Below are positions 1 to 64,000 of a stretch of 64,000 bases of DNA, one piece after another; positions within the stretch are counted from its first letter, which is position 1; each line of letters opens with the position of its first letter. The position numbers and the translations under genes are program-made. Source of the stretch: Pontiellaceae bacterium B1224 (GTDB lineage: Bacteria; Verrucomicrobiota; Kiritimatiellia; Kiritimatiellales; Pontiellaceae); the NCBI GenBank assembly GCA_029432815.1, contig JAROBA010000007.1:1-64000 (forward strand). The letters are read 5' to 3'. The notes under the pieces are model-generated. The model searched no databases. It was not told the origin of the DNA and was given only the letters and a program-made list of their open reading frames with translations.

Positions 1-6
1 TTCACA

Positions 7-56
7 GGAAAACCATTTTTCCGACGTAATGTCATTCATTCTCAAAATGGTTTTCC
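7..56. repeat. 13-bp inverted repeat upstream of rsmD
   Basis: Positions 7-19 (GGAAAACCATTTT) are perfectly complementary to 44-56 (AAAATGGTTTTCC), with a 24-nt spacer. It could be a hairpin at the end of a gene lying left of the window or an operator. No run of T follows the right arm, so a simple intrinsic terminator is not obvious. Confidence 0.5.
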
Positions 57-135
57 TTACCAGAAATTGATAAATGAGAACATACAAGGCTATCGATGCC
101 CGCAGACAGACGTGGAATTGAGTGCTGGTTTTGGG

Positions 136-150
136 TTCCAGTGTTTGGAA
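136..150. repeat. Iterated palindrome, copy 1 (centre GTGTT)
   Basis: Perfect TTCCA-N5-TGGAA copy, non-coding, ending 19 bp before the rsmD start codon. Confidence 0.85.
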
Positions 151-169
151 TTTTCGGTAGGGTGTTTAG

Positions 170-727
170 ATGCGAATTACGAGTGGAATATTGAGGAACC
201 GACGCTTTGAGGTGCCTGACAGCGAAGTTCGGCCAACGATGGAGTCGGTGCGCGAAGCGATTTTTTCTTCGCTGGGTAATACATGTGACGGACTGAAGGT
301 GCTCGATCTTTTTGCCGGTTCCGGTGCGCTGGGCATGGAAGCCTGGAGCCGCGGTGCGGATTCTGTAACCTTTGTGGAGCAAAGTTCCAATGTCTGGAAA
401 AATCTGCAGCAGAATATCCAATCATTGGAAAACAACGATCTCGGAAAAGCGAAGTGCATTAAGTCCGATGCCGTGAAATGGCTGGCCCGGGCCGGACAGC
501 AGTTCGACCTTATTCTGGCCGATCCGCCCTATGATCTGCCCGATGCCATGGCGCATACGCTCGATGGAATCTTGGAACATTCCGTTTTAACTGGCCAGGG
601 AATACTGGTATATGAGATGCGCTCCAGGGGCGAACCGGTGGTTTCCAAGGACTGGAAGATCATACGCGATAAAAAATACGGCAAGACCCGGGTCTTGATA
701 CTTAAATTGAACAAGGATGCAACATGA
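170..727 (+). CDS. rsmD: 16S rRNA (guanine966-N2)-methyltransferase RsmD
   Basis: A 185-residue protein of normal family length. It methylates the N2 position of G966 in 16S rRNA during small-subunit assembly, using S-adenosylmethionine. Visible landmarks are the N-terminal RNA-contact segment RPTMESVREAIFSSLG (about residues 22-37), the SAM-binding motif VLDLFAGSGALG (about 44-55), and the catalytic-type motif ADPPYDLP (about 121-128). The next gene, coaD, overlaps its stop codon by four bases, so the two are translationally coupled; this rsmD-coaD pair is common in bacteria. Three iterated palindromes (two perfect, one with a mismatch) fall inside the gene and encode SNVWK, IQSLE and SKDWK, each in a different protein context. 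Confidence 0.95.
   Translation: MRITSGILRNRRFEVPDSEVRPTMESVREAIFSSLGNTCDGLKVLDLFAGSGALGMEAWSRGADSVTFVEQSSNVWKNLQQNIQSLENNDLGKAKCIKSDAVKWLARAGQQFDLILADPPYDLPDAMAHTLDGILEHSVLTGQGILVYEMRSRGEPVVSKDWKIIRDKKYGKTRVLILKLNKDAT
385..399. repeat. Iterated palindrome, copy 2 (centre ATGTC)
   Basis: Perfect copy inside rsmD, read as S-N-V-W-K. A one-mismatch copy follows at 416-430 (read I-Q-S-L-E), so two sites lie 31 bp apart. Confidence 0.85.
643..657. repeat. Iterated palindrome, copy 3 (centre AGGAC)
   Basis: Perfect copy inside rsmD, read as S-K-D-W-K. Confidence 0.85.
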
Positions 728-1203
728 ACGAAGCGGCAGTATGCGCAGGAACTTTCGATCCCATTACGATGGGGCACCTCGATGTGATTGAACGAGCTTC
801 GCGCATTTTCCCGCGTGTTGTCATTGCCGTGGCCGTCAACCCAGGAAAAAGCCCGCTGTTTTCGGTGGAAGAGCGGATTGAGCTGGTGAAAAAATCCACC
901 GCTCATCTATCCGGAATCGAAGTGGAAACGTTTAATGGCCTGTTGGTTGATTTTGCCAAAGCCAAAGGGGTCCACGTCATTGTTCGCGGGCTGCGGGCGT
1001 TTTCCGATTTTGAATATGAATTCCAAATGGCGCTGATGAACCGGAAACTGAAGTCCGAAATTGAAACCCTCTTTCTGATGCCGAAACAGGACTATTCCTA
1101 TGTCAGCTCCAGCAATGTGCGGACCGTGGCCTCGATGAGGGGCGACATCACCCCGTTCGTGCCGCCGCCTGTTGCTGAAGCGCTGCAGAAACGCTTTACT
1201 TAA
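724..1203 (+). CDS. coaD: Phosphopantetheine adenylyltransferase
   Basis: A 159-residue cytoplasmic enzyme that transfers AMP from ATP to 4'-phosphopantetheine, the fourth step of coenzyme A synthesis. The nucleotidyltransferase motif GTFDPITMGHLDVIERA (about residues 9-25) contains the T/HxGH signature. VRGLRAFSDFEYEFQMALMN (about 88-107) and the SYVSSSNVRTVA segment near residue 125 are family hallmarks. It starts with ATGA overlapping the rsmD stop and ends four bases inside the convergent merC-like gene. Length is typical. Confidence 0.96.
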   Translation: MNEAAVCAGTFDPITMGHLDVIERASRIFPRVVIAVAVNPGKSPLFSVEERIELVKKSTAHLSGIEVETFNGLLVDFAKAKGVHVIVRGLRAFSDFEYEFQMALMNRKLKSEIETLFLMPKQDYSYVSSSNVRTVASMRGDITPFVPPPVAEALQKRFT

Positions 1204-1655
1204 TGGCAGCAGTGGCTCTTTCGGCACAGTTTGAAGTTGCGAATGTGGGCGGATGCGATAAAAAGCCCGCCTGCGGTGTTGAACCATGCGCTTGGTGGAA
1301 TGGGGCCGCCGACGGCCCGAGAGCATCCCGCACAGGTGGCGCAGGTGGTGTGAGTCATATATTCGAAGAGCGTTACGGCAATCATAATGCCGAGGCCGAT
1401 CAGGGCCAGCGTCGCGGTCCATTTATCCTTGTGCTTCCTGCATCCCATAAAAATGGAGAGGGTTGTGGTGGGCAGTACAAGCAACAGCATCCAGAGGTGG
1501 AAGTGCTCATGGGCAAAGAGGCTGGCCGCAACGATGGGAAGCACTGCAAGCACGATCGGCATCATCAGGCAGTGAATGCCGCAGATGACGGCCATGCTGA
1601 TGGCGAGTTGATCGAGAATGGCAGTTGTTTTCGGGATGGATTGAATTGGTTTCAT
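1200..1655 (-). CDS. MerC-family small membrane protein of the zinc operon
   Basis: A 151-residue protein with four hydrophobic segments (about residues 15-40, 48-70, 83-103 and a weaker last one). The early CGIHCLMMP motif in the first membrane helix is the Cys pair typical of the MerC domain. MerC proteins were first known as inner-membrane mercuric ion transporters, but chromosomal homologues often sit in Zur-type zinc clusters. Here it is the last gene after znuB, eight bases away, so a role in zinc or other soft-metal movement is inferred. The C-terminus is Cys/His rich (CATCAGC and CRKSHCCH), which could bind metal. It overlaps the convergent coaD by four bases. Confidence 0.75.
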   Translation of the reverse strand: MKPIQSIPKTTAILDQLAISMAVICGIHCLMMPIVLAVLPIVAASLFAHEHFHLWMLLLVLPTTTLSIFMGCRKHKDKWTATLALIGLGIMIAVTLFEYMTHTTCATCAGCSRAVGGPIPPSAWFNTAGGLFIASAHIRNFKLCRKSHCCH

Positions 1656-1662
1656 AATCAGT

Positions 1663-2499
1663 TTAGTGGGGTTGGTTGATGGGAATTATTTTCCGATAGA
1701 TCCAGCTCGCAGCGGCTGCAATGCCGAAAAGCACACAGCTGACGATGCAGATGGTTTGATTGGTCGGGAAATCGTGTTCGAATGAAATCACCATTCCCAG
1801 AAAAGTGGCGAGCATTCCGGCGATCGGGGCAATGGCCAGCACCCATTTGATGCGTTTGCTTAAAATGAGTGCCGTCGCGGGGCAGACCACCAGATAGCAG
1901 AAGACCAGCAGAGCACCGGCAATTTGTGACGTTGCGGAAATCACCACGCCGAGCATGAGAAAGTAGAGCGATTCCCAGATCCACGTTTTGATGCCCAGCA
2001 CGCGGGCGGCTTCCCGATCGATAAAGCTGTAGAGAATGGGGCGCAGGAAGATCAGAAAAAGAACCAAGGCCGGAACCAGCAGGGCCAGCAAGGTATAGAG
2101 CTCTTTTTTTGAAGATAGAATCAAATCCCCATAGAGCACAGCATTCACTTCCATCAGCCCCGGTCCGCTTTTCGAGACCAGCAGAATGGACAGCGCGGAC
2201 GCCGCAATAAACATGATGCCCATCAGCGTATCGCGCGGAATCCGCTGCTTCTCAAATGGAATGGCGAGCAGACTGACCGATGCGAGCACGAGTACCAGCG
2301 ATCCGGCCAACGGTGGAATGCCGAGCAGGAAGGATGCGGCAACGCCGCAGGTGGCCACCTCGGATAGGGTAATGCCGATGAAGACCGCCCGTTTTAGGAT
2401 TACAAAAACGCCCAGCAGGGCACAGACCGCGGAAACGAGAAGTCCAGCGCGCAGGGCTTCTGGAAACTGGCAGTAGAGACAGGTCATGGCTTCATGCAT
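1663..2499 (-). CDS. znuB: Zinc ABC transporter permease
   Basis: An ABC-3 family permease of about 278 residues with eight or so hydrophobic helices. It forms the inner-membrane channel of the zinc importer with ZnuC and ZnuA. I chose the ATG at 2499 over an in-frame one at 2529, because GGAGG lies at good spacing before it and because it then overlaps the znuC stop by only eight bases. The conserved segment GVFVILKRAVFIGITLSEVATCGVAASFLLG, near the N-terminus, is typical of ZnuB/MntB permeases. Metal choice (zinc rather than manganese) is inferred from the His-rich neighbours. Confidence 0.88.
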   Translation of the reverse strand: MHEAMTCLYCQFPEALRAGLLVSAVCALLGVFVILKRAVFIGITLSEVATCGVAASFLLGIPPLAGSLVLVLASVSLLAIPFEKQRIPRDTLMGIMFIAASALSILLVSKSGPGLMEVNAVLYGDLILSSKKELYTLLALLVPALVLFLIFLRPILYSFIDREAARVLGIKTWIWESLYFLMLGVVISATSQIAGALLVFCYLVVCPATALILSKRIKWVLAIAPIAGMLATFLGMVISFEHDFPTNQTICIVSCVLFGIAAAASWIYRKIIPINQPH

Positions 2500-3169
2500 T
2501 GGCCGGTCCTCCGTCCCCAATGGAAACAATGGCGGCTTTGCCGTGCCGAACCTGACACATGCTGGAGGTCAGCGTTCGCATCAATTCCAGATCGTGGTGC
2601 GCCATCAACACCGTTTTGCCCTGTTCGCGATTGAGTTTGAGCAGATACCCGAGCACCTCGCGTTCCGACTGCTCATCCAGCTCGGAGGTTGGCTCATCCA
2701 TAATGATGACGTCCGGCCCGGAGACCAGTGCGCGGGCAATCAGCGTTTTCTGTTTCATGCCGCCGGACAGCTCACGGAAGGTTTTATCCGCGTGCTCAGC
2801 CATATCCAGCATGGCCAATGCGTTTTCAATCGCATCGCGCTGTTCAGCAGAGAGCGGGCGGAAGCGCCGCCGTTTTGGATAGAGCCCCATCCCGACAATT
2901 TGCCGAACGCTGACGGGAAAGAGCGGATCAATCACTTTATGCTGGGGAACATAGCCGGCCGTATTCTGATGGAAGGGGCTGTGAATCCGCCCCCGCCGAA
3001 TCGGAATAAGGCCGAGCATCGCGCGTAGAAGTGAGGTTTTTCCGGAACCGTTCGGCCCGGTGAAAGGCAGAAAAATTCCTTCCGGAATCTCCAGGTTCAC
3101 CTGATGCAGCACCTCGGTCCGGCCATAGGCCACACACACATCTTCGCATGTTATGATTGATCCGCTCAC
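2492..3169 (-). CDS. znuC: Zinc ABC transporter ATP-binding protein
   Basis: A 225-residue ATPase. Walker A is GPNGSGKTS (about residues 38-46), the signature is LSGGMKQKTLIARALVSGP, and Walker B is VIIMDEPTSELD, followed by the switch His in LMAHHDLE. It powers uptake through ZnuB at the inner face of the membrane. The start lies two bases after the znuA stop, so the znuACB genes are one transcription unit. Confidence 0.9.
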   Translation of the reverse strand: MSGSIITCEDVCVAYGRTEVLHQVNLEIPEGIFLPFTGPNGSGKTSLLRAMLGLIPIRRGRIHSPFHQNTAGYVPQHKVIDPLFPVSVRQIVGMGLYPKRRRFRPLSAEQRDAIENALAMLDMAEHADKTFRELSGGMKQKTLIARALVSGPDVIIMDEPTSELDEQSEREVLGYLLKLNREQGKTVLMAHHDLELMRTLTSSMCQVRHGKAAIVSIGDGGPANA

Positions 3170-3171
3170 GG

Positions 3172-4074
3172 TTAGCTTCCGGTGATCCGATTAATGATGA
3201 GATCAATCAGCTCGAAGTAGCCATCGCCTTCGGGATCGCCGCCGGTGTCGGTCGGGGCAATCACGATCCGGGCATCGGTTTTATCGGCCACCCGCTTGGC
3301 GGCCTTGGTGCTGTACCACGGTTCCTGCAGGATAAGCCCGATTTTTTGCGCACGGATGGTTTGCTCCACCTGGGTCAGGTGCGACGGACTGGGCGGAACG
3401 CCGGGCTTCGGTTCCAGTTCAGTGGCAATGTCGATGCCGAAGCGGTTCGTGAAATAGATCCAGCTTTTGTGATAGGTCACAATGGACTTACCATTAAGCG
3501 GCTCCATTTGGGCCATCCATCCAACCATTCGCCGGTCAATTTCCGCTCCGAAAGCGGCGGCGTTTTCAGCATAGGCCTCCGCATGTTCCGGATCGAGCAT
3601 TCCCAGTCGTTCCGCAATGACGCCAGCTACGAGCTTCGCATTTTCCGGATCAATCAGGTAGTGCGGGTTGCCCTGGGCATGAACATCGCCCATGGCCCGG
3701 CTCAGCATGCTGGCATCCGGAACTTCCAGTTTCCGGATCTGTTCCGACGTATCCAGATGTCCCGGTTGACCCGGTCTGATTTTACGGTTGCGCGAGCCGT
3801 TGATCACGGGCATTTCCCAACCGACCTCCAGGTCCATGCCGGTGCGGATCCAGAGATCCGCATTGCGGGCCATCATCACATATTTCGGACGGGCCTGCAG
3901 GTGGTGCGGATCCTGTTTTCCGGTGCAGATCGAGGCGACGGAAGTGTATTCACCGCCGACAATCTCTACAATGGATGCAAGGGTGGACGTGGTGGTCACC
4001 ACCTCCACCTGTTTCGCCAGTGCGATGGCCGAAGTTCCGACCAGAAGGGCCAATAGAATATTTTTTTTCAGCAT
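3172..4074 (-). CDS. znuA: Zinc ABC transporter periplasmic binding protein
   Basis: A 300-residue cluster A-I (TroA-like) solute-binding protein with a cleavable signal peptide (MLKKNILLALLVGTSAIALA). Likely metal ligands are in DPHHLQARPK (about residue 56), GNPHYLIDP (about 135), TYHKSW (about 200) and a late Asp. There is no long His-rich loop of the kind seen in many ZnuA proteins; in this operon the His-rich stretch is on the outer-membrane protein instead. It begins ten bases after the barrel gene. Confidence 0.9.
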   Translation of the reverse strand: MLKKNILLALLVGTSAIALAKQVEVVTTTSTLASIVEIVGGEYTSVASICTGKQDPHHLQARPKYVMMARNADLWIRTGMDLEVGWEMPVINGSRNRKIRPGQPGHLDTSEQIRKLEVPDASMLSRAMGDVHAQGNPHYLIDPENAKLVAGVIAERLGMLDPEHAEAYAENAAAFGAEIDRRMVGWMAQMEPLNGKSIVTYHKSWIYFTNRFGIDIATELEPKPGVPPSPSHLTQVEQTIRAQKIGLILQEPWYSTKAAKRVADKTDARIVIAPTDTGGDPEGDGYFELIDLIINRITGS

Positions 4075-4083
4075 GGCAGCCTC

Positions 4084-5412
4084 CTAGAACTGGTGGGCGC
4101 CATGGGCACCGATGGAGAAGGTTAACTGAACAAAGGCCTGCCAGACATTCTGCACGCCCTCGTCGCCAAGGTCGTAGTCGCCGTTGTCGAGCTGAAAGCG
4201 AATCAGCGAAAATTCAGAAGGCCGGAAATCAACCATGGCCGTTGCACGCCAGCTGTCGCCGTATTTTTCCTCGTCTTCGCCGGGTTCCTGAAATTCGTTG
4301 GTCAGGCCAACCTGATCCCAGCGAAGCCCAACATTCCAGCGAGGCAGAAAACCATAGGTGCCTTGAATATAATACCCATCCTGCGCGCTGGTCAGTGAGC
4401 CTGAAGCTGTCTGCTGATCGAGATCCTTGTTGCCCAGGTAATACTCGGCCTGCAGTTTGACATCGCCCTGGCCATAGGCCTGGAGGGAATCGTACATGTA
4501 GACGGCATCGCCCCCGACAAAAGAACTCAACCCATCGTAATAGTTGGTTGAAACACCCTCTTCATGAATTTCCTGATGCCTTCCAATCGCACCGAAAAGG
4601 CCCAGCTGAACTTCATGGTGATCGGCCTGAAGCGGTGCAAACTTAACCCAGCCAACACCCAGATGTGGTCCATCGTCTTCCGGCAAGGTTCCGGTGTCAT
4701 CATCCGCCCGGGCAAACAGGTTTTCATCGTCGCCCTGGAAAACCTCAGCGCCAAACAGGAGGAGATATTTTGAGGTGGGTGCCAGCCAGGAAACCTGAAC
4801 CCCGACATCATCCAGACCGTGGTCTCCAAAGGCCAATTCGTAGATCAACGGTTGATCCGCGAATTCCCATTCATGCTTATGTTTGGCATTAATATAGCCG
4901 AAGTTACTCTTGAATTTACCTGCTTTGGCCTGAAGCCCCCAGGGCAGGCCGGTGGTCTCTGCCCAGGCCTCTTCAATCTCTGCACTGTCTTCAAAGAGCG
5001 CGACAATAGCCTGAGTCCGGAAGTAGTTGTCAACTTCTGCGGAAAATGCCAGTTCCAGCTCTCCAAGATTAAAGCCGTTTTCATAGCCATGGTCATGATC
5101 ATGTTCTTCTTCATCATGAGAATGGCTTGCAAATCCGGGCATCTCTTCTTTCATATGGCTCAAACTTTCATCCGAGTCCTCATGATAGTAGACCATATCG
5201 ATAATCGCCGATATGGCCGGGTTGAAGGCTTGCAAGCCTCCTGAGGTATTCCCATAGAACTCGGTGTTTTCCAACGACTCCATCGTTGAAGGATTGTTGA
5301 TGTTTGCTGCCTTGGGAGTTGTATTTGTTGCGGTCTGACTGCTGTCGTTGTGGGCCGATGCCCAAAGGGTAGAGCCCGCCAACAATGTGGCCGACCAGGT
5401 AAGATGTTTCAT
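4084..5412 (-). CDS. Zinc-operon outer-membrane beta-barrel protein with His/Asp-rich segment
   Basis: About 442 residues with a signal peptide (MKHLTWSATLLAGSTLWASA). The start at 5412 is preceded by GGAGG five bases upstream, so the longer in-frame start at 5424 was rejected. After a His/Asp/Glu-rich stretch near residue 95 (HSHDEEEHDHDHGYE), the protein alternates short polar and aromatic segments and ends in an aromatic residue (GAHGAHQF), the classic outer-membrane barrel ending. It has no TonB box or plug domain that I can see, so it is more like a porin than a TonB receptor. Position upstream of znuA suggests it admits or gathers zinc at the cell surface; that role is inferred. Confidence 0.75.
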   Translation of the reverse strand: MKHLTWSATLLAGSTLWASAHNDSSQTATNTTPKAANINNPSTMESLENTEFYGNTSGGLQAFNPAISAIIDMVYYHEDSDESLSHMKEEMPGFASHSHDEEEHDHDHGYENGFNLGELELAFSAEVDNYFRTQAIVALFEDSAEIEEAWAETTGLPWGLQAKAGKFKSNFGYINAKHKHEWEFADQPLIYELAFGDHGLDDVGVQVSWLAPTSKYLLLFGAEVFQGDDENLFARADDDTGTLPEDDGPHLGVGWVKFAPLQADHHEVQLGLFGAIGRHQEIHEEGVSTNYYDGLSSFVGGDAVYMYDSLQAYGQGDVKLQAEYYLGNKDLDQQTASGSLTSAQDGYYIQGTYGFLPRWNVGLRWDQVGLTNEFQEPGEDEEKYGDSWRATAMVDFRPSEFSLIRFQLDNGDYDLGDEGVQNVWQAFVQLTFSIGAHGAHQF

Positions 5413-5470
5413 TGATTCCTCCAAAATTTCAAATGATTTAGTTTCCTGCCGTAACAGGACTGTATATAGG

Positions 5471-5827
5471 CTAAATCAGTTGAAACGGAGGGGCTCGGGC
5501 CTGCTGGTGATGAAAATGAGGTTCATCAACGGGTAATAGAATCGGTTTCGCTTCCTGAATGGAAATGCCGGTGTTTTTAATGTGTACGCAAAGCTCCGGA
5601 AGGTCGGCGGGCACAAGAATAAGTTCGCAAAGGGAGCAGTCGTCGTGGTGGTGCGGTTCCTCGGATTCCGGCTGTTCGGAAGCCGGAGCGGCATGGTTAT
5701 GCCCGCAGGAACTGACTAAATTCGATTCATGCTGATGCGCTTCGCCATGCATAGGCATGTGCAGCCAGGGCAGCAGCACGGCCAAAGTAAGATAAATTAG
5801 TGACAAACTGGATCGAATTAGTCTCAT
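5471..5827 (-). CDS. Small exported His/Cys-rich protein, first gene of the zinc operon
   Basis: A 118-residue protein with an N-terminal hydrophobic segment (residues 8-24) and then many His residues: MPMHGEAHQHESN, CGHNHAA, EEPHHHDDCSLCELI and HFHHQQ. The CSLC pair inside a His cluster is a likely metal site. It resembles short DUF2946-like proteins often found beside metal transporters, but I cannot assign it to a family. As first gene of the zinc uptake run it may be a periplasmic or membrane-bound metal buffer. Confidence 0.6.
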   Translation of the reverse strand: MRLIRSSLSLIYLTLAVLLPWLHMPMHGEAHQHESNLVSSCGHNHAAPASEQPESEEPHHHDDCSLCELILVPADLPELCVHIKNTGISIQEAKPILLPVDEPHFHHQQARAPPFQLI

Positions 5828-5930
5828 ATAAGAGCGGGTAAAAAATAGGATATGGGTTGACTCGTCAATGATTAAATAAATTCTAAACAGAGTAGAATAA
5901 TTTTAGAAAAACGCGGTTGCTATCCAAAAT
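5828..5930 (-). promoter_or_regulatory. Candidate promoter region of the zinc operon
   Basis: AT-rich 103 bp upstream of the first zinc-operon gene. It holds the small dyad TTGACTCGTCAA at 5857-5868, whose minus-strand reading gives a TTGACG -35-like box. Further upstream are paired TTCTAAA / TTTAGAA elements around 5880-5908. A Zur-type operator is expected here from the gene content, but none of these matches a consensus well enough to name it. Confidence 0.3.
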
Positions 5931-5965
5931 CGAAGTGTGTAGCTTTCCCGACTTGTTCCAATTCA

Positions 5966-6055
5966 GGAGAGGTGTCTGAGTGGCTTAAGGAGCTCGCTTG
6001 GAAAGCGAGTGTACGAGTAATCGTACCGGGAGTTCGAATCTCCCCCTCTCCGCCA
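5966..6055 (+). tRNA. tRNA-Ser (anticodon GGA)
   Basis: The acceptor stem GGAGAGG (5966-5972) pairs with CCTCTCC (6045-6051), followed by G and an encoded CCA. The anticodon arm CTCGC-TTGGAAA-GCGAG gives anticodon GGA. A long variable arm (TACGA-GTAA-TCGTA) and the T loop TTCGAAT fit a class II serine tRNA. Confidence 0.97.
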
Positions 6056-6122
6056 TTTTTTCCGAAGGTCGGAAAAAACGGCAGGCCGAATCCCGGGAAG
6101 GGGTCGGTTTGGAGCATAACAA

Positions 6123-6197
6123 GCGAGCGTAGCTCAGTGGTAGAGCTCGACCTTGCCAAGGTCGTTGTCGAGAGTTCGAATCTCTTCGCTCGCTCCA
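6123..6197 (+). tRNA. tRNA-Gly (anticodon GCC)
   Basis: The acceptor stem GCGAGCG (6123-6129) pairs with CGCTCGC (6187-6193), followed by T and an encoded CCA. The anticodon arm CGACC-TTGCCAA-GGTCG gives anticodon GCC. The T loop TTCGAAT is present. It lies 67 bp after tRNA-Ser and is probably cotranscribed. Confidence 0.97.
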
Positions 6198-6201
6198 TTT
6201 T

Positions 6202-6237
6202 AAAGGCCGGTTCCAATCATTGGAATCGGCCTTTTTT
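6202..6237 (+). terminator. tRNA operon terminator built from the iterated palindrome
   Basis: AAAGGCCGG (from 6202) pairs with TCGGCCTTTTTT (to 6237), and the inner stem is a complete copy of the 15-bp palindrome at 6211-6225. The T run follows directly. This is a good intrinsic terminator five bases after tRNA-Gly. Confidence 0.85.
6211..6225. repeat. Iterated palindrome, copy 4 (centre ATCAT)
   Basis: Perfect copy forming the core stem of the tRNA terminator. Confidence 0.9.
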
Positions 6238-6271
6238 CATTTCCTGTGGTCGCTATATTCCGGTACATCTT

Positions 6272-6286
6272 TTCCAATCATTGGAA
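6272..6286. repeat. Iterated palindrome, copy 5 (centre ATCAT)
   Basis: Perfect copy, identical to copy 4, ending eight bases before the next start codon, so it overlaps the ribosome-binding region of that gene. Confidence 0.9.
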
Positions 6287-6294
6287 CCCGTTGC

Positions 6295-7134
6295 ATGAAA
6301 TTCCCGAAATACAGTCTGCTGGCCGCGTTGCTACTTGCCAGTCTGCCGGCCATGGCGCAGACGGAAGATCCGCTGGATGCGCTCGATGTCAGCTATATCT
6401 ACGCCGCAGTGATGGGCTCGGGAACGTATAAAATTAACGATCTGCGAATCTCCATGCTTCGGGTGCCCTTCAGTTACACGCAGCAGGACTTGACGTTGGA
6501 GCAACCCGGCATCCGCTGGGATCTCCCTGTGGTTTTCGGCTATGACGCGTTGCAATATGAGGACTGGGTGAACCGGTTTCTGGAGGATGAACTCGTCACC
6601 TTAACCATTATGCCCGGCTTTGAAGTGATGCAGCATCTGACGGAGGCCTGGGTTTTTAAACCGTTCGGTAATCTGGGAATGAGCTATGATTTCACGCGGG
6701 ACGAACCCGTTCTGATGGGCGTGCTCGGCATACGGATGCTGGGAACCTGGGAATATGCCGATGCCTCCGAATTCCGAATGGGCACGTCCATGCGCTATGC
6801 GGCGGAATATCAGATTGAATCGGACCGCGGCCTCGGATTTTCCATGTGGGAAGTCGGCTTCGACTATCGCCGCGACACGCATATTCGGGTGATCTCCCGT
6901 GACACCAATGCGGGCGTCTACTGGCGCTCCCAGTTGTTTCTGCCCGAATGGACGTTGCAGAAATTTCGCCGAGGCGAGGACACATCAGTCGCGTTGATTA
7001 ATGAAATCGGGGTTTCCGTCGGACTCCGGCATCCCTTCAAAAAGTGGGGCCTCTCGGCATCGCGCGTCCGCACCGGCTTCCAGTTCGGCGACAACATCCG
7101 CGGCTGGACCTTCGGAACCGATTTCCCCTTTTAA
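6295..7134 (+). CDS. Putative exported beta-barrel protein of unknown function
   Basis: About 279 residues with a clear signal peptide (MKFPKYSLLAALLLASLPAMAQ). The rest is rich in alternating aromatic and polar residues and ends in F (TFGTDFPF), which suggests a small outer-membrane barrel. I do not recognise the family. The ATG at 6295 is chosen over an earlier in-frame start at 6220 because the signal peptide begins there; the ribosome site is weak and replaced by a palindrome copy, which is odd. It stands alone between the tRNA pair and the ABC-F gene. Confidence 0.65.
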   Translation: MKFPKYSLLAALLLASLPAMAQTEDPLDALDVSYIYAAVMGSGTYKINDLRISMLRVPFSYTQQDLTLEQPGIRWDLPVVFGYDALQYEDWVNRFLEDELVTLTIMPGFEVMQHLTEAWVFKPFGNLGMSYDFTRDEPVLMGVLGIRMLGTWEYADASEFRMGTSMRYAAEYQIESDRGLGFSMWEVGFDYRRDTHIRVISRDTNAGVYWRSQLFLPEWTLQKFRRGEDTSVALINEIGVSVGLRHPFKKWGLSASRVRTGFQFGDNIRGWTFGTDFPF

Positions 7135-7199
7135 GCCTATTGTCTGGCGCGGCCGGATCCAATTCGCTACGTTTTCCAGCCTTCGGAAAAAATGTAGAC

Positions 7200-7264
7200 G
7201 CGACGCCCTCGTCGCGTTCCGGCGGGACGGGGCCGCACTGCGGGAAAGGCGACGAGGGCGTCGC
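7200..7264. repeat. GC-rich 16-bp perfect inverted repeat
   Basis: GCGACGCCCTCGTCGC at 7200-7215 is perfectly complementary to 7249-7264, with a 33-nt spacer. It lies between the barrel gene and the ABC-F gene. It could be a REP-like element; no other copy was noticed in this window. Confidence 0.6.
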
Positions 7265-7310
7265 TTCCACCTTGTAGTCTCCCCGCTATGAGAACAACGA
7301 GTTTTAAACG

Positions 7311-9227
7311 ATGATCGATTTTATACAGGTGAGTAAACAGTTCGGCACGCAGGACGTGCTGAAATCCGTGACGTTCCGCATTAATGCCGGAGAGCACATC
7401 GGTATTGTCGGCCCGAACGGGGCGGGGAAGTCGACGATCTTCAGTCTGATCAGTCATGATATTGAGGCCGACAGTGGCGAAATCGTGCTCCCGAAGCACA
7501 CGCGCATCGGCTACCTGCATCAGCAGCTCAACCCGCATGCGGTGGACCTTAATCTGCTCGACTATACCGAAGACTCGATTCCTGAACTGAAAACCATCCC
7601 CGAAAAGATCCATGCATTGGAAGCGCAGATGGCGGATTTCCAACCCTTGGAAAAAGAGCGGGCGCTGAAACAGATTGGCGAGATGCAGCACACGTATGAG
7701 CATCTGGGCGGCTACGAAATGCGTGCCCGGGCCGAGGCCGCGCTGTGCGGACTGGGTTTTCATGTGGAGGAATTTGATAAGCCCTTTTCCTCCTTTTCCG
7801 GTGGCTGGCAGATGCGTGCCGAGCTGGCGCGGACCCTGATTGCCAATCCTGATCTGCTGATGCTCGACGAGCCGTCGAACTTCCTCGACCTGCCGGCGGT
7901 GGAATGGCTTCAGAAATTTTTGCGGAGTTATGAAGGCACGATGCTGCTGATTTCGCACGATCGCTATCTCCTGCGATCGCTCGTCACGGTGACGCTCGAA
8001 ATTGCAGGCGGCAAAACCACCCGCTATCAAGGGGGCTACGATTATTATCTGAAAGAGCGCGAGGAACGGATTCATCACGCTCTCGCGGCCAAAAAAAATC
8101 AGGATCGCGAAATTGAGCAGATCGAAAGTTTCATCCGTCGTTTCCGCGCCAAGTCGACGAAGGCCGCTCAGGTGCAGAGCCGAATCAAACAGCTCGAAAA
8201 AATTGAACGGCTGGAAGCGCCCGCGGCGGTTGCCAACCTTTCAAAAATTCGCCTGGCCGATCCGCCGCATTCCGGGCACGAAATCATTCGCCTTGAACAG
8301 AGTGGCTTGACCTACGATCAGCAACGCTGGATTTTCCAAGACTTGGATCTGAACATTAACCGCGATGAAAAAATTGCACTCGTCGGCTATAACGGGATGG
8401 GAAAAACCACCCTGCTGCGTTCATTAGCCGGGGCGCTGGAGCTCAGTGCCGGCAAACGTGTGCTGGGCCATAAAGTGGTAATCGGTTATCAGAGTCAGGA
8501 CTTTGCCGAAACCATGCCGCCCGAAAAGTCGGTCTATCACATTGTGAAAGAGGGGAATCCCGCCGCATCGGAATCTGACGTCCGGAATCTGCTGGGCGGC
8601 TTCGGCTTCAGCGGCGACTCGGTGGAGAAAAAGTGCGAAGTGCTCAGCGGGGGCGAAAAAATCCGGTTGGCTTTTGCGCGCCTCTTTATTGATCCACCCA
8701 ACTTTCTGCTGCTCGACGAGCCGACGACGCATTTGGATGTGAATGGGCGGGAAGCGTTGGAAACTGCGTTGAAGGACTATAAAGGCGCATTGTGCGTGGT
8801 GAGCCATGATGTCACGTTCACCCGGAATGTTGCCGAGCAGATCATTGCGATCGACGATACCGGCGTGACGCGTTACCACGGCGGGTATGATTACTATTTA
8901 GAGAAACTGGATTCGGCATCTGGAGGGCCCGGTTCCACCCGGGCTGCTGGAGGGTCGGATTCCTCCGCGACTGTTTCCGAGCAACCTGCCGCCAAAGGCA
9001 AAGATGCGCGAAAAGCCCGTGCGGCTCAGCGCGAAGCCGAAAAGGCGCTTAAGAAAATCGAAAACAAGATCGAAAAGTTGACCGAAGAACAAACCGCGTT
9101 ATCGGAAGAAATGATGGCCCGCCGCGATGCCGACTTCGCCACCATCAACACCCGTCTGGCCCAAATTCAGTCCGAGATCCAAACCTTGGAATCCGACTGG
9201 GAAAGCACCGCCGAAGCACTATCGTAG
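7311..9227 (+). CDS. ABC-F family ATPase (YheS/Uup-like)
   Basis: A 638-residue soluble protein with two ABC domains and no membrane segment. The first domain has GPNGAGKST (about residue 36), FSGGWQMRAELARTL and LLMLDEPSNFLDL. The linker region (about 255-300) is charged and helical. The second domain has GYNGMGKTT (about 361), LSGGEKIRLAFARL and FLLLDEPTTHLD. The C-terminal 100 residues form a Lys/Glu-rich coiled coil (EKALKKIENKIEKLTEEQ). ABC-F proteins act on ribosomes, some in antibiotic protection; the substrate here is unknown. Degraded copies of its 3' end occur at 11942-12113 and 13313-13384, which marks the gene end as a recombination point. Confidence 0.92.
   Translation: MIDFIQVSKQFGTQDVLKSVTFRINAGEHIGIVGPNGAGKSTIFSLISHDIEADSGEIVLPKHTRIGYLHQQLNPHAVDLNLLDYTEDSIPELKTIPEKIHALEAQMADFQPLEKERALKQIGEMQHTYEHLGGYEMRARAEAALCGLGFHVEEFDKPFSSFSGGWQMRAELARTLIANPDLLMLDEPSNFLDLPAVEWLQKFLRSYEGTMLLISHDRYLLRSLVTVTLEIAGGKTTRYQGGYDYYLKEREERIHHALAAKKNQDREIEQIESFIRRFRAKSTKAAQVQSRIKQLEKIERLEAPAAVANLSKIRLADPPHSGHEIIRLEQSGLTYDQQRWIFQDLDLNINRDEKIALVGYNGMGKTTLLRSLAGALELSAGKRVLGHKVVIGYQSQDFAETMPPEKSVYHIVKEGNPAASESDVRNLLGGFGFSGDSVEKKCEVLSGGEKIRLAFARLFIDPPNFLLLDEPTTHLDVNGREALETALKDYKGALCVVSHDVTFTRNVAEQIIAIDDTGVTRYHGGYDYYLEKLDSASGGPGSTRAAGGSDSSATVSEQPAAKGKDARKARAAQREAEKALKKIENKIEKLTEEQTALSEEMMARRDADFATINTRLAQIQSEIQTLESDWESTAEALS
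7638..7652. repeat. Iterated palindrome, copy 6 (centre ACCCT)
   Basis: Perfect copy in the ABC-F gene, read as F-Q-P-L-E. One-mismatch copies lie at 8334-8348 and 9177-9191 in the same gene. Confidence 0.85.
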
Positions 9228-9282
9228 AGAGTTGAGCTTGGGTATCCTTTTATAGGATGAATTGAATGTGATTCTTTCTGGG

Positions 9283-10017
9283 CTATCGCGCTGCTTCTGC
9301 TGAAATATGCCCCGCTAATGTGATGAGGAAGTTTTTCAAGCCGGTTAGCTCAGAGAGCTCACTGTAAGTTCCTGTAGATTTTGCATTTCGCGGGGAAAGT
9401 ATGGTTGTGGCCGCCGTGTAGAGGTTTTCCTGCACGAGCCTCTGGCACAACAGGTCGTAGCGGTCTGCATAGGATGCGGTTTTAAATTCTGAAAAAACGG
9501 GGAAGTGCGGTTCTTGGCTATTGACGGGGTGCCGGGACTTCTCGCAGTCCTCGACGAGTATAATCCAACCAAGAAATGGTTTGGGCTGCTTGCCGAAGGC
9601 TCCTTCTCGATAGGCTGTCCACAGGTCATGGGCGCTACCGATGGCTTCTTCCGCCCGGTTGTTACAGTTGTTGCCAAAGGAGGGGCCGACGTGGCTTTTG
9701 AGTTCAATAACTGAAACCAAGCGCTCTTGATTCATGATGAGCATGTCCCAGAGTTTCGTTGGGCGGAAGTAGCCGGGCAAGGTTAGGGTGCGTCGTTCCA
9801 AATGGATATCGGCATGTTGTAGGCCATTCGCTCTCACTATGGTCTCGATCAGTGTCAGGAAGCCATCCATATTTTTGCCGGAAGTTACGCTTGAGCGCTC
9901 ACCTTGGTCGGACTTGCCGGTGGACTTTTGCGTTTTCTTTGCCTGCATCCGTGTTTTCCAGAAGGAGCGGATGGCTTTCTTTGCAAGCTTTTCATAGTCG
10001 GCGATGTCGATGCTCAT
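9283..10017 (-). CDS. PaeR7I/XhoI-family type II restriction endonuclease
   Basis: A 244-residue protein matching the usual length of PaeR7I (about 246). The central block [31 protein letters not shown] is the family hallmark, and D91, E105 and K107 (in WDMLIM...IELK) form a PD-(D/E)xK-type catalytic set. The family cleaves CTCGAG. The adjacent adenine methyltransferase lies ten bases upstream on the same strand, completing the system. Gene order (methylase first) would let protection be made before cutting. It sits between the intact ABC-F gene and a degraded copy of that gene's tail, which suggests acquisition by recombination. Confidence 0.88.
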
Positions 10018-10027
10018 GGGCGTTCCT

Positions 10028-11689
10028 TCAGGGTTGGATTTCGATGGCTTCTCGCTCTTTGGTGCTCAACCGGTAAAGCTCGAAAACCGCTTCGGTACAA
10101 ATGGTTTGGCTTGATTCTTTTACAAGCGTGGTTTTGATGTGCTCCGGGACATCACACCATTTCGGGAGGCGAATGCGACGGATATACTGGGCTTGGAACC
10201 GCAGGAAGCCTCCGCGCATACTTGTGGAATAGAGTGATACAAAAAGTCTGGCAATTCCCGATTCGAGCACTTTTTTCAGGGCACTCAGATTCCAATCATC
10301 CGATGTGATGTAGTAGAGGTTGTGGTGTGGGTAGAAGTGGCCCTCGTCAAGGACAACATGGGCATCGCCTTTAATGTCGGGGATCAACAGCTTTGGTTTT
10401 TTCATCAAGGTCGGGGTGATGCGGTCGATAGTGCGGTACCAGTTATTCGGGTTTCTTTGGGCACAGTTGCGCCGTTTGATAGCATTCACATGTTTTTCGA
10501 GGTAGGCCGCAAGTAACGGATACTCCTCCAGGTTGACCAGCGAACCATCCTCGGTGAATGGGTTGATCACACCATGCCCAAGCCAATCAATTTTTCCCGT
10601 TTTTATGTCGGCGGTCTTGATTAGTGGCAATTTACGGTCGGGTTCGACTTCCATAGATTGGAAGTCGCCAATGTAGATTTTGTCTGCACCTGTTGCCACG
10701 CCGATGCCCACTTTGCAATTGGCTTCCTCCAAGGAGGGGAAATCGGCCTCCAGCCTTCGGGCAACCGCAAGCTGGGGGAACAATTTCAAAATCCAAGGCT
10801 CATTGCGTTGCGCCACGTTTCGGATTTCGAAAACAGAGTCGTCATCCGTACCATCCCTGAGCTGTGCCGCCAATTTCGTCAATGCGGCTTTGTTGATATC
10901 CGGCTTGCAAGCAATCCGGGTGGTGCCAGATTTCACTCGTTTGATCAACGTAATAGCCGGATAGGCGCTGACTTCGGAGTGAAATGCCTGCGTGTCCACC
11001 ATATCGACGTAGCACGCGAGGTGGAATTGTTCAGAAACCATTCTGCGCAACGGGCCGCCATACTTGTTTTTCATCCATCGATCTGCGCAAATGAATGCCA
11101 ATGCGCCGTTTGTGGATAGATGGGAAAGACATTTTTCGATAAAGGGCACATACAAGTCGGCGCGATCGTAAATCGTCGAATAGCGCGAGCGGTATTCGGC
11201 CAGCAGTTCGGTGGGGATGGCTTCCTGTCGCACGTAGGGAGGATTGCCGATCGCGTGAGTGAAGCGGCCACTGAGCTCGGTTAAAAGAAAGTCCCCCTTG
11301 ATAAGCCACGAATCTAGGATGATTTTCTGATCGGCTTGCGTCAGGCCATGTTGCGACAGTAGATGCGCAAGTTTTGATCGGGTAGCCACCACGCTATCCC
11401 GGTGAATCTCTACCGCGCGGATGGCCGGTGTCAGATCATCTCGGAGGTTGTGCCCCAAATAACTCAAAAGAAGGCGTTCTACAATAGGGATCAAAAAATC
11501 GCCACCACCAAAGGATGGCTCCAGCACGCGGAATGTATGCAGAGGCTGGTCTGTTGTGTAGCCCGCTAAATCGAGCATGAAGTCCACCACCTCGCGTCGG
11601 GTAAAGATCGCGCCACGATCTACCTCGCTGCCCGAGGCCAGATCCTCAACGGCCTCCGATAAATCTACTATGGGTAAAGACATCTGCAT
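10028..11689 (-). CDS. N6-adenine DNA methyltransferase of the PaeR7I-type system
   Basis: A 553-residue gamma-class methyltransferase. [20 protein letters not shown] near residue 24 and [12 protein letters not shown] (about 55-66) form the AdoMet-binding part, and NPPY at about 149-152 is the catalytic motif for adenine-N6. The C-terminal 300 residues form the target-recognition region. Length and neighbour match M.PaeR7I/M.XhoI, so the expected target is CTCGAG. A second start six bases downstream (11683) is possible. One palindrome-like sequence (10649-10663) occurs here, but it breaks the R...Y rule of the rest. Confidence 0.88.
10649..10663. repeat. Palindrome-like site with atypical centre (TAGAT)
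   Basis: TTCCA-TAGAT-TGGAA. It matches the outer arms, but the first centre base is T instead of purine. It is the only such exception seen, and lies in the acquired methyltransferase gene, so it may be a chance match. Confidence 0.5.
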
Positions 11690-11941
11690 TCTGTTTTCAA
11701 TCCTTGAAATTCAACCATCAGGAAAGCACGAAAATCCGCCGATTGCAAGAAGCGGAGGATATCTCATCGGAAAGTTATCAGGACGAACTGGATATGATTC
11801 TACCTTCCTTTTTCACAATTAATCGGTGAAGGCAGCGGGCGTTTAATTATTGGATACTCAACCCAATAAATATCCCGAAAAGTTGTATAGATAAATGATG
11901 AAATATTCGGCACAGCACAAAGCGCAAAAATGCTAAAAACC

Positions 11942-12113
11942 CGAAAACAAGATCGAAAAGCTGACGCATGAGCAGGCGCATCTCTCTCACGAAATGATGT
12001 CCAAGCGCGATGCCGACTTCGCCACCATCAACACCCGTCTGGCCAAAATTCAGTCCGAGATCCAGACTCTGGAAACGGATTGGGAAACCACCGCGGAATC
12101 ATTAGAATCCTAA
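11942..12113 (+). pseudogene. Degraded copy of the ABC-F gene 3' end (first remnant)
   Basis: From CGAAAACAAGATCGAAAAG through a TAA at 12111-12113, this stretch aligns with the last about 170 bp of the intact ABC-F gene (from about 9059). It encodes the same coiled-coil tail, including MSKRDADFATINTRLAKIQ. It differs at scattered bases and ends AESLES instead of AEALS, so it derives from a diverged relative rather than a recent local copy. No start or upstream gene body is present. Confidence 0.85.
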
Positions 12114-12251
12114 TTCATCTGGCGCCATTCTCGGCGATTCATTTTTAACGGTCCGAGCTGGATTCGCTTTTTGTGCGCATTGAGCAAGAATGGTCAGGAC
12201 GCGGTTTCTGTGGCGGTATAGGGTATTCGCTTAATGGAGACAGGATCAGCC

Positions 12252-13115
12252 ATGAATGAATTGACCATGAAAAATTATGCCAGCCGCTTTGAGCGTGTCC
12301 TGACGTATATTGAAGAGCATTTGGACGACGCGTTAAATGTAGACGTTTTGAGTCAGATAGCGTGCTTTTCTAAGTTTCATTTTCATCGTCAGTTTTCTCA
12401 GTATGTCGGTATGGGCGTTGGAGCGTATGTGCGGCGTTTGCGGTTAAGAAGAGCAGCGAATCAACTGGTCTTCAGCGACTTGCGAATCATCGATATTGCA
12501 TTCGACGCCGGGTTCGAGAGTCCGGAAGCATTTGCGCGGGCTTTTCGTCAGATCGGCGGCCAATCCCCCTCCGCGTTTAGAATCTCACCCCAGTGGCGGC
12601 CGTGGACGGAACGGCTGCGGTTGCCGCCAAAAAAAAGGACTGAAGAAATGAATGTGAAAATTGTAGAATTTACTGAAACGCCGATTGCGATACTTGAACA
12701 CCGTGGAGCACCTGAGTTGGTTAATGATTCCGTCTTAACCTTTATTGAATGGCGAAAGCAAAGTGGTCTGTCTCCGGTTAAAACCAGCCGAACGTTCGGC
12801 ATTGCTTACGATGATCCCGACGCTACGCCGGCAGAAGATTTTAGGTTCGATATCGGCGGCGAAGTTATTGAGCCGGTGCCCACCAATTCCCAGGGAGTGG
12901 AAAACAGAATGATTCCCGGCGGACGTTGTGCCGTGGTGCATCATCTCGGCAGCCTGGATCGAATTGCAGAAAGCATTTACCCGTTCTATCGGGAATGGCT
13001 CCCGCAAAGCGGCGAAGAGTTGCGGGATTTTCCGATGTTTTTCCACTATCTCAACCTGCCGCCCGATGTGCCGGATCACGAACTGATGACCGATATTTAC
13101 TTTCCGCTTAAATGA
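12252..13115 (+). CDS. AraC-family regulator with GyrI-like effector domain
   Basis: About 287 residues. The N-terminal 100 residues form the double helix-turn-helix of AraC proteins (VLSQIACFSKFHFHRQFSQYVGMGVGAYVRRLRLRRAANQL, then IAFDAGFESPEAFARAFRQIGGQSPSAFR). From about residue 130 (MNVKIVEFTETPIAILEHRG) a GyrI/SbmC-like small-molecule binding fold follows. Such proteins sense drugs or metabolites and activate efflux or detoxification genes. I prefer the ATG at 12252 (AGGA upstream) over that at 12234. It lies between degraded tails of ABC-F and the solute-binding protein, so it was probably acquired with them. No target gene is adjacent. Confidence 0.85.
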   Translation: MNELTMKNYASRFERVLTYIEEHLDDALNVDVLSQIACFSKFHFHRQFSQYVGMGVGAYVRRLRLRRAANQLVFSDLRIIDIAFDAGFESPEAFARAFRQIGGQSPSAFRISPQWRPWTERLRLPPKKRTEEMNVKIVEFTETPIAILEHRGAPELVNDSVLTFIEWRKQSGLSPVKTSRTFGIAYDDPDATPAEDFRFDIGGEVIEPVPTNSQGVENRMIPGGRCAVVHHLGSLDRIAESIYPFYREWLPQSGEELRDFPMFFHYLNLPPDVPDHELMTDIYFPLK

Positions 13116-13220
13116 GGTCGCGTCAGCACTGCTTACTTCTCCTTCATTAATGCGCATCCGGCTAAAAGTGAAGCAGTTTTAAGGTTAGTTAGCGGGGTGC
13201 AATACCCCGCTAGTATCTAA

Positions 13221-13312
13221 TTAATCGAACAGTGGAAGCCTGTTGCGGATAATGGCATTCGAGGCGCCGTCTTTTTCCCAGCCCGCCAGCAGGGCATTCA
13301 TTTGGTCGAGTA
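13221..13312 (-). pseudogene. Degraded copy of the 3' end of the solute-binding protein gene
   Basis: Reading the minus strand, the stretch encodes an AGWEKDGASNAIIRN-like tail ending LPLFD and a stop. It closely matches the end of the intact gene at 13429-14193 (AGWEKDGTSNAIIRN, then WLPVFSQ). Only about 90 bp remain. It abuts the second ABC-F tail at 13313, a direct junction of two gene ends. Confidence 0.85.
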
Positions 13313-13384
13313 GCCAAAATTCAGTCCGAGATCCAGACTCTGGAAACGGATTGGGAAAATACGGCAGAAGCGCTAGAGGCATAA
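13313..13384 (+). pseudogene. Degraded copy of the ABC-F gene 3' end (second remnant)
   Basis: About 72 bp matching the last codons of ABC-F (AKIQSEIQTLETDWENTAEALEA, stop at 13382-13384). It is closer to the first remnant than to the intact gene over the CCAGACTCTGGAAACGGATTGGGAAA block. It begins exactly where the solute-binding protein fragment ends. Confidence 0.85.
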
Positions 13385-13399
13385 GCCGCCACTCGCGGG

Positions 13400-13418
13400 C
13401 GGGGGCTCAGCGCCCCCG
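13400..13418. terminator. GC-rich hairpin between convergent gene ends
   Basis: CGGGGGC (13400-13406) and GCCCCCG (13412-13418) form a 7-bp stem with a five-base loop, between the ABC-F tail and the convergent solute-binding protein gene. There is no clear T run, so it is at best a weak two-way terminator. Confidence 0.45.
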
Positions 13419-13428
13419 GGAGCAGCGC

Positions 13429-14193
13429 TTATTGTGAAAAGACGGGAAGCCAGTTGCGGATAATGGCATTCGATGTGCCGTCCTTTTCCCAGCCCGCCAG
13501 CAGGGTATTCACTTCGTCGAGCAGCATTTTGTTGTGGCGGCCAATGCCCCAGGCAATCGCCTCAACATTCAATACTTCCGGGAAGGCCACGAGCGAGCGT
13601 TCATGAACGGACGACTGCCACCAGATTACCGGAGCATCTTGAACAAACATGTCGAGCTTTCCTTCCTTCAGTGCCTGTACACCGTCCTCGAAACGACTGA
13701 AACCTTCCAGTTTTCCGCGAGTGAAGCGCTGCATGCAGAAGAATTCGCCGGTGGTGTCTTTCACATAACCAATGTTGCCGGTCTGGTTAAGAATGGTGCT
13801 GCCAATCAGTCCGGAAGGGTCGTATTTTTTACGCGAGAACAGAGCACTCAGTCCGGACTGAAGATAAGGCGTTGTGAAATTAATGCGGATGCGTCGGGCT
13901 TCCGTGATGGTCATGTTCGACATGATGATGTCGGTTTTATTCTCTTCCAGATAGTCGATCTGCTTATCCCACGGAACTTCAATAAACACCACTTCCCGGT
14001 TCAGTGAAGTGCCCAGCAGATTTGCAAAGTCGGCCTCGATACCCATAATCTGGCCGTTCTCCTTGAATATCATCGGACGTGAACGGGGGGTGACGCCCAC
14101 TCGAAGAATAGAGGGATTCGGAGCCACGTCTTTGGTGGTCATACAGCCGCTCAGAATGGCAGCAAGAGAACTGAGAAATACAATACGTTTCAT
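13429..14193 (-). CDS. Family 3 extracellular solute-binding lipoprotein
   Basis: A 254-residue protein with a lipobox (SLAAILSGCMTTKD, Cys at about residue 17). The bilobed SBP_bac_3 pattern is visible: LRVGVTPRSRPMIFKENGQIMGIEADFANLLG, then DIIMSNMTITEARRIRINFTTPYL. Such proteins bind amino acids or feed signals to a partner. No permease is nearby, so a stand-alone sensor or scavenging role is possible. Its 3' end has a degraded copy at 13221-13312. Two palindrome copies lie in the promoter interval upstream (14226-14273). Confidence 0.82.
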   Translation of the reverse strand: MKRIVFLSSLAAILSGCMTTKDVAPNPSILRVGVTPRSRPMIFKENGQIMGIEADFANLLGTSLNREVVFIEVPWDKQIDYLEENKTDIIMSNMTITEARRIRINFTTPYLQSGLSALFSRKKYDPSGLIGSTILNQTGNIGYVKDTTGEFFCMQRFTRGKLEGFSRFEDGVQALKEGKLDMFVQDAPVIWWQSSVHERSLVAFPEVLNVEAIAWGIGRHNKMLLDEVNTLLAGWEKDGTSNAIIRNWLPVFSQ

Positions 14194-14225
14194 TAAATTA
14201 ACCTCCGGGATTTAGTGGCAGAGTA

Positions 14226-14240
14226 TTCCAACCCTTGGAA
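14226..14240. repeat. Iterated palindrome, copy 7 (centre ACCCT)
   Basis: Perfect copy in the divergent interval between the solute-binding protein and the phospholipase D gene. Centre-to-centre spacing to the next copy is 33 bp, about three helical turns. Confidence 0.9.
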
Positions 14241-14258
14241 ATGGATGCAAGCATCGGC

Positions 14259-14273
14259 TTCCAATGATTGGAA
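14259..14273. repeat. Iterated palindrome, copy 8 (centre ATGAT)
   Basis: Perfect copy paired with that at 14226-14240 in the same divergent promoter interval. Confidence 0.9.
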
Positions 14274-14351
14274 CAGTTCCCGCTGAGGAAACCTTGAAAT
14301 CAGGCCTACGAGTCTTCAGGGTGTGGCGGCTTTAAAAAAGGATGAATCAAT

Positions 14352-15917
14352 ATGTTCAGACATGCCGTATACTGTATCAGACACCTGATGCCGCTTATTC
14401 TCGGGTTGATATTGTTCGTGTCCGGGTGTGCGCATATTCCTGGGAACCCGGATAAGCCTGCCGGTTGTAGCCAGGCACCGGCTACCACAGGAGCGCTGGC
14501 CGCTTTTTCCGATGCAGTGCTCGAGCAAAATGGCCCGGATGAATCCTCCTTTATGCTCATTCCCCGCAATTCCGATGCGCTGAACTGGCGGTTGGCACTG
14601 ATTGATTCGGCAACGCAGAGTATTGATCTGCAGGTCTTCATCTGGTCCGACGATGAGAGCGGGCGCCTAATGCTGTCCCGAATCATTTTTGCTGCGCAAC
14701 GCGGGGTTCAGGTTCGCCTGCTGATTGATGACATGCCGAAGGACTGGCCGGACCGGATCACCGCTATGGTGGCACGGGTTCCGAATATTCAACTCCGGCG
14801 CTTTAATCCGGGGCGGGTGCGAAAAGGGATGATAAGACGGGCTTTTCAGATGAGCACGCAGTTTGCGATGCTGAACCGGCGCATGCATAACAAGCAGATG
14901 CTTGTTGATGGTCGATGGGGCGTTGTAGGCGGACGCAATCTTGGAAATCCCTATTTCGGGCTGAGCACAAAGTATAACAACCGCGATCTCGATCTCCTGA
15001 TAACGGGACCCCTTCTTTCAGATCTGGCGCTGGATTTTGATGAATACTGGAATGCGCCGGCGGCCTATCCGGGGGAGGCGATGTATAAGGAAATGTCGTT
15101 GGAAAAGGCGAATAAGATCGGGGGCGAATTTAATCGAAAGATTCTGGCGGACCGGAAGCTGCTGAATCAAACAACCATCGCTGCGACCCCGACTGATTGG
15201 AGTGAAGCGTTTGAGAAACTGCCACTCACCATGGTTAAAGGCGTTGCCGAGAGCCGTAGCGATTCGCCGGAAGTGAAGGGCGATCGGGGGGTTCGGTTGA
15301 TCGAACAGCTCGGCGAGCTGAATCTGGGATCAACGGATCAAACCAGTGTGATTACGCCTTATATGATCCCTTCCAATGATTTCCTTGCAGAGGTTGAAGA
15401 AGTGGTGAAGGAAGAAAACCGCACGGTCCGCTTTCTGGTTCCTTCCATGGAATCGAACAACCATACCATGGCACATAGCCACTATAAAAAATACCGGAAG
15501 AAATTATTAAGGGCCGGCGCGGAGCTTTATGAATTCAAAGGGCAGCCTTCTGCGGAACTGCGCGCATTCAGCGACACTCCGCCGATTAAGGCCGATTTTG
15601 TATCGCTGCACACCAAGGCCTTTGCCGTCGACGACCGCTGGGTATTGCTCGGTTCGCTGAACGTGGATCCGCGATCAATTAAAATTAATACGGAACACAT
15701 GCTGATTATCGATTCGCCGGAACTGACCGGGCAGTTGCTGAAGCAGTACAACACAATGATTGCCCCCGAAAATGCCTGGACGGTTACGCTGAATGAAAAA
15801 GGCGATCTTCGCTGGACCAGCAGCGACGGCGCTTTGAAAAAACAGCCCGCCCGCGGATTCGGCCAGCGCTGCTCCGATTTCTTCTGGCGCCTGATGCCTG
15901 TGGAGGGCCAGCTCTAA
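14352..15917 (+). CDS. Phospholipase D / cardiolipin synthase-like lipoprotein
   Basis: A 521-residue protein with a lipoprotein signal (LILFVSGCAHIPG, Cys at about 26). Two HxKxxxxD motifs are intact: HNKQMLVDGRWGVVGGRN (about residue 178) and HTKAFAVDDRWVLLGSLN (about 419). These are the paired catalytic motifs of the phospholipase D superfamily. Overall style is close to the ClsC/YmdC group, which makes cardiolipin or other phosphatidyl transfers. Lipidation would place it in the periplasm or on the outer membrane, unlike cytoplasmic-side cardiolipin synthases. It ends four bases inside the convergent outer-membrane protein gene. Confidence 0.88.
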   Translation: MFRHAVYCIRHLMPLILGLILFVSGCAHIPGNPDKPAGCSQAPATTGALAAFSDAVLEQNGPDESSFMLIPRNSDALNWRLALIDSATQSIDLQVFIWSDDESGRLMLSRIIFAAQRGVQVRLLIDDMPKDWPDRITAMVARVPNIQLRRFNPGRVRKGMIRRAFQMSTQFAMLNRRMHNKQMLVDGRWGVVGGRNLGNPYFGLSTKYNNRDLDLLITGPLLSDLALDFDEYWNAPAAYPGEAMYKEMSLEKANKIGGEFNRKILADRKLLNQTTIAATPTDWSEAFEKLPLTMVKGVAESRSDSPEVKGDRGVRLIEQLGELNLGSTDQTSVITPYMIPSNDFLAEVEEVVKEENRTVRFLVPSMESNNHTMAHSHYKKYRKKLLRAGAELYEFKGQPSAELRAFSDTPPIKADFVSLHTKAFAVDDRWVLLGSLNVDPRSIKINTEHMLIIDSPELTGQLLKQYNTMIAPENAWTVTLNEKGDLRWTSSDGALKKQPARGFGQRCSDFFWRLMPVEGQL

Positions 15918-17239
15918 AAGCTGTAGCGGATGCCGAGGTTGACGTTGCTGTTGTAGCGGAACTGCCCGAAGAAGGTGTAGTCGTCCTGCCCAACGAAAAT
16001 GTTTCCGTTGGCGGTGACCAGCCAGTTGTCGGTAATTTTGTAGGTGGCGATCGGGCGGAAATAGGCATCGTTATCGCTTGGCGAATAGAAGGTCATGAGG
16101 CTGAGCATCAGGTTTTGATTCATCAGCATCTGTGTGAGGCGCAGGGTGAGCACATGGCGTACTTCATCGCGCGCGGAATCGGGATAGTACGTGGAAAGAT
16201 AGGAATCATACTCCATCATCCATTCCGTGTAGTATTGAAATCCGGCCGTCAGATTTTTCGCCACTTCGCGTTCATAGCCAACCAGAAAGCGAACTTCAGA
16301 GTTCGCGATATTCGGGTCGTCTCCGCTGCGGTCTTCCTGCGAATCGTAATAGCCAGCTTCGGCGCTGATGAGGCCGCTGCCGAGCGAGCCCTGCACACTT
16401 CCGCCCGCAGAATTCAGTTTCGGGAAATAGTAGTTATTGATGGAGGTGTCGTAGCCGACGGGATTTTTCCAGTAGCCGCTATAGCCATAGAGCGCCACTT
16501 CATAGCTCAGGAACGGGCGATAGACCCGCACGGAAATTTCATCCTGCTGGAAATAGTCTTCGGGCATTTCCGCATCGATCGGATCATCCTGTCCGACAAT
16601 GCTGCCGGGCGGTGGAACCGGGCTCCAGTAGGAGAGGCGCTTGCCGTTGATATAGCGGTCGGGATTCATCAGCGGCATATAGGCGACATCAATACTGGCG
16701 ATGCTGGGAAAAAAGCTGGCGAAGATGCCGTCCGATGGCGCCTTCAGATATTCTTCGTCACGCCCCAGCAGGAACGAGTTCCAATCCTTGGGAAACATAT
16801 CGTTGATGAAGAGCAGATCGCCCGTGCCCCAGGTCAGAATCTGACGGCCCACTTTAACGTCGGCCCAGTCCACCGGTGTGAAGAGCAGGTTAAGCTCGCG
16901 CAGATCAAAAAATCCCTGCCCGGTTTGCAGGTCCACATCATCGCGGTCCGTCGCAAGGTCGTCATACAGGAAATCACCCCGCGCATTCAGCTCGCCGCCC
17001 CAATCAAAGTAGGCGGTGGTGCCAAGCTGCAGACGGATTTCCGACAAACTGCGGTGATCTTCGTTGGGATCGTTCTGTGTGCGCACCCCGGCGCGACCAT
17101 CCACAAAACCGTAGTAGTCGGCGTCCCAGGCGAAACTGGTAACAGGCACGAGGGTGATGAGGAGAAATTTAAACACCCGCTGTGCTAAAGGACACAAAGA
17201 ACACGAAGCTGTTCTACTGGATTCATTTTTAGAATTCAT
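15914..17239 (-). CDS. Outer-membrane barrel protein of an RND export operon (DUF1302-like)
   Basis: About 441 residues, ending in F (LGIRYSF) with many alternating aromatic strands. The segment DWADVKVGRQILTWGTGDLLFINDMFPKDWNSFLLGRDEEYLKAPSDG is typical of DUF1302-like proteins that accompany MMPL-type RND exporters and LolA-like lipoprotein carriers. The start at 17239 has AAAGG at suitable spacing. Its N-terminal 20 residues (SCSLCPLAQRV) are encoded by a short CTTTGTGTCC-type repeat, and the true signal peptide (FKFLLITLVPVTSFA) comes after it. This may be a fusion of repeat DNA to the gene start. Third gene of the operon. Confidence 0.72.
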   Translation of the reverse strand: MNSKNESSRTASCSLCPLAQRVFKFLLITLVPVTSFAWDADYYGFVDGRAGVRTQNDPNEDHRSLSEIRLQLGTTAYFDWGGELNARGDFLYDDLATDRDDVDLQTGQGFFDLRELNLLFTPVDWADVKVGRQILTWGTGDLLFINDMFPKDWNSFLLGRDEEYLKAPSDGIFASFFPSIASIDVAYMPLMNPDRYINGKRLSYWSPVPPPGSIVGQDDPIDAEMPEDYFQQDEISVRVYRPFLSYEVALYGYSGYWKNPVGYDTSINNYYFPKLNSAGGSVQGSLGSGLISAEAGYYDSQEDRSGDDPNIANSEVRFLVGYEREVAKNLTAGFQYYTEWMMEYDSYLSTYYPDSARDEVRHVLTLRLTQMLMNQNLMLSLMTFYSPSDNDAYFRPIATYKITDNWLVTANGNIFVGQDDYTFFGQFRYNSNVNLGIRYSF

Positions 17240-17285
17240 AATCATACCTTTCTTTGTGTCCTTAGTGACTTAGTGTTTAAACTTT

Positions 17286-18068
17286 TTACCGGGTTACTTC
17301 GCGCGGCGGGCGGCGGAGAAAACGCTCGGTGAAGATGTTTTCCTTCAGGCCGATGTCGTACTTGATATTCGAGAACGTATTCACGGTGGAGCCGCCGGTG
17401 TTCAGGTCGGTCACGACGGATTCGGTTACGGTGGGGAAGCCCTGAACCGTATCGACCTTGGTTGCCTCGACGGTGCGATAGAGCTTTCCGTTTTTGTCGT
17501 AGTATTCGGCGTAGCGCGGCAGGAAGGTATCCTTGTCGATTTTGACCGTGTAATACGAAAACTCAACACTGCCCGGATCGACCGGTGTGTTCTTGAGAAT
17601 ATACTGCGTATCGGTGGTTTCAATCAGCTCGCGTGTATCTTCCTTCAGGTTGCGGCCGGAAACATCTTCATACACAAAGTCCGAACCCACGAAGGAGGTA
17701 CGCTTGTCGCCGGGGGCAATCTGTTTGCTGAGGTTGAGCGCGGGCAGCCACATCCAGCGGGAGTCGTCTTTTCCTTCGCCGACTTCCTTCCAGACCATGA
17801 AAACCTGTTTATAGATGTCGGCCGGTTTTTTGAAGTAGACATAAAACTTCTGGTTCCCGCCGTCGGTATTCATGCGCAGGAGGGTGAATTCGCGCGTGCG
17901 ATCCGATCCGGATTTATCGATGATTTTCATCTCCACTTCCGCGCGCCCGTCTTTGCCGGCATAGTACGCGACCTGGTTTGCCTTTTCGGCAATCTGGTCG
18001 GCGGTCATTTCGGCATAAGCGCCTGTGGTTAGAGCAACTGCTGTTAATGCTGTAAGTAATGTTTTCAT
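17286..18068 (-). CDS. Outer-membrane lipoprotein-sorting (LolA-like) protein
   Basis: About 260 residues with a signal peptide (MKTLLTALTAVALTTGAYA). GGAG six bases before 18068 supports that start over 18080. The body (residues about 45-250) has the antiparallel sheet pattern of the LolA-like family that pairs with MMPL exporters: RMNTDGGNQKFYVYFKKPADIYKQVFMVWKE, then WMWLPALNLSKQIAPGDKRTSFVGSDFVYEDVSG. It is expected to carry a lipid or hydrophobic cargo between the RND exporter and the outer membrane. It lies between those two genes. Confidence 0.82.
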   Translation of the reverse strand: MKTLLTALTAVALTTGAYAEMTADQIAEKANQVAYYAGKDGRAEVEMKIIDKSGSDRTREFTLLRMNTDGGNQKFYVYFKKPADIYKQVFMVWKEVGEGKDDSRWMWLPALNLSKQIAPGDKRTSFVGSDFVYEDVSGRNLKEDTRELIETTDTQYILKNTPVDPGSVEFSYYTVKIDKDTFLPRYAEYYDKNGKLYRTVEATKVDTVQGFPTVTESVVTDLNTGGSTVNTFSNIKYDIGLKENIFTERFLRRPPREVTR

Positions 18069-18149
18069 TTTATTCTCCAATGCTAACTAATTTAAACACT
18101 CGCTACGCTTATAATTGAGCGCGATTAGCAATCAATTTCACGAAGTGCA

Positions 18150-21116
18150 CTAAGCCTGTTCTTCCTTAGAGTCCTTTGTGTCTTGGTGTTTGAATAACCA
18201 TTTCTGCAGGCCGGTGATTAACGCGGCCAGGATGAAGAGGGTGGCGATCCACGACACGGCCATGATGGTGGCGAGGAAAAAGCCGACCGTTTTATACGGA
18301 ACCAACGGTGCGAACAGCAGCGGCGTGAAGCCGATCGAAATAATGATCGCGTTGCGGCTGATGGCCATCGCCGGTTCCTGGAACATATGCCAGATGGCGT
18401 CCTTCCAGCTGCCGAACTTTTTGGTCAGCTCGCGCGAGCGTTCCAGGAAGTGAATCGCAAAGTCCACACTCAGGCCGAGGGTCAGCGACGATAGCACGGC
18501 CACCGGCATATCGTAATCTTTACCCACCCAGCCGATGAGGCCGTAGATGAAGGTGATCGTCACGGTCAGCGGAATCATGGCAAGCAGTCCGAACAGGAAG
18601 GAGCGGAACAGCACCATCATCATAATGAGCACTACTACGAAGGAGCTGAGCAGCGCGTTCATCATTCCGGCAACCATCTTGTCCTGCCAAACCACATTCA
18701 GATAGGTGAGTCCGGCCCAGCCGACATTCAGTTCTACCGGTGCGGGGTTTTCCGCCATCCAGTTTTCGATATCTTCCACCACTTCCACCATGTCGGTGTT
18801 GTCGCCGCTCTTGAGCTGAATCCAAATGTTCACTTCATTGTAGTCCTTCGTGATCATGTGGAACAGGCTGTCCTTTTTCTTCATGCCTTCCAACTGGGTG
18901 AAGACCTGGGCAACGGCCGAAGGGGTGGGCGGAATGCTGTAGAACGCGTCGTTGCGGTTGGCCGATTCTTCCGAATCGTAGTTCAGTTCAAAGTTGGCTT
19001 TCTTCAGGGCATCCAACGCCGAGCTGGATTTTCCAATGGTTGGAACTTCGGCCAGAAAGGCCTGCAGACGGTCAACATAGGCCAGCATTTCCGGGCGCTT
19101 GAAGGCGGGCGCATTTGCCTCGGCCTGGGCTTCGAAGAGGAAGTCGGCAAAGGAGAGTGCGGCATATTCATCGATAATATCGAGCGCCTGATTCTGTAGG
19201 TCTGCACCTTCCAAGGTTTGGAAGTCGGTCATGCGTTCAACAAAGAGATCGCGTGTTTCTTCATTCCCGATCGCGGAGATGGAGGTCATCATTTTGTCAT
19301 AGGTCAGCCCATCCGGATCGAGATAATTAATCTCATCGCCGAGATCGTTCCAGACGCCGGAAATCTGTTCGTCCAACCCGCGGGCAGTTTCAACGAGGTC
19401 CACAAAACACCGTTCGATATCGGCATGTTCCAGAGATTGGAACTTTGCGTTGGTGTCGTCGAGAATGGCGAGAAACGCGGCGGAGGCTTCGGGAAGGGTT
19501 TCTCCGAATTTTTCGACCGCTGCAGTACGCATGAAATCGATCCGCTCCGCACAGGTGAGCGTCTGAATCTGCTCCGGCTTAAGCGTGAGATAGGCCGTGT
19601 AGGTTCCGCCGAAGTGGTCGTTCAGCACGCGGTCGGCCACGCGAATGCGATGATTTTGCGTGAACCATTTAACCGGGTTGTCGTTCACTTTAATAGTTGA
19701 AATACCGATGGCGGAAACGACGATGGTAATCACGGTGAGCGTCAGGATCAGTTTCCAATGGTTGTAAGAAACCCGTCCGAGATTTCCGAGTGTCCGGCCC
19801 AGCAGGCCATGCTGTTCTTTGTCTGCTGCCGGCTGCAGATTATCCAGCATTTTGGTGCGGACAAAAATCATGATGTAGGCCGGCACAAAGGTCATCGTCA
19901 GCAACCAGGCGAGGCCGACGCCGAACGCAACGTGCAGACCGAACACACGCACCGGAGGGATCGGGGTGGTGGCGAGCGAGGCAAATCCGGCGATCGTCGT
20001 TAATGAGGTATAAAGCATCGGCCGGAAGAGGTGGCTGACCACATGTTTAATGGTTTCCGCTTTGTCGCGGAACTTGTGATAGGAATCAAAAAACTCGCTC
20101 AGAATATGAACCGAGTCCGCCACCGAGATCGGCATCAGGAAGATGGCAATCATCGAGCTCATGATGTGTACGTCGTAGCCCAGCCCGATCAGCAGGCCCA
20201 TCGTCGAAACCACACTGACAATCGCGACGAGCATCGGGGCGATAATGAGCGACAGGCGGCGGAAGAAAAACAGCAGCAACAGGAAAATCGCCAATCCGGC
20301 GAGCGGGGCGGAGGTGGCCATCTGCACCAGCATTTCAACGCCGAAGGTGTCCTGCGCAACGGGCTGACCGGTAATGAATACCTCATCGGCATCGTCCCAG
20401 TCGGCCGTCAGATTTTCGATCAGGTTGGCGACGTTGTAGGAATAGGTTTTTTCAATGATGGGAATGTAGAGGGCAATCGCTTTCCCGTCTTCGGAAACCA
20501 GCGTGCCTTTATAGAGCGGGTTGTTCATGGCATCGGTTTTAATGACCAAGGCTTCTTCGCGGGTGGTAGGCGCTTCTTCCATCAGATATTCAATAGCGAG
20601 CTGACCGTGGTCGGCCTGCTTAATATTATCCACCACGCTCGGGCTGATGATTTCCGGAGCGATGATGGCCGAAGAGCCGTCTTCCGCAAACAGGCGGTTG
20701 ACATCGTTACCGAACACTTTGGCGAGCCCGCGTTCCCATCCGCTTTCCGATGCGAGTTCCGGCGCATAGGGCTGGCCGTTGCGAATCACTTCCGGTTTGC
20801 CATCGGCATTCTGATGCAGACTGATCAGCTCACGGGTAAGGGCGTCGATTTTTCCGAGCGTTTCAACATTGAAAACCCCGTCTTCATGCTGGTCGTTCAC
20901 AATGCCGACGATCACGAAATCATAGAGGTTGTACTGGTCCTTAACCTGATTGTGGAAAACGCGGATGTATTCATCTTCCGCCAGCATATTTTCCGGGTCG
21001 TTATCGAAACTGACCTTGGGAAACTGCGCGCCGAAAAAGAGAGTAATTGCAATCGCCGCCGCCATAATCATCCAGGGGAAGCGGACGCTGAAGGTGGTCA
21101 TTTTTAAACGTTTCAT
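18150..21116 (-). CDS. RND superfamily (MMPL-type) exporter
   Basis: A 988-residue inner-membrane protein with two repeats, each with a large extracytoplasmic loop and a block of about five helices. Residues near 15-30 and 245-420 hold the first helical group (PLAGLAIFLLLLFFFRRLSLIIAPMLVAIVSVV). The second group runs from about 820 to 970. It resembles exporters of lipids or hopanoids in COG1033. It has three perfect palindrome copies, read P-T-I-G, F-Q-T-L-E and F-Q-S-L-E. The last 15 residues (KHQDTKDSKEEQA) are encoded by a CTTTGTGTC-type repeat. First gene of the operon with the LolA-like and barrel proteins. Confidence 0.85.
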   Translation of the reverse strand: MKRLKMTTFSVRFPWMIMAAAIAITLFFGAQFPKVSFDNDPENMLAEDEYIRVFHNQVKDQYNLYDFVIVGIVNDQHEDGVFNVETLGKIDALTRELISLHQNADGKPEVIRNGQPYAPELASESGWERGLAKVFGNDVNRLFAEDGSSAIIAPEIISPSVVDNIKQADHGQLAIEYLMEEAPTTREEALVIKTDAMNNPLYKGTLVSEDGKAIALYIPIIEKTYSYNVANLIENLTADWDDADEVFITGQPVAQDTFGVEMLVQMATSAPLAGLAIFLLLLFFFRRLSLIIAPMLVAIVSVVSTMGLLIGLGYDVHIMSSMIAIFLMPISVADSVHILSEFFDSYHKFRDKAETIKHVVSHLFRPMLYTSLTTIAGFASLATTPIPPVRVFGLHVAFGVGLAWLLTMTFVPAYIMIFVRTKMLDNLQPAADKEQHGLLGRTLGNLGRVSYNHWKLILTLTVITIVVSAIGISTIKVNDNPVKWFTQNHRIRVADRVLNDHFGGTYTAYLTLKPEQIQTLTCAERIDFMRTAAVEKFGETLPEASAAFLAILDDTNAKFQSLEHADIERCFVDLVETARGLDEQISGVWNDLGDEINYLDPDGLTYDKMMTSISAIGNEETRDLFVERMTDFQTLEGADLQNQALDIIDEYAALSFADFLFEAQAEANAPAFKRPEMLAYVDRLQAFLAEVPTIGKSSSALDALKKANFELNYDSEESANRNDAFYSIPPTPSAVAQVFTQLEGMKKKDSLFHMITKDYNEVNIWIQLKSGDNTDMVEVVEDIENWMAENPAPVELNVGWAGLTYLNVVWQDKMVAGMMNALLSSFVVVLIMMMVLFRSFLFGLLAMIPLTVTITFIYGLIGWVGKDYDMPVAVLSSLTLGLSVDFAIHFLERSRELTKKFGSWKDAIWHMFQEPAMAISRNAIIISIGFTPLLFAPLVPYKTVGFFLATIMAVSWIATLFILAALITGLQKWLFKHQDTKDSKEEQA
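19031..19045. repeat. Iterated palindrome, copy 9 (centre ATGGT)
   Basis: Perfect copy in the RND exporter gene, read V-P-T-I-G on the coding strand. Confidence 0.85.
19209..19223. repeat. Iterated palindrome, copy 10 (centre AGGTT)
   Basis: Perfect copy in the RND exporter gene, read F-Q-T-L-E on the coding strand. Confidence 0.85.
19428..19442. repeat. Iterated palindrome, copy 11 (centre GAGAT)
   Basis: Perfect copy in the RND exporter gene, read F-Q-S-L-E on the coding strand. A one-mismatch copy lies at 19753-19767. Confidence 0.85.
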
Positions 21117-21194
21117 CTTGTTCCTTTATTCATTTACTCGCCGTTCAGGTTTTCCGGATTCTTAAATCCGTATAAAATAACCCGTGTATAAAGT

Positions 21195-21320
21195 CTATCC
21201 ATTTTTATTGCAGCTTTTGCAGATGCAGTCCAGCAGAGCAATCGGCCGCGAATTGGCAACGGAATACCAGACTTCTTTGCCACGCCGTTCCGTTTTCAAC
21301 AGCCCGATCCGCCGCCTGGC
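21195..21320 (-). pseudogene. Remnant of an ArsR-family regulator
   Basis: On the minus strand the frame reads RRIGLLKTERRGKEVWYSV, then ANSRPIALLDCICKSCNKNG and a stop. This matches the end of the intact ArsR protein nearby (RRAGLLCSERRGKEMWYSI ... LNCICTNCN). The upstream two-thirds, including the DNA-binding helices, is missing or shifted out of frame, with a stop just upstream. The conserved CICxxC tail is retained. It is the decayed second member of a paralogous pair. Confidence 0.75.
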
Positions 21321-21447
21321 CGATCGATTCCGGCGTCATGTTTTCCAATACGCAATTCTGGTCGTTTGCTTTCATGGGGATAAACATATTCAAATGTTGT
21401 AATATGTCAATAGATTAAAATATAAACTTTTTCTAATGTCTCGGTGT

Positions 21448-21618
21448 TTAGTTGCTAAAGTTTAGTTCCGGAAATTGGCGCTGCTGCAAATTACGGCGGC
21501 CGGCACGATCCGGCCGATACTCCATCAGAAACACAGGCTGAAGTGGTTCAGTTTGAGTTTTAATATCTTCTTTTTCGTCGCTGGCTGGAGGCTTTATGTG
21601 TGTGCTGGCGCGTTTCAT
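21448..21618 (-). CDS. Possible 56-residue ORF coupled to arsR
   Basis: An ATG overlaps the arsR stop codon (ATGA), and the frame runs 56 codons to a TAA at 21448-21450. The protein starts MKRASTHIKPPASDEKEDIK and is hydrophilic with no recognised domain. The coupled start is suggestive, but there is no independent support such as a homologue. It may instead be non-coding DNA between arsR and its decayed paralogue. Confidence 0.3.
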   Translation of the reverse strand: MKRASTHIKPPASDEKEDIKTQTEPLQPVFLMEYRPDRAGRRNLQQRQFPELNFSN

Positions 21619-21941
21619 ATTTCTTCAAAATCGTTGCTGTTGCAGTTGGTGCAGATGCAGTTGAGGATGGAAAGGGCGCGGGGATCGCAGATGGAATACC
21701 ACATTTCCTTTCCGCGGCGCTCGGAGCAGAGCAGGCCGGCACGGCGCATCTGGTTTAAATGCTGCGAGACCACCGCCTGCGGGAATTCGGTTTCCTGGAC
21801 GAGTTCATGGACGGGAACTTTTTCTTCGCGCTCAAGAATTTCAATGAGTCGAAGGCGTTGCGGGTGCGCAAGCATTTTCAGGATTTCCGCTGCTCGCTGC
21901 AGCGCCTCGACTTTTAGTTTTCCCTGGCGTATGCACGTCAT
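21615..21941 (-). CDS. ArsR/SmtB-family transcriptional regulator
   Basis: A 108-residue winged helix protein. LKMLAHPQRLRLIEILEREEKVPVHELVQETEFPQAVVSQHLNQMRRAGLLCSERRGKEMWY covers the DNA-binding domain. The start at 21941 has GGAGAG upstream; a longer frame starting at 22163 is only an extension through the UspA gene. Cys residues sit early (MTC), mid (LLC) and in a C-terminal CICTNC, so it could sense metal, thiol or sulfide. It is near the end of a seven-gene redox operon it may regulate. An AT-rich dyad upstream of that operon (25172-25193) is a plausible operator. Confidence 0.85.
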   Translation of the reverse strand: MTCIRQGKLKVEALQRAAEILKMLAHPQRLRLIEILEREEKVPVHELVQETEFPQAVVSQHLNQMRRAGLLCSERRGKEMWYSICDPRALSILNCICTNCNSNDFEEI

Positions 21942-21943
21942 CT

Positions 21944-22387
21944 CTACTCTCCTTGTTTTACGTTGAAGTCCGGGTGGCGAACAGTGAGCACGGGACATCC
22001 GGCTGCACGGACAACTCGTTCTGCCACGCTGCCGATCATAAAATGTTTTATGCCGGTACGTCCATGTGTTCCGATAACAATCATATCGGCTCGAATATGT
22101 TCGGCCCGGTTGATGATTTCGATGTATGGAATTCCGGCGATCATGGACACTTCTGCCGGGCAATCGGCCTCATCCGCTAATTGTTGCAATTGGAGACGAT
22201 ATGATTCTTCATAAGAAATTTCTCCGGGAGGGAGTTCATCCTCCGCATATGCGGAAGGCTGTGCCACGTGCAGTAGTTCCAGAGAGGCGCTGTGCCGTCG
22301 CGCTACAGCGCAGGCATAGTCAAAGGCGTATCGGCCCGGTTCAGAAAAATCTACAGGGCAGAGGATTTTTTGAATATTAATGTTCAT
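21944..22387 (-). CDS. Universal stress protein UspA family
   Basis: A 147-residue soluble protein. It begins NIQKILCPVDFSEPGRYAFDYA and ends with the ATP-binding type motif GTHGRTGIKHFMIGSVAERVVRAAGCPVLTVR (G-x2-G-x9-G-S). Such proteins bind ATP and help survival under stress. AAGGAG precedes the start. The arsR ribosome site overlaps its last codons, so the two are coupled. Confidence 0.9.
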   Translation of the reverse strand: MNINIQKILCPVDFSEPGRYAFDYACAVARRHSASLELLHVAQPSAYAEDELPPGEISYEESYRLQLQQLADEADCPAEVSMIAGIPYIEIINRAEHIRADMIVIGTHGRTGIKHFMIGSVAERVVRAAGCPVLTVRHPDFNVKQGE

Positions 22388-22487
22388 GTTTGATCTCCTT
22401 GTTCAGGGGCTATTCATCAAGGGTAATTGTAAACACCGGTGGAGTCAGTATGTGCGTTAAAAGAGAATAACGGCGGGATTCCCGCTG

Positions 22488-22904
22488 TTAAAGAAGTTTA
22501 ATTTCCAATTCAACGGGGCAGTTTAGACTGCCTGACAGCGGGCAGGTTTTTTCGGCCTGCATTAAGGCGCTGCGTGCCGCATCGGCCTGACCGGAGTCTT
22601 GCAGTTCCAGGGTGATTTCAAGCGCGATGCCGTTGAAGATCAGGCCGGATGGGCTTTTTTCCATGGTGCTGACGGCGTTGCTCCGGTAGGCATGGAATCC
22701 GATTTTTCCGCGCGTCAGAAAGAAGAGAGCGGAGGCCATGATGCATGACTCAACGGATCCCGTCAGCAGGTCTTCCGGTGTCCAGAATCCTTCCGGTCCA
22801 CCGAATTCGGGCGGAGTGGCCACCTCGATGTCCGGTTTCCCGGCGCATTGAAGGGTTCCCTGTTTGTTTGCTGTCCATTCGATCGATGTTTTGTAGTTCC
22901 ACAT
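22488..22904 (-). CDS. OsmC-family protein
   Basis: A 138-residue protein of the OsmC/Ohr fold, which reduces organic peroxides using two cysteines. Residues WTPEDLLTGSVESCIMASALFF hold the first Cys in the usual helix, and AEKTCPLSGSLNCPVELEI holds the second region. Its place between thioredoxin and UspA genes fits peroxide or reactive sulfur defence. Which oxidant it handles cannot be told from sequence. Confidence 0.87.
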   Translation of the reverse strand: MWNYKTSIEWTANKQGTLQCAGKPDIEVATPPEFGGPEGFWTPEDLLTGSVESCIMASALFFLTRGKIGFHAYRSNAVSTMEKSPSGLIFNGIALEITLELQDSGQADAARSALMQAEKTCPLSGSLNCPVELEIKLL

Positions 22905-22918
22905 GGCGGGTTCCCTTT

Positions 22919-23233
22919 TTACAGAGCGGATTCGATGGCCTGAATCAATTGATCTTTTTGCTGAATGCCGACCATTTGCTGAACAATCTGTCCGTTTTTG
23001 AATAGGATCAGGGTGGGGATGCTGCGGACACCGTATTCCGCCGCCGATCCGGTGTGTTCATCCACGTTCAGTTTGGACACGGCAGCCCGGTCGCCGATGG
23101 CATCCGCGACCTCTTCCAGAATGGGAATCTGAAACTTGCATGGACCGCACCACGGAGCCCAGAAATCGACGAGAGTCACTCCAGACTGGATGGTTTCTTT
23201 GAAGGTTGTATCTGTCAGTTCTTTTGCTTTCAT
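22919..23233 (-). CDS. trxA: Thioredoxin
   Basis: A 104-residue thioredoxin with the active site WAPWCGPCKF (about residues 25-34) and the cis-proline region GVRSIPTLILFKNG (about 70-83). It reduces disulfides in the cytoplasm and can reduce the peroxiredoxin and OsmC proteins encoded next to it. AAGGA precedes the start. Confidence 0.93.
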   Translation of the reverse strand: MKAKELTDTTFKETIQSGVTLVDFWAPWCGPCKFQIPILEEVADAIGDRAAVSKLNVDEHTGSAAEYGVRSIPTLILFKNGQIVQQMVGIQQKDQLIQAIESAL

Positions 23234-23251
23234 GGGTTTTCCTTTCGTAGA

Positions 23252-23731
23252 TTAGTTAGAGAGAAATTTAGTGAACCCTGCTTCGTCGGCGGCGACGGGC
23301 CCCGCCATAACCTCTGCAACCACACCGCCGAACATACGGCCCATCAATCCGGTGTTCATGGTGGAGACATAGGTTTTGCCATCGCTCTTCTGATAGACGG
23401 CCATGCTGCACGGCATCATGACGGAGACGTACATGGCGTCGTCGGTGTTCAGGATTTTGTCCGCGTAGTCCGCCTGGCAGATCTTGAGCAGCGTGAGCGG
23501 CGGAATGGATTTTCCGTGCTCGGCGATGCCTTTCTGCATATCCATTTTGCGGGAAATAATCCACCCGCCGTTTGTGATGACCTGTTCAAGGTGCTGGATG
23601 GTTTCCGCGTAACCTAGTGGACTTTCTTTTTCATGCAGCATCATTTTAGGCATCACCGAAGCAACGGTGACGCCGGTTAGTATGATGCCGACGACGATTC
23701 CGCCTGTGAGTGCAAGTACGATTTTTTTCAT
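23252..23731 (-). CDS. Membrane-anchored DUF302 protein
   Basis: About 159 residues with one N-terminal membrane helix (MKKIVLALTGGIVVGIILTGVTVAS) followed by a DUF302 domain (GYAETIQHLEQVITNGGWIISRKMDMQKG, then MPCSMAVYQKSDGKTYVSTMNTGLMG). The start at 23731 has AGGA upstream; a longer in-frame start at 23794 is not supported. DUF302 proteins often lie in sulfur-oxidation and redox-stress clusters, but the biochemical role is unknown. It fits with the thioredoxin and peroxiredoxin neighbours. Confidence 0.85.
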   Translation of the reverse strand: MKKIVLALTGGIVVGIILTGVTVASVMPKMMLHEKESPLGYAETIQHLEQVITNGGWIISRKMDMQKGIAEHGKSIPPLTLLKICQADYADKILNTDDAMYVSVMMPCSMAVYQKSDGKTYVSTMNTGLMGRMFGGVVAEVMAGPVAADEAGFTKFLSN

Positions 23732-23809
23732 ATTCAGTTCCTGTATGTTCCCGCCTGTGGCGGCAGGTTGTCTGGCCGAAGAGCGACCGGACACTGCCGC
23801 CTCATTCCT

Positions 23810-24508
23810 TTACGCGAGGATGTCCTCGATGGTGATGTAGCTGCCGACGTTACCGGTCATGTTTTCAATTTCAGTACTGACCGGGAGGGTTTTCTTTCCC
23901 TTGCGCCAGTTGGCCGGGCAGACATCGCCGGTTTCATAGGCATGCTGCCATGCTTCGATCTGGCGGATCAGTTCGTTGACGTTGCGGCCCACGCTGTCGG
24001 CGACGGTTTCTTCGGCGACGACTACGCCTTCCGGATCGATCACGAAGCGGCCGCGCAGTGCGACGCCTTCCTGCTCGATCCATACGCCGAATTTTCGGGC
24101 CACGTTGCCGGTGTTGTCGGCGCCCATGGTCAGCTTCAGATCCTTAAGCAGCGGCTCGGTTTCCGCGAAACGCTTGTGGCTGAATTTGGTGTCGCCGGAA
24201 ATCGGAACCACCGATACGCCCAGCTCGTTCAGTTTGTCGAGGCTCGCATTCATTGCGGCAATCTCGGTGGGACAAACAAAGGTGAAGTCCGCTGGGTAGA
24301 AACAGACGACGGCCCATTTCCCTTTCAGGTCTTCACTCGATATCGTCGTGTATTTACCGGTTGCGGCATCGTAGGCTTCCATTTCGAATTCCGGCATTCT
24401 GCGCATGACTAGTGTTGAACTCATATTCTTTTTTTCTCCGTTAGTTTGTTTGTTTTCTGAAACTTCTGGTGCTTCGTCTTCAATGATTTTTCTTTTATCG
24501 CATGGCAT
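23810..24508 (-). CDS. 2-Cys peroxiredoxin (AhpC-type)
   Basis: A 232-residue peroxiredoxin. The peroxidatic Cys is in FYPADFTFVCPTE (about residue 80) and the resolving Cys in ETGDVCPANW (about 196). The typical length is about 187-200, so it has an extra N-terminal segment (MPCDKRKIIEDEAPEVSENK). A shorter start at 24424 (MSSTLVMRRMPEF) with a more distant GGAG is possible. It destroys peroxides using thioredoxin or AhpF. No ahpF is visible, so the thioredoxin two genes on may be the reductant. Confidence 0.9.
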   Translation of the reverse strand: MPCDKRKIIEDEAPEVSENKQTNGEKKNMSSTLVMRRMPEFEMEAYDAATGKYTTISSEDLKGKWAVVCFYPADFTFVCPTEIAAMNASLDKLNELGVSVVPISGDTKFSHKRFAETEPLLKDLKLTMGADNTGNVARKFGVWIEQEGVALRGRFVIDPEGVVVAEETVADSVGRNVNELIRQIEAWQHAYETGDVCPANWRKGKKTLPVSTEIENMTGNVGSYITIEDILA

Positions 24509-24654
24509 GGTTTTTATTCCTTTGTCTTATTGTGATTCCGTTTCTATCCTTTGATCCATTTGTTCGCTCGCGTGGCATCATCGGAATAATGAAAAACAGA
24601 TTGTTGAATAACCTGGAGAGGTTTCTGCATGAAGGATACCTGTTGAAAAACGGT

Positions 24655-25089
24655 TTACATGGTTCCGGTAATGTACTTTTCCAGATTTTTGATCGTAATA
24701 TCCTGTTCCGCCGCCAGAAACTTCACCACATCGCCGATGGAGACGATACCGCACAGTTTTTTGCCACACATCACCGGCAGGTGACGGATGCGCTGCTGGG
24801 TCATGAGCCCCATGCAGTCTTCAATCGAGGTCTCGGCCGCCACGGCGGTCAGCTCCGTCGACATGATGTCCTGCACGGACACCTCGTGACTATTCCGGTC
24901 TTTCAGGATAATTTTGCGGATTACATCACGTTCGGACACGATTCCTGTTACTTCATCGTTTTCTACGGCAACGCAGGTACTGGCGGCGCGTTCCGCCATT
25001 TTTTCGAGAGCTTTATGAACCGGGAGACCCGGTTCAACGGTCAATACCTCATGTCCTTTGCTGTTCAACAGAGTGGCGACTGTACTCAT
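24655..25089 (-). CDS. CBS-domain pair protein
   Basis: A 144-residue protein with two tandem CBS domains (residues about 10-65 and 75-135) and nothing else. EDIMS-type motifs VQDIMSTELTAVAAET and RIRHLPVM are visible. Such stand-alone pairs bind adenine nucleotides or S-adenosyl compounds and act as energy sensors. The start at 25089 has AAGGAG upstream; a longer start at 25173 would run through the promoter. It is the first gene of the redox operon. Confidence 0.85.
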   Translation of the reverse strand: MSTVATLLNSKGHEVLTVEPGLPVHKALEKMAERAASTCVAVENDEVTGIVSERDVIRKIILKDRNSHEVSVQDIMSTELTAVAAETSIEDCMGLMTQQRIRHLPVMCGKKLCGIVSIGDVVKFLAAEQDITIKNLEKYITGTM

Positions 25090-25171
25090 GGTTGTTCTCC
25101 TTGGAATGATTTGTTTTTTTACATTTTTGATACGGTGCGGTGCCGTGTCATTTCCAATGTCGGCACCCAAC

Positions 25172-25193
25172 ATATATAATAATCATTATATAT
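25172..25193. promoter_or_regulatory. AT-rich dyad upstream of the redox operon, candidate ArsR operator
   Basis: ATATATAAT (25172-25180) and ATTATATAT (25185-25193) form perfect 9-bp arms around AATC. Imperfect AT-rich dyads of this kind are typical ArsR/SmtB operators. It lies about 85 bp upstream of the CBS gene on the minus strand and overlaps a TATAAT-like -10 sequence. Confidence 0.5.
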
Positions 25194-25254
25194 CAATATA
25201 AAAATATGAAAAACTACACTCCGGTGGAACGAAGCCTCAAAAAGGGGGAGCGGG

Positions 25255-25269
25255 TTCCAGGGATTGGAA
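25255..25269. repeat. Iterated palindrome, copy 12 (centre GGGAT)
   Basis: Perfect non-coding copy; 22 bp centre to centre from the next one, about two helical turns. Confidence 0.9.
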
Positions 25270-25276
25270 TGCTTTT

Positions 25277-25291
25277 TTCCAGAGTCTGGAA
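25277..25291. repeat. Iterated palindrome, copy 13 (centre GAGTC)
   Basis: Perfect non-coding copy, second of a close pair with 25255-25269, leaving only seven bases between them. Confidence 0.9.
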
Positions 25292-25766
25292 GAATCCGTC
25301 CGTCGCATTATTTCGATCCCCCCAAAAAAAATAACTTCGGGCTTAACTCAGGTTAATCGAAGGGATTCCAGCGGGAAAGGGAGTGGGACTTTTCGGAGAA
25401 GACGCACGGGGTAGTATGGCTACGTTACCATATACCGAAACCTCATCCTGTACGTGATAGTTGTTATCAGCAACCAACCGTCGGATCCGATCGTTCGGCA
25501 GAGAAATAAGATGAAAGAGACATTCATGATATCTTTCACCAGGCTGTAGCAGCGCCGTTGTAATTATGCTGAGCGATTTTTCCGCTTCCGAGCACCGCAA
25601 ACGGAATGAAATGGTGTTCCTTTTTCAAGAGAAGGGTGCAAGGCTGAACTTTTTGAAATAGGTGAACCCTCGCATTTGATCTACACCTCGCTCAGTTTTT
25701 TATATTTACTATCTTTAAGATGTGTTTTAGCAATCGGAATCATTGTCAGAAAAACAGGAGACCAAG

Positions 25767-27512
25767 ATGAGTATTAGCTTCACAATGCCTCAAATTTTAT
25801 CATCAGTCGTGGTTATCACTGAATATTATGAAAACTACACAGCGACGGGCAAACTCTCTAGTTTCGGTGTCGATTTATTCTTGTCCGAGATGGGTTTAAA
25901 GAAAACAGTCAAATCTAGAGAATTGTCTCTGCTTCAAGGAAGGGTCGAAGATACGTTGAGAAGTTGGGCTCTTAAATATGAACGCCATCTAGACCAGCAG
26001 CACAAACAAAGTCGTTCAGCTTCAGTTGATGAAATGAATGAGACGGCAAAACTAGCGATTAGCTCTCTCAAGGGGATTCTAAAGCATACTCTTGATATCA
26101 ATGATGAGGTTGATTGGAACGCGATTAAACGAAAAGAACCCTTTAGAATAGAGTCGTCAAAACTACTGCGTGGGGCAAGGGCGGACTATATTAAGTTCGA
26201 TAAATTCGGTTGTCCCTCTTCATTTAGAAAGAAAGAAAATCCGAGTGCACCGACAGTTGAGGCGGTTAAATCTAATTACGGGCTACTAAGTAAGTTTTTC
26301 AGGAAGAAAACAATTCAAGAAGATTATAGCGACCAATTGAAAAAGTATTCAGCTGAGTGCGAAAAAATTAGTAAAGAAAACGAAAAGCGAGAAGCGGTTT
26401 TCAAAACACTCGCAAACAGGTTTTCAAATGAAAAGCTTGTCTTTGAGATGGAAAAACAAAAAGCGAATGATTCTTTAGAACAGATGAAAGAAAGGTACTT
26501 GGATTCTGATCCTGCCGCAATTGAGGAATATTGTGAACTCGTTCTATCTGCCTCAATCTATCCAGATTATTTCCCCAAGGAATGGGAACTTGAATACAGA
26601 GCAGAAAATAAAATTATAGTCATCAACTACACTCTTCCAGCTCCATCAGAAATCCCGACTATCGAATCATATGGTTATGTTAAATCTCGAGATGAAATTA
26701 CTCAGAAGAAGCTGACAGCTGCGAAGCATAAAAAGCTTTATGATAGTGCAATCTATCAAATATGCATTCGTACTCTTCATGAGCTATTTGAAGCAGACAC
26801 AATTTCAGGAATAGATGCTGTCGCCTTCAATGGTATTGTTACTAGTGTCAATCCAGCTACTGGTAAAAGTGAAACGAAAACTATTTTATCAGTTTTGGGC
26901 GAGAAGGCCCAATTCATGGAGTTTGATTTAGCTATGGTTGATCCCAAGGCTACCTTTAAACTTCTAAAAGGGGTTTCTGCAGCTTCGCTTATCGACATAA
27001 CTCCAATTCCGCCTGTCATTAAAATGGATAAGACTGATAGGCGTTTAATTGAGGGTAAAGCTGTTTTTGATGAACTGGATGAATCAATAAATCTTGCTGC
27101 AATGGATTGGCAGGATTTTGAGCATTTAATCCGGGAGCTTTTTGAAAAAGAGTTTTCTGTGAATGGAGGAGAGGTACACGTGACTCAGGCCAGTTCTGAC
27201 GGCGGAGTAGATGCTATTGCCTTTGATCCAGATCCATTACGAGGCGGTAAAATTGTTATACAAGCTAAGCGTTATACAAATACTGTAAGCGTTGCAGCTG
27301 TTCGTGATTTATACGGAACAGTTATGAATGAGGGCGCCACGAAAGGAATTTTGGTGACTACTTCTGATTATGGGAAAGATTCGTACAATTTCGCCAAAGA
27401 CAAGCCTCTCTCTCTGCTGAATGGAAGTAACTTACTGTCGCTTTTGGAGAAACACGGGCATCAGGCTAGAATCAATGTTGGTGAGGCAAAGAAGATATTA
27501 AAAGCCGATTGA
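25767..27512 (+). CDS. Mrr-type restriction endonuclease with novel N-terminus
   Basis: About 581 residues. The last 130 residues carry a Mrr-like nuclease domain: MDWQDFEHLIRELFEKE, then SDGGVDAIAFDPDPLRGGKIVIQAKRY, giving the D...QxK catalytic set, and VRDLYGTVMNEGATKGILVTTSDYG. The first 440 residues are charged and partly coiled-coil with no family I recognise. AGGAG stands before the ATG at 25767, so the TTG start at 25743 is rejected. The gene is much more AT-rich than its neighbours and contains no palindrome copy, both signs of transfer. It may be a type IV (modified-DNA) restriction enzyme or a stand-alone defence nuclease. Confidence 0.75.
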   Translation: MSISFTMPQILSSVVVITEYYENYTATGKLSSFGVDLFLSEMGLKKTVKSRELSLLQGRVEDTLRSWALKYERHLDQQHKQSRSASVDEMNETAKLAISSLKGILKHTLDINDEVDWNAIKRKEPFRIESSKLLRGARADYIKFDKFGCPSSFRKKENPSAPTVEAVKSNYGLLSKFFRKKTIQEDYSDQLKKYSAECEKISKENEKREAVFKTLANRFSNEKLVFEMEKQKANDSLEQMKERYLDSDPAAIEEYCELVLSASIYPDYFPKEWELEYRAENKIIVINYTLPAPSEIPTIESYGYVKSRDEITQKKLTAAKHKKLYDSAIYQICIRTLHELFEADTISGIDAVAFNGIVTSVNPATGKSETKTILSVLGEKAQFMEFDLAMVDPKATFKLLKGVSAASLIDITPIPPVIKMDKTDRRLIEGKAVFDELDESINLAAMDWQDFEHLIRELFEKEFSVNGGEVHVTQASSDGGVDAIAFDPDPLRGGKIVIQAKRYTNTVSVAAVRDLYGTVMNEGATKGILVTTSDYGKDSYNFAKDKPLSLLNGSNLLSLLEKHGHQARINVGEAKKILKAD

Positions 27513-27523
27513 GTGCTGTGTGA

Positions 27524-27550
27524 TGTGACGAATCGGCATCTACAGGTGTA
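27524..27550 (+). promoter_or_regulatory. Candidate ECF-type promoter of the sigma factor operon
   Basis: TGTGACG (27524-27530), eight bases, then TCTACAGGTGTA (27539-27550). The same two blocks with identical spacing occur at 33026-33052, and a weaker version at 29285-29311. If TGTGAC is the -35 and GTGTA the -10, transcription would start at or next to the ATG at 27557, giving a leaderless message. Confidence 0.5.
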
Positions 27551-27556
27551 AGCAGA

Positions 27557-28081
27557 ATGAACGAACGAACGGATCAACAGTTGGTAGAAGCCTGCCTCGG
27601 TGGCGACCGGGCCGCGTTTGAAACGCTGGTTCGGCGGCATCAGGATTCGGTCTTCGGTTTGGCGGTGGGGATGACGCGGAACCGGGACGACGCGGCGGAT
27701 ATGGCGCAGGATGCGTTCATTCGGGCTTACACGAAGCTGGAGCAGTATAATCCGGACTACTCCTTTAAATCGTGGGTGCTCCGGATTTGCGCCAACCAGA
27801 CCAAGAATCTGTTCCGAAAGCGGACGCGGCGGAGAAAAGCGGAAGAGAGTCATCTGATTGAAGATGCTGTTCTGGAGGATGCGGAGGTGCCGGACTTCCA
27901 GGGATTGGAAGAGGCGCTGGCGAAAATAGACCCGAAGTTCAGTGCACCGTTACGCTTGAAGTATATGGAAGGGCTGGCCTATGAAGAGGTCAGCGAAATT
28001 CTGGGCATCGGTGTGAGTGCGGCAAAAATGCGTGTGATGCGCGGAAGAAAACAGTTGGCGGAGATATTGAGCCATGAATAG
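27557..28081 (+). CDS. ECF-type RNA polymerase sigma factor
   Basis: A 174-residue sigma-70 family protein with region 2 (LVRRHQDSVFGLAVGMTRNRDDAADMAQDAFIRAYTKLEQYNPDYSFKSWVLRICANQTKN) and region 4 (DPKFSAPLRLKYMEGLAYEEVSEILGIGVSAAKMRVMRGRKQL). It lacks regions 1 and 3, so it is of the ECF class. The next gene overlaps by eight bases and encodes a membrane protein in the place of an anti-sigma factor. No AGGAG precedes the ATG; a likely promoter abuts it. A palindrome copy in frame encodes F-Q-G-L-E in the linker. Confidence 0.9.
   Translation: MNERTDQQLVEACLGGDRAAFETLVRRHQDSVFGLAVGMTRNRDDAADMAQDAFIRAYTKLEQYNPDYSFKSWVLRICANQTKNLFRKRTRRRKAEESHLIEDAVLEDAEVPDFQGLEEALAKIDPKFSAPLRLKYMEGLAYEEVSEILGIGVSAAKMRVMRGRKQLAEILSHE
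27896..27910. repeat. Iterated palindrome, copy 14 (centre GGGAT)
   Basis: Perfect copy in the sigma factor gene, read F-Q-G-L-E. Confidence 0.85.
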
Positions 28082-28580
28082 CGAAGACAAAATTATTAAG
28101 GCGCTCGAAAAACATCGAACGCCTGCTCCGGATGGTTTTGCCGATGGCGTAATGAATGCGCTGCCGAAATTTCGGAAAGCGAGGCGTCGCAGCTGGTGGC
28201 CTGCAAAAGGGCAGTGGATTGCGCCGGCGCTGGTCGGTGCGGCGGCCAGTGTTGTTGTTCTGTTCGCCACCGGTCGTTTCCAGACATTGGAAGCGCCTGC
28301 TCAGGTCGGCTTCCATTTCGAACTTCATGCCCCCGGCGCCGACAAAGTGGAGTTGCTGGGCACGTTCAACAATTGGAAGATGGGTGATATCGTTTTAAAC
28401 GGCCCCGATGCTTCCGGGCACTGGACGGCGACGGTTGAGCTGCCCGAGGGCCGACACGAATATATCTTTCTGGTGGATGGCGAGCGCTGGGTGGCCGATC
28501 CCAACGGATCCACGCACCGTCCTGACGGCTTCGGTCGGGTGAATACAGTGATTAACTACTACGAGGACGAAAATGCTTAG
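28074..28580 (+). CDS. Membrane protein with CBM48-like glycogen-binding domain, possible anti-sigma factor
   Basis: A 168-residue protein. Residues 1-40 form a short charged N-terminus (IIKALEKHRTPAPDGFADGVMNALP) like the start of anti-sigma factors. One membrane helix follows at about 48-64. Residues about 75-165 form an AMPK/isoamylase-type carbohydrate-binding fold: VGFHFELHAPGADKVELLGTFNNWK, then GHWTATVELPEGRHEYIFLVDGERWVADPN. The sigma gene overlaps it by eight bases. The arrangement suggests an anti-sigma factor with an extracytoplasmic sugar sensor. The role is inferred; the domain assignment is clear. Confidence 0.8.
   Translation: MNSEDKIIKALEKHRTPAPDGFADGVMNALPKFRKARRRSWWPAKGQWIAPALVGAAASVVVLFATGRFQTLEAPAQVGFHFELHAPGADKVELLGTFNNWKMGDIVLNGPDASGHWTATVELPEGRHEYIFLVDGERWVADPNGSTHRPDGFGRVNTVINYYEDENA
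28278..28292. repeat. Iterated palindrome, copy 15 (centre GACAT)
   Basis: Perfect copy just after the membrane helix codons of the CBM48 protein, read F-Q-T-L-E. Confidence 0.85.
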
Positions 28581-29259
28581 AGCGCTACTCATAGGCCTGC
28601 TGCTCTGCGGAATTGTGCTGGCAAGTCCGGCGGACCAATCTTCCAAAGATTGGAAGCAGTTCCGCACCAATACGCTGGCACTGGGCTTACTGGACGAACA
28701 AGTCGACGGAACACTGGCAGCCTGTCGTTCCAAAGGGCTGAGTCTGGACGAGGTCCAGGAGCTGTTCAGTCCGGTTTATGCCGCGAAAGCTGAGTCGCTT
28801 CCGGTTGATTGTGTCTTTCTGAAAATCGAAGAAGGGTTGGCAAAGGGTGTTTCATGGAAGTCCGTTCGTGTAGCCGGAGAACAGCGGCTGGAGAGTCTGC
28901 GGACGGCAAATCAGATGATTATGCAGGCCAGGAAGCAGCGCGGCGGACAACATGCCCATTTAGTGTCGCACACCTGCCTGGCCTTGGAGAGCGGCCTTTC
29001 GGTCGAAGCACTTAATTCACTTTTTTCCCGACCCGGCCGTTTCCGCTACGGTCGCCTGATTCATACGGTTGAAGCCGGCGAATCGCTCAAGCTCGCCGGT
29101 CTTTCTGATGAGCATACGCTGTTGATCATGAACGAATGCCTCGACCGCGAGTTGACCGGAGCTGAAGTTTTCCGGGTGGTGGATGTGATCTCCTCCGGTC
29201 TGCGCAACGGAGCCGATTTTGAAGTGCTGCATGCGACCCTTTGGACTGCTGCAGACTGA
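28573..29259 (+). CDS. Exported protein of unknown function, third gene of sigma operon
   Basis: A 228-residue protein with a signal peptide (MLRALLIGLLLCGIVLASPA). The rest is mainly helical, with two regions of similar tone (LAACRSKGLSLDEVQELFSPV and HTCLALESGLSVEALNSLFSR), which could be a repeated helical unit. No family is recognised. It starts eight bases before the end of the CBM48 gene and so is cotranslated with it, and probably works in the same envelope signal. Confidence 0.65.
   Translation: MLRALLIGLLLCGIVLASPADQSSKDWKQFRTNTLALGLLDEQVDGTLAACRSKGLSLDEVQELFSPVYAAKAESLPVDCVFLKIEEGLAKGVSWKSVRVAGEQRLESLRTANQMIMQARKQRGGQHAHLVSHTCLALESGLSVEALNSLFSRPGRFRYGRLIHTVEAGESLKLAGLSDEHTLLIMNECLDRELTGAEVFRVVDVISSGLRNGADFEVLHATLWTAAD
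28641..28655. repeat. Iterated palindrome, copy 16 (centre AAGAT)
   Basis: Perfect copy near the start of the third gene of the sigma operon, read S-K-D-W-K. Confidence 0.85.
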
Positions 29260-29284
29260 CGCCCTTTCATTTTATTTCCTTTTT

Positions 29285-29311
29285 TGTGACTCCTGGCTCA
29301 TGTCCCGTGTA
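29285..29311 (+). promoter_or_regulatory. Weaker match to the TGTGAC/GTGTA promoter motif
   Basis: TGTGACT (29285-29291) and GTGTA (29307-29311) have the same spacing as in the copies at 27524 and 33026, but the middle TCTACAG block is not kept. It lies about 42 bp before the next ATG, like the copy at 33026, which has 43 bp. Confidence 0.35.
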
Positions 29312-29353
29312 CTGCATCATAGAAACGGGGAAGACCAACCAAGGAGATATAAA

Positions 29354-29593
29354 ATGAAAATGAAATACATCGTAACACTCATCGCAGGAATCGCCCTCAC
29401 CGCCGTTATGGCCGAAGCCAAAGGCAGTGGAAACGGCGAAGGCAAAGGCCAGCAAAAGCAGGAGCAGAAGAAATCCTGTGGAACGTGCGAAGCAGCTGAA
29501 AGCTGCACGCAAACCGCCGAACAGAAACAAGCCTGCCAACAGGTACAGACCAAAAAACAGCAGAAGAAACAGGACGGTACCTGCGCTAAATAA
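29354..29593 (+). CDS. Small secreted Lys/Gln/Cys-rich protein
   Basis: A 79-residue protein with a signal peptide (MKMKYIVTLIAGIALTAVMAEA), a GSGNGEGKG linker, then a highly polar part with five Cys (CGTCEAAESC, KQACQQ, TCAK). AAGGAG precedes the ATG, so earlier in-frame starts are not used. The function is unknown. The N-G-G-K linker resembles that in a DUF2202 protein and a coiled-coil protein nearby, so these may be related secreted products. Confidence 0.7.
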   Translation: MKMKYIVTLIAGIALTAVMAEAKGSGNGEGKGQQKQEQKKSCGTCEAAESCTQTAEQKQACQQVQTKKQQKKQDGTCAK

Positions 29594-29613
29594 ATTCAAC
29601 GAGTTAGATGGTG

Positions 29614-29645
29614 CGAAGGGGGGAAGCATTGCTTTCCCCTTTTTT
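29614..29645 (+). terminator. Terminator after the small secreted protein
   Basis: GGGGAAGC pairs with GCTTTCCCC (with one bulge) and a T run follows; outer bases GGTGC/GCACC extend it. It lies just after the 79-residue gene. Confidence 0.7.
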
Positions 29646-29659
29646 GCACCGACCGATTC

Positions 29660-29674
29660 TTCCAACCATTGGAA
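29660..29674. repeat. Iterated palindrome, copy 17 (centre ACCAT)
   Basis: Perfect non-coding copy between the terminator and the first DUF2202 gene, directly before a TGTGACG sequence at 29682-29688. Confidence 0.9.
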
Positions 29675-29727
29675 CGCAGCTTGTGACGATGGGGACGGAT
29701 TATAAATAATTCAACAAGGAGCAGATC

Positions 29728-30357
29728 ATGAAAGTATATACCTTCGTATGTTTAGCACTCACGCTGTCAACTTCGGTTTTGGAGACAAAAGGTAAGGAAG
29801 CGGGGCGTTGCTGTGTCCAGACCTGCGGCGCAACTGCGGCTGCAGTGAGTCATGCCGTTTTGCCCGAGGCTACCGCCAAACACTTGCTTTATATGCGCGA
29901 GGAGGAAAAGCTGGCGCGCGATGTCTATACTGCATTGGGGGAAAAATACAACCAACGGGTATTCATCAATATTCCGCGGGCCGAGCAGTCGCACATGAAT
30001 GCCATACTCACGCTGCTGAACCAATATGAGATTGAAGATCCGGCATTAGCGGAACCCGGTCGGTTTAATAACTCTGAGCTTCAGGCGCTTTATGATGCAT
30101 TGATGATCCGTGGAAATAAATCCAGAGAAGAGGCTTTCCTAGTGGGCGCTTTGGTTGAGGAAGTCGATATTCTGGACCTCCAAGCTGCCATTGCACATAC
30201 GGACAACGAACAGATCGCATCGGTTCTCAATGCATTGCTGGGCGGTTCGAAAAGGCACCTGAATGCATTTGTGCGGAACTACGAAGCGATCTCCGGAAAG
30301 ACATACGTATCGCAGAAAATGGAACAGGCTGCAGTGAATGAAATTCTTGGGCGATAA
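29728..30357 (+). CDS. Exported ferritin-like DUF2202 protein (first paralogue)
   Basis: A 209-residue protein with an N-terminal hydrophobic signal and a CCVQTC pair. From about residue 50 it has the DUF2202 helical bundle: LLYMREEEKLARDVYTALGEKYNQRVF, AEQSHMNAILTLLNQYEIEDPAL, VGALVEEVDILDLQ and GGSKRHLNAFVRNYEAISGKTY. The four E/EQxH-type sites resemble a diiron ferritin-like fold. The precise reaction is not known. AAGGAG precedes the ATG. It has a paralogue at 30496 with which it shares most of these motifs. Confidence 0.85.
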   Translation: MKVYTFVCLALTLSTSVLETKGKEAGRCCVQTCGATAAAVSHAVLPEATAKHLLYMREEEKLARDVYTALGEKYNQRVFINIPRAEQSHMNAILTLLNQYEIEDPALAEPGRFNNSELQALYDALMIRGNKSREEAFLVGALVEEVDILDLQAAIAHTDNEQIASVLNALLGGSKRHLNAFVRNYEAISGKTYVSQKMEQAAVNEILGR

Positions 30358-30437
30358 CACCCAACGGGGCAGGGCGCTGGTGCCCATAAGTGAAATGGAA
30401 CTCCCTAAGATCCCTGTCTTTACGGCCTTTTTTCGTT

Positions 30438-30453
30438 TGGCACACCGCATGCG
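30438..30453 (+). promoter_or_regulatory. Sigma-54 promoter before second DUF2202 gene
   Basis: TGGCAC-ACCGC-ATGCG gives GG and GC ten bases apart, the sigma-54 hallmark (-24/-12). It lies 42 bp before the ATG at 30496, which has a good AGGAG. An NtrC-type activator is encoded 2.6 kb downstream. Confidence 0.6.
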
Positions 30454-30495
30454 TTAGCGCTTGTCGAATCGAAAAATTAACACAGGAGTGAGATC

Positions 30496-31122
30496 ATGAC
30501 ACACAAGAGTACAATGTTTGCAATAATCGCTGGATGCCTGGTAACAGGCTGGATGCTGCAACCCGTTATGGCTGGCAAGGGGAATGGAAACGGAAAAGGC
30601 GGCGGCGCTGTAACGATCCCGGTTGTGACAGAAGATGAAGCAGTTGATTTGCTTTTCATGCGTGAGGAAGAAAAGCTCGCACGGGATGTTTACATCACGA
30701 TGTATGCTCTTTGGGGCAATCGGGTGTTCGATAACATTTCGCAGGCGGAACAGAAGCATGACGATGCGGTGTTTAGCCTGATTGAAAAATACGGTCTCAC
30801 AGATCCCGCGTTGGCAGGTATCGGCAACTTTACGAATTCCGAGTTGCAGGAACTATATGATGCCCTGATTGCTAAAGGAGAGGTTTCTGTTCTTGAGGCA
30901 TTGAAGGTAGGTGCGTTGATTGAAGAGGTGGACATAGAAGATATCGTCCTGTCGATGGAACGCACCGACAAAGTCGATATTCTTAATGTGTACGGGAATC
31001 TGCTGGCCGGTTCGGAAAACCATCTGGTTGCTTTTGTGAAGAATATTGAATCGCTGACCGGCACGACTTACGAGGCCCAGTACATTTCTCAGGAAGAGGT
31101 CGACGCCATTCAGGGTCGATAA
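30496..31122 (+). CDS. Exported ferritin-like DUF2202 protein (second paralogue)
   Basis: A 208-residue protein with a signal peptide ending near AGKGNGNGKGGG, a Gly/Asn/Lys linker. It then has the same DUF2202 fold: LLFMREEEKLARDVYITMYALWGNRVF, AEQKHDDAVFSLIEKYGLTDPAL, VGALIEEVDIEDIV and AGSENHLVAFVKNIESLTGTTY. Unlike the first paralogue it lacks the early Cys pair. A sigma-54 promoter seems to drive it. The two copies probably arose by tandem duplication and then got different control. Confidence 0.85.
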   Translation: MTHKSTMFAIIAGCLVTGWMLQPVMAGKGNGNGKGGGAVTIPVVTEDEAVDLLFMREEEKLARDVYITMYALWGNRVFDNISQAEQKHDDAVFSLIEKYGLTDPALAGIGNFTNSELQELYDALIAKGEVSVLEALKVGALIEEVDIEDIVLSMERTDKVDILNVYGNLLAGSENHLVAFVKNIESLTGTTYEAQYISQEEVDAIQGR

Positions 31123-31206
31123 AATCTGGGCCCTACCTGTTCCAGTCATCCATGTGAGCGGGTGGCTGGAATGAACAACTTTACTTGCGGGTGTAGGAGC
31201 CATGTC

Positions 31207-32937
31207 ATGCGTATCAAACATCTGGTTATCTCTTTGCTCTGCATCTCGGTGGGAACGGCTGATGCCATTGTCACGTGGAAAGGAGCAACGGTTGGTAACT
31301 GGAATGTTGATTCAAACTGGGCCGGCGGACTTCCCGAAACCAACTCAACCGTCAAGCTCGACCACGAACGGCAAACCAATGCCTACACCGTAGTGGTTCA
31401 AACCCCGGCTGAAGCCGATAAGCTCTGGCTCCAATCCTTTGGCGATGTTCCGATTCATGTTCGTGTGGAATCGGGCGGTTCATTAAATCTGAACACACTG
31501 CGCATGGGCGATAAAGCAGACGACCGCATATCCAGTTTCACGATCGATGGAGGTAGTGTTTTCGGACAGGCGGCCACCGCAACGATCACGAATACCTCCT
31601 TTCTGATCGGAAACAATCCGGAAGGCACGGCCTCATTGAACATCACCAACTCGGGATCCATGACGCTACTCGGATCAAACGGGCTGACCGTGGCCAGCCG
31701 CGCCAGCAGTACTGGGCGCGTCGATGTTGCCAATTCAGAGTTGAGGATCAAAGAGTCGATGATCATTGCGCAGGGCGCCGGGTCATTCGGAGAACTGATT
31801 CTATCCGGTACGTCCACGGTCTCAATCACCGGAGCGCTGCATATTGCAAAACTCGATAACGGATCGATTTCGCCGACCGGCCATGTGCAGGTGACGAGCG
31901 GTCAGCTTGAATGCGGCACGCTGAATATCGGAGCGGAAGGAAATGGAGCGATGACGCTTAACGACGGAGAGGTCTCGGTTTTTGACGGAGGTATTACGCT
32001 CGGAAAGCTCAATTCAAACGGACTGCTCACGATGAACGGCGGATCGTTGACGACGACCGGAAGCTCGCTGGATATCGGACATACGGATTCGGTCGGCACT
32101 TTGGAAATGAACGGAGGAACGATTGCGGTCGACGGGCTGATTTCAGTCGGATCTGCCAGCCGGTCCTTCGGCCAGATCAGCCTTTCCGGCGGAAGCATTA
32201 CTGCCAATCAATTGAACGTCGGAACTGCTGTCTCTTCAACCGGAGAGTGCCGCCTGCTCAATGGCGAACTGCGCATTCTCGGAACACCCGCATCCTCCCT
32301 GCAGATTTCAAACGGAAGAGTTCACATCGAAAAAACGCTGATCCAATGGGAAAATCCAGATGTCCAAGAAGCCATCACAAACGCGGTGGCAAACGGAGCT
32401 CTCACGTGGACCAACGGTCTCGCGGTAGGCACCTACAGCACGAACGGCTACGACGACCGAATTGTCAGCGGCACCTCCGCCTTGTATTGGGATAATTCAG
32501 AAAACGGATCGCAGTTTTCCCAAAGCGCAATCTGGGTTGAGCAGCTGGCTACTCCCTACGACGAATGGATGGCAGAGTTTGAGCTCAATGGTATCAATGC
32601 CGATCTGTTGGCCGATCCCGATGCCGACGGGCTCGATAATCTAACGGAATTTGCAGTAGGTGGAAATCCGACCAATTCTAACGATGCGACCACTCATTCT
32701 TATTTTACACTCGTTGAATATGAATACATCTACCGTCGCCGAAACGATGCCGCTGTGTGTGGACTGGACTACTATCTGGAAACGACCACCAATCTTGTTG
32801 CTGAATCCTGGACTACAAACGGTACGGCGGTAGCCGGAATCAGCAAAAGTGCCGACGGTTTTGAATATGTCACCAATCATATTTCCGACGTTGATATTTC
32901 ATCCATGTTTATCCGCCTTCGATTACGGATCGAATAA
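31207..32937 (+). CDS. Secreted repeat (beta-helix/autotransporter-like) protein
   Basis: About 576 residues. The start at 31207 has GGAG upstream and a signal peptide (MRIKHLVISLLCISVGTADA); an in-frame ATG at 31162 is too early. Residues about 80-400 are a run of repeats of the type xLTMNGGxLxxTGxSLDIG, as found in autotransporter-associated beta-strand proteins. The end holds a Ca-binding-like ADLLADPDADGLDNLTEFAVGGNPTN motif, the thrombospondin-3 type common in PVC exoproteins. No membrane anchor or barrel domain follows, so it is probably surface or secreted. Target unknown. Confidence 0.75.
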   Translation: MRIKHLVISLLCISVGTADAIVTWKGATVGNWNVDSNWAGGLPETNSTVKLDHERQTNAYTVVVQTPAEADKLWLQSFGDVPIHVRVESGGSLNLNTLRMGDKADDRISSFTIDGGSVFGQAATATITNTSFLIGNNPEGTASLNITNSGSMTLLGSNGLTVASRASSTGRVDVANSELRIKESMIIAQGAGSFGELILSGTSTVSITGALHIAKLDNGSISPTGHVQVTSGQLECGTLNIGAEGNGAMTLNDGEVSVFDGGITLGKLNSNGLLTMNGGSLTTTGSSLDIGHTDSVGTLEMNGGTIAVDGLISVGSASRSFGQISLSGGSITANQLNVGTAVSSTGECRLLNGELRILGTPASSLQISNGRVHIEKTLIQWENPDVQEAITNAVANGALTWTNGLAVGTYSTNGYDDRIVSGTSALYWDNSENGSQFSQSAIWVEQLATPYDEWMAEFELNGINADLLADPDADGLDNLTEFAVGGNPTNSNDATTHSYFTLVEYEYIYRRRNDAAVCGLDYYLETTTNLVAESWTTNGTAVAGISKSADGFEYVTNHISDVDISSMFIRLRLRIE

Positions 32938-33025
32938 AGTTAAGAGGGGGGGAATCGTGATAAAAAACAGAAATATACAATCGGCACTGTGCCCGTTGCC
33001 TCTCGGATAAATAGATGACATTCAA

Positions 33026-33052
33026 TGTGACGCAATAGCCTCTACAGGTGTA
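33026..33052 (+). promoter_or_regulatory. Candidate ECF-type promoter upstream of the NtrC-type regulator
   Basis: TGTGACG (33026-33032), eight bases, then TCTACAGGTGTA (33041-33052), identical in both blocks and spacing to the site before the ECF sigma gene. It ends 43 bp before the ATG at 33096. Confidence 0.5.
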
Positions 33053-33095
33053 TTGGCTACAAGTGATTTAGTGTTTGCTGAAACGGGGTGGGTAT

Positions 33096-34508
33096 ATGGA
33101 GAACCGGAACGACAGTTCGCTTGCCGGGCTGAGTGTATTGGTGGTAGACGACGAGGCGCTGCTTCGGCGGAGACTGGCCGCTCATTTGAAAGAGCTGGGT
33201 GCGGAGGTCACGCAGTCGGAATGCCTTGAAACAGCGCGTAGTCGACTGGCCGCGAGTGTTTATGATTTTGTCCTGCTCGATATTCATTTGCCGGACGGCA
33301 TCGGGCTGGATCTGTTACAGAACCATACCATTCCGTCGGAGACCGGCACGGTGGTGATGACCGCGCAGGGAGGGGTGGAAGGTGCGGTCGATGCCATGCG
33401 GCTGGGCGCGCTGGATTATCTGGTGAAACCGTTCGATCCCGCGCTGCTGCCTTTGGTGATGAATCGAGTGCGGAAGTTGCGGCAGAGCTCGCGCGTGAGT
33501 GAGCATGAGCGGGAAAAGGAGGACGAGTCCGGTTTCTTTTTCGGTCAGTCGCTCGATGAGCTGCGTGAACGGTTGAATAAAATAATCGCCGCCGATACCC
33601 GCCTGGTCACGAGCCTCCCACCAGTACTGATTGCCGGCGAAACCGGTTCCGGAAAATCAACGATTGCGCGTTGGCTGCATCGCAATGGTCCGCGTGCGAA
33701 TCAGCCGATGATTGAGGTGAACTGTTCGGCGTTGCCGGAGTCGTTGGCGGAGTCGGAATTGTTCGGCAGCGAAAAGGGCGCGTTCACCGATGCCCACGCC
33801 ATGCGCCAGGGTTTGTTCGAAGCGGCGCACGGGGGTACGCTGTTTCTGGATGAGATTCCCAGTCTGTCATCGGCCGTTCAGGCCAAGGTGCTGACAGCCA
33901 TTGAGGACCGCAGTATTCGGCGCATCGGCGGGAATCGTCAGATCGATGTGGATGTTCGGGTGATTGCCGCTACCAACCGGGATCTGCACGATGCCGTGGA
34001 GTGCGGGGAATTCCGCGAGGATCTGCTGCATCGGCTGGATCTGTTTCGTCTGGTGCTTCCGCCGTTGCGTGCGCGGGGGGAGGATATGATTCTATTGGCG
34101 GAACGGTTGCTGGCAGAACTCTGCACCCGGCATCGCCTGCCGCTCCGTAAAATTACGGAAGAAGGCAAGCGCCGCATGCTGGCCTATCGCTGGCCGGGTA
34201 ATGTGCGCGAGCTGGCACACGAGCTGGAGCGTGGTCTTGTGTTCGACGATGCCGCTGTGCTCGACTTCGCGCGCCTTTCCAATGGGGAGGGATCATTGAA
34301 TGGAATCCCGCTCGATGGAAGCGATTGGCTGAACCCGCTGTATGATTTTGCTAAAGAAAATTTTCAGATGGAAGACGCGATTAACCGATTGGTCCAGCTG
34401 GCGCTGAAGCAGACAGGAGGCAATGCCTCGAAGGCGGCCCGCATGCTGGGGGTCACGCGCGACTTTATTCGTTACCGTCTGCACGGAGACCGGAAAGAGA
34501 AATCGTGA
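33096..34508 (+). CDS. NtrC-family sigma-54-dependent response regulator
   Basis: About 470 residues. A receiver domain (LSVLVVDDEALLRRRL, Asp in DFVLLDIHLPDG, Lys in LDYLVKPFDP) is followed by an AAA+ domain (GETGSGKSTIARWLHRNG; Walker B GGTLFLDEIPSL; R-finger region) and a Fis-type HTH (GGNASKAARMLGVTRDFIRYRL). The sigma-54 contact loop reads GAFTDA where GAFTGA is usual; this variant does occur in the family. The ATG at 33096 is preferred over a TTG at 33075. The next gene starts within its stop codon. It probably works with the histidine kinase at 35617. Confidence 0.9.
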   Translation: MENRNDSSLAGLSVLVVDDEALLRRRLAAHLKELGAEVTQSECLETARSRLAASVYDFVLLDIHLPDGIGLDLLQNHTIPSETGTVVMTAQGGVEGAVDAMRLGALDYLVKPFDPALLPLVMNRVRKLRQSSRVSEHEREKEDESGFFFGQSLDELRERLNKIIAADTRLVTSLPPVLIAGETGSGKSTIARWLHRNGPRANQPMIEVNCSALPESLAESELFGSEKGAFTDAHAMRQGLFEAAHGGTLFLDEIPSLSSAVQAKVLTAIEDRSIRRIGGNRQIDVDVRVIAATNRDLHDAVECGEFREDLLHRLDLFRLVLPPLRARGEDMILLAERLLAELCTRHRLPLRKITEEGKRRMLAYRWPGNVRELAHELERGLVFDDAAVLDFARLSNGEGSLNGIPLDGSDWLNPLYDFAKENFQMEDAINRLVQLALKQTGGNASKAARMLGVTRDFIRYRLHGDRKEKS

Positions 34509-35605
34509 TGCCGAAATATTCATTGTTCAGTGGTCTGGCGCTTGGAGCGTTTCTGTTGAGTGCACAGGCTCAGAGTACGAACACCGGGGCTTTGGCGGTG
34601 TGGGATTCCACGACCTCCCTGTATGGCTCGTTCGGATATCGGGAGAATGTGCTGCGCTCAAGTATGGTGAATGAAAACAGTGCTTTTTTTATGACGTCAG
34701 CTGATGCCAGCCTAATGCGTCTGTCCGAGACGGACGCCTATTTTATGTTCTATTTTTTCGGTGAAGACATTCGCTATTTTAATGCGCCAACCGTGAATTA
34801 TGAACAGTTCTTTTCCATCTCCGCTCAGGGGGCTATGCCGGTGGGAGATAAAAGTGAAACCGGCCTGGCTGTGGATTACCTGTATCAGCATCAGATTTAT
34901 GACGCCTCGGAAACGCAGGACATACAGCGCCGCCTGCTTATTCTGGGGCACAGCCTGAGTGCAAGGCCCTATTGGACCTGGTTTCTCAGTCCGAAGTGGG
35001 AGGCAACGTTGGATGCTGCTACGCTTCGCCAAATTTATGAGCAGGATCTGGATGACTACACGGAAGGGGATGTGAGCATTTTTCTCGACCGCATTTATGG
35101 AAACCGATCCACCGTGGGTATTGGATATCAATATCTGAAACGGTTCTATGATACACGGCTGCAGACCGATGAATCCGGCTTAAATATTCCCGACACCGAT
35201 CTTGTTTATACACAGCATGAATTTTCCGGAGATTGGAAACATTACTGGGATGAAAACCGCAACTGGCGATCTATGACCCGGTTGAGCGGAATGCTGAACC
35301 GCGATAATGGATCGGGTTACTTTGATTATGATCGGGTTCTGTTCCGCGAACAGCTGCGTTGGGACGATCGAACGTGGGCCGTGTTGACGAATATTCGGTT
35401 GGGCTGGTATTCCTACCTGACCCAGCAGATTGGAGATGAAAATAGGGAACGAACCTATGCGATGGTGGATGTGCGTGTCGAGAGAAGGTTCTGGCAGCAC
35501 GGAGTCTTGTTTGCGGCGGGCGAGTATGAATGGGATTGGAGTAATGATCCGCTGGATGAATACCGCACCTGGATGGCACATGCAGGAATTGGACTGGAAT
35601 TTTAG
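34508..35605 (+). CDS. Outer-membrane barrel-like protein between regulator and kinase
   Basis: A 365-residue protein with a signal peptide (MPKYSLFSGLALGAFLLSAQAQ), alternating aromatic strands, and a C-terminal F-R-G-free end (HAGIGLEF) of outer-membrane type. The start ATG overlaps the regulator stop (TGATG). I do not recognise the family. It lies between the response regulator and the kinase genes, and so may be a surface sensor or a target of the same system. Confidence 0.65.
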   Translation: MPKYSLFSGLALGAFLLSAQAQSTNTGALAVWDSTTSLYGSFGYRENVLRSSMVNENSAFFMTSADASLMRLSETDAYFMFYFFGEDIRYFNAPTVNYEQFFSISAQGAMPVGDKSETGLAVDYLYQHQIYDASETQDIQRRLLILGHSLSARPYWTWFLSPKWEATLDAATLRQIYEQDLDDYTEGDVSIFLDRIYGNRSTVGIGYQYLKRFYDTRLQTDESGLNIPDTDLVYTQHEFSGDWKHYWDENRNWRSMTRLSGMLNRDNGSGYFDYDRVLFREQLRWDDRTWAVLTNIRLGWYSYLTQQIGDENRERTYAMVDVRVERRFWQHGVLFAAGEYEWDWSNDPLDEYRTWMAHAGIGLEF

Positions 35606-35616
35606 AGGATGAATGG

Positions 35617-37044
35617 GTGAATTATTCTGCTGTCAGTTTAGATAAATTTATACCGCGTACCCGCAGCGCCTTCGGCTTCGGAATTCTGATTGCGCTGTTG
35701 GTGCTGGGGTTGACCGTATCTTCAGGGCTGTTGTTTGTGCGTAACCTGGTGCGGGAACAGATTGTTCGCCGCGATGCCGTTGCGCTGCATGCCACAATGC
35801 TGATGGAACAGATTGATATCGAGGAAATGGACGAACTGGATATCCGGACGGATGAGCAGATCAGTTTCGATGCCGCGGTGCGGTCATCGCGTTTGCGCGA
35901 TGTGCTGGGTATTCGGTTCTATGATACCGCCGGAACTTTTTATGACTCGTTCCCGGCCACCATCCAGCCGCAACCGCTCGATGCGGCGGCTTTGGAATCG
36001 CTTCACCGGTTTCAGCCGGTCGGGAAATTTCTGCCGGAAGAACCGCTGGATTCTGTGTTTATCTATCTGCCGGAATTTTCCAACGGCCCAGCTGCAAAGT
36101 CCGCCATGCTGGAAGTCACCGTTCCGCTGCATCAGCGAAACACGAAGAAGCTGCTGGGTGCCGCGCAGTTCATTATTGAAGGGCAGAGTGTTGCCAGCGA
36201 ATATGCACAGCTCGACAGGAACCTGCTGCGTTATGCGCTGACTACGTTTCTGATTGCGGGGTTGCTGATGGTGGCTATGCTATGGCCCGCCTTTCGCCGT
36301 GTGCAGAAACTTACGACCGAATTGGCGTATCGCAGCGAACGCTTGCAACAGGCCAACGAGGAGCTCGCGCTGGCCGCCCGGGTCTCTGCCGTTGGCGCGG
36401 TTTCCGCCCACCTAATGCATGGGCTCAAAAACCCGCTGGCGAGCCTGTCGCAATTTGTCTCGGCACAGAAAAGCGAAGGCGGAGAATCCAGAGATTGGGA
36501 GGACGCCTTAACGGCAGCCCACCGAATGCAATCGCTGGTGGAGCAGACCATGGAAACGCTGAGCGATGCCAAGGGGCAGCCCAGCTATGAACTGACCGTG
36601 CCGGAGTTGGGAGAGGAACTGATCCGGCGGGTACAGGATCGCGCGGACCTTAAACAGATTCCCGTTCAATTTACCGCAGAGGGTAAATGCATGCTTTCAA
36701 GCCGAACCGCCAATCTGGCCAGTCTGATTTTGGTGAATCTGCTGGAGAACGCGATCCAGGTAACCCCGGCTGGAAAAACAGTGCAGGTGCGGGCCTCGCG
36801 CGACCCGGCCTTTCTCTATTTCAGAGTGTCGGACGAAGGGCCCGGTTTTCCGGAAGATCAACTGAATGAGCTGTTCCTTCCAGGGAAATCTACCCGCGAG
36901 GGGGGCAGCGGTTTGGGATTGGCAATCTCGAAGCAGATCGCGGAATTTCTTGAGGCCGATCTGCAGCTTGAAAAGTCAGGGGCCGACGGCTGCACCTTCA
37001 TGCTGAAGCTTCCGATGTCCGTTTGTCTTGAATCACCGTGTTAA
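35617..37044 (+). CDS. Sensor histidine kinase
   Basis: A 475-residue inner-membrane kinase starting at GTG with GAGG upstream. One helix lies at about residues 20-42 and a second at about 205-228, with a periplasmic sensor between them. The phospho-acceptor His is in VSAHLMHGLKNPLASLSQF (about 269), and ATP-binding motifs are NLLENAIQVT, SDEGPGF and GGSGLGLAI. The H box lacks the usual H-E/D pair and has H-G-L-K, as found in several NtrB-like groups. It is the last gene of the regulator operon and likely phosphorylates the product of 33096. Confidence 0.88.
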   Translation: MNYSAVSLDKFIPRTRSAFGFGILIALLVLGLTVSSGLLFVRNLVREQIVRRDAVALHATMLMEQIDIEEMDELDIRTDEQISFDAAVRSSRLRDVLGIRFYDTAGTFYDSFPATIQPQPLDAAALESLHRFQPVGKFLPEEPLDSVFIYLPEFSNGPAAKSAMLEVTVPLHQRNTKKLLGAAQFIIEGQSVASEYAQLDRNLLRYALTTFLIAGLLMVAMLWPAFRRVQKLTTELAYRSERLQQANEELALAARVSAVGAVSAHLMHGLKNPLASLSQFVSAQKSEGGESRDWEDALTAAHRMQSLVEQTMETLSDAKGQPSYELTVPELGEELIRRVQDRADLKQIPVQFTAEGKCMLSSRTANLASLILVNLLENAIQVTPAGKTVQVRASRDPAFLYFRVSDEGPGFPEDQLNELFLPGKSTREGGSGLGLAISKQIAEFLEADLQLEKSGADGCTFMLKLPMSVCLESPC

Positions 37045-37048
37045 CGGA

Positions 37049-37099
37049 GTGGGCGTACACGCCCGAATGGAGGCCTCTCGGGGTGGGCGAATACACCCG
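37049..37099. repeat. Pair of imperfect direct repeats with hairpins
   Basis: GTGGGCGTACACGCCCG (37049-37065) and GTGGGCGAATACACCCG (about 37083-37099) are imperfect direct repeats. Each is itself a small inverted repeat (GGGCGT/ACGCCC and GGGTG/CACCC). It lies directly after the kinase stop codon. Confidence 0.55.
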
Positions 37100-37160
37100 T
37101 AAAATGTGGACTTCTTTAATGAAAATGCTGTTTTTCGAACAAATTCCAGGGAGCGCCGGT

Positions 37161-37176
37161 TGGCACAGTCTCTGCA
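37161..37176 (+). promoter_or_regulatory. Sigma-54 promoter before the coiled-coil protein
   Basis: TGGCAC-AGTCT-CTGCA has GG and GC ten bases apart and matches the sigma-54 -24/-12 consensus closely. It ends 52 bp before the ATG at 37229, which follows an AAGGA. Confidence 0.7.
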
Positions 37177-37228
37177 TTAGGGGAATCAGGCATAGAGCCG
37201 TCGAGATCAATAGAAAGGAAGTATTATT

Positions 37229-37693
37229 ATGAAAAGTAAACTAATCATCTCAGCCGTAGTAAGCCTCGCATGTGCCAGCAGTGTATTGGCCAAAAATGAA
37301 ACTCCAAAGGGAAATGGCGAAGGTCCTGTTAAGGAACAGGCGCAGATCCGCGACCAACTGCAGGTCTGCACGCCTGAGCTGGAAAAAGAGTGTCTGCAGG
37401 ATCAGGACGGTCTTCCGGCAGAAGTGCAGGAAGCCGTAAAGGAAATGACTCAGGCCCGCGAAAAGTATCAGCAGCAGTTGCAGGATCAGACCAACGAAGC
37501 AACGGAGTGTACCGATGAGGATCGCGAGCAGCTTCGAGAACAGCTTCGCGAACAGATGAAGGAGCAGGCAAAGGATCGTGAACAGCTTCGTGAACGTCTG
37601 CGCGAAATGCGCGAATGTCTGCCGGAACATCAGGATATGATTCAGCAGGCCAAAGAGCAGGCCCGCGAAAAAGCACGTCGTGGCGACGACTAG
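37229..37693 (+). CDS. Secreted coiled-coil protein
   Basis: A 154-residue protein with a signal peptide (MKSKLIISAVVSLACASSVLA), a short KGNGEG linker, and then an almost wholly helical, very polar body. The repeated REQLREQLREQMKEQAKDREQL is a strong coiled coil. It has five Cys. The function is unknown. Like the DUF2202 protein at 30496 it has a sigma-54 promoter and a similar N-terminal linker. Confidence 0.72.
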   Translation: MKSKLIISAVVSLACASSVLAKNETPKGNGEGPVKEQAQIRDQLQVCTPELEKECLQDQDGLPAEVQEAVKEMTQAREKYQQQLQDQTNEATECTDEDREQLREQLREQMKEQAKDREQLRERLREMRECLPEHQDMIQQAKEQAREKARRGDD

Positions 37694-37710
37694 TCGTTCA
37701 TGCAGGACCC

Positions 37711-37753
37711 AACCTCCAGGAGTGTGAACCCCTTCATCTTCTGGAGGTTTTTC
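37711..37753 (+). terminator. Terminator after the coiled-coil gene
   Basis: AACCTCCAG (37711-37719) pairs with CTGGAGGTT (37741-37749), followed by T residues. The 21-base loop is long but the stem and T run are clear. Confidence 0.75.
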
Positions 37754-37784
37754 TATCCGCGCAACACATCGTATCAGGAGCGAT

Positions 37785-39908
37785 ATGAAAACCAGAACCA
37801 TGCAGACAACCGGAATCATTTCCCTACTCTTATCGGCGGCAACCGTCATTGCGGCTCCTGACAGAAACCGCTGGCACTGGTCGAACCCCCTGCCACACGG
37901 TAATAACGTGATGGATATGCAGGTGTCCGGCACGGCATCCGTTCAGGTGGGCGATTCAGGAAGTCTGCATTTCAGGGGCGAAGACGAGCGCTGGGTCCAG
38001 GCACTCACAGGAACCGAAAATTATCTTCGCAGCACCACGGTGCTGGGAGAGCGGTTTATTGCGGTGGGTGAAAGCGGAACCATTATTTGGTCCGACTCAG
38101 GAACGGTCTTCCAATCATCGGAACTGGTTCCCGAAAATACGCTGGACTGGTTCGAAGGCGTTGCGGCCTCCAGCCTGAGAGCAGTGGCCGTCGGAGATTA
38201 CGGTGCCATCTACACCAGCACAAATGGTGTGAGCTGGACGTCTTCAGATTCAGGAACCACCGAATGGTTGCGCGGGGTGGCCTTTGGCGGCAGCAGTTTT
38301 GTTGCAGTGGGCGAAAACGGAACTATTTTGCAGGCACCGGTAAGTGCCGGGTCATGGAGTGCAGTGGCCAGCGGCACAACAGAACACCTCAATCGGGTTC
38401 GCTATCTGGGAAACGCATCCTCCGGAAATTATTATGCGGTCGGAAATAACGGCGTGCTTCTGAACAGTTCCGACGGGACCGCCTGGACCGCACTGAATAG
38501 CGGAAGCACCAATGATTTGTACGATGTGGCCCTGAACAGTACCGGCCTGCTGCTGGTCGGCGATCAGGAGCTGCGGCTCAGTCGCGATGGCGCAACGAGC
38601 TGGGAAGATCAGATTCGCGACGGCCTTTCCAATGCCGCACCGGCGTGGGTGTATCTCTCCGCGCAAAGCAAAGGTAATGCCTGGTGGGCGGCCGGCCGCT
38701 CCGGACTTTTAATGGAAGGCACTTTTTCATCGGGTGAATACGCCTGGCAGGCCTCTCCTTCGGATTCCTCTCACGCCTGGTTATGGGATATGACGGTGCA
38801 AAGCGGCATCTACATCGCAGTTGGCGACCTGGCAAACATAAAAACCAGCCTCGACGGGATTCTATGGACCCAGGAAGTGGTTCCCGTTGCGCACACGAAT
38901 ACCGTGCTGCTGGGCGTGGGAGGAAATTCCAATGTACTCGTGGCCGTTGGAAACGATGGCGCGGTTTTATTGAGTGAGGCGGGTCAGGCGGAAGTCACCG
39001 TCACCAATGAGTTGGTTGTCACCAACATTACGGTGGAGACCTACGGGGTTGTCTGGACCAACCTTGCTCCCTTCACCGCCAGCTCGCTGCAGGGTATCGA
39101 TGTCGCGGATGATCTGTTTATTGCAACGGGCGATGCAGGATCCATCTTTACGAGTTCCAATGGTTGGAACTGGACGGCCCGGAATTCGTCTTCATCCGTA
39201 TTTCTTTCCGGCGTGGCCATCGGTGCCGATGTCTGCGTTGCCGTCGGTGACAATGGCTCCGTGTTGCGTTCGGCTGACCGTGGGATTTCATGGAGTGCCG
39301 TTAACGTGGGAACTACCGACTGGCTTTATCGCGTCCAATGGTTGGAAAATCAATTTGTGATCGTCGGAGAAGGCGGAAGCATTTTTACCAGCGTGGATGG
39401 CTTAAGCTGGACAGCACCATCCAGCGGAACCGATGAATGGCTCACCGATGTATCCTTTGCCGATGGAGAGTGGTTCGTCAGTGGATACCACGGCACCTTG
39501 CTCACCAGCACCAATCTCACGGAGTGGGAATCCTTGTCGCTGCCCACCGGAAAATCTCTATTCGTAACAGAGGTTAAGGACGGCCAACTGCTGGTGGCCG
39601 GGGTGGAAGGCGTCATCCTTCGTAACCGCACCGAAACTCAATTGACGCCCGTCATGTTGCTGGATTACAGCCAAAGCACGTCGACGGATACGAACGGGGT
39701 AGACACGGTGTATGAACTCTTCCTGTTTGGCGGTCAGCCGGATCAAATCTTTGGATTCTGCTCGACCACCAATCTGACTTCCAACCTTTGGAACACCAAT
39801 GCGGTGATGGAACTCTATGATCCTTCCGGCACGCTCTACGCCATTCGCACTCGCGATGCCACGAACGCACCGCCAGCCGAATTCTATTCCACGCAATTGG
39901 TGCCGTAG
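37785..39908 (+). CDS. Secreted multi-bladed beta-propeller (BNR/YCF48-like) protein
   Basis: A 707-residue protein with a signal peptide. About 12 repeats of the type FVAVGENGTIL...SxDGxxWTxxxSGTxxWLxxV (from about residue 50 to 620) give a BNR/sialidase-like or YCF48-like propeller. AGGAG precedes the ATG. No enzymatic residues were seen, so it is probably a binding or surface protein. The C-terminus has about 80 non-repeat residues. Palindrome copies at 39155 and 39779 encode S-N-G-W-N and S-N-L-W-N in loops. Confidence 0.72.
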   Translation: MKTRTMQTTGIISLLLSAATVIAAPDRNRWHWSNPLPHGNNVMDMQVSGTASVQVGDSGSLHFRGEDERWVQALTGTENYLRSTTVLGERFIAVGESGTIIWSDSGTVFQSSELVPENTLDWFEGVAASSLRAVAVGDYGAIYTSTNGVSWTSSDSGTTEWLRGVAFGGSSFVAVGENGTILQAPVSAGSWSAVASGTTEHLNRVRYLGNASSGNYYAVGNNGVLLNSSDGTAWTALNSGSTNDLYDVALNSTGLLLVGDQELRLSRDGATSWEDQIRDGLSNAAPAWVYLSAQSKGNAWWAAGRSGLLMEGTFSSGEYAWQASPSDSSHAWLWDMTVQSGIYIAVGDLANIKTSLDGILWTQEVVPVAHTNTVLLGVGGNSNVLVAVGNDGAVLLSEAGQAEVTVTNELVVTNITVETYGVVWTNLAPFTASSLQGIDVADDLFIATGDAGSIFTSSNGWNWTARNSSSSVFLSGVAIGADVCVAVGDNGSVLRSADRGISWSAVNVGTTDWLYRVQWLENQFVIVGEGGSIFTSVDGLSWTAPSSGTDEWLTDVSFADGEWFVSGYHGTLLTSTNLTEWESLSLPTGKSLFVTEVKDGQLLVAGVEGVILRNRTETQLTPVMLLDYSQSTSTDTNGVDTVYELFLFGGQPDQIFGFCSTTNLTSNLWNTNAVMELYDPSGTLYAIRTRDATNAPPAEFYSTQLVP
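39155..39169. repeat. Iterated palindrome, copy 18 (centre ATGGT)
   Basis: Perfect copy in the propeller gene, read S-N-G-W-N. One-mismatch copies lie at 38109-38123 and 39333-39347. Confidence 0.85.
39779..39793. repeat. Iterated palindrome, copy 19 (centre ACCTT)
   Basis: Perfect copy near the end of the propeller gene, read S-N-L-W-N. Confidence 0.85.
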
Positions 39909-40158
39909 CAGTTGGTGTCTGCGCGATGACGGGGTTGCACGCCGTTCGTGATAACTCGTATTGAGATTCGTTCAACCCATTTTAAACAGGGGCAAAATAT
40001 CCCGTATTTAAGACACAGTAAGGCAGGTGCATTCAAAAGAATACTAGGTGAAAACTCAGTAATTATTATTGGAATCTAAATTCCCTGTTTCATGAAAGTA
40101 TAATGATTTACAACTGTTATAGTGGTGCTAGTTTACGAATATAAAAGAGGGCAAGGCC

Positions 40159-42693
40159 ATGAAACGAATCCTGATATTTATACTGCTTGCAACTTCTGTA
40201 TTTGCTGACGAGTGGCAGGTGATCGGCTGGAACGATCTGGGTATGCACTGCATGGACGGGACCGATTTTTCGGTGTTCTCGATTCTCCCTCCGTATAACA
40301 CCATCCACGCGCATGTGATCCATGACGGGGTGCTGGTCACCTCAACCAACGGTCTGCACGTAACCTTCGAGGCCGTGGCGGATCCGGACGGTTCAATCAA
40401 TACCACGACCGCGGATAAGATTAATTTCTGGGAGCACGTGGCCGATATGTTCGGCGCGCAGCCGGCGGATGATTCCGGGCTGGCTGGTTATTCCATGCCG
40501 GGTGTTGCCAACACGCCGCAGCACATGGAATTTGAAACGGCTCACAATTGGTTTACGGGCGAAGGCATTCCGATTTCGCCGTTTGATGATGCCGGGTTGG
40601 TGAACTATTATCCGATGATGAAAATTGTCGTTCGCAACGATGGCGGAACCGAGCTGGCTTCGACCAAAATCGTATTGCCGGTTTCCGATGAAATGACCTG
40701 CTCCGCCTGCCACCGGTCGGGCAGCGATGCCGCCGCACAGCCGCTGCTCGGCTGGCGCTGGCATCCCGACAGCGACAAGGATGTGAAACTCAACATTCTT
40801 CGTCTGCACGACGAAAAGCAGGCGACCAATCCGGCTTTTTTCCAGGCTTTGGAAAACCAGGGTTTTAACACCAACGGGCTTTATCAAACCGTGGTGGCCG
40901 ACAACACCGCCATTCTCTGCGCGCGCTGCCATCAGTCCAACGCGCTTCCCGTTCCGCCGGATCCCAATGTGAACACCACGATGACGCAGGCGATGCACGC
41001 GCACCACGGACAGGTGGTTGATCCGGCAAACGGTATGCTCCTCAGCAGCTCGCTCAACCGCGATTCCTGCTACCGCTGCCACCCGGGTTCCTCGACCCAA
41101 TGCCTGCGCGGAGCCATGGGCGCATCGGTGGCTGCCGATGGCGGGCTCGCGATTCAATGCCAAAGCTGTCATGGCGATATGGATGCCGTCGGGGCGGAAA
41201 CCCGCAACGGCTGGTTCGACGAACCGAGCTGTCAAGGCTGCCACAGCGGAACGGCTGTTGATAACAACGGAGCCATCCGTTTCCTGACCGTCTTTGAATC
41301 GGGCGGAGCCGAACGTGTGGCGGTGAATGATACCTTTGCGCATCCGACCAACACGCTCTATCGCTTTTCAGAAGGACACGGCGGGTTGCAGTGCTCGGCC
41401 TGCCATGGATCGCCCCACGCCATCTATCCCTCCGCACACGCCAACGACAACCTGCAGAACATGGACATGCAGGGACACAAGGGAACCGTGAGCGATTGCC
41501 TTAACTGCCACACCTCGCAGCCGCAGACCTTCACCGGTGGACCGCATGGTATGCATCCCGTCGGCGAAAGCCGCTTTTCGATTAAAATCGACCATCAGGA
41601 AGACTGGTTCCATGAACATGCGCTGGAAGATGACGGTCCCGGACTGTCTTCGTGCCGGGCCTGTCACGGGGCGGACGACCGGGGCACCGTGCTTTCGCTG
41701 GCGCAGGGCGACCGCACCATTGATACCGACGACTTCGGCATCAAAACCTTCTGGAAAGGTTATCGCATCGGCTGCTACACCTGCCACAACGGCCCCGATA
41801 CAGACGATCCCAACAACAATCCCGCACCGGTGGTTTCCAATGCCGCGGCTTCCACCACGGCAAATGATCCTGCAGCGATTGCTCTGACTGCAAACGAAGG
41901 AACGATCCGCATTATCTCGCAACCGCAGAACGGAACCGTCGGCCTGACCGGCTCGACTGCAACCTACTATCCTTTCCTGAACTTCGTCGGCACCGACTCC
42001 TTCACCTTTGCGGCATGGGACGGCAAAAAGGATTCCAATCTTGGAACGGTGACAATAACCGTGAATGAGGGAGCGTGCGTGCTCGTTTGTGAGTCGGTGG
42101 TTCCTTTGAATTCTGTCTCCCGAACGGCGCTTCCATTCTGGGCATTCGCCACGGTCTCGAACTGTACCGATGCGGCTTCCTATGTCTGGAACTTCGGCGA
42201 CGGCGGCAGCTCCTCCGATGCGTTGGCACAGCATGCGTATGGAAAGAACGGAACCTACCCGTGGCAGGTCATCGCGTCCGCCGGCAGTTTATCCGTCACC
42301 AATACCGGCTCCATCACGGTTGGAAACATTCAACTGGATACCGACGCCGACGGCATTGAAGACGACTGGGAATGGGCGGTTTTCCAATCCCTGGAAACCG
42401 CCAGTGCTTCATCTGACTTCGACGATGATGGGCTGAGCGATAAGCAGGAATATCTCTGCGGCTCCAACGCTTTGGACCCGGCATCCAAATTGGCATTCAA
42501 TGACTCGACGGCGAATGTGGTCCGCTGGGCCAGCGAGCCGAACCGGATCTACACCATCAACGCGACCACTTCACTGGTGGAAACCGCCTTCGCCCCGATC
42601 GTAACTGAGATTCACGCAACGCCTCCGGAAAATGCGTACACCAACCTAACCACCGCTGCAGCCGCGTCATTCTATCAGGTCGAACTGGAATAA
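40159..42693 (+). CDS. Extracellular nine-heme cytochrome c with Ig/PKD-like domains
   Basis: An 844-residue protein with a signal peptide (MKRILIFILLATSVFA). Nine CxxCH heme sites lie between about residues 180 and 540: CSACH, CARCH, CYRCH, CQSCH, CQGCH, CSACH, CLNCH, CRACH and CYTCH. A cadherin-like/Big segment (about 560-640, GTDSFTFAAWDG) follows. A PKD-like domain (about 675-730, YVWNFGDGGSSSD) and a TSP3-type DTDADGIEDDWEW...DFDDDGLSDKQEYLCGSNALDP segment complete it. Such proteins carry electrons outside the cell. The long non-heme tail is unusual for a cytochrome and suggests surface attachment or exposure. A TATAAT -10-like box occurs about 55 bp before the start. Confidence 0.88.
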   Translation: MKRILIFILLATSVFADEWQVIGWNDLGMHCMDGTDFSVFSILPPYNTIHAHVIHDGVLVTSTNGLHVTFEAVADPDGSINTTTADKINFWEHVADMFGAQPADDSGLAGYSMPGVANTPQHMEFETAHNWFTGEGIPISPFDDAGLVNYYPMMKIVVRNDGGTELASTKIVLPVSDEMTCSACHRSGSDAAAQPLLGWRWHPDSDKDVKLNILRLHDEKQATNPAFFQALENQGFNTNGLYQTVVADNTAILCARCHQSNALPVPPDPNVNTTMTQAMHAHHGQVVDPANGMLLSSSLNRDSCYRCHPGSSTQCLRGAMGASVAADGGLAIQCQSCHGDMDAVGAETRNGWFDEPSCQGCHSGTAVDNNGAIRFLTVFESGGAERVAVNDTFAHPTNTLYRFSEGHGGLQCSACHGSPHAIYPSAHANDNLQNMDMQGHKGTVSDCLNCHTSQPQTFTGGPHGMHPVGESRFSIKIDHQEDWFHEHALEDDGPGLSSCRACHGADDRGTVLSLAQGDRTIDTDDFGIKTFWKGYRIGCYTCHNGPDTDDPNNNPAPVVSNAAASTTANDPAAIALTANEGTIRIISQPQNGTVGLTGSTATYYPFLNFVGTDSFTFAAWDGKKDSNLGTVTITVNEGACVLVCESVVPLNSVSRTALPFWAFATVSNCTDAASYVWNFGDGGSSSDALAQHAYGKNGTYPWQVIASAGSLSVTNTGSITVGNIQLDTDADGIEDDWEWAVFQSLETASASSDFDDDGLSDKQEYLCGSNALDPASKLAFNDSTANVVRWASEPNRIYTINATTSLVETAFAPIVTEIHATPPENAYTNLTTAAAASFYQVELE
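40840..40854. repeat. Iterated palindrome, copy 20 (centre GGCTT)
   Basis: Perfect copy in the cytochrome gene, read F-Q-A-L-E between heme sites 1 and 2. Confidence 0.85.
42382..42396. repeat. Iterated palindrome, copy 21 (centre ATCCC)
   Basis: Perfect copy in the cytochrome gene, read F-Q-S-L-E inside the TSP3-type segment. A shortened TTCCAATCTTGGAA (14 bp) lies near 42037. Confidence 0.85.
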
Positions 42694-42918
42694 CTACAGC
42701 GCCAATGGTTACAAGAGCCATTGACGATGGGTTGCAGTTAAAGCAGTGCCGCTCTGCAAGGGTTTTGAATCCGATATGAAATAGCTTATTTTTATCGCGC
42801 TAACTCATTGTGTAAAAGCAAACAGTATATATGGGCTCTGAATCGTTAGGGTTATGGATTATCTATTTTTCATTAAAAAAAATTGATGAATGATTCGTGC
42901 TGTGGATGAGTGTCCCGC

Positions 42919-43611
42919 ATGAATTCTACTGCAAAAAAATATAATGATCCGCCCGGTTTAGTTTCTCAGGTTTTGACGGTGAGTCGCATCGACCACGAGT
43001 ATGACCAGACCTATAGTTATTGGCTGAAACCTACCGATGAGGTTGTATTTGTTGCGGGGCAGTATTTCCATTTAGTGGCTCCGGAAGAATCCATCAGCAA
43101 GGCGACGGCTCGGCACATGTCGGTGGCCTCATCTCCTTTGGATGATGAGTTGCTGTTTTCGATGAGTGTGGCTTCACAAAGTCAGTTTAAAAAACGATTT
43201 TCCGACGTTTCTGTGGGGGATGAAGTTCGCATCTTTCATGTGGATGGCGAGTTTACCCTGGACGGGATTCCGGAAGGGGCCGAGCTGGTCTTCGTTGCGG
43301 GCGGAATCGGCATTACGCCGTTTCGAGCTCTCATTCGGGATATCGAGCTGCGGAACTTAAACTATGCCTGGTCGCTTATTCATGTGGCCCGGAACTTTCT
43401 CTATCAGGATGATTTTAAACAGTATTCCAATTCGCAACTTCACATCGGCCGAAACGATGTGCCGGAAACCATTGAAGCCGTGGTGGCCGAACAGCCGAAC
43501 GCGTACTATTTTGTCAGTGGTTCCGAACGCTTTATTGAAGGGCTCGCGGATCGTATTGCTTCGCACGGAATCGACCGTTCGCGTATCCGGTTGGAAAACT
43601 TTAATCATTAG
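42919..43611 (+). CDS. Ferredoxin/flavodoxin-NADP reductase-like flavoprotein
   Basis: About 230 residues with an FAD-binding barrel (AGQYFHLVAPEE) and NAD(P)-binding part (ELVFVAGGIGITPFRALIRD, then AYYFVSGSERFIEGL). It lacks an iron-sulfur domain. ATG at 42919 is preferred over GTG at 42910, although both have poor ribosome sites. It might pass electrons to nearby redox proteins or act as a ferric reductase for the siderophore operon that follows; neither is shown by sequence. Confidence 0.82.
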   Translation: MNSTAKKYNDPPGLVSQVLTVSRIDHEYDQTYSYWLKPTDEVVFVAGQYFHLVAPEESISKATARHMSVASSPLDDELLFSMSVASQSQFKKRFSDVSVGDEVRIFHVDGEFTLDGIPEGAELVFVAGGIGITPFRALIRDIELRNLNYAWSLIHVARNFLYQDDFKQYSNSQLHIGRNDVPETIEAVVAEQPNAYYFVSGSERFIEGLADRIASHGIDRSRIRLENFNH

Positions 43612-43643
43612 CGTTTGATCCGGATCTGCTAACTGCGTTGATG

Positions 43644-43666
43644 CTATTTGGATTTAATCCAGATAA
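43644..43666 (+). promoter_or_regulatory. Operator-like dyad of the siderophore operon
   Basis: CTATTTGGATT-T-AATCCAGATAA: arms of 11 bases with two mismatches (first base and one inner base). Next to it is TTGACA (43671-43676). Its best match in the window is 58349-58371, which has identical layout. The pattern TATTTxGATT-x-AATCxAxATA could be a metalloregulator box of Fur or DtxR type. Confidence 0.55.
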
Positions 43667-43747
43667 CGGGTTGACATGAAGAGCGGTTTATTTAAGTTAG
43701 CGCCTCCTAAGTTATCAGGGATTGGCTCAAGCAGCTGATCTCAAAAA

Positions 43748-43768
43748 CCTGTCAGGGTGGCCCTGAAG
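43748..43768 (+). promoter_or_regulatory. Conserved 21-nt element in the siderophore leader
   Basis: A 21-nt element starting CCTGTCAGGG and ending CCCTGAAG. Its inner TCAGGG-TGG-CCCTGA is a perfect dyad. It differs at one base only from 58254-58274 (minus strand), and in both loci it follows the dyad by 74-81 bp. Confidence 0.55.
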
Positions 43769-44096
43769 TGTGTTGAAAAAAATATCGGTCTGCTAGACTC
43801 CGCGATGGGGTGCGCAACTGAAATTGAGCCGGATACAGAAGTGATCCGGGCACGCCATTCAGATGCGATTGATCCGTTTATTTAGAACAGGGCAGCATGC
43901 CTTCTATTCCTTTTTCCGTTCGTCTTCTTTCAGGAAGAACTGCGCCCAGTCGGAATTGAATTTCCCTTTTTTTTCAATTTTTCCGTTGAGCACTTGCGTT
44001 CTGCGCATGGCTCGCCGGTCTTCGTTTGCAGCCTATGGCCGGGTGGCCCGGCGTGGGATTGTGAATATGTATTCAACCATTACATCAGGAGTATCC

Positions 44097-46172
44097 ATGA
44101 AAGCTAAGGCTTATCATAAAACAAGTTGGCTTGCGGCGTTGGCTGCAGGTTTAGCGGTTGGCGCAGTTGCCGAAGAAACTAACGAAACAGCGGTTGCTGA
44201 AAATGCCGTGGCAGAAGAAACCGTTCAGGTGATCCCCCAGGAGATGGATGAGGTTCGTACCGTGTCTGTCATCGGAGAGGATTATATTGAGCACATCCAG
44301 GCCTCTACGTTAGGTGATATTTTCCGGGTCGATCCGGAGGTCACCGTTGGCGGCGGCGGTATTCCGGCCGCACAGAAGATTTATGTGCGTGGCTTGGAAG
44401 ACACCATGCTCAATGTCGAGATCAACGGCGCGCCGCAGAGCACGCAGATCTATCACCATCAAAGCCGCATCCTGGTCGACCCTGAATTACTGAAATCGGT
44501 TGAGGTGCAGTCCGGCGCCGGAGCGGCCACTTATGGTCCCGGCGCATTGGGCGGATTCGTTCAGTTCGAATACAAAAACGCATCGGATATGCTCGACCCG
44601 GGCCAGGCGCTGGGAGCCTTTGTTAAAGGCGGCTACTATTCCAATGGTGATGGCTATAAGGCGGATACCGCAATTTTCGGTTCGGTGAATGAGGCGCTTA
44701 ACCTTATGGCGCTCTACACCCGCTACGACATCGGCTCCTACGAGGCCGGCGGCGATTATGGCGAGGTTGAAAATACCGATGTGACCTCGGACCGAATCTA
44801 TCTTTCGGCGGACGGACGCTTCGGTGATGAACATTCCTATACGGCCTCCTATGATTGGTATCAGGACGCAGGCCCGCGTCGCATCCGCGCGAACTTCCAG
44901 GGCGACATCACGCATCCCGTGCTGCCCAACCCGGTGGTGGATCAGGAGGCGACTCGTCAAACGGCTGCCTTCAACTACGCTTTTGACTCAATCTCAACCG
45001 ATATGGTTAATCTCGAGTTCAAACTCTATGCGACGGATATCGAGTCCAGCCAGAAAAGTTCCGAAACCTATGTGACAGGACCTCCTTTCTTCTACGATAT
45101 GGATTTCGATTACGACCTCGGCGGCGGTAACTACGGCACGGATCTGCGTAATACATCGGAGTTTGAACTTGCTGGAGAGCATGGCCTGACCTATGGCGCG
45201 GACTACCGTCATGATGAGGTGACCTTTGATAACCGTACCGCCGGATCCAATTCCCTCGGTCCGATGTTTGCCGACTGGGCTGACGCCGAGGCGAAGGGTC
45301 AGATTTACGGGGTTTATGTGCAGGATAACTGGCGTCTGAATCCCAAGTTTCTGCTCAGCTACGGCCTGCGCTGGGACCAGTATGAATATGAGGACCCTCA
45401 GGGGATTGAAGTTGATATGAATGGCTTCAGTCCGAATGTCGGGATCACCTTCACGCCCGTTCAGCAGCTTGATATCTATGCCAACGCTGCGCGCGCTTTC
45501 CGTGGCATGCTGGCGCCGGAGGCCCTCTTCCTCAGCCACCCGTCGCACGTCACCGATCCCGATGCCGATCCGGAAACCGCATATAACTACGAGCTGGGTA
45601 TGAACCTGAATTCAGGCGGGTTCCGCGCCAACGTGGAAGGGTACTATCAGGAAATCTACGACTATATCGGAACCCTGGATCGCACCAATATAGGCGACGT
45701 GAAAATTCCGGGCTATTCCGCGTCGGTCGGATATCACTGGGACATGCTGGTCGCCTCGATCGGTGTGAACGAGTCGTTTCCGGAAATGAACGGCGAAATG
45801 CTCGTCAATGAGGACAACATCGGGCTGGGTGCTGCCAGCGGACGGACCTGGATTACGAGCCTCGAATACTGGTTCCCCACCACGGGCGTTGTCGTGGGCT
45901 GGAATGGTCGCTTTGTGGAGCGGCTGGAAGATCTGCCGCAGCCGACAACCGGAGTCCGTCCGGACAAAGCTGGATTCGGCGTGCACGACATCTATGTCAG
46001 TTGGACCCCGCCCAGCCACGATGCCCTGACGCTGACGTTCACGGTGAATAACGTGTTCGACCAGTTCTACTACGAGCACACCACCTACGGGTATAACTCC
46101 AGCCTCGATGCAACCGTCGGGTTGCCGGAGGCGGGCCGCGACTTCAGACTTGCTGCAAGCTATACGTTCTAA
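44097..46172 (+). CDS. TonB-dependent siderophore receptor
   Basis: About 691 residues with a signal peptide (MKAKAYHKTSWLAALAAGLAVGAVAEE). AGGAG supports the ATG at 44097; in-frame starts upstream (from 43863) run through the leader. The plug domain covers about residues 55-180 (IPAAQKIYVRGLEDTMLNVEINGAPQ, then SVEVQSGAGAATYGPGALGG). The rest is the 22-strand barrel, ending in F (LAASYTF). The following binding protein and permeases are of iron-siderophore type, so a ferric siderophore is the likely ligand. Confidence 0.9.
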   Translation: MKAKAYHKTSWLAALAAGLAVGAVAEETNETAVAENAVAEETVQVIPQEMDEVRTVSVIGEDYIEHIQASTLGDIFRVDPEVTVGGGGIPAAQKIYVRGLEDTMLNVEINGAPQSTQIYHHQSRILVDPELLKSVEVQSGAGAATYGPGALGGFVQFEYKNASDMLDPGQALGAFVKGGYYSNGDGYKADTAIFGSVNEALNLMALYTRYDIGSYEAGGDYGEVENTDVTSDRIYLSADGRFGDEHSYTASYDWYQDAGPRRIRANFQGDITHPVLPNPVVDQEATRQTAAFNYAFDSISTDMVNLEFKLYATDIESSQKSSETYVTGPPFFYDMDFDYDLGGGNYGTDLRNTSEFELAGEHGLTYGADYRHDEVTFDNRTAGSNSLGPMFADWADAEAKGQIYGVYVQDNWRLNPKFLLSYGLRWDQYEYEDPQGIEVDMNGFSPNVGITFTPVQQLDIYANAARAFRGMLAPEALFLSHPSHVTDPDADPETAYNYELGMNLNSGGFRANVEGYYQEIYDYIGTLDRTNIGDVKIPGYSASVGYHWDMLVASIGVNESFPEMNGEMLVNEDNIGLGAASGRTWITSLEYWFPTTGVVVGWNGRFVERLEDLPQPTTGVRPDKAGFGVHDIYVSWTPPSHDALTLTFTVNNVFDQFYYEHTTYGYNSSLDATVGLPEAGRDFRLAASYTF

Positions 46173-47141
46173 ATGAAAACAATACGCCAAAATCGATTGG
46201 CCATGGCCGCGGCATTTGCCGCGGTTTTTGGCGTTTTTATAAGCGGCTGTAAACCGGCCGATTCCGACGTTCCAATGTCTGGAAATTCCAGTGCAGTGGA
46301 AACCCGACTCATCACCGATGCATTGGGTAACGAGGTGCAGGTTCCTGTGCATCCGCAACGCGTGCTGGCACTTAGTGAAGTCGATCTGGATGCGATGCTC
46401 GCGCTGGGCGCGAAGCCCTTTGGCGCCACGGCCGGACGCGGGCAGGACACCTTTCCCCGCTATCTGCTGGAGCAGACCGAAGGCATTGAGCTGATGGGAG
46501 CGTTGTATCGCCCGTCCCTCGAACGCGTCATTGGCGCGCGGCCCGATCTGATTCTGTGGGGAGGCTATATGGATGACGGGATCGCGGCAAAGCTCCGGAA
46601 AATCGCGCCGGTGGTGCGGACTTACGGGATGGAAGATGGATGGCGTATTGCGCTGGAACAGGTGGCCAATGCCCTCAATCTTCAGGAGCAGGCTGTGGCC
46701 TTCGAACTCGCTTATGCCGAGCGCGTGAAATCCATTCAGGCCGAGCTGGGCGATGCGCTGCAGAAAAAGGTTAGCATCATCCGGTGGAACCCGAAGGGCC
46801 CGGCGTTTATGCACGCGGATAGCTTCGGGCGCGGGATCACGGTGGACCTCGGGCTGGACATTCCGGAAGGACAGGATGTGCCGGGCCCCGCGCATTCCAA
46901 AATCATCAGCTTCGAAAATCTGGATATGATCGACGCCGACTGGATCTTCCTCGGAACCCTCACGGGAGAAGGCGACGCGCAGCGTTCGCTGGATGCCGCG
47001 CTGGATAATCCGGCCTTCGCCCGACTCAATGCAGTCAAGTCCGACCAGGTGGTTGTGGTGGATGGCTCCATGTGGACCTCGTCCGGTGGTCCCATTGCCG
47101 CACAGCAACTCGTGGAAGAAGTATACGGCGCATTGAAGTAG
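46173..47141 (+). CDS. Iron-siderophore ABC transporter binding lipoprotein
   Basis: A 322-residue FecB/BtuF-fold protein with a lipobox (VFGVFISGCKPAD, Cys at about 26). Motifs PQRVLALSEVDLDAMLALGAKPFGAT and PSLERVIGARPDLILWGGYMD are typical of ferric siderophore binding proteins. The ATG follows directly after the receptor stop codon. A palindrome copy is read P-M-S-G-N just after the lipobox. Confidence 0.9.
   Translation: MKTIRQNRLAMAAAFAAVFGVFISGCKPADSDVPMSGNSSAVETRLITDALGNEVQVPVHPQRVLALSEVDLDAMLALGAKPFGATAGRGQDTFPRYLLEQTEGIELMGALYRPSLERVIGARPDLILWGGYMDDGIAAKLRKIAPVVRTYGMEDGWRIALEQVANALNLQEQAVAFELAYAERVKSIQAELGDALQKKVSIIRWNPKGPAFMHADSFGRGITVDLGLDIPEGQDVPGPAHSKIISFENLDMIDADWIFLGTLTGEGDAQRSLDAALDNPAFARLNAVKSDQVVVVDGSMWTSSGGPIAAQQLVEEVYGALK
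46270..46284. repeat. Iterated palindrome, copy 22 (centre ATGTC)
   Basis: Perfect copy in the binding-protein gene, read V-P-M-S-G-N. Confidence 0.85.
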
Positions 47142-47144
47142 CGT

Positions 47145-48143
47145 ATGAAAATAGGTTTCGTCATTTTGGGTTTGCTGGCGGCATGCCTCGTCTCACTGGG
47201 TGTGGGAGGAGGCAGCGTCACGTTGCCGCATGTGTTCGACTACCTGAGTGGTCGGCCGCTCGGTGCCGATCCCGACTATGTCGAAATGGTCATCGTCTCC
47301 ATTCGCCTGCCGCGCACGTTGGGCGCGATTCTGGTCGGCACCTGTTTCGGGCTGGCCGGTGCACTGCTGCAAACCGTCACACGCAACCGATTGGCCGAAA
47401 CTGATCTGCTCGGAATTAATGGCGGTGCGGCCTTGGGCGTGGTGATTGGTCTGACGTTTTTCGGGGCCGAGTCCGTCGCCAGTTATATGGGCTGGTCGTT
47501 TGGCGGTGCGCTTTTCGGGACCATGCTGGTCGTCGCCATTGCGGGGCGGGGTGGAGTTGCCATTCCGCCGCTGCGCCTCGTGCTGACCGGCCTGGCGATC
47601 GCCTCCACCGTGCAGGGCATCATTGGATTCATCCTGCTTCAGAATCAGAACAGTCTCGATCAGTTTCGATTCTGGGTGCTCGGCTCGTTGGCCGGCGTTA
47701 CGCTGGAGGGCATCATGGCCGCGCTGCCAGGAACGATTGTAGGCATCGTGATTGTGCTCGCCATCACCCGCAGTTTAGGCGCACTTCGGTTGGGCGATGA
47801 TGTCGCCAAAGGGCTGGGCCATCGCCCGGCCATCACCCGTTTTGCTGCGATTACCGCCGTGACCCTTTTCACGGGATCGGCCATTGCGCTGACCGGGCCG
47901 GTCGTATTGCTGGGGCTCATTGCTCCGTACGCCGCGCGCTATTTTGTGCGCTCCTCCATGGCCCTCTTTTTTATCGTTTCCGGCATCATGGGCGCATCCG
48001 TGTTGCTGGTAGCGGATTCGGTTTGCCGCGTCATTGTGCAGCCCTACGAATCGCCCGTTTCGGTGGTGGTTGTGCTGATCGGCGCGCCGCTGCTCATTCA
48101 CATCGCCCGCTCACCGAAACAACTCAGTTCCTTGAATAGCTAA
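47145..48143 (+). CDS. FecCD-family siderophore ABC permease 1
   Basis: A 332-residue inner-membrane protein with about ten helices. IRLPRTLGAILVGTCFGLAGALLQTVTRNRLAETDLLGINGGAALG is the family signature, and the coupling region GPVVLLGLIAPYAARYFVR is clear. It starts three bases after the binding-protein gene. It pairs with permease 2 to form the channel. Confidence 0.92.
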   Translation: MKIGFVILGLLAACLVSLGVGGGSVTLPHVFDYLSGRPLGADPDYVEMVIVSIRLPRTLGAILVGTCFGLAGALLQTVTRNRLAETDLLGINGGAALGVVIGLTFFGAESVASYMGWSFGGALFGTMLVVAIAGRGGVAIPPLRLVLTGLAIASTVQGIIGFILLQNQNSLDQFRFWVLGSLAGVTLEGIMAALPGTIVGIVIVLAITRSLGALRLGDDVAKGLGHRPAITRFAAITAVTLFTGSAIALTGPVVLLGLIAPYAARYFVRSSMALFFIVSGIMGASVLLVADSVCRVIVQPYESPVSVVVVLIGAPLLIHIARSPKQLSSLNS

Positions 48144-49198
48144 TGAATACGACGGATCTAAAACCCATTCCCGCTGGCCGGGTGATTCGAGGCGGCTCGT
48201 TCTCCTGGATTCTGCCGTACCGCGCCTGCGCGGTTTCCTCGGTGCTGGCCCTTCTTTCGTTTGCGCTGTTCATCTATGCCCTCATGGCGGGCGAAACCAC
48301 CTTGAATCCCGTTCAGGTTTTCCAATCGTTGATCGGCTCCGCCGATTGGTCGACGAATTTATTGGTCGGCGAAGTGCGGCTGCCTCGCGCCATTGCGGCC
48401 TGGTCGGCCGGAGCCGCGTTGGGCTTATCCGGTGCGATGCTGCAGGCCATCACGCGAAACCGCTTGGCCAGCCCGGACATTCTGGGCGTGAACGACGGCG
48501 CCACCTTTATGGTGATGATTATGGTGATGTTCGCCGCGACGCCCGTGGTGGGGGAATGGCGGATTTCGTGCGGCGGAGCGCTCCTGGCTTTTGCCATTCT
48601 CATGATGCTGAGCCGGAATGTCGGATCGCACGGGCATCGCATGCTGGTGATCGGAATCGGGGTTTCGCAGTTGTTCCGTTCCGTGAATGAACTGATGCTC
48701 AGCCGCGGGCATATTCAGCATGCCACGGCCGTCTATGTCTGGAGCATTGGCTCGTTTGTCGGGCGTGGATTTGAGAATGCATTGCCGGCGATGCTGGGCC
48801 TCGTCATTTGCGTTCCGTGGGCGCTCGCGCTGCAACGGCACATTAATCTCTTTTCGTTCGATGAAACCATTGCGTCCGGTTTCGGGGTTCCCGTGAAGTC
48901 GGTCAAACTGCAAACCATTTTTGTGGCGGTGATCGCCGCCGGACTCGGCCTGTCCGTGGGCGGCCCGCTCGCCTTTATTGCATTGGCCGCGCCCATTGCC
49001 GTAAGCCGCATGGTTCGATCTGCCAAGGTGGCCGTGGTGGGATCAATGTTAACCGGCGGCCTGCTGGCCCTCGGTGGGGATCTCGCCGGCCGAATGGTGC
49101 TCGCCCCGATTGAGCTGCCCGTCGGCGTCGTCTGCCGAATCTTCGGCGGCTTGTTTCTGCTGCTTTTGCTCGTCTTGCCTAAAAGGAAAGTTGCATGA
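48143..49198 (+). CDS. FecCD-family siderophore ABC permease 2
   Basis: A 351-residue permease with VRLPRAIAAWSAGAALGLSGAMLQAITRNRLASPDILGVNDGA and SVGGPLAFIALAAPIAVSRMVR. It overlaps the previous stop by one base (TAATG). Two different permease genes in tandem are usual for Fec/Fhu-type siderophore importers. Confidence 0.92.
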   Translation: MNTTDLKPIPAGRVIRGGSFSWILPYRACAVSSVLALLSFALFIYALMAGETTLNPVQVFQSLIGSADWSTNLLVGEVRLPRAIAAWSAGAALGLSGAMLQAITRNRLASPDILGVNDGATFMVMIMVMFAATPVVGEWRISCGGALLAFAILMMLSRNVGSHGHRMLVIGIGVSQLFRSVNELMLSRGHIQHATAVYVWSIGSFVGRGFENALPAMLGLVICVPWALALQRHINLFSFDETIASGFGVPVKSVKLQTIFVAVIAAGLGLSVGGPLAFIALAAPIAVSRMVRSAKVAVVGSMLTGGLLALGGDLAGRMVLAPIELPVGVVCRIFGGLFLLLLLVLPKRKVA

Positions 49199-49980
49199 AT
49201 ATTTCGATTAAAAATGTTTCCATAAGCTATGGCCCGCATCGCGCGGTCGATACCGTTTCGCTGCACATTCCGGCGGGCGAGGTAACCGTGTTGGTGGGCC
49301 CCAACGGATGCGGCAAGTCTACGTTGCTGCGCGGAATCTCTGGTCTCCAACCCTTGGAAGAAGGGGCGGTGCTGTACGATGAAAAAAACCTTCGCCGAAT
49401 TCACGGACGCGAGCGGGCGCAGTATGTTTCGCTGTTGCCGCAAAGTCCGATTGCGCCGGACGGCATCACCGTGCAGGCCTTGGTTCAATATGGACGGCAT
49501 CCGCATCAGGGCCTGTTCCAACGCTGGTCTCAGCGCGATGAAGAAGTCGTGGCGGCTGCGATGAAGCAGACCGGCATAATCGAATTAGCCGCTCGTCCGC
49601 TCGAAAGCCTTTCCGGCGGACAGCGGCAACGCTGCTGGTTGGCGATGTCGCTCGCGCAGGAATCGCCGATCATTCTTTTGGACGAACCTACGAGCATGCT
49701 CGATATCGGGCATCAATCCGAAGTGCTTTCTTTGGTGAAGCAACTTGCGGCGAACGGAAAAACCGTCGTGGTGGTTCTGCACGATTTAATCGCCGCTGCG
49801 CGCTATGCCGACCGCCTGGTGGCGATGCACGATGGCCGGTTGGTGGCGGAAGGGAAACCCGCCGACATCGTAACGCCCGCGCTGATCCGAGAACTTTATA
49901 ATATTGATTCAACCATCGTGCCCGCTCCCGGCGACGGAGCGCCGGTGGTGATTGCTGATTTGGAGCCTACCCCATGTTAA
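49195..49980 (+). CDS. Siderophore ABC transporter ATPase (FecE-like)
   Basis: A 261-residue ATPase: Walker A GPNGCGKST (about residue 36), signature LSGGQRQRCWLAMSLAQ, Walker B IILLDEPTSMLDIGHQ and switch His in VVLHDLIAAARYADR. It starts ATGA over the previous stop. The CTCCAACCCTTGGAA at 49345 is a one-mismatch palindrome copy. Confidence 0.92.
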   Translation: MNISIKNVSISYGPHRAVDTVSLHIPAGEVTVLVGPNGCGKSTLLRGISGLQPLEEGAVLYDEKNLRRIHGRERAQYVSLLPQSPIAPDGITVQALVQYGRHPHQGLFQRWSQRDEEVVAAAMKQTGIIELAARPLESLSGGQRQRCWLAMSLAQESPIILLDEPTSMLDIGHQSEVLSLVKQLAANGKTVVVVLHDLIAAARYADRLVAMHDGRLVAEGKPADIVTPALIRELYNIDSTIVPAPGDGAPVVIADLEPTPC

Positions 49981-50714
49981 AAAAAATATGCATACTTCTC
50001 CTGTTGGCCTCGGCCGCAGTCGCAGAAGAAACCCCGCTTCATGAACAAGTGGAAAATCATCTGGCGGAAGCCAACCGATTGCGAAGCACGCGCGACGCCG
50101 AATACCGGGCGTGGCAGGAAAACCGCGCTAAAATGGAAACGCTTATCGCGAGCATCGAATCGGTGGCCGAGCAGGAGCGCATTAAAGCCGCGGCGGATCA
50201 AAAGCAGACCGAGCGCTTGGAATCGGCATCAGCAGAATTGATGCGTACGCAGGAAGCCGGTGAAAAGGTGAGTCAGGTTTGCATCGAGTTGATGAATGAA
50301 GTGCATGACACCTTGGATCAGATTTCGCTGCGCTCCATTCCCGGTACCGTTCCGGAAAAGAGCAAGCCGTATGGCGAGCTGAAGGAGCAGTGGCAACAGG
50401 CGATGTCGCGCTGGAAAGCAACGGAGGATGCCTCCCAAAATGTGGACGTCAGAATTATGGTCGGCCTGCTGGGCGATCGCGCTGTAAAAGTGAAGGCCTT
50501 GCTCGTGGGAACCACGCTCGGTTGGTGGATCGATGAAGCAACCGGTCAATCGGGTTTTCTAGTTCCGCCGGCCGATACCGAAGCAGGAGTTGAGCTGGTT
50601 GAGTTTCCAATGTCTGGAAATTTACAAACGGAACTCCGCAAAGCCTTCCAGATTGTCGAAGGCCGCCGCGCACCTCACTGGATTTATCTTCCGCTACAGG
50701 AGGTGAACCGATGA
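49974..50714 (+). CDS. Periplasmic coiled-coil protein (DUF3450-like) of a Ton system
   Basis: A 246-residue protein with a signal peptide (MLKKICILLLLASAAVA) and a helical N-terminal half (residues 25-100: HLAEANRLRSTRDAEYRAWQENRAKME). The C-terminal half is mixed. DUF3450 proteins start the TonB2-type clusters DUF3450-TolQ-ExbB-ExbD-TonB-TPR, and the order here matches. It overlaps the ATPase gene by seven bases. Its role in energy transfer is not defined. Confidence 0.72.
   Translation: MLKKICILLLLASAAVAEETPLHEQVENHLAEANRLRSTRDAEYRAWQENRAKMETLIASIESVAEQERIKAAADQKQTERLESASAELMRTQEAGEKVSQVCIELMNEVHDTLDQISLRSIPGTVPEKSKPYGELKEQWQQAMSRWKATEDASQNVDVRIMVGLLGDRAVKVKALLVGTTLGWWIDEATGQSGFLVPPADTEAGVELVEFPMSGNLQTELRKAFQIVEGRRAPHWIYLPLQEVNR
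50605..50619. repeat. Iterated palindrome, copy 23 (centre ATGTC)
   Basis: Perfect copy near the end of the DUF3450-like gene, read F-P-M-S-G-N. Confidence 0.85.
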
Positions 50715-51997
50715 AACGGCTCCTTTTCAGTTTAATTCTTCCAATGATTGGAACGGCGTTTGCGCAGGAGATGCAACCGGCCGACCTTTTAAAACAGGCC
50801 GAAGCGAAAGAAGCGACGGCGGCAAACGAGCTTGCCGAGCTTCGTGCAGAGGTGGCGCTGGAACATGCTGCGCTTTCAGAAAAAACAGCGCAGGCCTATG
50901 CGGCACTGGCGCAGGCCAAAGCCGAGGCCGAGCAGGCTGCTTTTGACCGCGTGGTTGCGGAGGAAGAATTCAATGAGCTGAAAGTGCGCGGTTCGCTTGA
51001 TGCGGCCCGGAGTCAACAGCTCTTACGCGAATTGCTGATTGCCGCGAATGTGGCCGTCATGCCCAATCAGTCCTGGGCGGAAATTCAGGGCGCTTTGAAG
51101 GAAGGGATTCGCGGGCAGCTTTCGGACTTATTCATAAATTCCACGGTTCGCGAAGAGCAAATGGAAGTGCTCGATCATGCGGGTAAAACAGCCGTTGTGC
51201 CGGTGGTGCATCTGGGCAATGTGCAGATGATTGCCGTTGGTCAAACACCACAACAACGCGGGTTGGTGGAAGTGACGCCGGATGGTCATGCCTATCTGAT
51301 CGGCGTTGCTCCGGAGAATACATCAGCGGGAATTTTCCCCGTCGATGTCAGTCAACGGTTGGAAACCGCTCCCGCACAAAAGAGCTTTATTCAGCACTAT
51401 CTTTCGTCTGGCGGAATTTTCCTCTATCCGATTCTTGCGGTGGGACTGCTCGGTTTCCTCTTAGTTTGCGAGCGTTTGGTCAATATGGTTCGCCACCGGA
51501 GTCCGCCGGCCCTGATGGATACGGTTATCGAGCTCGCTAAAAATCTCGAATGGGATCAGGCGCACGCGATGGTTGACCCGCAGGCTACTCCGTTACAGCG
51601 GGTGCTCCACTGTGGTGTGCATACGCGGGAGAACAGTCGCGATAAACGCGAATCGCATATCGAGAACGCGATTCTCGAAGAGGTGCCGCGCTTGGAACGG
51701 TCGATGACGATGATCGCCGCGTGCGCCGCCATTGCGCCGTTGCTCGGTTTGTTGGGAACGGTGACCGGAATGATCCAAACCTTTAAATCGCTGGGGCTCG
51801 ATGCGGGCGGCGATGCGCTGTCGCAGGGTATTTCGGAAGCACTCATTACCACGCAGGTGGGGCTGGTGGTCGCCGTACCGTTGCTTTTGCTACACGCCAC
51901 GTTCAACCGCATTATTGACCGCCGCGTAATCCGACTGGAACAGGCTGGGCATGCGATGCTGGCGGTCATCATTGAACAGAGCGGAGAGATTGAATGA
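50711..51997 (+). CDS. MotA/TolQ/ExbB protein with long N-terminal periplasmic domain (TtpC-like)
   Basis: A 428-residue protein: a signal-like start (MKRLLFSLILPMIGTAFA), a coiled-coil section (residues about 25-110), a mixed domain to about 235, and then three helices with the ExbB motif (LERSMTMIAACAAIAPLLGLLGTVTGMIQTFKSLG and ALITTQVGLVVAVPLLLLHATFNRIID). It is about twice the length of a plain ExbB. This extended form is typical of TonB2 systems. It overlaps the gene before and after by four bases (ATGA). Confidence 0.85.
   Translation: MKRLLFSLILPMIGTAFAQEMQPADLLKQAEAKEATAANELAELRAEVALEHAALSEKTAQAYAALAQAKAEAEQAAFDRVVAEEEFNELKVRGSLDAARSQQLLRELLIAANVAVMPNQSWAEIQGALKEGIRGQLSDLFINSTVREEQMEVLDHAGKTAVVPVVHLGNVQMIAVGQTPQQRGLVEVTPDGHAYLIGVAPENTSAGIFPVDVSQRLETAPAQKSFIQHYLSSGGIFLYPILAVGLLGFLLVCERLVNMVRHRSPPALMDTVIELAKNLEWDQAHAMVDPQATPLQRVLHCGVHTRENSRDKRESHIENAILEEVPRLERSMTMIAACAAIAPLLGLLGTVTGMIQTFKSLGLDAGGDALSQGISEALITTQVGLVVAVPLLLLHATFNRIIDRRVIRLEQAGHAMLAVIIEQSGEIE
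50739..50753. repeat. Iterated palindrome, copy 24 (centre ATGAT)
   Basis: Perfect copy inside the signal-peptide codons of the extended ExbB gene, read L-P-M-I-G. Confidence 0.85.
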
Positions 51998-52497
51998 TCA
52001 GCACCGCATTAATCTGGTTTCAATCCGGCGGACCGTGGCTCTACATCATCGGTGCGCTTGGGGTATTGCTGTTCATGTTGCTTTTCGAACGGGCCTGCGA
52101 AGCGCTTTCCCCCATGTGGAAGGCATCGCGTCGGCGTGCCTATTGGCGCGAACAATTGAACGAGACCTATCGGGATTGGTCGTTGGCTGAAGCGTTGGAA
52201 GATTTGCTCGCGCGGGAAAAAAAGCGGCTCACGGCCGGAACCACGGTGATTGCCGGATTGGTGCAGGTGCTGATTATGCTCGGGTTGCTGGGTACGGTGA
52301 GTGGACTGATGTCGGCCTACCAAGCGCAGACCAATGGGATGGAAGGCGGCATTGATAAAGCATTGCTCACCACGCAATACGCGTTGGTGCTCGCCATTCC
52401 CGGGGCATTTTTTCACCGGGTCTGGAGCCGTCGGTCGGATCTGCTCTACGAACGCGGCCGCCATCTGGCCAATGAATTTATGCAGGAGGCCGAGTGA
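51994..52497 (+). CDS. exbB: ExbB-like proton channel subunit
   Basis: A 167-residue protein with three helices and the ExbB/TolQ segment LTAGTTVIAGLVQVLIMLGLLGTVSGLMSAYQ, then ALLTTQYALVLAIPGAFFHRVWSRR. It couples proton flow to TonB movement, together with ExbD. Overlaps of four bases connect it with genes on both sides. Confidence 0.87.
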   Translation: MISTALIWFQSGGPWLYIIGALGVLLFMLLFERACEALSPMWKASRRRAYWREQLNETYRDWSLAEALEDLLAREKKRLTAGTTVIAGLVQVLIMLGLLGTVSGLMSAYQAQTNGMEGGIDKALLTTQYALVLAIPGAFFHRVWSRRSDLLYERGRHLANEFMQEAE

Positions 52498-52898
52498 TGA
52501 GAGGGCGACTGCGAGGACGAAGCAAAGATGTGGCGGCCATCGATATGGGCCCCATGATTGATATGGTTTTTCTGCTGCTTATTTTCACGTTGGTAACGGC
52601 GCGGATGACCGAAGATTCGGTGGTGGAGCTGGATCCGCCCGCCAGTACGCAGGCGGAAAGCCGGCAGGATAACGCGGTGCATATTTCGGTCGACCGCCGC
52701 GGCGATATTTATGTGAACAATGAAATTGCCGGTCACTTTGCCCAGGCGGCGATTGCGCAGCAGCTGGCCCAAAAAGGATCGGACCACATTGTTCTTCACG
52801 CAGACGGCCAAACTTCGACGGCCGATCTGATGCATGCCATGGATGTTAGCCGGGAGGCCGGAGCGCTGCATGTTGACCTTGCCGCTACAGCTAAATAG
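52494..52898 (+). CDS. exbD: ExbD/TolR-family protein
   Basis: A 134-residue protein with one N-terminal helix (IDMGPMIDMVFLLLIFTLVTA), including the conserved membrane Asp (D in MIDMVF), and a periplasmic domain. It forms the proton channel with ExbB. TonB starts within its last 29 bases. Confidence 0.88.
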   Translation: MMRGRLRGRSKDVAAIDMGPMIDMVFLLLIFTLVTARMTEDSVVELDPPASTQAESRQDNAVHISVDRRGDIYVNNEIAGHFAQAAIAQQLAQKGSDHIVLHADGQTSTADLMHAMDVSREAGALHVDLAATAK

Positions 52899-53559
52899 AA
52901 ACGGCCACTGGCTGCGCTGGCCGCTGGCCGTGGTGTTCAGTCTGGTGGCGAACGCCTTGCTGCTGGGAATGATTGTGCAGCAGGTGGAGCCGGAGGCCGT
53001 TGTGGCGCCGCGTCAGACGGTTACGATGATTGAGGATACTCCGCCGCCCGAACCGCAACTGCAGGAGGTGGCGACGGGCGCCTCTTCCAGTGCCTGGAAA
53101 TCGGCATTGCCTTCGGCACCAAATGCGCCCGCCCGCCCGCCGGCTTTTGATGTTCCGTTCGATGTCTCCGCCCCCGCACATATCGACCCATCGGTCATGC
53201 CGGAGCCGGGCATGTTTCTTCCAAACCTTGGAAACTATTCTGTCGTCAGTGGTGAGGTGACCGGTGGCGGCGCACATAACCAAAATCCACAGCTTTTAAA
53301 CAGGCAGGTTTTTGACCGCTTCTATCCGAGTGCGGCTCTCTCGCGCAGAATGACTGGAGAATCGGTTTTGGAGCTGGAAATCTCGGTCGCAGGCAAGGTG
53401 GAAAATGCCAAACTCATCTCATCTTCGCCCCGTGGAATTTTTGACAAAGCCGCACTGAAGGGCGCGCTCTATGCCCGCTTTAAACCCGCCTTGAAAGAAG
53501 GACAACCCGTTTCTGTCATATATCGTTTACGCTTAGATTGGACACCCCCCGGAAGATGA
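52870..53559 (+). CDS. tonB: TonB energy transducer
   Basis: About 229 residues: an N-terminal membrane helix (WPLAVVFSLVANALLLGMIVQQ), a Pro-rich spacer (TPPPEPQ, ARPPAFDVPFDVSAP), and a C-terminal TonB domain (GESVLELEISVAGKVENAKLISSSPRGIFDKAALKGA). I use ATG 52870, with CGGAG upstream, rather than one 36 bases earlier. The protein links inner membrane proton force to the receptor at 44097 and perhaps that at 58381. Confidence 0.85.
   Translation: MLTLPLQLNRNGHWLRWPLAVVFSLVANALLLGMIVQQVEPEAVVAPRQTVTMIEDTPPPEPQLQEVATGASSSAWKSALPSAPNAPARPPAFDVPFDVSAPAHIDPSVMPEPGMFLPNLGNYSVVSGEVTGGGAHNQNPQLLNRQVFDRFYPSAALSRRMTGESVLELEISVAGKVENAKLISSSPRGIFDKAALKGALYARFKPALKEGQPVSVIYRLRLDWTPPGR
53085..53099. 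repeat. Iterated palindrome, copy 25 (centre GTGCC)
   Basis: Perfect copy in tonB, read S-S-A-W-K in the spacer region. Confidence 0.85.
53219..53233. repeat. Iterated palindrome, copy 26 (centre AACCT)
   Basis: Perfect copy in tonB, read L-P-N-L-G-N. A one-mismatch copy at 53602-53616 follows in the next gene. Confidence 0.85.
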
Positions 53560-54791
53560 AAAATAAACTGATCCCCATTCTCCTATTCGCCGCAATGAGT
53601 TTTCCAAGCTTTGGAGTCGTTCCTGCCGTGTCGCCCGAAATGGGCAAAACGCTGGAGGCTGTACAGACCGCCATTCAGGCAGAGCAATGGGAGGAAGCCG
53701 TTGAGGTGCTGAATAAATCCAAAGGCGAACGCAATGCACTTTGGCATAATACGCTCGGTCAGATTTATCTGGCGCAGGGCAATCCGCAAGCGGCCGAAAA
53801 GCCGCTTCGCACCGCCTATAAACTGAATCAGGATGAGCTGTTTGGAATCACACTGGCCACCTGCTTGGTGGAGCTGGATCAACAGCAGGAGGCGCTGGAA
53901 CTGTTCGGACGATTTTTGAATCTGTCCACCTGCGACCAGAATGCACTGGAGTCGTATTTGTATTTAGCCGTTCAGGTGAACGATGCCCGTCTGGTGCGGG
54001 AATTAACCCGCTTCGGCCTCATGCGTTTTCCCGCGTCGCCGTACCTGCGGGAAATGGATTTGCAGCAAGCGGTGCAGGATGGCCATGCGTCAGAAATTCT
54101 ACGCGCCACGGATGTGATGCTGGCGCGGGAACCGCTGGAAAATCGGTGGTGGCAAACCCGGGCGAGTGGATCAGAAACGCAGAGCGATTTGCAATTGGCG
54201 CGGCTCGAAGCCGCCGTTCTGGCCAACCCGGATGATCTGCAGCTTCGGCGGCAGCATTTGCTGGCGCAGCTCTCCGCCGGCCATCGAAAAGAAGCAATGA
54301 AACAGGCTGAAGTGATTATCGAGAATCAGCCGAATTCCGACACCGCGCTCTACTGCGTTCAGGCGGCCGTCATGATGCAGGATTATAAAACCGCTTCCCA
54401 GTGGCTGGATGGATTTGAGCAAACCGATGACTACCGATATTGGCGCGTCCGTGCCGTGGTTTCGCTACACGGAAAAGAGTTTGGTAAAGCCAACGAGGCC
54501 TTGGTTGCGTTGTTGAAATACCCCGACCCCGATCCTTCGCTATGGCGCTGGGCGGCGCACTTGGCCATTTCCGAGCCCGCGCCGGAGTATGCCGAACCGT
54601 GGCTCCGCCAGGGCCTGACGCTGGATTCCGACTATTCCACTCCGATTGCCCTCGACTATGCCCGTTGGCTCATCGGTCAAGATCGCCAGTCCGAAGCAGC
54701 GGATGCCATCAATGGGTATCTTGAAAATGATCCTTCGGACGCGACGGCTATAGCGTTGAATGCGCTGATCAATCCGTCGGAACTGAAATAG
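53556..54791 (+). CDS. Exported TPR protein, last gene of the siderophore operon
   Basis: About 411 residues with a signal peptide (MKNKLIPILLFAAMSFPSFG) and repeated helical pairs of TPR type (QWEEAVEVLNKSKGERNALWHNTLGQIYLAQGNPQAAEKPLRTAYKL, then further units to about residue 390). It begins ATGA over the tonB stop. TPR proteins commonly end DUF3450-Exb-TonB clusters and are thought to help assemble the complex. Confidence 0.82.
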   Translation: MKNKLIPILLFAAMSFPSFGVVPAVSPEMGKTLEAVQTAIQAEQWEEAVEVLNKSKGERNALWHNTLGQIYLAQGNPQAAEKPLRTAYKLNQDELFGITLATCLVELDQQQEALELFGRFLNLSTCDQNALESYLYLAVQVNDARLVRELTRFGLMRFPASPYLREMDLQQAVQDGHASEILRATDVMLAREPLENRWWQTRASGSETQSDLQLARLEAAVLANPDDLQLRRQHLLAQLSAGHRKEAMKQAEVIIENQPNSDTALYCVQAAVMMQDYKTASQWLDGFEQTDDYRYWRVRAVVSLHGKEFGKANEALVALLKYPDPDPSLWRWAAHLAISEPAPEYAEPWLRQGLTLDSDYSTPIALDYARWLIGQDRQSEAADAINGYLENDPSDATAIALNALINPSELK

Positions 54792-54849
54792 TAGATGTGG
54801 AATTGATCGCCAACGGGAATGCCAAATCGCGGAATGCCCGTTCTTGATT

Positions 54850-55245
54850 CTAGTCGACCCGGACATCGTGTTTGGCTGCGAGCGCTTTCAATGCACGGTC
54901 ACGGGTAAGCAGCAGTGCATTGTTTCGTCGAGCCAGGACGAGGTAGAGCATGTCGTATACCGGATGCCGGGTGCGGCACGCCATGGCAAAGGCTTCGGTA
55001 TATAATTCACGGACATCAGTCAGGGAATCCGGTAGCTCCAGTGCCAGTTCCATGGCCGACTCGGCCTGTTCCATTGGCATGTTTTGAAACGCATGATATT
55101 TCCAGAAAACGTTGGCAACCTCTGAAATATACAAGGTCGGAGCAATCACCCATTTTGCTTCGGCTAACAGTTTGTGTTCGGCTTCTCTCTCAGACGAATG
55201 AAGAACCAGGTCAACCGCCGCCGAGGTATCCAAGACAACCTTCAT
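54850..55245 (-). CDS. vapC: PIN-domain toxin (VapC family)
   Basis: A 131-residue PIN nuclease. It begins MKVVLDTSAAVDLVL (first catalytic Asp) and has E in YISEVANVFW and Asp residues in HPVYDMLYLVLARRNNALLLTRDRAL. VapC toxins cleave RNA, often tRNA. It overlaps the antitoxin gene by four bases. Confidence 0.88.
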   Translation of the reverse strand: MKVVLDTSAAVDLVLHSSEREAEHKLLAEAKWVIAPTLYISEVANVFWKYHAFQNMPMEQAESAMELALELPDSLTDVRELYTEAFAMACRTRHPVYDMLYLVLARRNNALLLTRDRALKALAAKHDVRVD

Positions 55246-55490
55246 CGCGCACGGTCTTCCTTAACCATGTCGGCAGCATCCGGAAGGTTCGAATCCGGTG
55301 GAGAAAGCTGCGCTTCTTTAATGCGATCCAACAGAGCCTCTCGGCGCTTGCGCGGATTTTCCGTCAGCTCCATTCCCCGGGCCAGCGTAACAACCGCTTG
55401 TTGAGCCAGGCTGCGGTGTTCGCGTTTGGCATGCTCCTGCAAGGTGCCATAAAGCATTGCAGGCATCTCTCTCACTTGTAACGAGGGCAT
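55242..55490 (-). CDS. VapB-like antitoxin
   Basis: An 82-residue protein with a ribbon-helix-helix/FitA-type N-terminus (MPSLQVREMPAMLYGTLQEHAKREHRSLAQQAVVTLARGM) and a charged C-terminal tail that would block the toxin. It is the first gene of the pair. A perfect 22-bp palindrome lies 39 bp before the start and is the likely binding site for autoregulation. Confidence 0.85.
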   Translation of the reverse strand: MPSLQVREMPAMLYGTLQEHAKREHRSLAQQAVVTLARGMELTENPRKRREALLDRIKEAQLSPPDSNLPDAADMVKEDRAR

Positions 55491-55528
55491 CTTGTGGCCT
55501 CCTTTCGTTTTTTCAGTGAGCAGGTTAC

Positions 55529-55550
55529 TGCATTCTGCATGCAGAATGCA
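55529..55550. promoter_or_regulatory. Perfect 22-bp palindrome, candidate VapB operator
   Basis: TGCATTCTGCA (55529-55539) is followed directly by its exact complement TGCAGAATGCA (55540-55550). It lies in the 96-bp promoter interval between the antitoxin and the DUF1858 gene, as expected for a toxin-antitoxin autoregulatory site. Confidence 0.75.
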
Positions 55551-55586
55551 AGCGCGGGTTTGCGGATCAATCCGCCGGAATAATTC

Positions 55587-56099
55587 TTACCCTTTGAAAA
55601 AATAGATGTGGAACTGATCGCCGTCGGGACGGGACCAGCTCTTGAATGCTTCGTCGGTTAGTTTTTCAACGATCGGTGCGGGGTAGAGCGGGGCGATTAG
55701 TTCCAGGATCTGGCCGAGATTCAGCGCCCGTGCCGCCGCGAGCACTTCGTCCAACGGCACCCCGCAGGATTGAATGGTTTCCGTGACGTCGAGTTGTGTT
55801 ATCTCGCGGTTTTGGTCCATCCAGTCCGGGCGCGGCTGGTCGGTTGCGACATCCGATGCGCCCTCCAAATTCAATTCGGGTTGCCCGGCATCTTTACGGA
55901 GGGTGTTCACCAATTGGTCCACCGGAATTCCGCCGGTGGCCGCCGCCTGTTGCAGGGTGACGATATTGGCCACCGTGCGCCGCAGTACGGGATTTTTCAA
56001 TTTTTTGAATTGGGGTGAGAGTCCAATGAGCGTTTCTTCGAGTTCGGGAAACTCTTCAAGCAAACGCCCAACTTTCATGGAGGGAATGATGGGCGTCAT
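55587..56099 (-). CDS. DUF1858/DUF2249-like protein
   Basis: A 170-residue protein. The N-terminal 60 residues (MKVGRLLEEFPELEETLIGLSPQFKKLKNPVLRRTVANIVTLQQAAATGGI) fit DUF1858. The C-terminal part (GQILELIAPLYPAPIVEKLTDEAFKSWSRPDGDQFHIYFFKG) is like the DUF2249 sulfurtransferase-type fold. These domains occur with DUF438 proteins in NO and redox response. It follows the DUF438 gene by two bases. Confidence 0.75.
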   Translation of the reverse strand: MTPIIPSMKVGRLLEEFPELEETLIGLSPQFKKLKNPVLRRTVANIVTLQQAAATGGIPVDQLVNTLRKDAGQPELNLEGASDVATDQPRPDWMDQNREITQLDVTETIQSCGVPLDEVLAAARALNLGQILELIAPLYPAPIVEKLTDEAFKSWSRPDGDQFHIYFFKG

Positions 56100-56101
56100 G
56101 T

Positions 56102-57331
56102 TCAGGACTCCGTATTGTCTGCATAGGACAGGATGCGTTGTTCGCCTTCCAGGGCGCGGAGCGGCGCGATGTTCTGACTCATCTCCACGGTGCCCAGATA
56201 GGTGCCTTCTTTATCGCGCATCGCGTAGTAGGCAATGTGAACAAAGGTATCGCCCATCTGAATCCAGAAGGGGGCGCAATCCTGTCGCCCGGCTTTGAAG
56301 TCTTCGACGATTTGTTCCACGATATGGGTGCTGGACGGCGGGTGGCACATGCGTACATCACGACCGAGAATCGCACGGTTGCGGTCGAAGATGCGCTCGT
56401 CGCCCTGCGAAAAATATTTCACCTTATCGTTGCGGTCCACGAACGTGATGTCGATGGGCAGAATATTCAGCAGCGCCTCCAGCTCCTCGGGGGTAAAGCT
56501 TCCGCTCGGCAGTCGAACGCAATCGCCCTCGGCTTCCATGGATTTTTCAAGGTCCATACCCTCGGGATTCCACTCCGTATCGGGATCGATCAGGCAATAG
56601 CCGATTTCGGCTGTCTGGCGATAGATGTCGTACCAATCGGAATCGGTGAGCAGATCCATACACATTGGAAAAAGAATCTGTTCTTCTTTCAGCGTCATGC
56701 CGACGACCGCTTCCAACAGCGGTGTAATGAGCATTTCAGAAAGTGCCGAGATCTCTTCTGTGCGATCGGCTTCCCGCAGCGCGGCGATGGCTCCCTTTAC
56801 TTGCTCGCGGATTTCATCGTGTTTGCCCCACATGACTTTGGGCGGCCCCGTGATGTCGTTTTTTTCCAGGAAGGGGAAGAGCAGGTTTTCTTTGCGGCGG
56901 TAATGTTTGTCGGCATCCATGAGTTGGTTGAGCGATCCGATGAGGCCGTTTTTAAGATTATCAACGGGTGTATCTGTGGCAATTCCGACCACCTGTTTTT
57001 CTATGTCAGCGCAGAGCGTTTTGATGGCTTGGTTTTCGAGAGTGAACGTATCGACGGGATGTCCTTTGGGGGCTGACGCGGACTGACTGTTATCGAGATT
57101 GCCGTCGAGTACCTGATGGTGCAGGTCGCATAGTTTAAGGATTTCTGCCTCAGGGAGACCTTCCGCAATCAGTTCCTGTTCGACCACAACCACATCACCA
57201 TGCGGAATGGAAGTCAGTAGCTCAGCCACCTTCCTTTTCACCTGTTCCGGTGCAACGCCTTCATGCAGTTGCTGGATCATATGTTTCAGTAATTCGCGCC
57301 GTTGTTCCGCGTTGTTAATCAGTTCACTCAT
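56102..57331 (-). CDS. DUF438 protein with hemerythrin-like and PAS domains
   Basis: A 409-residue soluble protein. Residues about 10-75 form the DUF438 domain (RELLKHMIQQLHEGVAPEQVKRKVAEL). About 130-240 is a hemerythrin-like helical bundle with His/Glu ligands (ADKHYRRKENLLFPFLEKNDI, GKHDEIREQVK, TLKEEQILFP). The last 120 residues form a PAS-like domain (ILPIDITFVDRNDKVKYFSQGDERIFDRNRAILGRDVRMCHPPSS). It probably senses oxygen, NO or redox state. It lies upstream of the DUF1858 gene. Confidence 0.85.
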   Translation of the reverse strand: MSELINNAEQRRELLKHMIQQLHEGVAPEQVKRKVAELLTSIPHGDVVVVEQELIAEGLPEAEILKLCDLHHQVLDGNLDNSQSASAPKGHPVDTFTLENQAIKTLCADIEKQVVGIATDTPVDNLKNGLIGSLNQLMDADKHYRRKENLLFPFLEKNDITGPPKVMWGKHDEIREQVKGAIAALREADRTEEISALSEMLITPLLEAVVGMTLKEEQILFPMCMDLLTDSDWYDIYRQTAEIGYCLIDPDTEWNPEGMDLEKSMEAEGDCVRLPSGSFTPEELEALLNILPIDITFVDRNDKVKYFSQGDERIFDRNRAILGRDVRMCHPPSSTHIVEQIVEDFKAGRQDCAPFWIQMGDTFVHIAYYAMRDKEGTYLGTVEMSQNIAPLRALEGEQRILSYADNTES

Positions 57332-57402
57332 TGCTCGGCCCTCTCTGGTTGTCGTTATGAAATTTATACTGGTTCAGTTTTCCAATCATTGTAAGAAGAA
57401 GG

Positions 57403-57426
57403 GCCCCCTGCCTTGCGGCAGGGGGC
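57403..57426. terminator. Strong GC hairpin downstream of the truncated AraC-like gene
   Basis: CCCCCTGCC (57404-57412) pairs perfectly with GGCAGGGGG (57417-57425) across TTGC. On the minus strand it is followed by CTTCTTCTT. It fits a terminator for the minus-strand gene ending at 57527. A one-mismatch palindrome copy (57380-57394) lies next to it. Confidence 0.6.
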
Positions 57427-57526
57427 AGTATTCATGGGGATGATCTAACTAACCAAGAAGGATCATGATTCCACCGCATCGTGCGTTGTTTTCGTTTCCC
57501 ATAAATGCCGTTGTTCCAAAGATCGA

Positions 57527-58153
57527 TCATCGTAGTATCGGCGCTCCGAATGATTGCGGAGGAGCCTGGGAGAAATCCTGTTGTTGAAAAAGGGTGCGCA
57601 TCCAGTTTCGGGTGCGGTATTCGACCTGCAGTTTATCGTCCAGCGTTTTGCAGTCGTTGATCTGTAGAGATTGAGAAAGCATGGTGAGGGTCGCATCGCA
57701 CGGGCCCTGCAACAGGGCGGGGAGCAGCTGTTCTTCAGAATGAAAATGGGCGAGGTTTTCCTGCAGGCTTTGATCCGCCAATGCGATCAGGCGCTTCATG
57801 ACGCAACCGCAGAAGGAAAAGCTTAAGACCCGGGAAAATGAATTCTTCTCATTGAGCATTTTAATTCCTTCCGTCCGGGCCAGAAACCAGTTTCCGGCAT
57901 TAATGGTCTGTATACCGAGGTCCGGCAGCTGCACGGAGATACTCCCGTTCAGAATCGTGCCGGCCCAAATGACATTGCCCGGCAGTACAACCGGTATCTG
58001 CGATACGCATTCGGAAAGAAAGTTGAATTCGTGCAACCGCATGCCGGAGTCGAAGTCCACACTGCTTCCCAGCATCGTAAGGCCGTCGTCGTTGAAATTA
58101 TAATCGCGGGAATTATTAAAGGGACTTACGCCGCGTGAGGTTTGGTCCTGCAT
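57527..58153 (-). CDS. Truncated AraC/PchR-like regulator (effector domain only)
   Basis: About 208 residues. The first two-thirds resemble the N-terminal sensor part of PchR-type AraC regulators: LGSSVDFDSGMRLHEFNFLSECVSQIPVVLPGNVIWAGTILNGSISVQLP, then NAGNWFLARTEGIKMLN. PchR proteins are about 300 residues and end in a helix-turn-helix pair; none is seen here or in the 120 bp after the stop. It is either a decayed gene or a stand-alone sensor. ATG 58153 has GGAG at some distance; 58177 is an alternative. It follows the copper receptor gene on the same strand. Confidence 0.6.
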   Translation of the reverse strand: MQDQTSRGVSPFNNSRDYNFNDDGLTMLGSSVDFDSGMRLHEFNFLSECVSQIPVVLPGNVIWAGTILNGSISVQLPDLGIQTINAGNWFLARTEGIKMLNEKNSFSRVLSFSFCGCVMKRLIALADQSLQENLAHFHSEEQLLPALLQGPCDATLTMLSQSLQINDCKTLDDKLQVEYRTRNWMRTLFQQQDFSQAPPQSFGAPILR

Positions 58154-58253
58154 ATCTGTTACGTCTCCATTTAGCATTTTGGATTACAGAGACCGGTGGT
58201 TCTAAGTAATCCGATCAGGCAGATGAGTGCTCATCGCCTTCTATTTCGAATTC

Positions 58254-58274
58254 CTTCAGGTCCACCCTGACAGG
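58254..58274 (-). promoter_or_regulatory. Conserved 21-nt element, second copy
   Basis: On the minus strand it starts CCTGTCAGGG and ends ACCTGAAG; 20 of 21 bases match 43748-43768. The inner dyad is weaker here (TCAGG/CCTGA). It lies 74 bp after the dyad at 58349 and 100 bp before the AraC-like start codon. Confidence 0.55.
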
Positions 58275-58301
58275 AGTAGTGGAATGGAGCTGCAACTCCG
58301 T

Positions 58302-58316
58302 TTCCAATGATTGGAA
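58302..58316. repeat. Iterated palindrome, copy 27 (centre ATGAT)
   Basis: Perfect non-coding copy between the shared dyad and the 21-nt element. Confidence 0.9.
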
Positions 58317-58348
58317 AGGTATCAAATGGAGCCCGTTTGTCTATTTTA

Positions 58349-58371
58349 TTATTTAGATTAAATCTAAATAA
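58349..58371. promoter_or_regulatory. Perfect 11-bp dyad downstream of the copper receptor
   Basis: TTATTTAGATT-A-AATCTAAATAA, perfect arms. It matches the siderophore leader dyad (43644-43666) in length, centre spacing and most bases. It lies nine bases after the receptor stop and about 195 bp before the AraC-like start. It could also act as a weak terminator, but its second copy in a promoter position argues for a protein site. Confidence 0.6.
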
Positions 58372-58380
58372 GCACCCCGA

Positions 58381-60498
58381 TTACATCGCCCAGTTAATGG
58401 ATGCGAAGAAGAATCTTCCAGGCATTGGAATTTGTTCGCCGCTGGTCAGACCGCCGACGGGCAGGGCGACGGTGCGGTTGAGGTGGCGGGTGTAATCCTG
58501 ATCGAAGAGGTTTTCGATGCCGGCTTCGAGGTTGAATCCGCCGGGGAGCTGAACGCCGCCTTTCAGATTAACAATTTGCCAGCCGGGGGGTTCAGTTTCG
58601 GGGAAGTTTGGATCGATCATATTCTGCTGTGCGGCGGCAACCAACATGGCTTCGGCCCAGGGGCGTATGGATCTATCCCACTCCCAGCGCACACCCACGC
58701 TGCCGTTGAGCGGAGGGATCAGGGGAAGGTTTTCCTGATCGGAAACATTATACCCGCGAACATAGGCGAGCGAAAACGGGACGCTCCAATGGTTGGAAAA
58801 ACGGTAACGCCCTTCAATTTCTCCGCCGCCGAGCACGGCATCGGTATTCACAAAGCCGCGGATCAGGTCACTGGTTCCATCGCCGTTCACATCCAGATTT
58901 CCGACGCCGGTTTCGAGGATATAGTTCCAGACATAAGAACCGAAAAGCTGTGCGCCGATTTCGAGTCGATCACCAAAATAGTCAACGCCCGTATCGAACT
59001 CCAATTTGGTTTCCGGGTCCAGCGTCGGGTTGCCAATCAAATATCCGCCGGGAGCGGGGGCAAAGGTATAGAAGCGTTCAGTGATGCTCGCGGCGCGCTG
59101 CACCCAACCGGCGCCGACAAACCATTGCACGTCATCAGAACTCGGGATTTCCCAAAGCACATTGCCGGAGCACAGCAGTTCGTTCTGGTCCGTATCGGCG
59201 GCATCGGCTCCATAGAAATAGACATAGGCATCGTCGACCGTCGGGGCGATATTGCTGAGCGGTAAATCGAGTGCTTCATCGCCTTTACCGATGGCACTGA
59301 AAACGCCATCGACACGCAGGCCCATTCGGAGACGGCTGTTATGTTCCAGTTCCGTGGTTCGCTCGGCAAAAAGGCCAGCCTGCCCCTGCGAGGCATCGGG
59401 CCAGATGGGATCCTGAAAGGTGCTGCTGGGGCCAACCATATAGCGGGTTCGCAGTGCGTCGCGCGTGAGGTAGTATCCATCGACTCCGATATTCCAGTCG
59501 GTGTCCGGCGTGAAATTCCATTCGGTTTCCACGCGCAGTCCGAAGGTTCGGGACTCGGATTCTGCTTCGGCCTCCATGATTCCGCGATTCGGTTTCTGGG
59601 AATTGTCCATCAGATGATCGCTGGCGGAATAGCCGCCTTGCCATTCCAATGCCAGGAAAGAGCCGCTCGCATTTTCGTGGCGAGAACCGAAGGTGAAGGT
59701 GTTCTCGGTTACGTCGGTCGCGTCCATCGGCAGGGCGGGATAGTCGAGCTGATCGACCTTGTGATAGTTCCAGTTGATCCAGTAGCCGTTGTTTTCGCCC
59801 GGCGTCCAGTGGAGTGTGGCCCCTCCGCCAAAGGAGCGGTTTTCGGCCGGGACAACCTGTCCGGAGCCGGATTCATAATCGCCGAGATCGATGACGTTGA
59901 AGGAAGCACCGGCGGCCACTGTTCCGTTCCCAATCTTTCCTCCGCCGCGGGCGGTATAGCCATCGCGCCCGCCATCGTAGGTGGCCGAGGCGTTTGCTGT
60001 TGCGCCGTTCAGTGCGGGGTCGGCCGGATTTGCAATCGTGCTGGCCATCACGCGCCCGCCCGTTCCGCCAGCGCCGTAGGTGACGGAGGGCAATCCTCGG
60101 ACGACGGTCAGGTTTTCGATGGATTCGGGGGAAAGGTAAATGACCGGCGGGTCCATGCGCGCGGGGCAGGAACCGTAGAGCGGCAGGAAGTCGACCTGTG
60201 TTACAACGCGTTCCCAGCCCAGACCGCGTACGACGGGTTCCGGCGAATCAATTGAGGCGCAGGTGGCGGAGATGCCGGGGAGCTGCTCAATCACCTGACC
60301 GGCATTTAGGCTCAGACTGTCATCGAGCATTTCATCCTGACTCAAGGGATCGGCTAGCACATCGAGGCGGGGCGCGCTAACCACGATGGCCTCAAGCTGG
60401 TACGCTTGTTTTTTCGCGACCGCAACCTCGTTGGTTTCACTCGCTCCGCAAATCGATGCGGAGCATAGAATTAAACTCAGTGTACTCGGATGTTTCAT
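58381..60498 (-). CDS. TonB-dependent copper receptor (OprC/NosA-like)
   Basis: About 705 residues with a signal peptide (MKHPSTLSLILCSASICGASE). GAGG before 60498 supports that start over 60510. In the plug, FLPLYGSCPARMDPPVIYLSPESIENLTVVRG matches the family hallmark of OprC/NosA copper receptors. It contains a C-x3-M site (about residues 111 and 115), and later an H-x-M (about 295-297, ASDHLMDN). Together these match the CxxxM-HxM copper site described for OprC. The barrel ends in a TonB-receptor style (FFFASINWAM). A TATAAT-like -10 lies at 60525-60530. Confidence 0.85.
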   Translation of the reverse strand: MKHPSTLSLILCSASICGASETNEVAVAKKQAYQLEAIVVSAPRLDVLADPLSQDEMLDDSLSLNAGQVIEQLPGISATCASIDSPEPVVRGLGWERVVTQVDFLPLYGSCPARMDPPVIYLSPESIENLTVVRGLPSVTYGAGGTGGRVMASTIANPADPALNGATANASATYDGGRDGYTARGGGKIGNGTVAAGASFNVIDLGDYESGSGQVVPAENRSFGGGATLHWTPGENNGYWINWNYHKVDQLDYPALPMDATDVTENTFTFGSRHENASGSFLALEWQGGYSASDHLMDNSQKPNRGIMEAEAESESRTFGLRVETEWNFTPDTDWNIGVDGYYLTRDALRTRYMVGPSSTFQDPIWPDASQGQAGLFAERTTELEHNSRLRMGLRVDGVFSAIGKGDEALDLPLSNIAPTVDDAYVYFYGADAADTDQNELLCSGNVLWEIPSSDDVQWFVGAGWVQRAASITERFYTFAPAPGGYLIGNPTLDPETKLEFDTGVDYFGDRLEIGAQLFGSYVWNYILETGVGNLDVNGDGTSDLIRGFVNTDAVLGGGEIEGRYRFSNHWSVPFSLAYVRGYNVSDQENLPLIPPLNGSVGVRWEWDRSIRPWAEAMLVAAAQQNMIDPNFPETEPPGWQIVNLKGGVQLPGGFNLEAGIENLFDQDYTRHLNRTVALPVGGLTSGEQIPMPGRFFFASINWAM
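58416..58430. repeat. Iterated palindrome, copy 28 (centre GGCAT)
   Basis: Perfect copy near the 3' end of the copper receptor gene, read I-P-M-P-G on the coding strand. One-mismatch copies lie at 58784-58798 and 59644-59658 in the same gene. Confidence 0.85.
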
Positions 60499-60580
60499 CT
60501 TAAACCTCACATGCTAACCATATTATTATAACGACATACATATATAGTGTATAGGTGTATTTGCATGCGCAAAACTCTAA

Positions 60581-60602
60581 ACGGCCTCCAATTGGAGGCC
60601 GT
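60581..60602 (-). terminator. Perfect 22-bp GC-rich palindrome, terminator of the BioD-like gene
   Basis: ACGGCCTCCAA (60581-60591) is followed by its exact complement TTGGAGGCCGT. On the minus strand it comes 32 bases after the stop of the gene at 60635 and is followed by TTTAGAGTTTT. It contains CCAATTGG, unlike the iterated palindrome. Confidence 0.7.
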
Positions 60603-60634
60603 GTTTAGGCTGAGCTTTATTTCCGAATCTAGGT

Positions 60635-61804
60635 TTATAATCCGTAGGCTTGGATGAATCGTTCGGCATCGAAGTGTTCTTCGAACAGATCGACAATGGA
60701 CTGATGTTTAATCCGGTCGTAGAGTTGTAATTTTGTATTGTTGAAACATTTGTAGAGCGTGGCATCGGTATCCGCCGTATCCTGTCTAACGGCAATGCAG
60801 GGCAGACAACTGTTAGCCAGATGTTTCGTGCTTTCCTGGTCTGGCATTTTATCGGTGGCGCAGGTAATGATAACGCCGCCAAGCTTTTCACCGGGAAGTG
60901 TTTCGTTGAAATCAATGATTCGCTTGAGGCGCCGATGGGAGCCGGAGGCAATCACGGCAATATCGCGCGGCCGCAGGCTGGCTTCCGGATTAAATACGTC
61001 GATGTCCTGGGAAACGATTTTTACCTTGCGACACGGTTGATGCCAGGCGCCGGCACATTTGCCGCCTTTGATGGTGCGATGTTCTTTAAAGCTGTGGCTG
61101 ATCAGGTGCATGGACGGATTATTCAGGTATTTTACGGTCGGCATATAACCGAACACTTTTAACGAAGGATCCCAATCCGGAAAAATGCGGTCCAGCGCCT
61201 TTTCGGTTAAGACCTCCGCCATAGAATCAAGTTTGCTCGGGAGCACTTTATTAAAAAGCACGCCGGCCACCTGACTGTGGTGGTGCGCAAAGTAGGAGAG
61301 ATCAACTTCGAGTTCGTCCAGCGTGCGGCCGATACCCCCGCCCACCAGATAGAGAATTTTTGCCCCCAACAGGTTGGCTACACGGGCATTGGAAAGGCCG
61401 ACCACGGAGCCAACGCCGGGATGCCCGGTACCTTCGGCAATGATCAGTTTTTTATGGGATAACGATTCCATGGTTTCATCGATATTTTTTTCAAACTGAG
61501 CCGTAATCTCTTTCTGAGTAGTGCCGGTAATATATTCTTTGGTCACCCCCGAAACCACGCGTACCGGCGAAAGCATGCCCATGTCCGGCATATCGAGACC
61601 GGTGAACTCTTTCACGATGCGAACATCCTTATCAATCTTCTGGCCGTTGGGCAGCGTGATCATTTCCTGACCAACCGGCTTGAAGTAGCCGATGTCTTTC
61701 GGATCAATGATTTTGCTGATGGCGGATATCACGCCAAGACTGGTGACGGTTTTTCCGGCGTGCTGACGCTCTCCGGCAATAAATACGACTGGGGGTTTAC
61801 TCAT
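60635..61804 (-). CDS. BioD-like ATPase with DRTGG domain
   Basis: A 389-residue protein. The N-terminal half has a dethiobiotin-synthetase-like ATPase fold (VVFIAGERQHAGKTVTSLGV as Walker A; IIAEGTGHPGVGSVVGLSNARVANLLGAKILYLVGGGIGRTLDELEVD). The C-terminal half (DIAVIASGSHRRLKRIIDF, then LGGVIITCATDKMPDQESTKHLANSCLPCIAVRQDTADT) is like the DRTGG domain. Such proteins look like the N-terminal part of long phosphotransacetylases, without the enzyme domain. The function is unknown, perhaps acetyl-phosphate sensing. Confidence 0.82.
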   Translation of the reverse strand: MSKPPVVFIAGERQHAGKTVTSLGVISAISKIIDPKDIGYFKPVGQEMITLPNGQKIDKDVRIVKEFTGLDMPDMGMLSPVRVVSGVTKEYITGTTQKEITAQFEKNIDETMESLSHKKLIIAEGTGHPGVGSVVGLSNARVANLLGAKILYLVGGGIGRTLDELEVDLSYFAHHHSQVAGVLFNKVLPSKLDSMAEVLTEKALDRIFPDWDPSLKVFGYMPTVKYLNNPSMHLISHSFKEHRTIKGGKCAGAWHQPCRKVKIVSQDIDVFNPEASLRPRDIAVIASGSHRRLKRIIDFNETLPGEKLGGVIITCATDKMPDQESTKHLANSCLPCIAVRQDTADTDATLYKCFNNTKLQLYDRIKHQSIVDLFEEHFDAERFIQAYGL

Positions 61805-62103
61805 CCTGTAATCTCCTTTTGAACTATGGATGTTTTTACCATGTCGTACCCTTAAGACAATTCGATTAATCGTTAATCAATTTAGCTCTCTGCGTTTCGT
61901 GGGTCGTTGGAAGATCGACAGCCGGTTATTTTCTGACGTCCACTCGGAAACTGAATCATGGGTTATTTTTTCGACTTGGCAGGTTGTTCGGACAAATGCT
62001 GCTAACCGCCTGTCGTTGAAAGCCTGTTACAACCATTCTTTATTTTTCATTGATTTTCAACGTTTGGAAGGGACAATAGATCGTAATTCAACTGGAGGTA
62101 ATT
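61805..62103. other. Divergent 299-bp interval
   Basis: Lies between the BioD-like gene and a thioredoxin-fold gene and must hold promoters for both. It contains AT-rich dyad-like TTCGATTAATCGTTAATC (about 61861-61878). No RNA or small gene was seen. Confidence 0.4.
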
Positions 62104-62682
62104 ATGGCATTTACATTGGGAATCGGAGAGCAGGCCCCGGATTTCAAGCTGCCTGCAACAGACGGTAAGAGCTATGCCCTGAATGACTTTAATGAAAAAC
62201 TGCTGGTGATTTTCTTTACCTGCAATCATTGCCCGTATGTGCTCGGGTCGGACGAAAATACGCGGCAGCTCGCTGACCGTTTCGCGGATCAGGGCGTCAA
62301 GTTTGTGGCGATCAACTCGAACAGCAAAAACACCTATGCCGAAGATGATTTCGACCACATGGTGGCCCGCATGGAGGAAAATAAGTTCCCTTGGCTTTAT
62401 CTTTATGATGAGTCGCAGGATATTGCCGAGGCTTATGGCGCGCTGCGCACACCGCATTTTTATGTTTTTGATCAAAGCCGAAAACTGGCCTATGTCGGCC
62501 GCGCAATTGATATGCCGCGCGATTGGACGCAGTCGACGACCCACGAACTGGCAGATGCGCTGGAGGAACTGCTGGCGGGAAAACCGGTGAGTAATCAGGT
62601 CACGAACCCGATTGGCTGTAATGTTAAATGGGATGGAAAGGAACGGCATTGGATGCCGCCGGAAGCGTGTGACCTCGTTTAA
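62104..62682 (+). CDS. Thioredoxin-fold (AhpC/TSA-like) protein with CNHCPY site
   Basis: A 192-residue protein without a signal peptide. [50 protein letters not shown] gives a CxxC redox site (C-N-H-C) in a peroxiredoxin/TlpA-like setting. [20 protein letters not shown] and the tail [25 protein letters not shown] are common to a group of thioredoxin-like proteins of unclear role. GGAGG stands five bases before the ATG. Confidence 0.85.
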
Positions 62683-62718
62683 GCGCAAATAAATACTTAA
62701 TTTTTACGCGGAGAGGGG

Positions 62719-62746
62719 TTGAAATTATAAAAAGCAGACCTATACT
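62719..62746 (+). promoter_or_regulatory. Sigma-70-type promoter before the coiled-coil lipoprotein
   Basis: TTGAAA (62719-62724) and TATACT (62741-62746) with 16 bases between. The ATG follows at 62802. Confidence 0.6.
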
Positions 62747-62801
62747 GATCTCATTTCTGGGGAAAGCGATATTTAACCTACTAACTGAGGAAGGACTAAT
62801 T

Positions 62802-63386
62802 ATGAAGAAAATGGCAATGTTGTTGGCAGCGGGATGCGCAATTGGAATGCTCACAGGTTGTGGAATTCCTGAAGAGGAACATCTTGCAATCATTGATGGA
62901 ATTAATGCACAGCATCAGGAGGAGGTGGATTTGCTGAATATTGCCATCGCCGACAGAGATGATGTTATTAAGAGTGAAAAGGCCAAGGCGCGTCAGACGC
63001 GTATTGAACTCGATGATGCTTCGGAACGCATTGAGAAACTCAATCAAAAGAGTCTTGAAATTTCTAAAGCGCTGGCCGCTGAAAAATCTCAGGTAGCTAC
63101 TTTGGAATCTCAGTTGCAGACAGCCCAGACTCAGGCGGCCGTTGCAATGGAAGAGGCTCTGGAATCTGAAAACAAGTACAGCACCCTGGATGTTGAGTAT
63201 CAGGATCTGAAACGTCGTTTTGAAATGTTCAAGAAGAACATGAGTGCACTGAGTGCTCCGAAAGCTGCTGCCGCTCCGGCTGCTGCTCCTTCCGCCACTC
63301 CTGCTGCCGCTGCTTCGACTTCAAGTGCACAGGGCAGTGCTTCCCAGAAAGCCAGCAGTCTGCTGGATGAAATGGGTTCGCTCTAA
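62802..63386 (+). CDS. Coiled-coil lipoprotein
   Basis: A 194-residue protein with a lipobox (AIGMLTGCGIPEEE, Cys at about 21), a long coiled coil (about 30-145: LNIAIADRDDVIKSEKAKARQTRIELDDASERIEKLNQK), and an Ala/Pro/Ser-rich tail (about 150-185). It resembles Lpp/Pal-like structural lipoproteins only in outline. An outer-membrane or cell-wall structural role is plausible. It has its own promoter and terminator, so it forms one transcript. Confidence 0.75.
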   Translation: MKKMAMLLAAGCAIGMLTGCGIPEEEHLAIIDGINAQHQEEVDLLNIAIADRDDVIKSEKAKARQTRIELDDASERIEKLNQKSLEISKALAAEKSQVATLESQLQTAQTQAAVAMEEALESENKYSTLDVEYQDLKRRFEMFKKNMSALSAPKAAAAPAAAPSATPAAAASTSSAQGSASQKASSLLDEMGSL

Positions 63387-63409
63387 GCATTAAGCTTGAA
63401 TGCTGCTCA

Positions 63410-63438
63410 AAAGCCCGGATCAATCCGGGCTTTTTTTT
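63410..63438 (+). terminator. Terminator after the coiled-coil lipoprotein
   Basis: AAAGCCCGGAT pairs with ATCCGGGCTTT across CA and is followed by a run of T. It is the clearest intrinsic terminator in the window. Confidence 0.92.
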
Positions 63439-63480
63439 ATGGCTGTTTACCGTTATGCTCTGCAACAGGAGGTTGGATAT

Positions 63481-64000
63481 ATGAAAATATGGCTAATTGG
63501 AATGGCAGCACTTTGTGCCGCTCTGACAGTAACGGCGCTGGAAGTGGGGGATTCCGCTCCCTTGTTTACAGCAAAAGATCAGGATGGTGCCGATTGGGTT
63601 TTAAAAGATCAGTTGGGAGATAAGCCGGTTGTGGTTTATTTCTATCCTGCTGCCATGACAGGGGGCTGCACGAAGCAGGCTTGCTCTTATCGCGATTATG
63701 TTAAAAACGGGGAAACAGCGTTTGTTGTCGTGGGCATCAGCGCAGATGGGATACAGAATCTTAAGTGGTTCCAAACCTCGGAAAATTTGAATTTCCCTTT
63801 GCTGTCTGATCCCGCCGGCCGTATTGCCGGCCAGTTCGGTGTTCCGGTCAAGGCCGGTGAAAAAGTGATTACCCGTACGGTAGACGGCAGTGAGGTTGAG
63901 CTGAAGCGCTCGGCGACCACTGCCCGCTGGACCTTTATCATCAGTCCTGAGGGCAAGGTGGTCTATAAGTCAGACAAGGTTAAGGCCACCGAAGACCTTG
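63481..64000 (+). CDS. Exported peroxiredoxin (PrxQ/BCP-like), cut by the window edge
   Basis: At least 173 residues, continuing past the end of the window. AGGAGG stands before the ATG at 63481. A signal peptide (MKIWLIGMAALCAALTVTALE) precedes a peroxiredoxin: VGDSAPLFTAKDQDGADWVLKDQLGDKPVVVYFYPAAMTGGCTKQACSYRDY. The peroxidatic Cys is in the MTGGCTKQACSYRD motif, which also has the resolving Cys five residues on, as in BCP/PrxQ. TFIISPEGKVVYKSDKVKATEDL is close to the C-terminus. It probably protects the envelope from peroxide. A one-mismatch palindrome copy occurs at 63769-63783. Confidence 0.88.
   Translation, partial: MKIWLIGMAALCAALTVTALEVGDSAPLFTAKDQDGADWVLKDQLGDKPVVVYFYPAAMTGGCTKQACSYRDYVKNGETAFVVVGISADGIQNLKWFQTSENLNFPLLSDPAGRIAGQFGVPVKAGEKVITRTVDGSEVELKRSATTARWTFIISPEGKVVYKSDKVKATEDL

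Follow-up and report, generated by a model that had tools for sequence, protein, structure and literature searches.

A probable secreted nine-heme cytochrome in a Pontiella relative, with an LGMHC domain found across phyla and lineage-specific surface modules

Why does a marine anaerobe related to Pontiella carry a multiheme cytochrome joined to a surface-protein tail, and where would its electrons go? The gene lies at 40159-42693 of the window (the whole 64-kb stretch of DNA analysed), where it is the sole CxxCH-rich frame, and it is a single-copy gene in its own genome. A sequence-only reading had described nine hemes followed by a surface-protein module, a layout that would place a multiheme wire at the cell surface or in an extracellular matrix. 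We consider it probable that the gene encodes a secreted, all-bis-His nine-heme c-type cytochrome that would be exposed at or near the outer surface, relaying electrons between the cell and an acceptor, mineral, shuttle or second cell outside it. The ligation, the surface exposure, the direction of electron flow and the partner are what we infer around the following layout:

40159..42693, + strand: nine-heme c-type cytochrome gene, 844 aa, ATG start
40159..40206, + strand: probable Sec signal peptide, residues 1-16 (MKRILIFILLATSVFA), without a lipobox, read by eye
40207..40692, + strand: N-terminal non-heme beta domain, residues 17-178, beta strands of moderate AlphaFold confidence
40237..40251, + strand: LGMHC motif, residues 27-31, with His30 as candidate first distal heme ligand
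41101..41121, + strand: CLRGAMG motif, residues 315-321, with Cys315, Arg317 and Met320 invariant (40/40)
41818..42060, + strand: Big_9 / cadherin-like domain, residues 554-634, Pfam E 1.8e-8, pLDDT mostly >75
42124..42315, + strand: PKD domain (PKD_4), residues 656-719, Pfam E 4e-9
42337..42690, + strand: TSP3-like linker and C-terminal beta tail, residues 727-844, similar to tails within the genome

The C-terminal surface-protein module is borne out by the Pfam matches to Big_9 and PKD, which are followed by the TSP3/beta tail; Cadherin_5 is a further, weak Pfam match. TSP3_bac at residues 755-774 reaches 12.2 bits against a Pfam cut-off of 25 and is sub-threshold, and the TSP3 call is supported by the resemblance of the tail to TSP3 tails elsewhere in the genome. 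Short generic cytochrome models of Pfam match the heme part. The N-terminal beta domain matched no Pfam family, and Foldseek with a low-confidence model returned only weak Ig-like fold matches for it.

All nine predicted heme sites were found, with the CxxCH motifs spanning residues 181-543:

40699..40713, + strand: heme site 1, CSACH, residue 181, invariant
40918..40932, + strand: heme site 2, CARCH, residue 254, invariant
41068..41082, + strand: heme site 3, CYRCH, residue 304, invariant
41158..41172, + strand: heme site 4, CQSCH, residue 334, invariant
41230..41244, + strand: heme site 5, CQGCH, residue 358, invariant
41392..41406, + strand: heme site 6, CSACH, residue 412, invariant
41497..41511, + strand: heme site 7, CLNCH, residue 447, missing in a seven-heme branch
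41653..41667, + strand: heme site 8, CRACH, residue 499, invariant
41773..41787, + strand: heme site 9, CYTCH, residue 539, CxxCH motif

Chance would yield a mean of 0.04 and a maximum of 2 such motifs (544-residue core with 20 Cys and 32 His, shuffled 20,000 times). CcsA/ResB-type maturation genes are found in the genome, and the CxxCH sites are presumably loaded covalently with heme. What the hemes might do is indicated by comparison with 40 full-length relatives, drawn from Kiritimatiellota/Verrucomicrobiota, Planctomycetota, Campylobacterota and Gammaproteobacteria, all of which have nine motifs and which share 42-98% core identity. Nine histidines outside the motifs (30, 217, 280, 283, 407, 420, 463, 466 and 485) are invariant in all 40. 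Since nine hemes are matched by nine candidate distal His, bis-His ligation, and hence a low-spin state, is predicted throughout, with conservation as the sole basis of the prediction and one ligand set placed via the alignment. Because all hemes are predicted to be bis-His, the set is in turn predicted to serve electron transfer rather than open-site catalysis. A single open heme, indicated by eight invariant His among 25 sequences, was dropped once the count rose to nine with 40 sequences in an improved alignment. AlphaFold yielded a mean pLDDT of 45.8 for the full length and 52.9 for the core (13 and 15 sequences in the two runs), with fair confidence for the N-terminal beta domain and Big_9 only; ligand pairing is not visible in the model because pLDDT is low in the heme core.

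The pattern of loss in divergent relatives concerns the same residues. LGMHC, including Cys31, is invariant in 40/40 nine-heme members and retained in the seven-heme branch. In that branch hemes 7 and 9 are missing, and so are the positions corresponding to His463 and His466. Members of this branch were located at:

L123:7455-9908: seven-heme LGMHC protein
L124:7672-10116: seven-heme LGMHC protein
L148:7652-10042: seven-heme LGMHC protein
L149:9765-12119: seven-heme LGMHC protein

Conservation at this level could also be expected of a multiheme enzyme acting on one small soluble substrate, outside the cell or in the periplasm, in which Cys31, Cys315, Arg317 and Met320 would form a special site (compare the octaheme tetrathionate/sulfite reductases). 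The 96 alignment columns invariant across 40 sequences and a core identity of at least 42% between phyla are high for a plain wire, and Cys31, Cys315, Arg317, Met320 and Met341, all beyond the heme motifs, are likewise invariant in 40/40. The two-component systems that adjoin the gene in Campylobacterota would suit a substrate-induced respiratory enzyme, and NCBIfam octaheme tetrathionate reductase matches, albeit weak, occur in three of 13 members (TIGR04315; none in the window protein). We nevertheless regard an enzyme as unlikely, given that these matches are due to CxxCH spacing and lie far under the family cut-offs, that nine invariant candidate distal His for nine hemes leave no obvious open site, and that profile and fold searches yield no solved multiheme enzyme.

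An electron-transfer protein at the surface, which we prefer, calls for comparison with characterised systems. MtrC and OmcA of Shewanella share with the window protein an extracytoplasmic multiheme design, a beta domain before the hemes and predicted bis-His ligation throughout, and the generic model PF22113 matches the window protein (38.6 bits, cut-off 30) as well as unrelated multiheme proteins of the genome. However, MtrC has ten hemes in an architecture of two beta and two pentaheme domains, whereas the window protein has nine in one block behind one beta domain, is accompanied by no MtrAB genes and lacks full-length similarity; the best MtrC match in a profile search of solved structures had E 0.59. 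OcwA of Thermincola potens, a proposed terminal reductase at the surface, likewise has nine hemes, but it combines two open hemes, one His-Met heme and a C-terminal three-helix bundle in an NrfA-like design (PMC6703420). The family of the window protein, by contrast, keeps all nine candidate distal His, and its chains either stop after heme 9 or continue into beta domains; OcwA gave no match in the solved-structure search, and the nine invariant candidate ligands argue against an OcwA/NrfA-like fold, for a heme core whose model is of low confidence.

The window protein belongs to an unnamed family of predicted nine-heme electron-transfer cytochromes, whose heme core architecture is novel and whose general kind is already known. 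Its LGMHC domain precedes heme 1, and it has nine CxxCH with nine invariant non-motif His, the features by which we recognise the LGMHC nine-heme family; no Pfam or NCBIfam model supplies a family name. Profile searches of solved structures and Foldseek with the low-confidence model returned no multiheme relative, a plasmid search gave no match, and literature searches on the LGMHC motif, on multiheme proteins with PKD domains and on multiheme proteins in Kiritimatiellota found nothing. The nearest relative, 81% identical, is from Pontiellaceae bacterium B12227. In a search of the phylum (388 genomes), 15 full relatives turned up, and of ten same-genus genomes sampled only four have the cytochrome. 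Scanning bacterial and archaeal species genomes added members in Planctomycetota, Campylobacterota, Gammaproteobacteria and one record titled Deltaproteobacteria. The N-terminal domain profile matched in 38/397 genomes of the Campylobacterota member's phylum and revealed a divergent branch in five more genomes, of ~2.3 Mb each, from the phylum to which the window belongs; the divergent members read, from both small-genome Verrucomicrobiota and Campylobacterota, have seven CxxCH. In a core tree, Pontiella members cluster, as do Campylobacterota members, gamma members are separate, and the inner forks are weakly supported. Some Campylobacterota have up to three nine-heme paralogs per genome; two or three lie near one another, next to a regulator, kinase and porin, at G588:C1:2372065-2382230 and in matching regions of G702, G757 and G685.

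The conserved unit would be the LGMHC beta domain plus the nine-heme core, with surface attachment varying by lineage: a Big_9/PKD/TSP3 tail here, other C-terminal modules in other PVC members, and a lipobox-like N-terminus in Campylobacterota and gamma members. Campylobacterota and gamma proteins end 3-8 residues past heme 9 and have at the N-terminus a Cys after a hydrophobic stretch, lipobox-like by eye. PVC members have a Big_9-like domain after the hemes, then PKD/TSP3, BACON-like or dockerin-like modules, the latter two labels being read by eye. From these arrangements the tail reads as a swappable add-on. Its last 118 residues match 40 places in the genome including its own (39 others; E ≤ 0.01), which marks it as a generic module carried by secreted-type proteins of this genome; the tail-bearing places are large ORFs of secreted type. 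The ORFs scanned among them encode, among others, LTD and PKD proteins, a metallopeptidase and a CxxCH-containing protein with an HZS_alpha domain. One such HZS_alpha/CxxCH protein bearing this TSP3 tail lies at G000:C66:57500 (L069).

A generic tail would favour export of the cytochrome without proving surface exposure. PKD and Big domains are also possible on periplasm-facing proteins, and a lipobox by itself does not imply an outward location. A search for SprA, taken as a marker of type IX secretion, gave no match in any control and carries no weight here. As an interpretation, the secreted, surface-displayed multiheme protein proposed earlier draws support from the recurrent tail and from the lipobox-like N-termini or other extracellular modules of relatives in other phyla, with exposure itself presumed. 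At L030:2103-8732, a nine-heme gene of the family is followed closely by genes for type II secretion (T2SSF, secretin).

Do the neighbouring genes point to a partner? The FNR-like ORF noted downstream is present at 42910-43611, in a same-strand order of cytochrome, FNR, TonB heme/haemoglobin-type receptor (likely start ~44097 by sequence, rather than 43863), FecB-like binding protein, permeases and ATPase. The region 42910-54791 forms a full TonB-dependent iron/heme uptake cluster, comprising the FNR-like gene, heme-type TonB receptor, Fec-type ABC transporter, DUF3450, ExbB and TonB. The shared strand and order of cytochrome, FNR, receptor and Fec-type genes, along with a divergent TonB receptor adjoining the seven-heme relative L148, would fit a ferric or heme-iron reductase serving the downstream cluster by extracellular iron reduction. 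We judge this very improbable: 226 bp separate the cytochrome stop from the likely FNR start and ~485 bp precede the receptor, FNR and receptor are absent beside the cytochrome at every other family locus examined, and the FNR would be cytoplasmic because no signal peptide is seen by eye. A functional link to FNR was not borne out, no FNR adjoining any other member examined, and an FNR/iron-uptake link as a conserved unit is ruled out by those loci. Of the surface-wire interpretation, the electron-transfer character of the hemes is supported by the nine invariant candidate distal ligands.

Regulatory genes recur in one phylum. In several lineages of Campylobacterota, the genes beside the cytochrome encode a Porin_O_P barrel, a ~136-residue small protein and a histidine kinase with its response regulator (part or whole of this set at L027, L146, L147, L150 and in four closely related genomes) or form a second set of regulator, kinase, small protein and barrel (L025, L026, L145). 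The small protein has no Pfam family and, as an impression by eye, may resemble phosphate-binding proteins. The window itself has, at 33075-37044 and ~3 kb upstream of the cytochrome, a row of genes for an NtrC-type regulator, a protein that looks like a barrel and a histidine kinase. These two kinase/regulator pair types in Campylobacterota and the upstream row, which the nearest relative shares, could befit a redox sensor in the envelope, or an electron store, signalling to a two-component system instead of forming a respiratory route. Such a role seems to us the least probable of all, as most PVC loci have no regulator nearby, the window arrangement is retained in the nearest relative only, and up to three paralogs per Campylobacterota genome suit a dose-dependent role better. 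In PVC genomes, the cytochrome has no conserved neighbour. Two adjacent DUF2202 genes lie at 29728-31122 of the window; proximity of DUF2202 to the cytochrome, seen here and at one Sulfurovum locus, was rejected as a general link, DUF2202 being present in 4/15 cytochrome-bearing genomes, all of the same genus, and in none of the other eleven. Further off, the region 9283-11689 reads by eye as a DNA methyltransferase adjoining a restriction endonuclease.

For a cytochrome relaying electrons at the surface, a route across the outer membrane was sought in the rest of the genome. The lack of porin-cytochrome (MtrAB) genes reported for the window holds in so far as MtrB_PioB (PF11854) had no match at E ≤ 0.1 in the whole genome, in a search whose control is weak (0/14 control genomes passed the cut-off), and needs amending in that a PF14522 search led to a cluster on another contig, C149:

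G000:C149:107633-112290, one strand: candidate porin-cytochrome cluster of a 12-heme lipoprotein-like cytochrome, a 460-residue barrel-like protein and a nine-heme protein with TSP3 tail

The barrel call comes from sequence reading and position, for a protein with no Pfam family. Nearby are four-heme, six-heme NapC-like and eleven-heme/cytochrome b561 proteins and CcsA/ResB-type genes, and contig C138 carries NrfH/NrfA-like genes. The nine-heme protein of C149 (G000:C149:110020-112290) resembles the window protein in its nine CxxCH and TSP3-type C-terminal tail (tail against tail, E 9e-9, residues 696-782), whereas the heme regions are non-homologous beyond the motifs and the LGMHC domain is absent from the C149 protein. 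Freshwater Verrucomicrobia have a non-Mtr porin beside multiheme genes, for which extracellular electron transfer was proposed (He et al. 2017, PMC5615132). The C149 cluster resembles these in layout, within the same phylum in the GTDB sense, though with a 12-heme lipoprotein in place of the eight-heme periplasmic partners described there and with porins likened by layout only; the window cytochrome lies outside any such cluster. C149 is a candidate route across the outer membrane, and nothing links the window cytochrome to it directly. Its barrel gene occurs in just 3/15 cytochrome-bearing genomes (absent from 12/15) and is therefore no obligatory partner of the window cytochrome; it was found in 0/6 same-genus genomes without the cytochrome.

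We tentatively suggest, as a possibility rather than an expectation, a wider picture: an all-bis-His nine-heme family spanning phyla, in which the LGMHC domain may give the first distal ligand, interchangeable anchors display the protein at the surface, no porin-cytochrome partner gene is dedicated to the cytochrome, and a seven-heme sister branch exists in Campylobacterota and small-genome Verrucomicrobiota. Cultured Pontiella are described as fermenting polysaccharide degraders, and the description of P. agarivorans makes no mention of cytochromes. If a multiheme cytochrome at the surface were combined with a porin-cytochrome cluster, external electron acceptors would become accessible to this group during the degradation of algal polymers. 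The family would also offer a clean example of one electron-transfer core provided with different surface anchors in each phylum, and its small lipoprotein-type Campylobacterota members could be studied in a cultured host.
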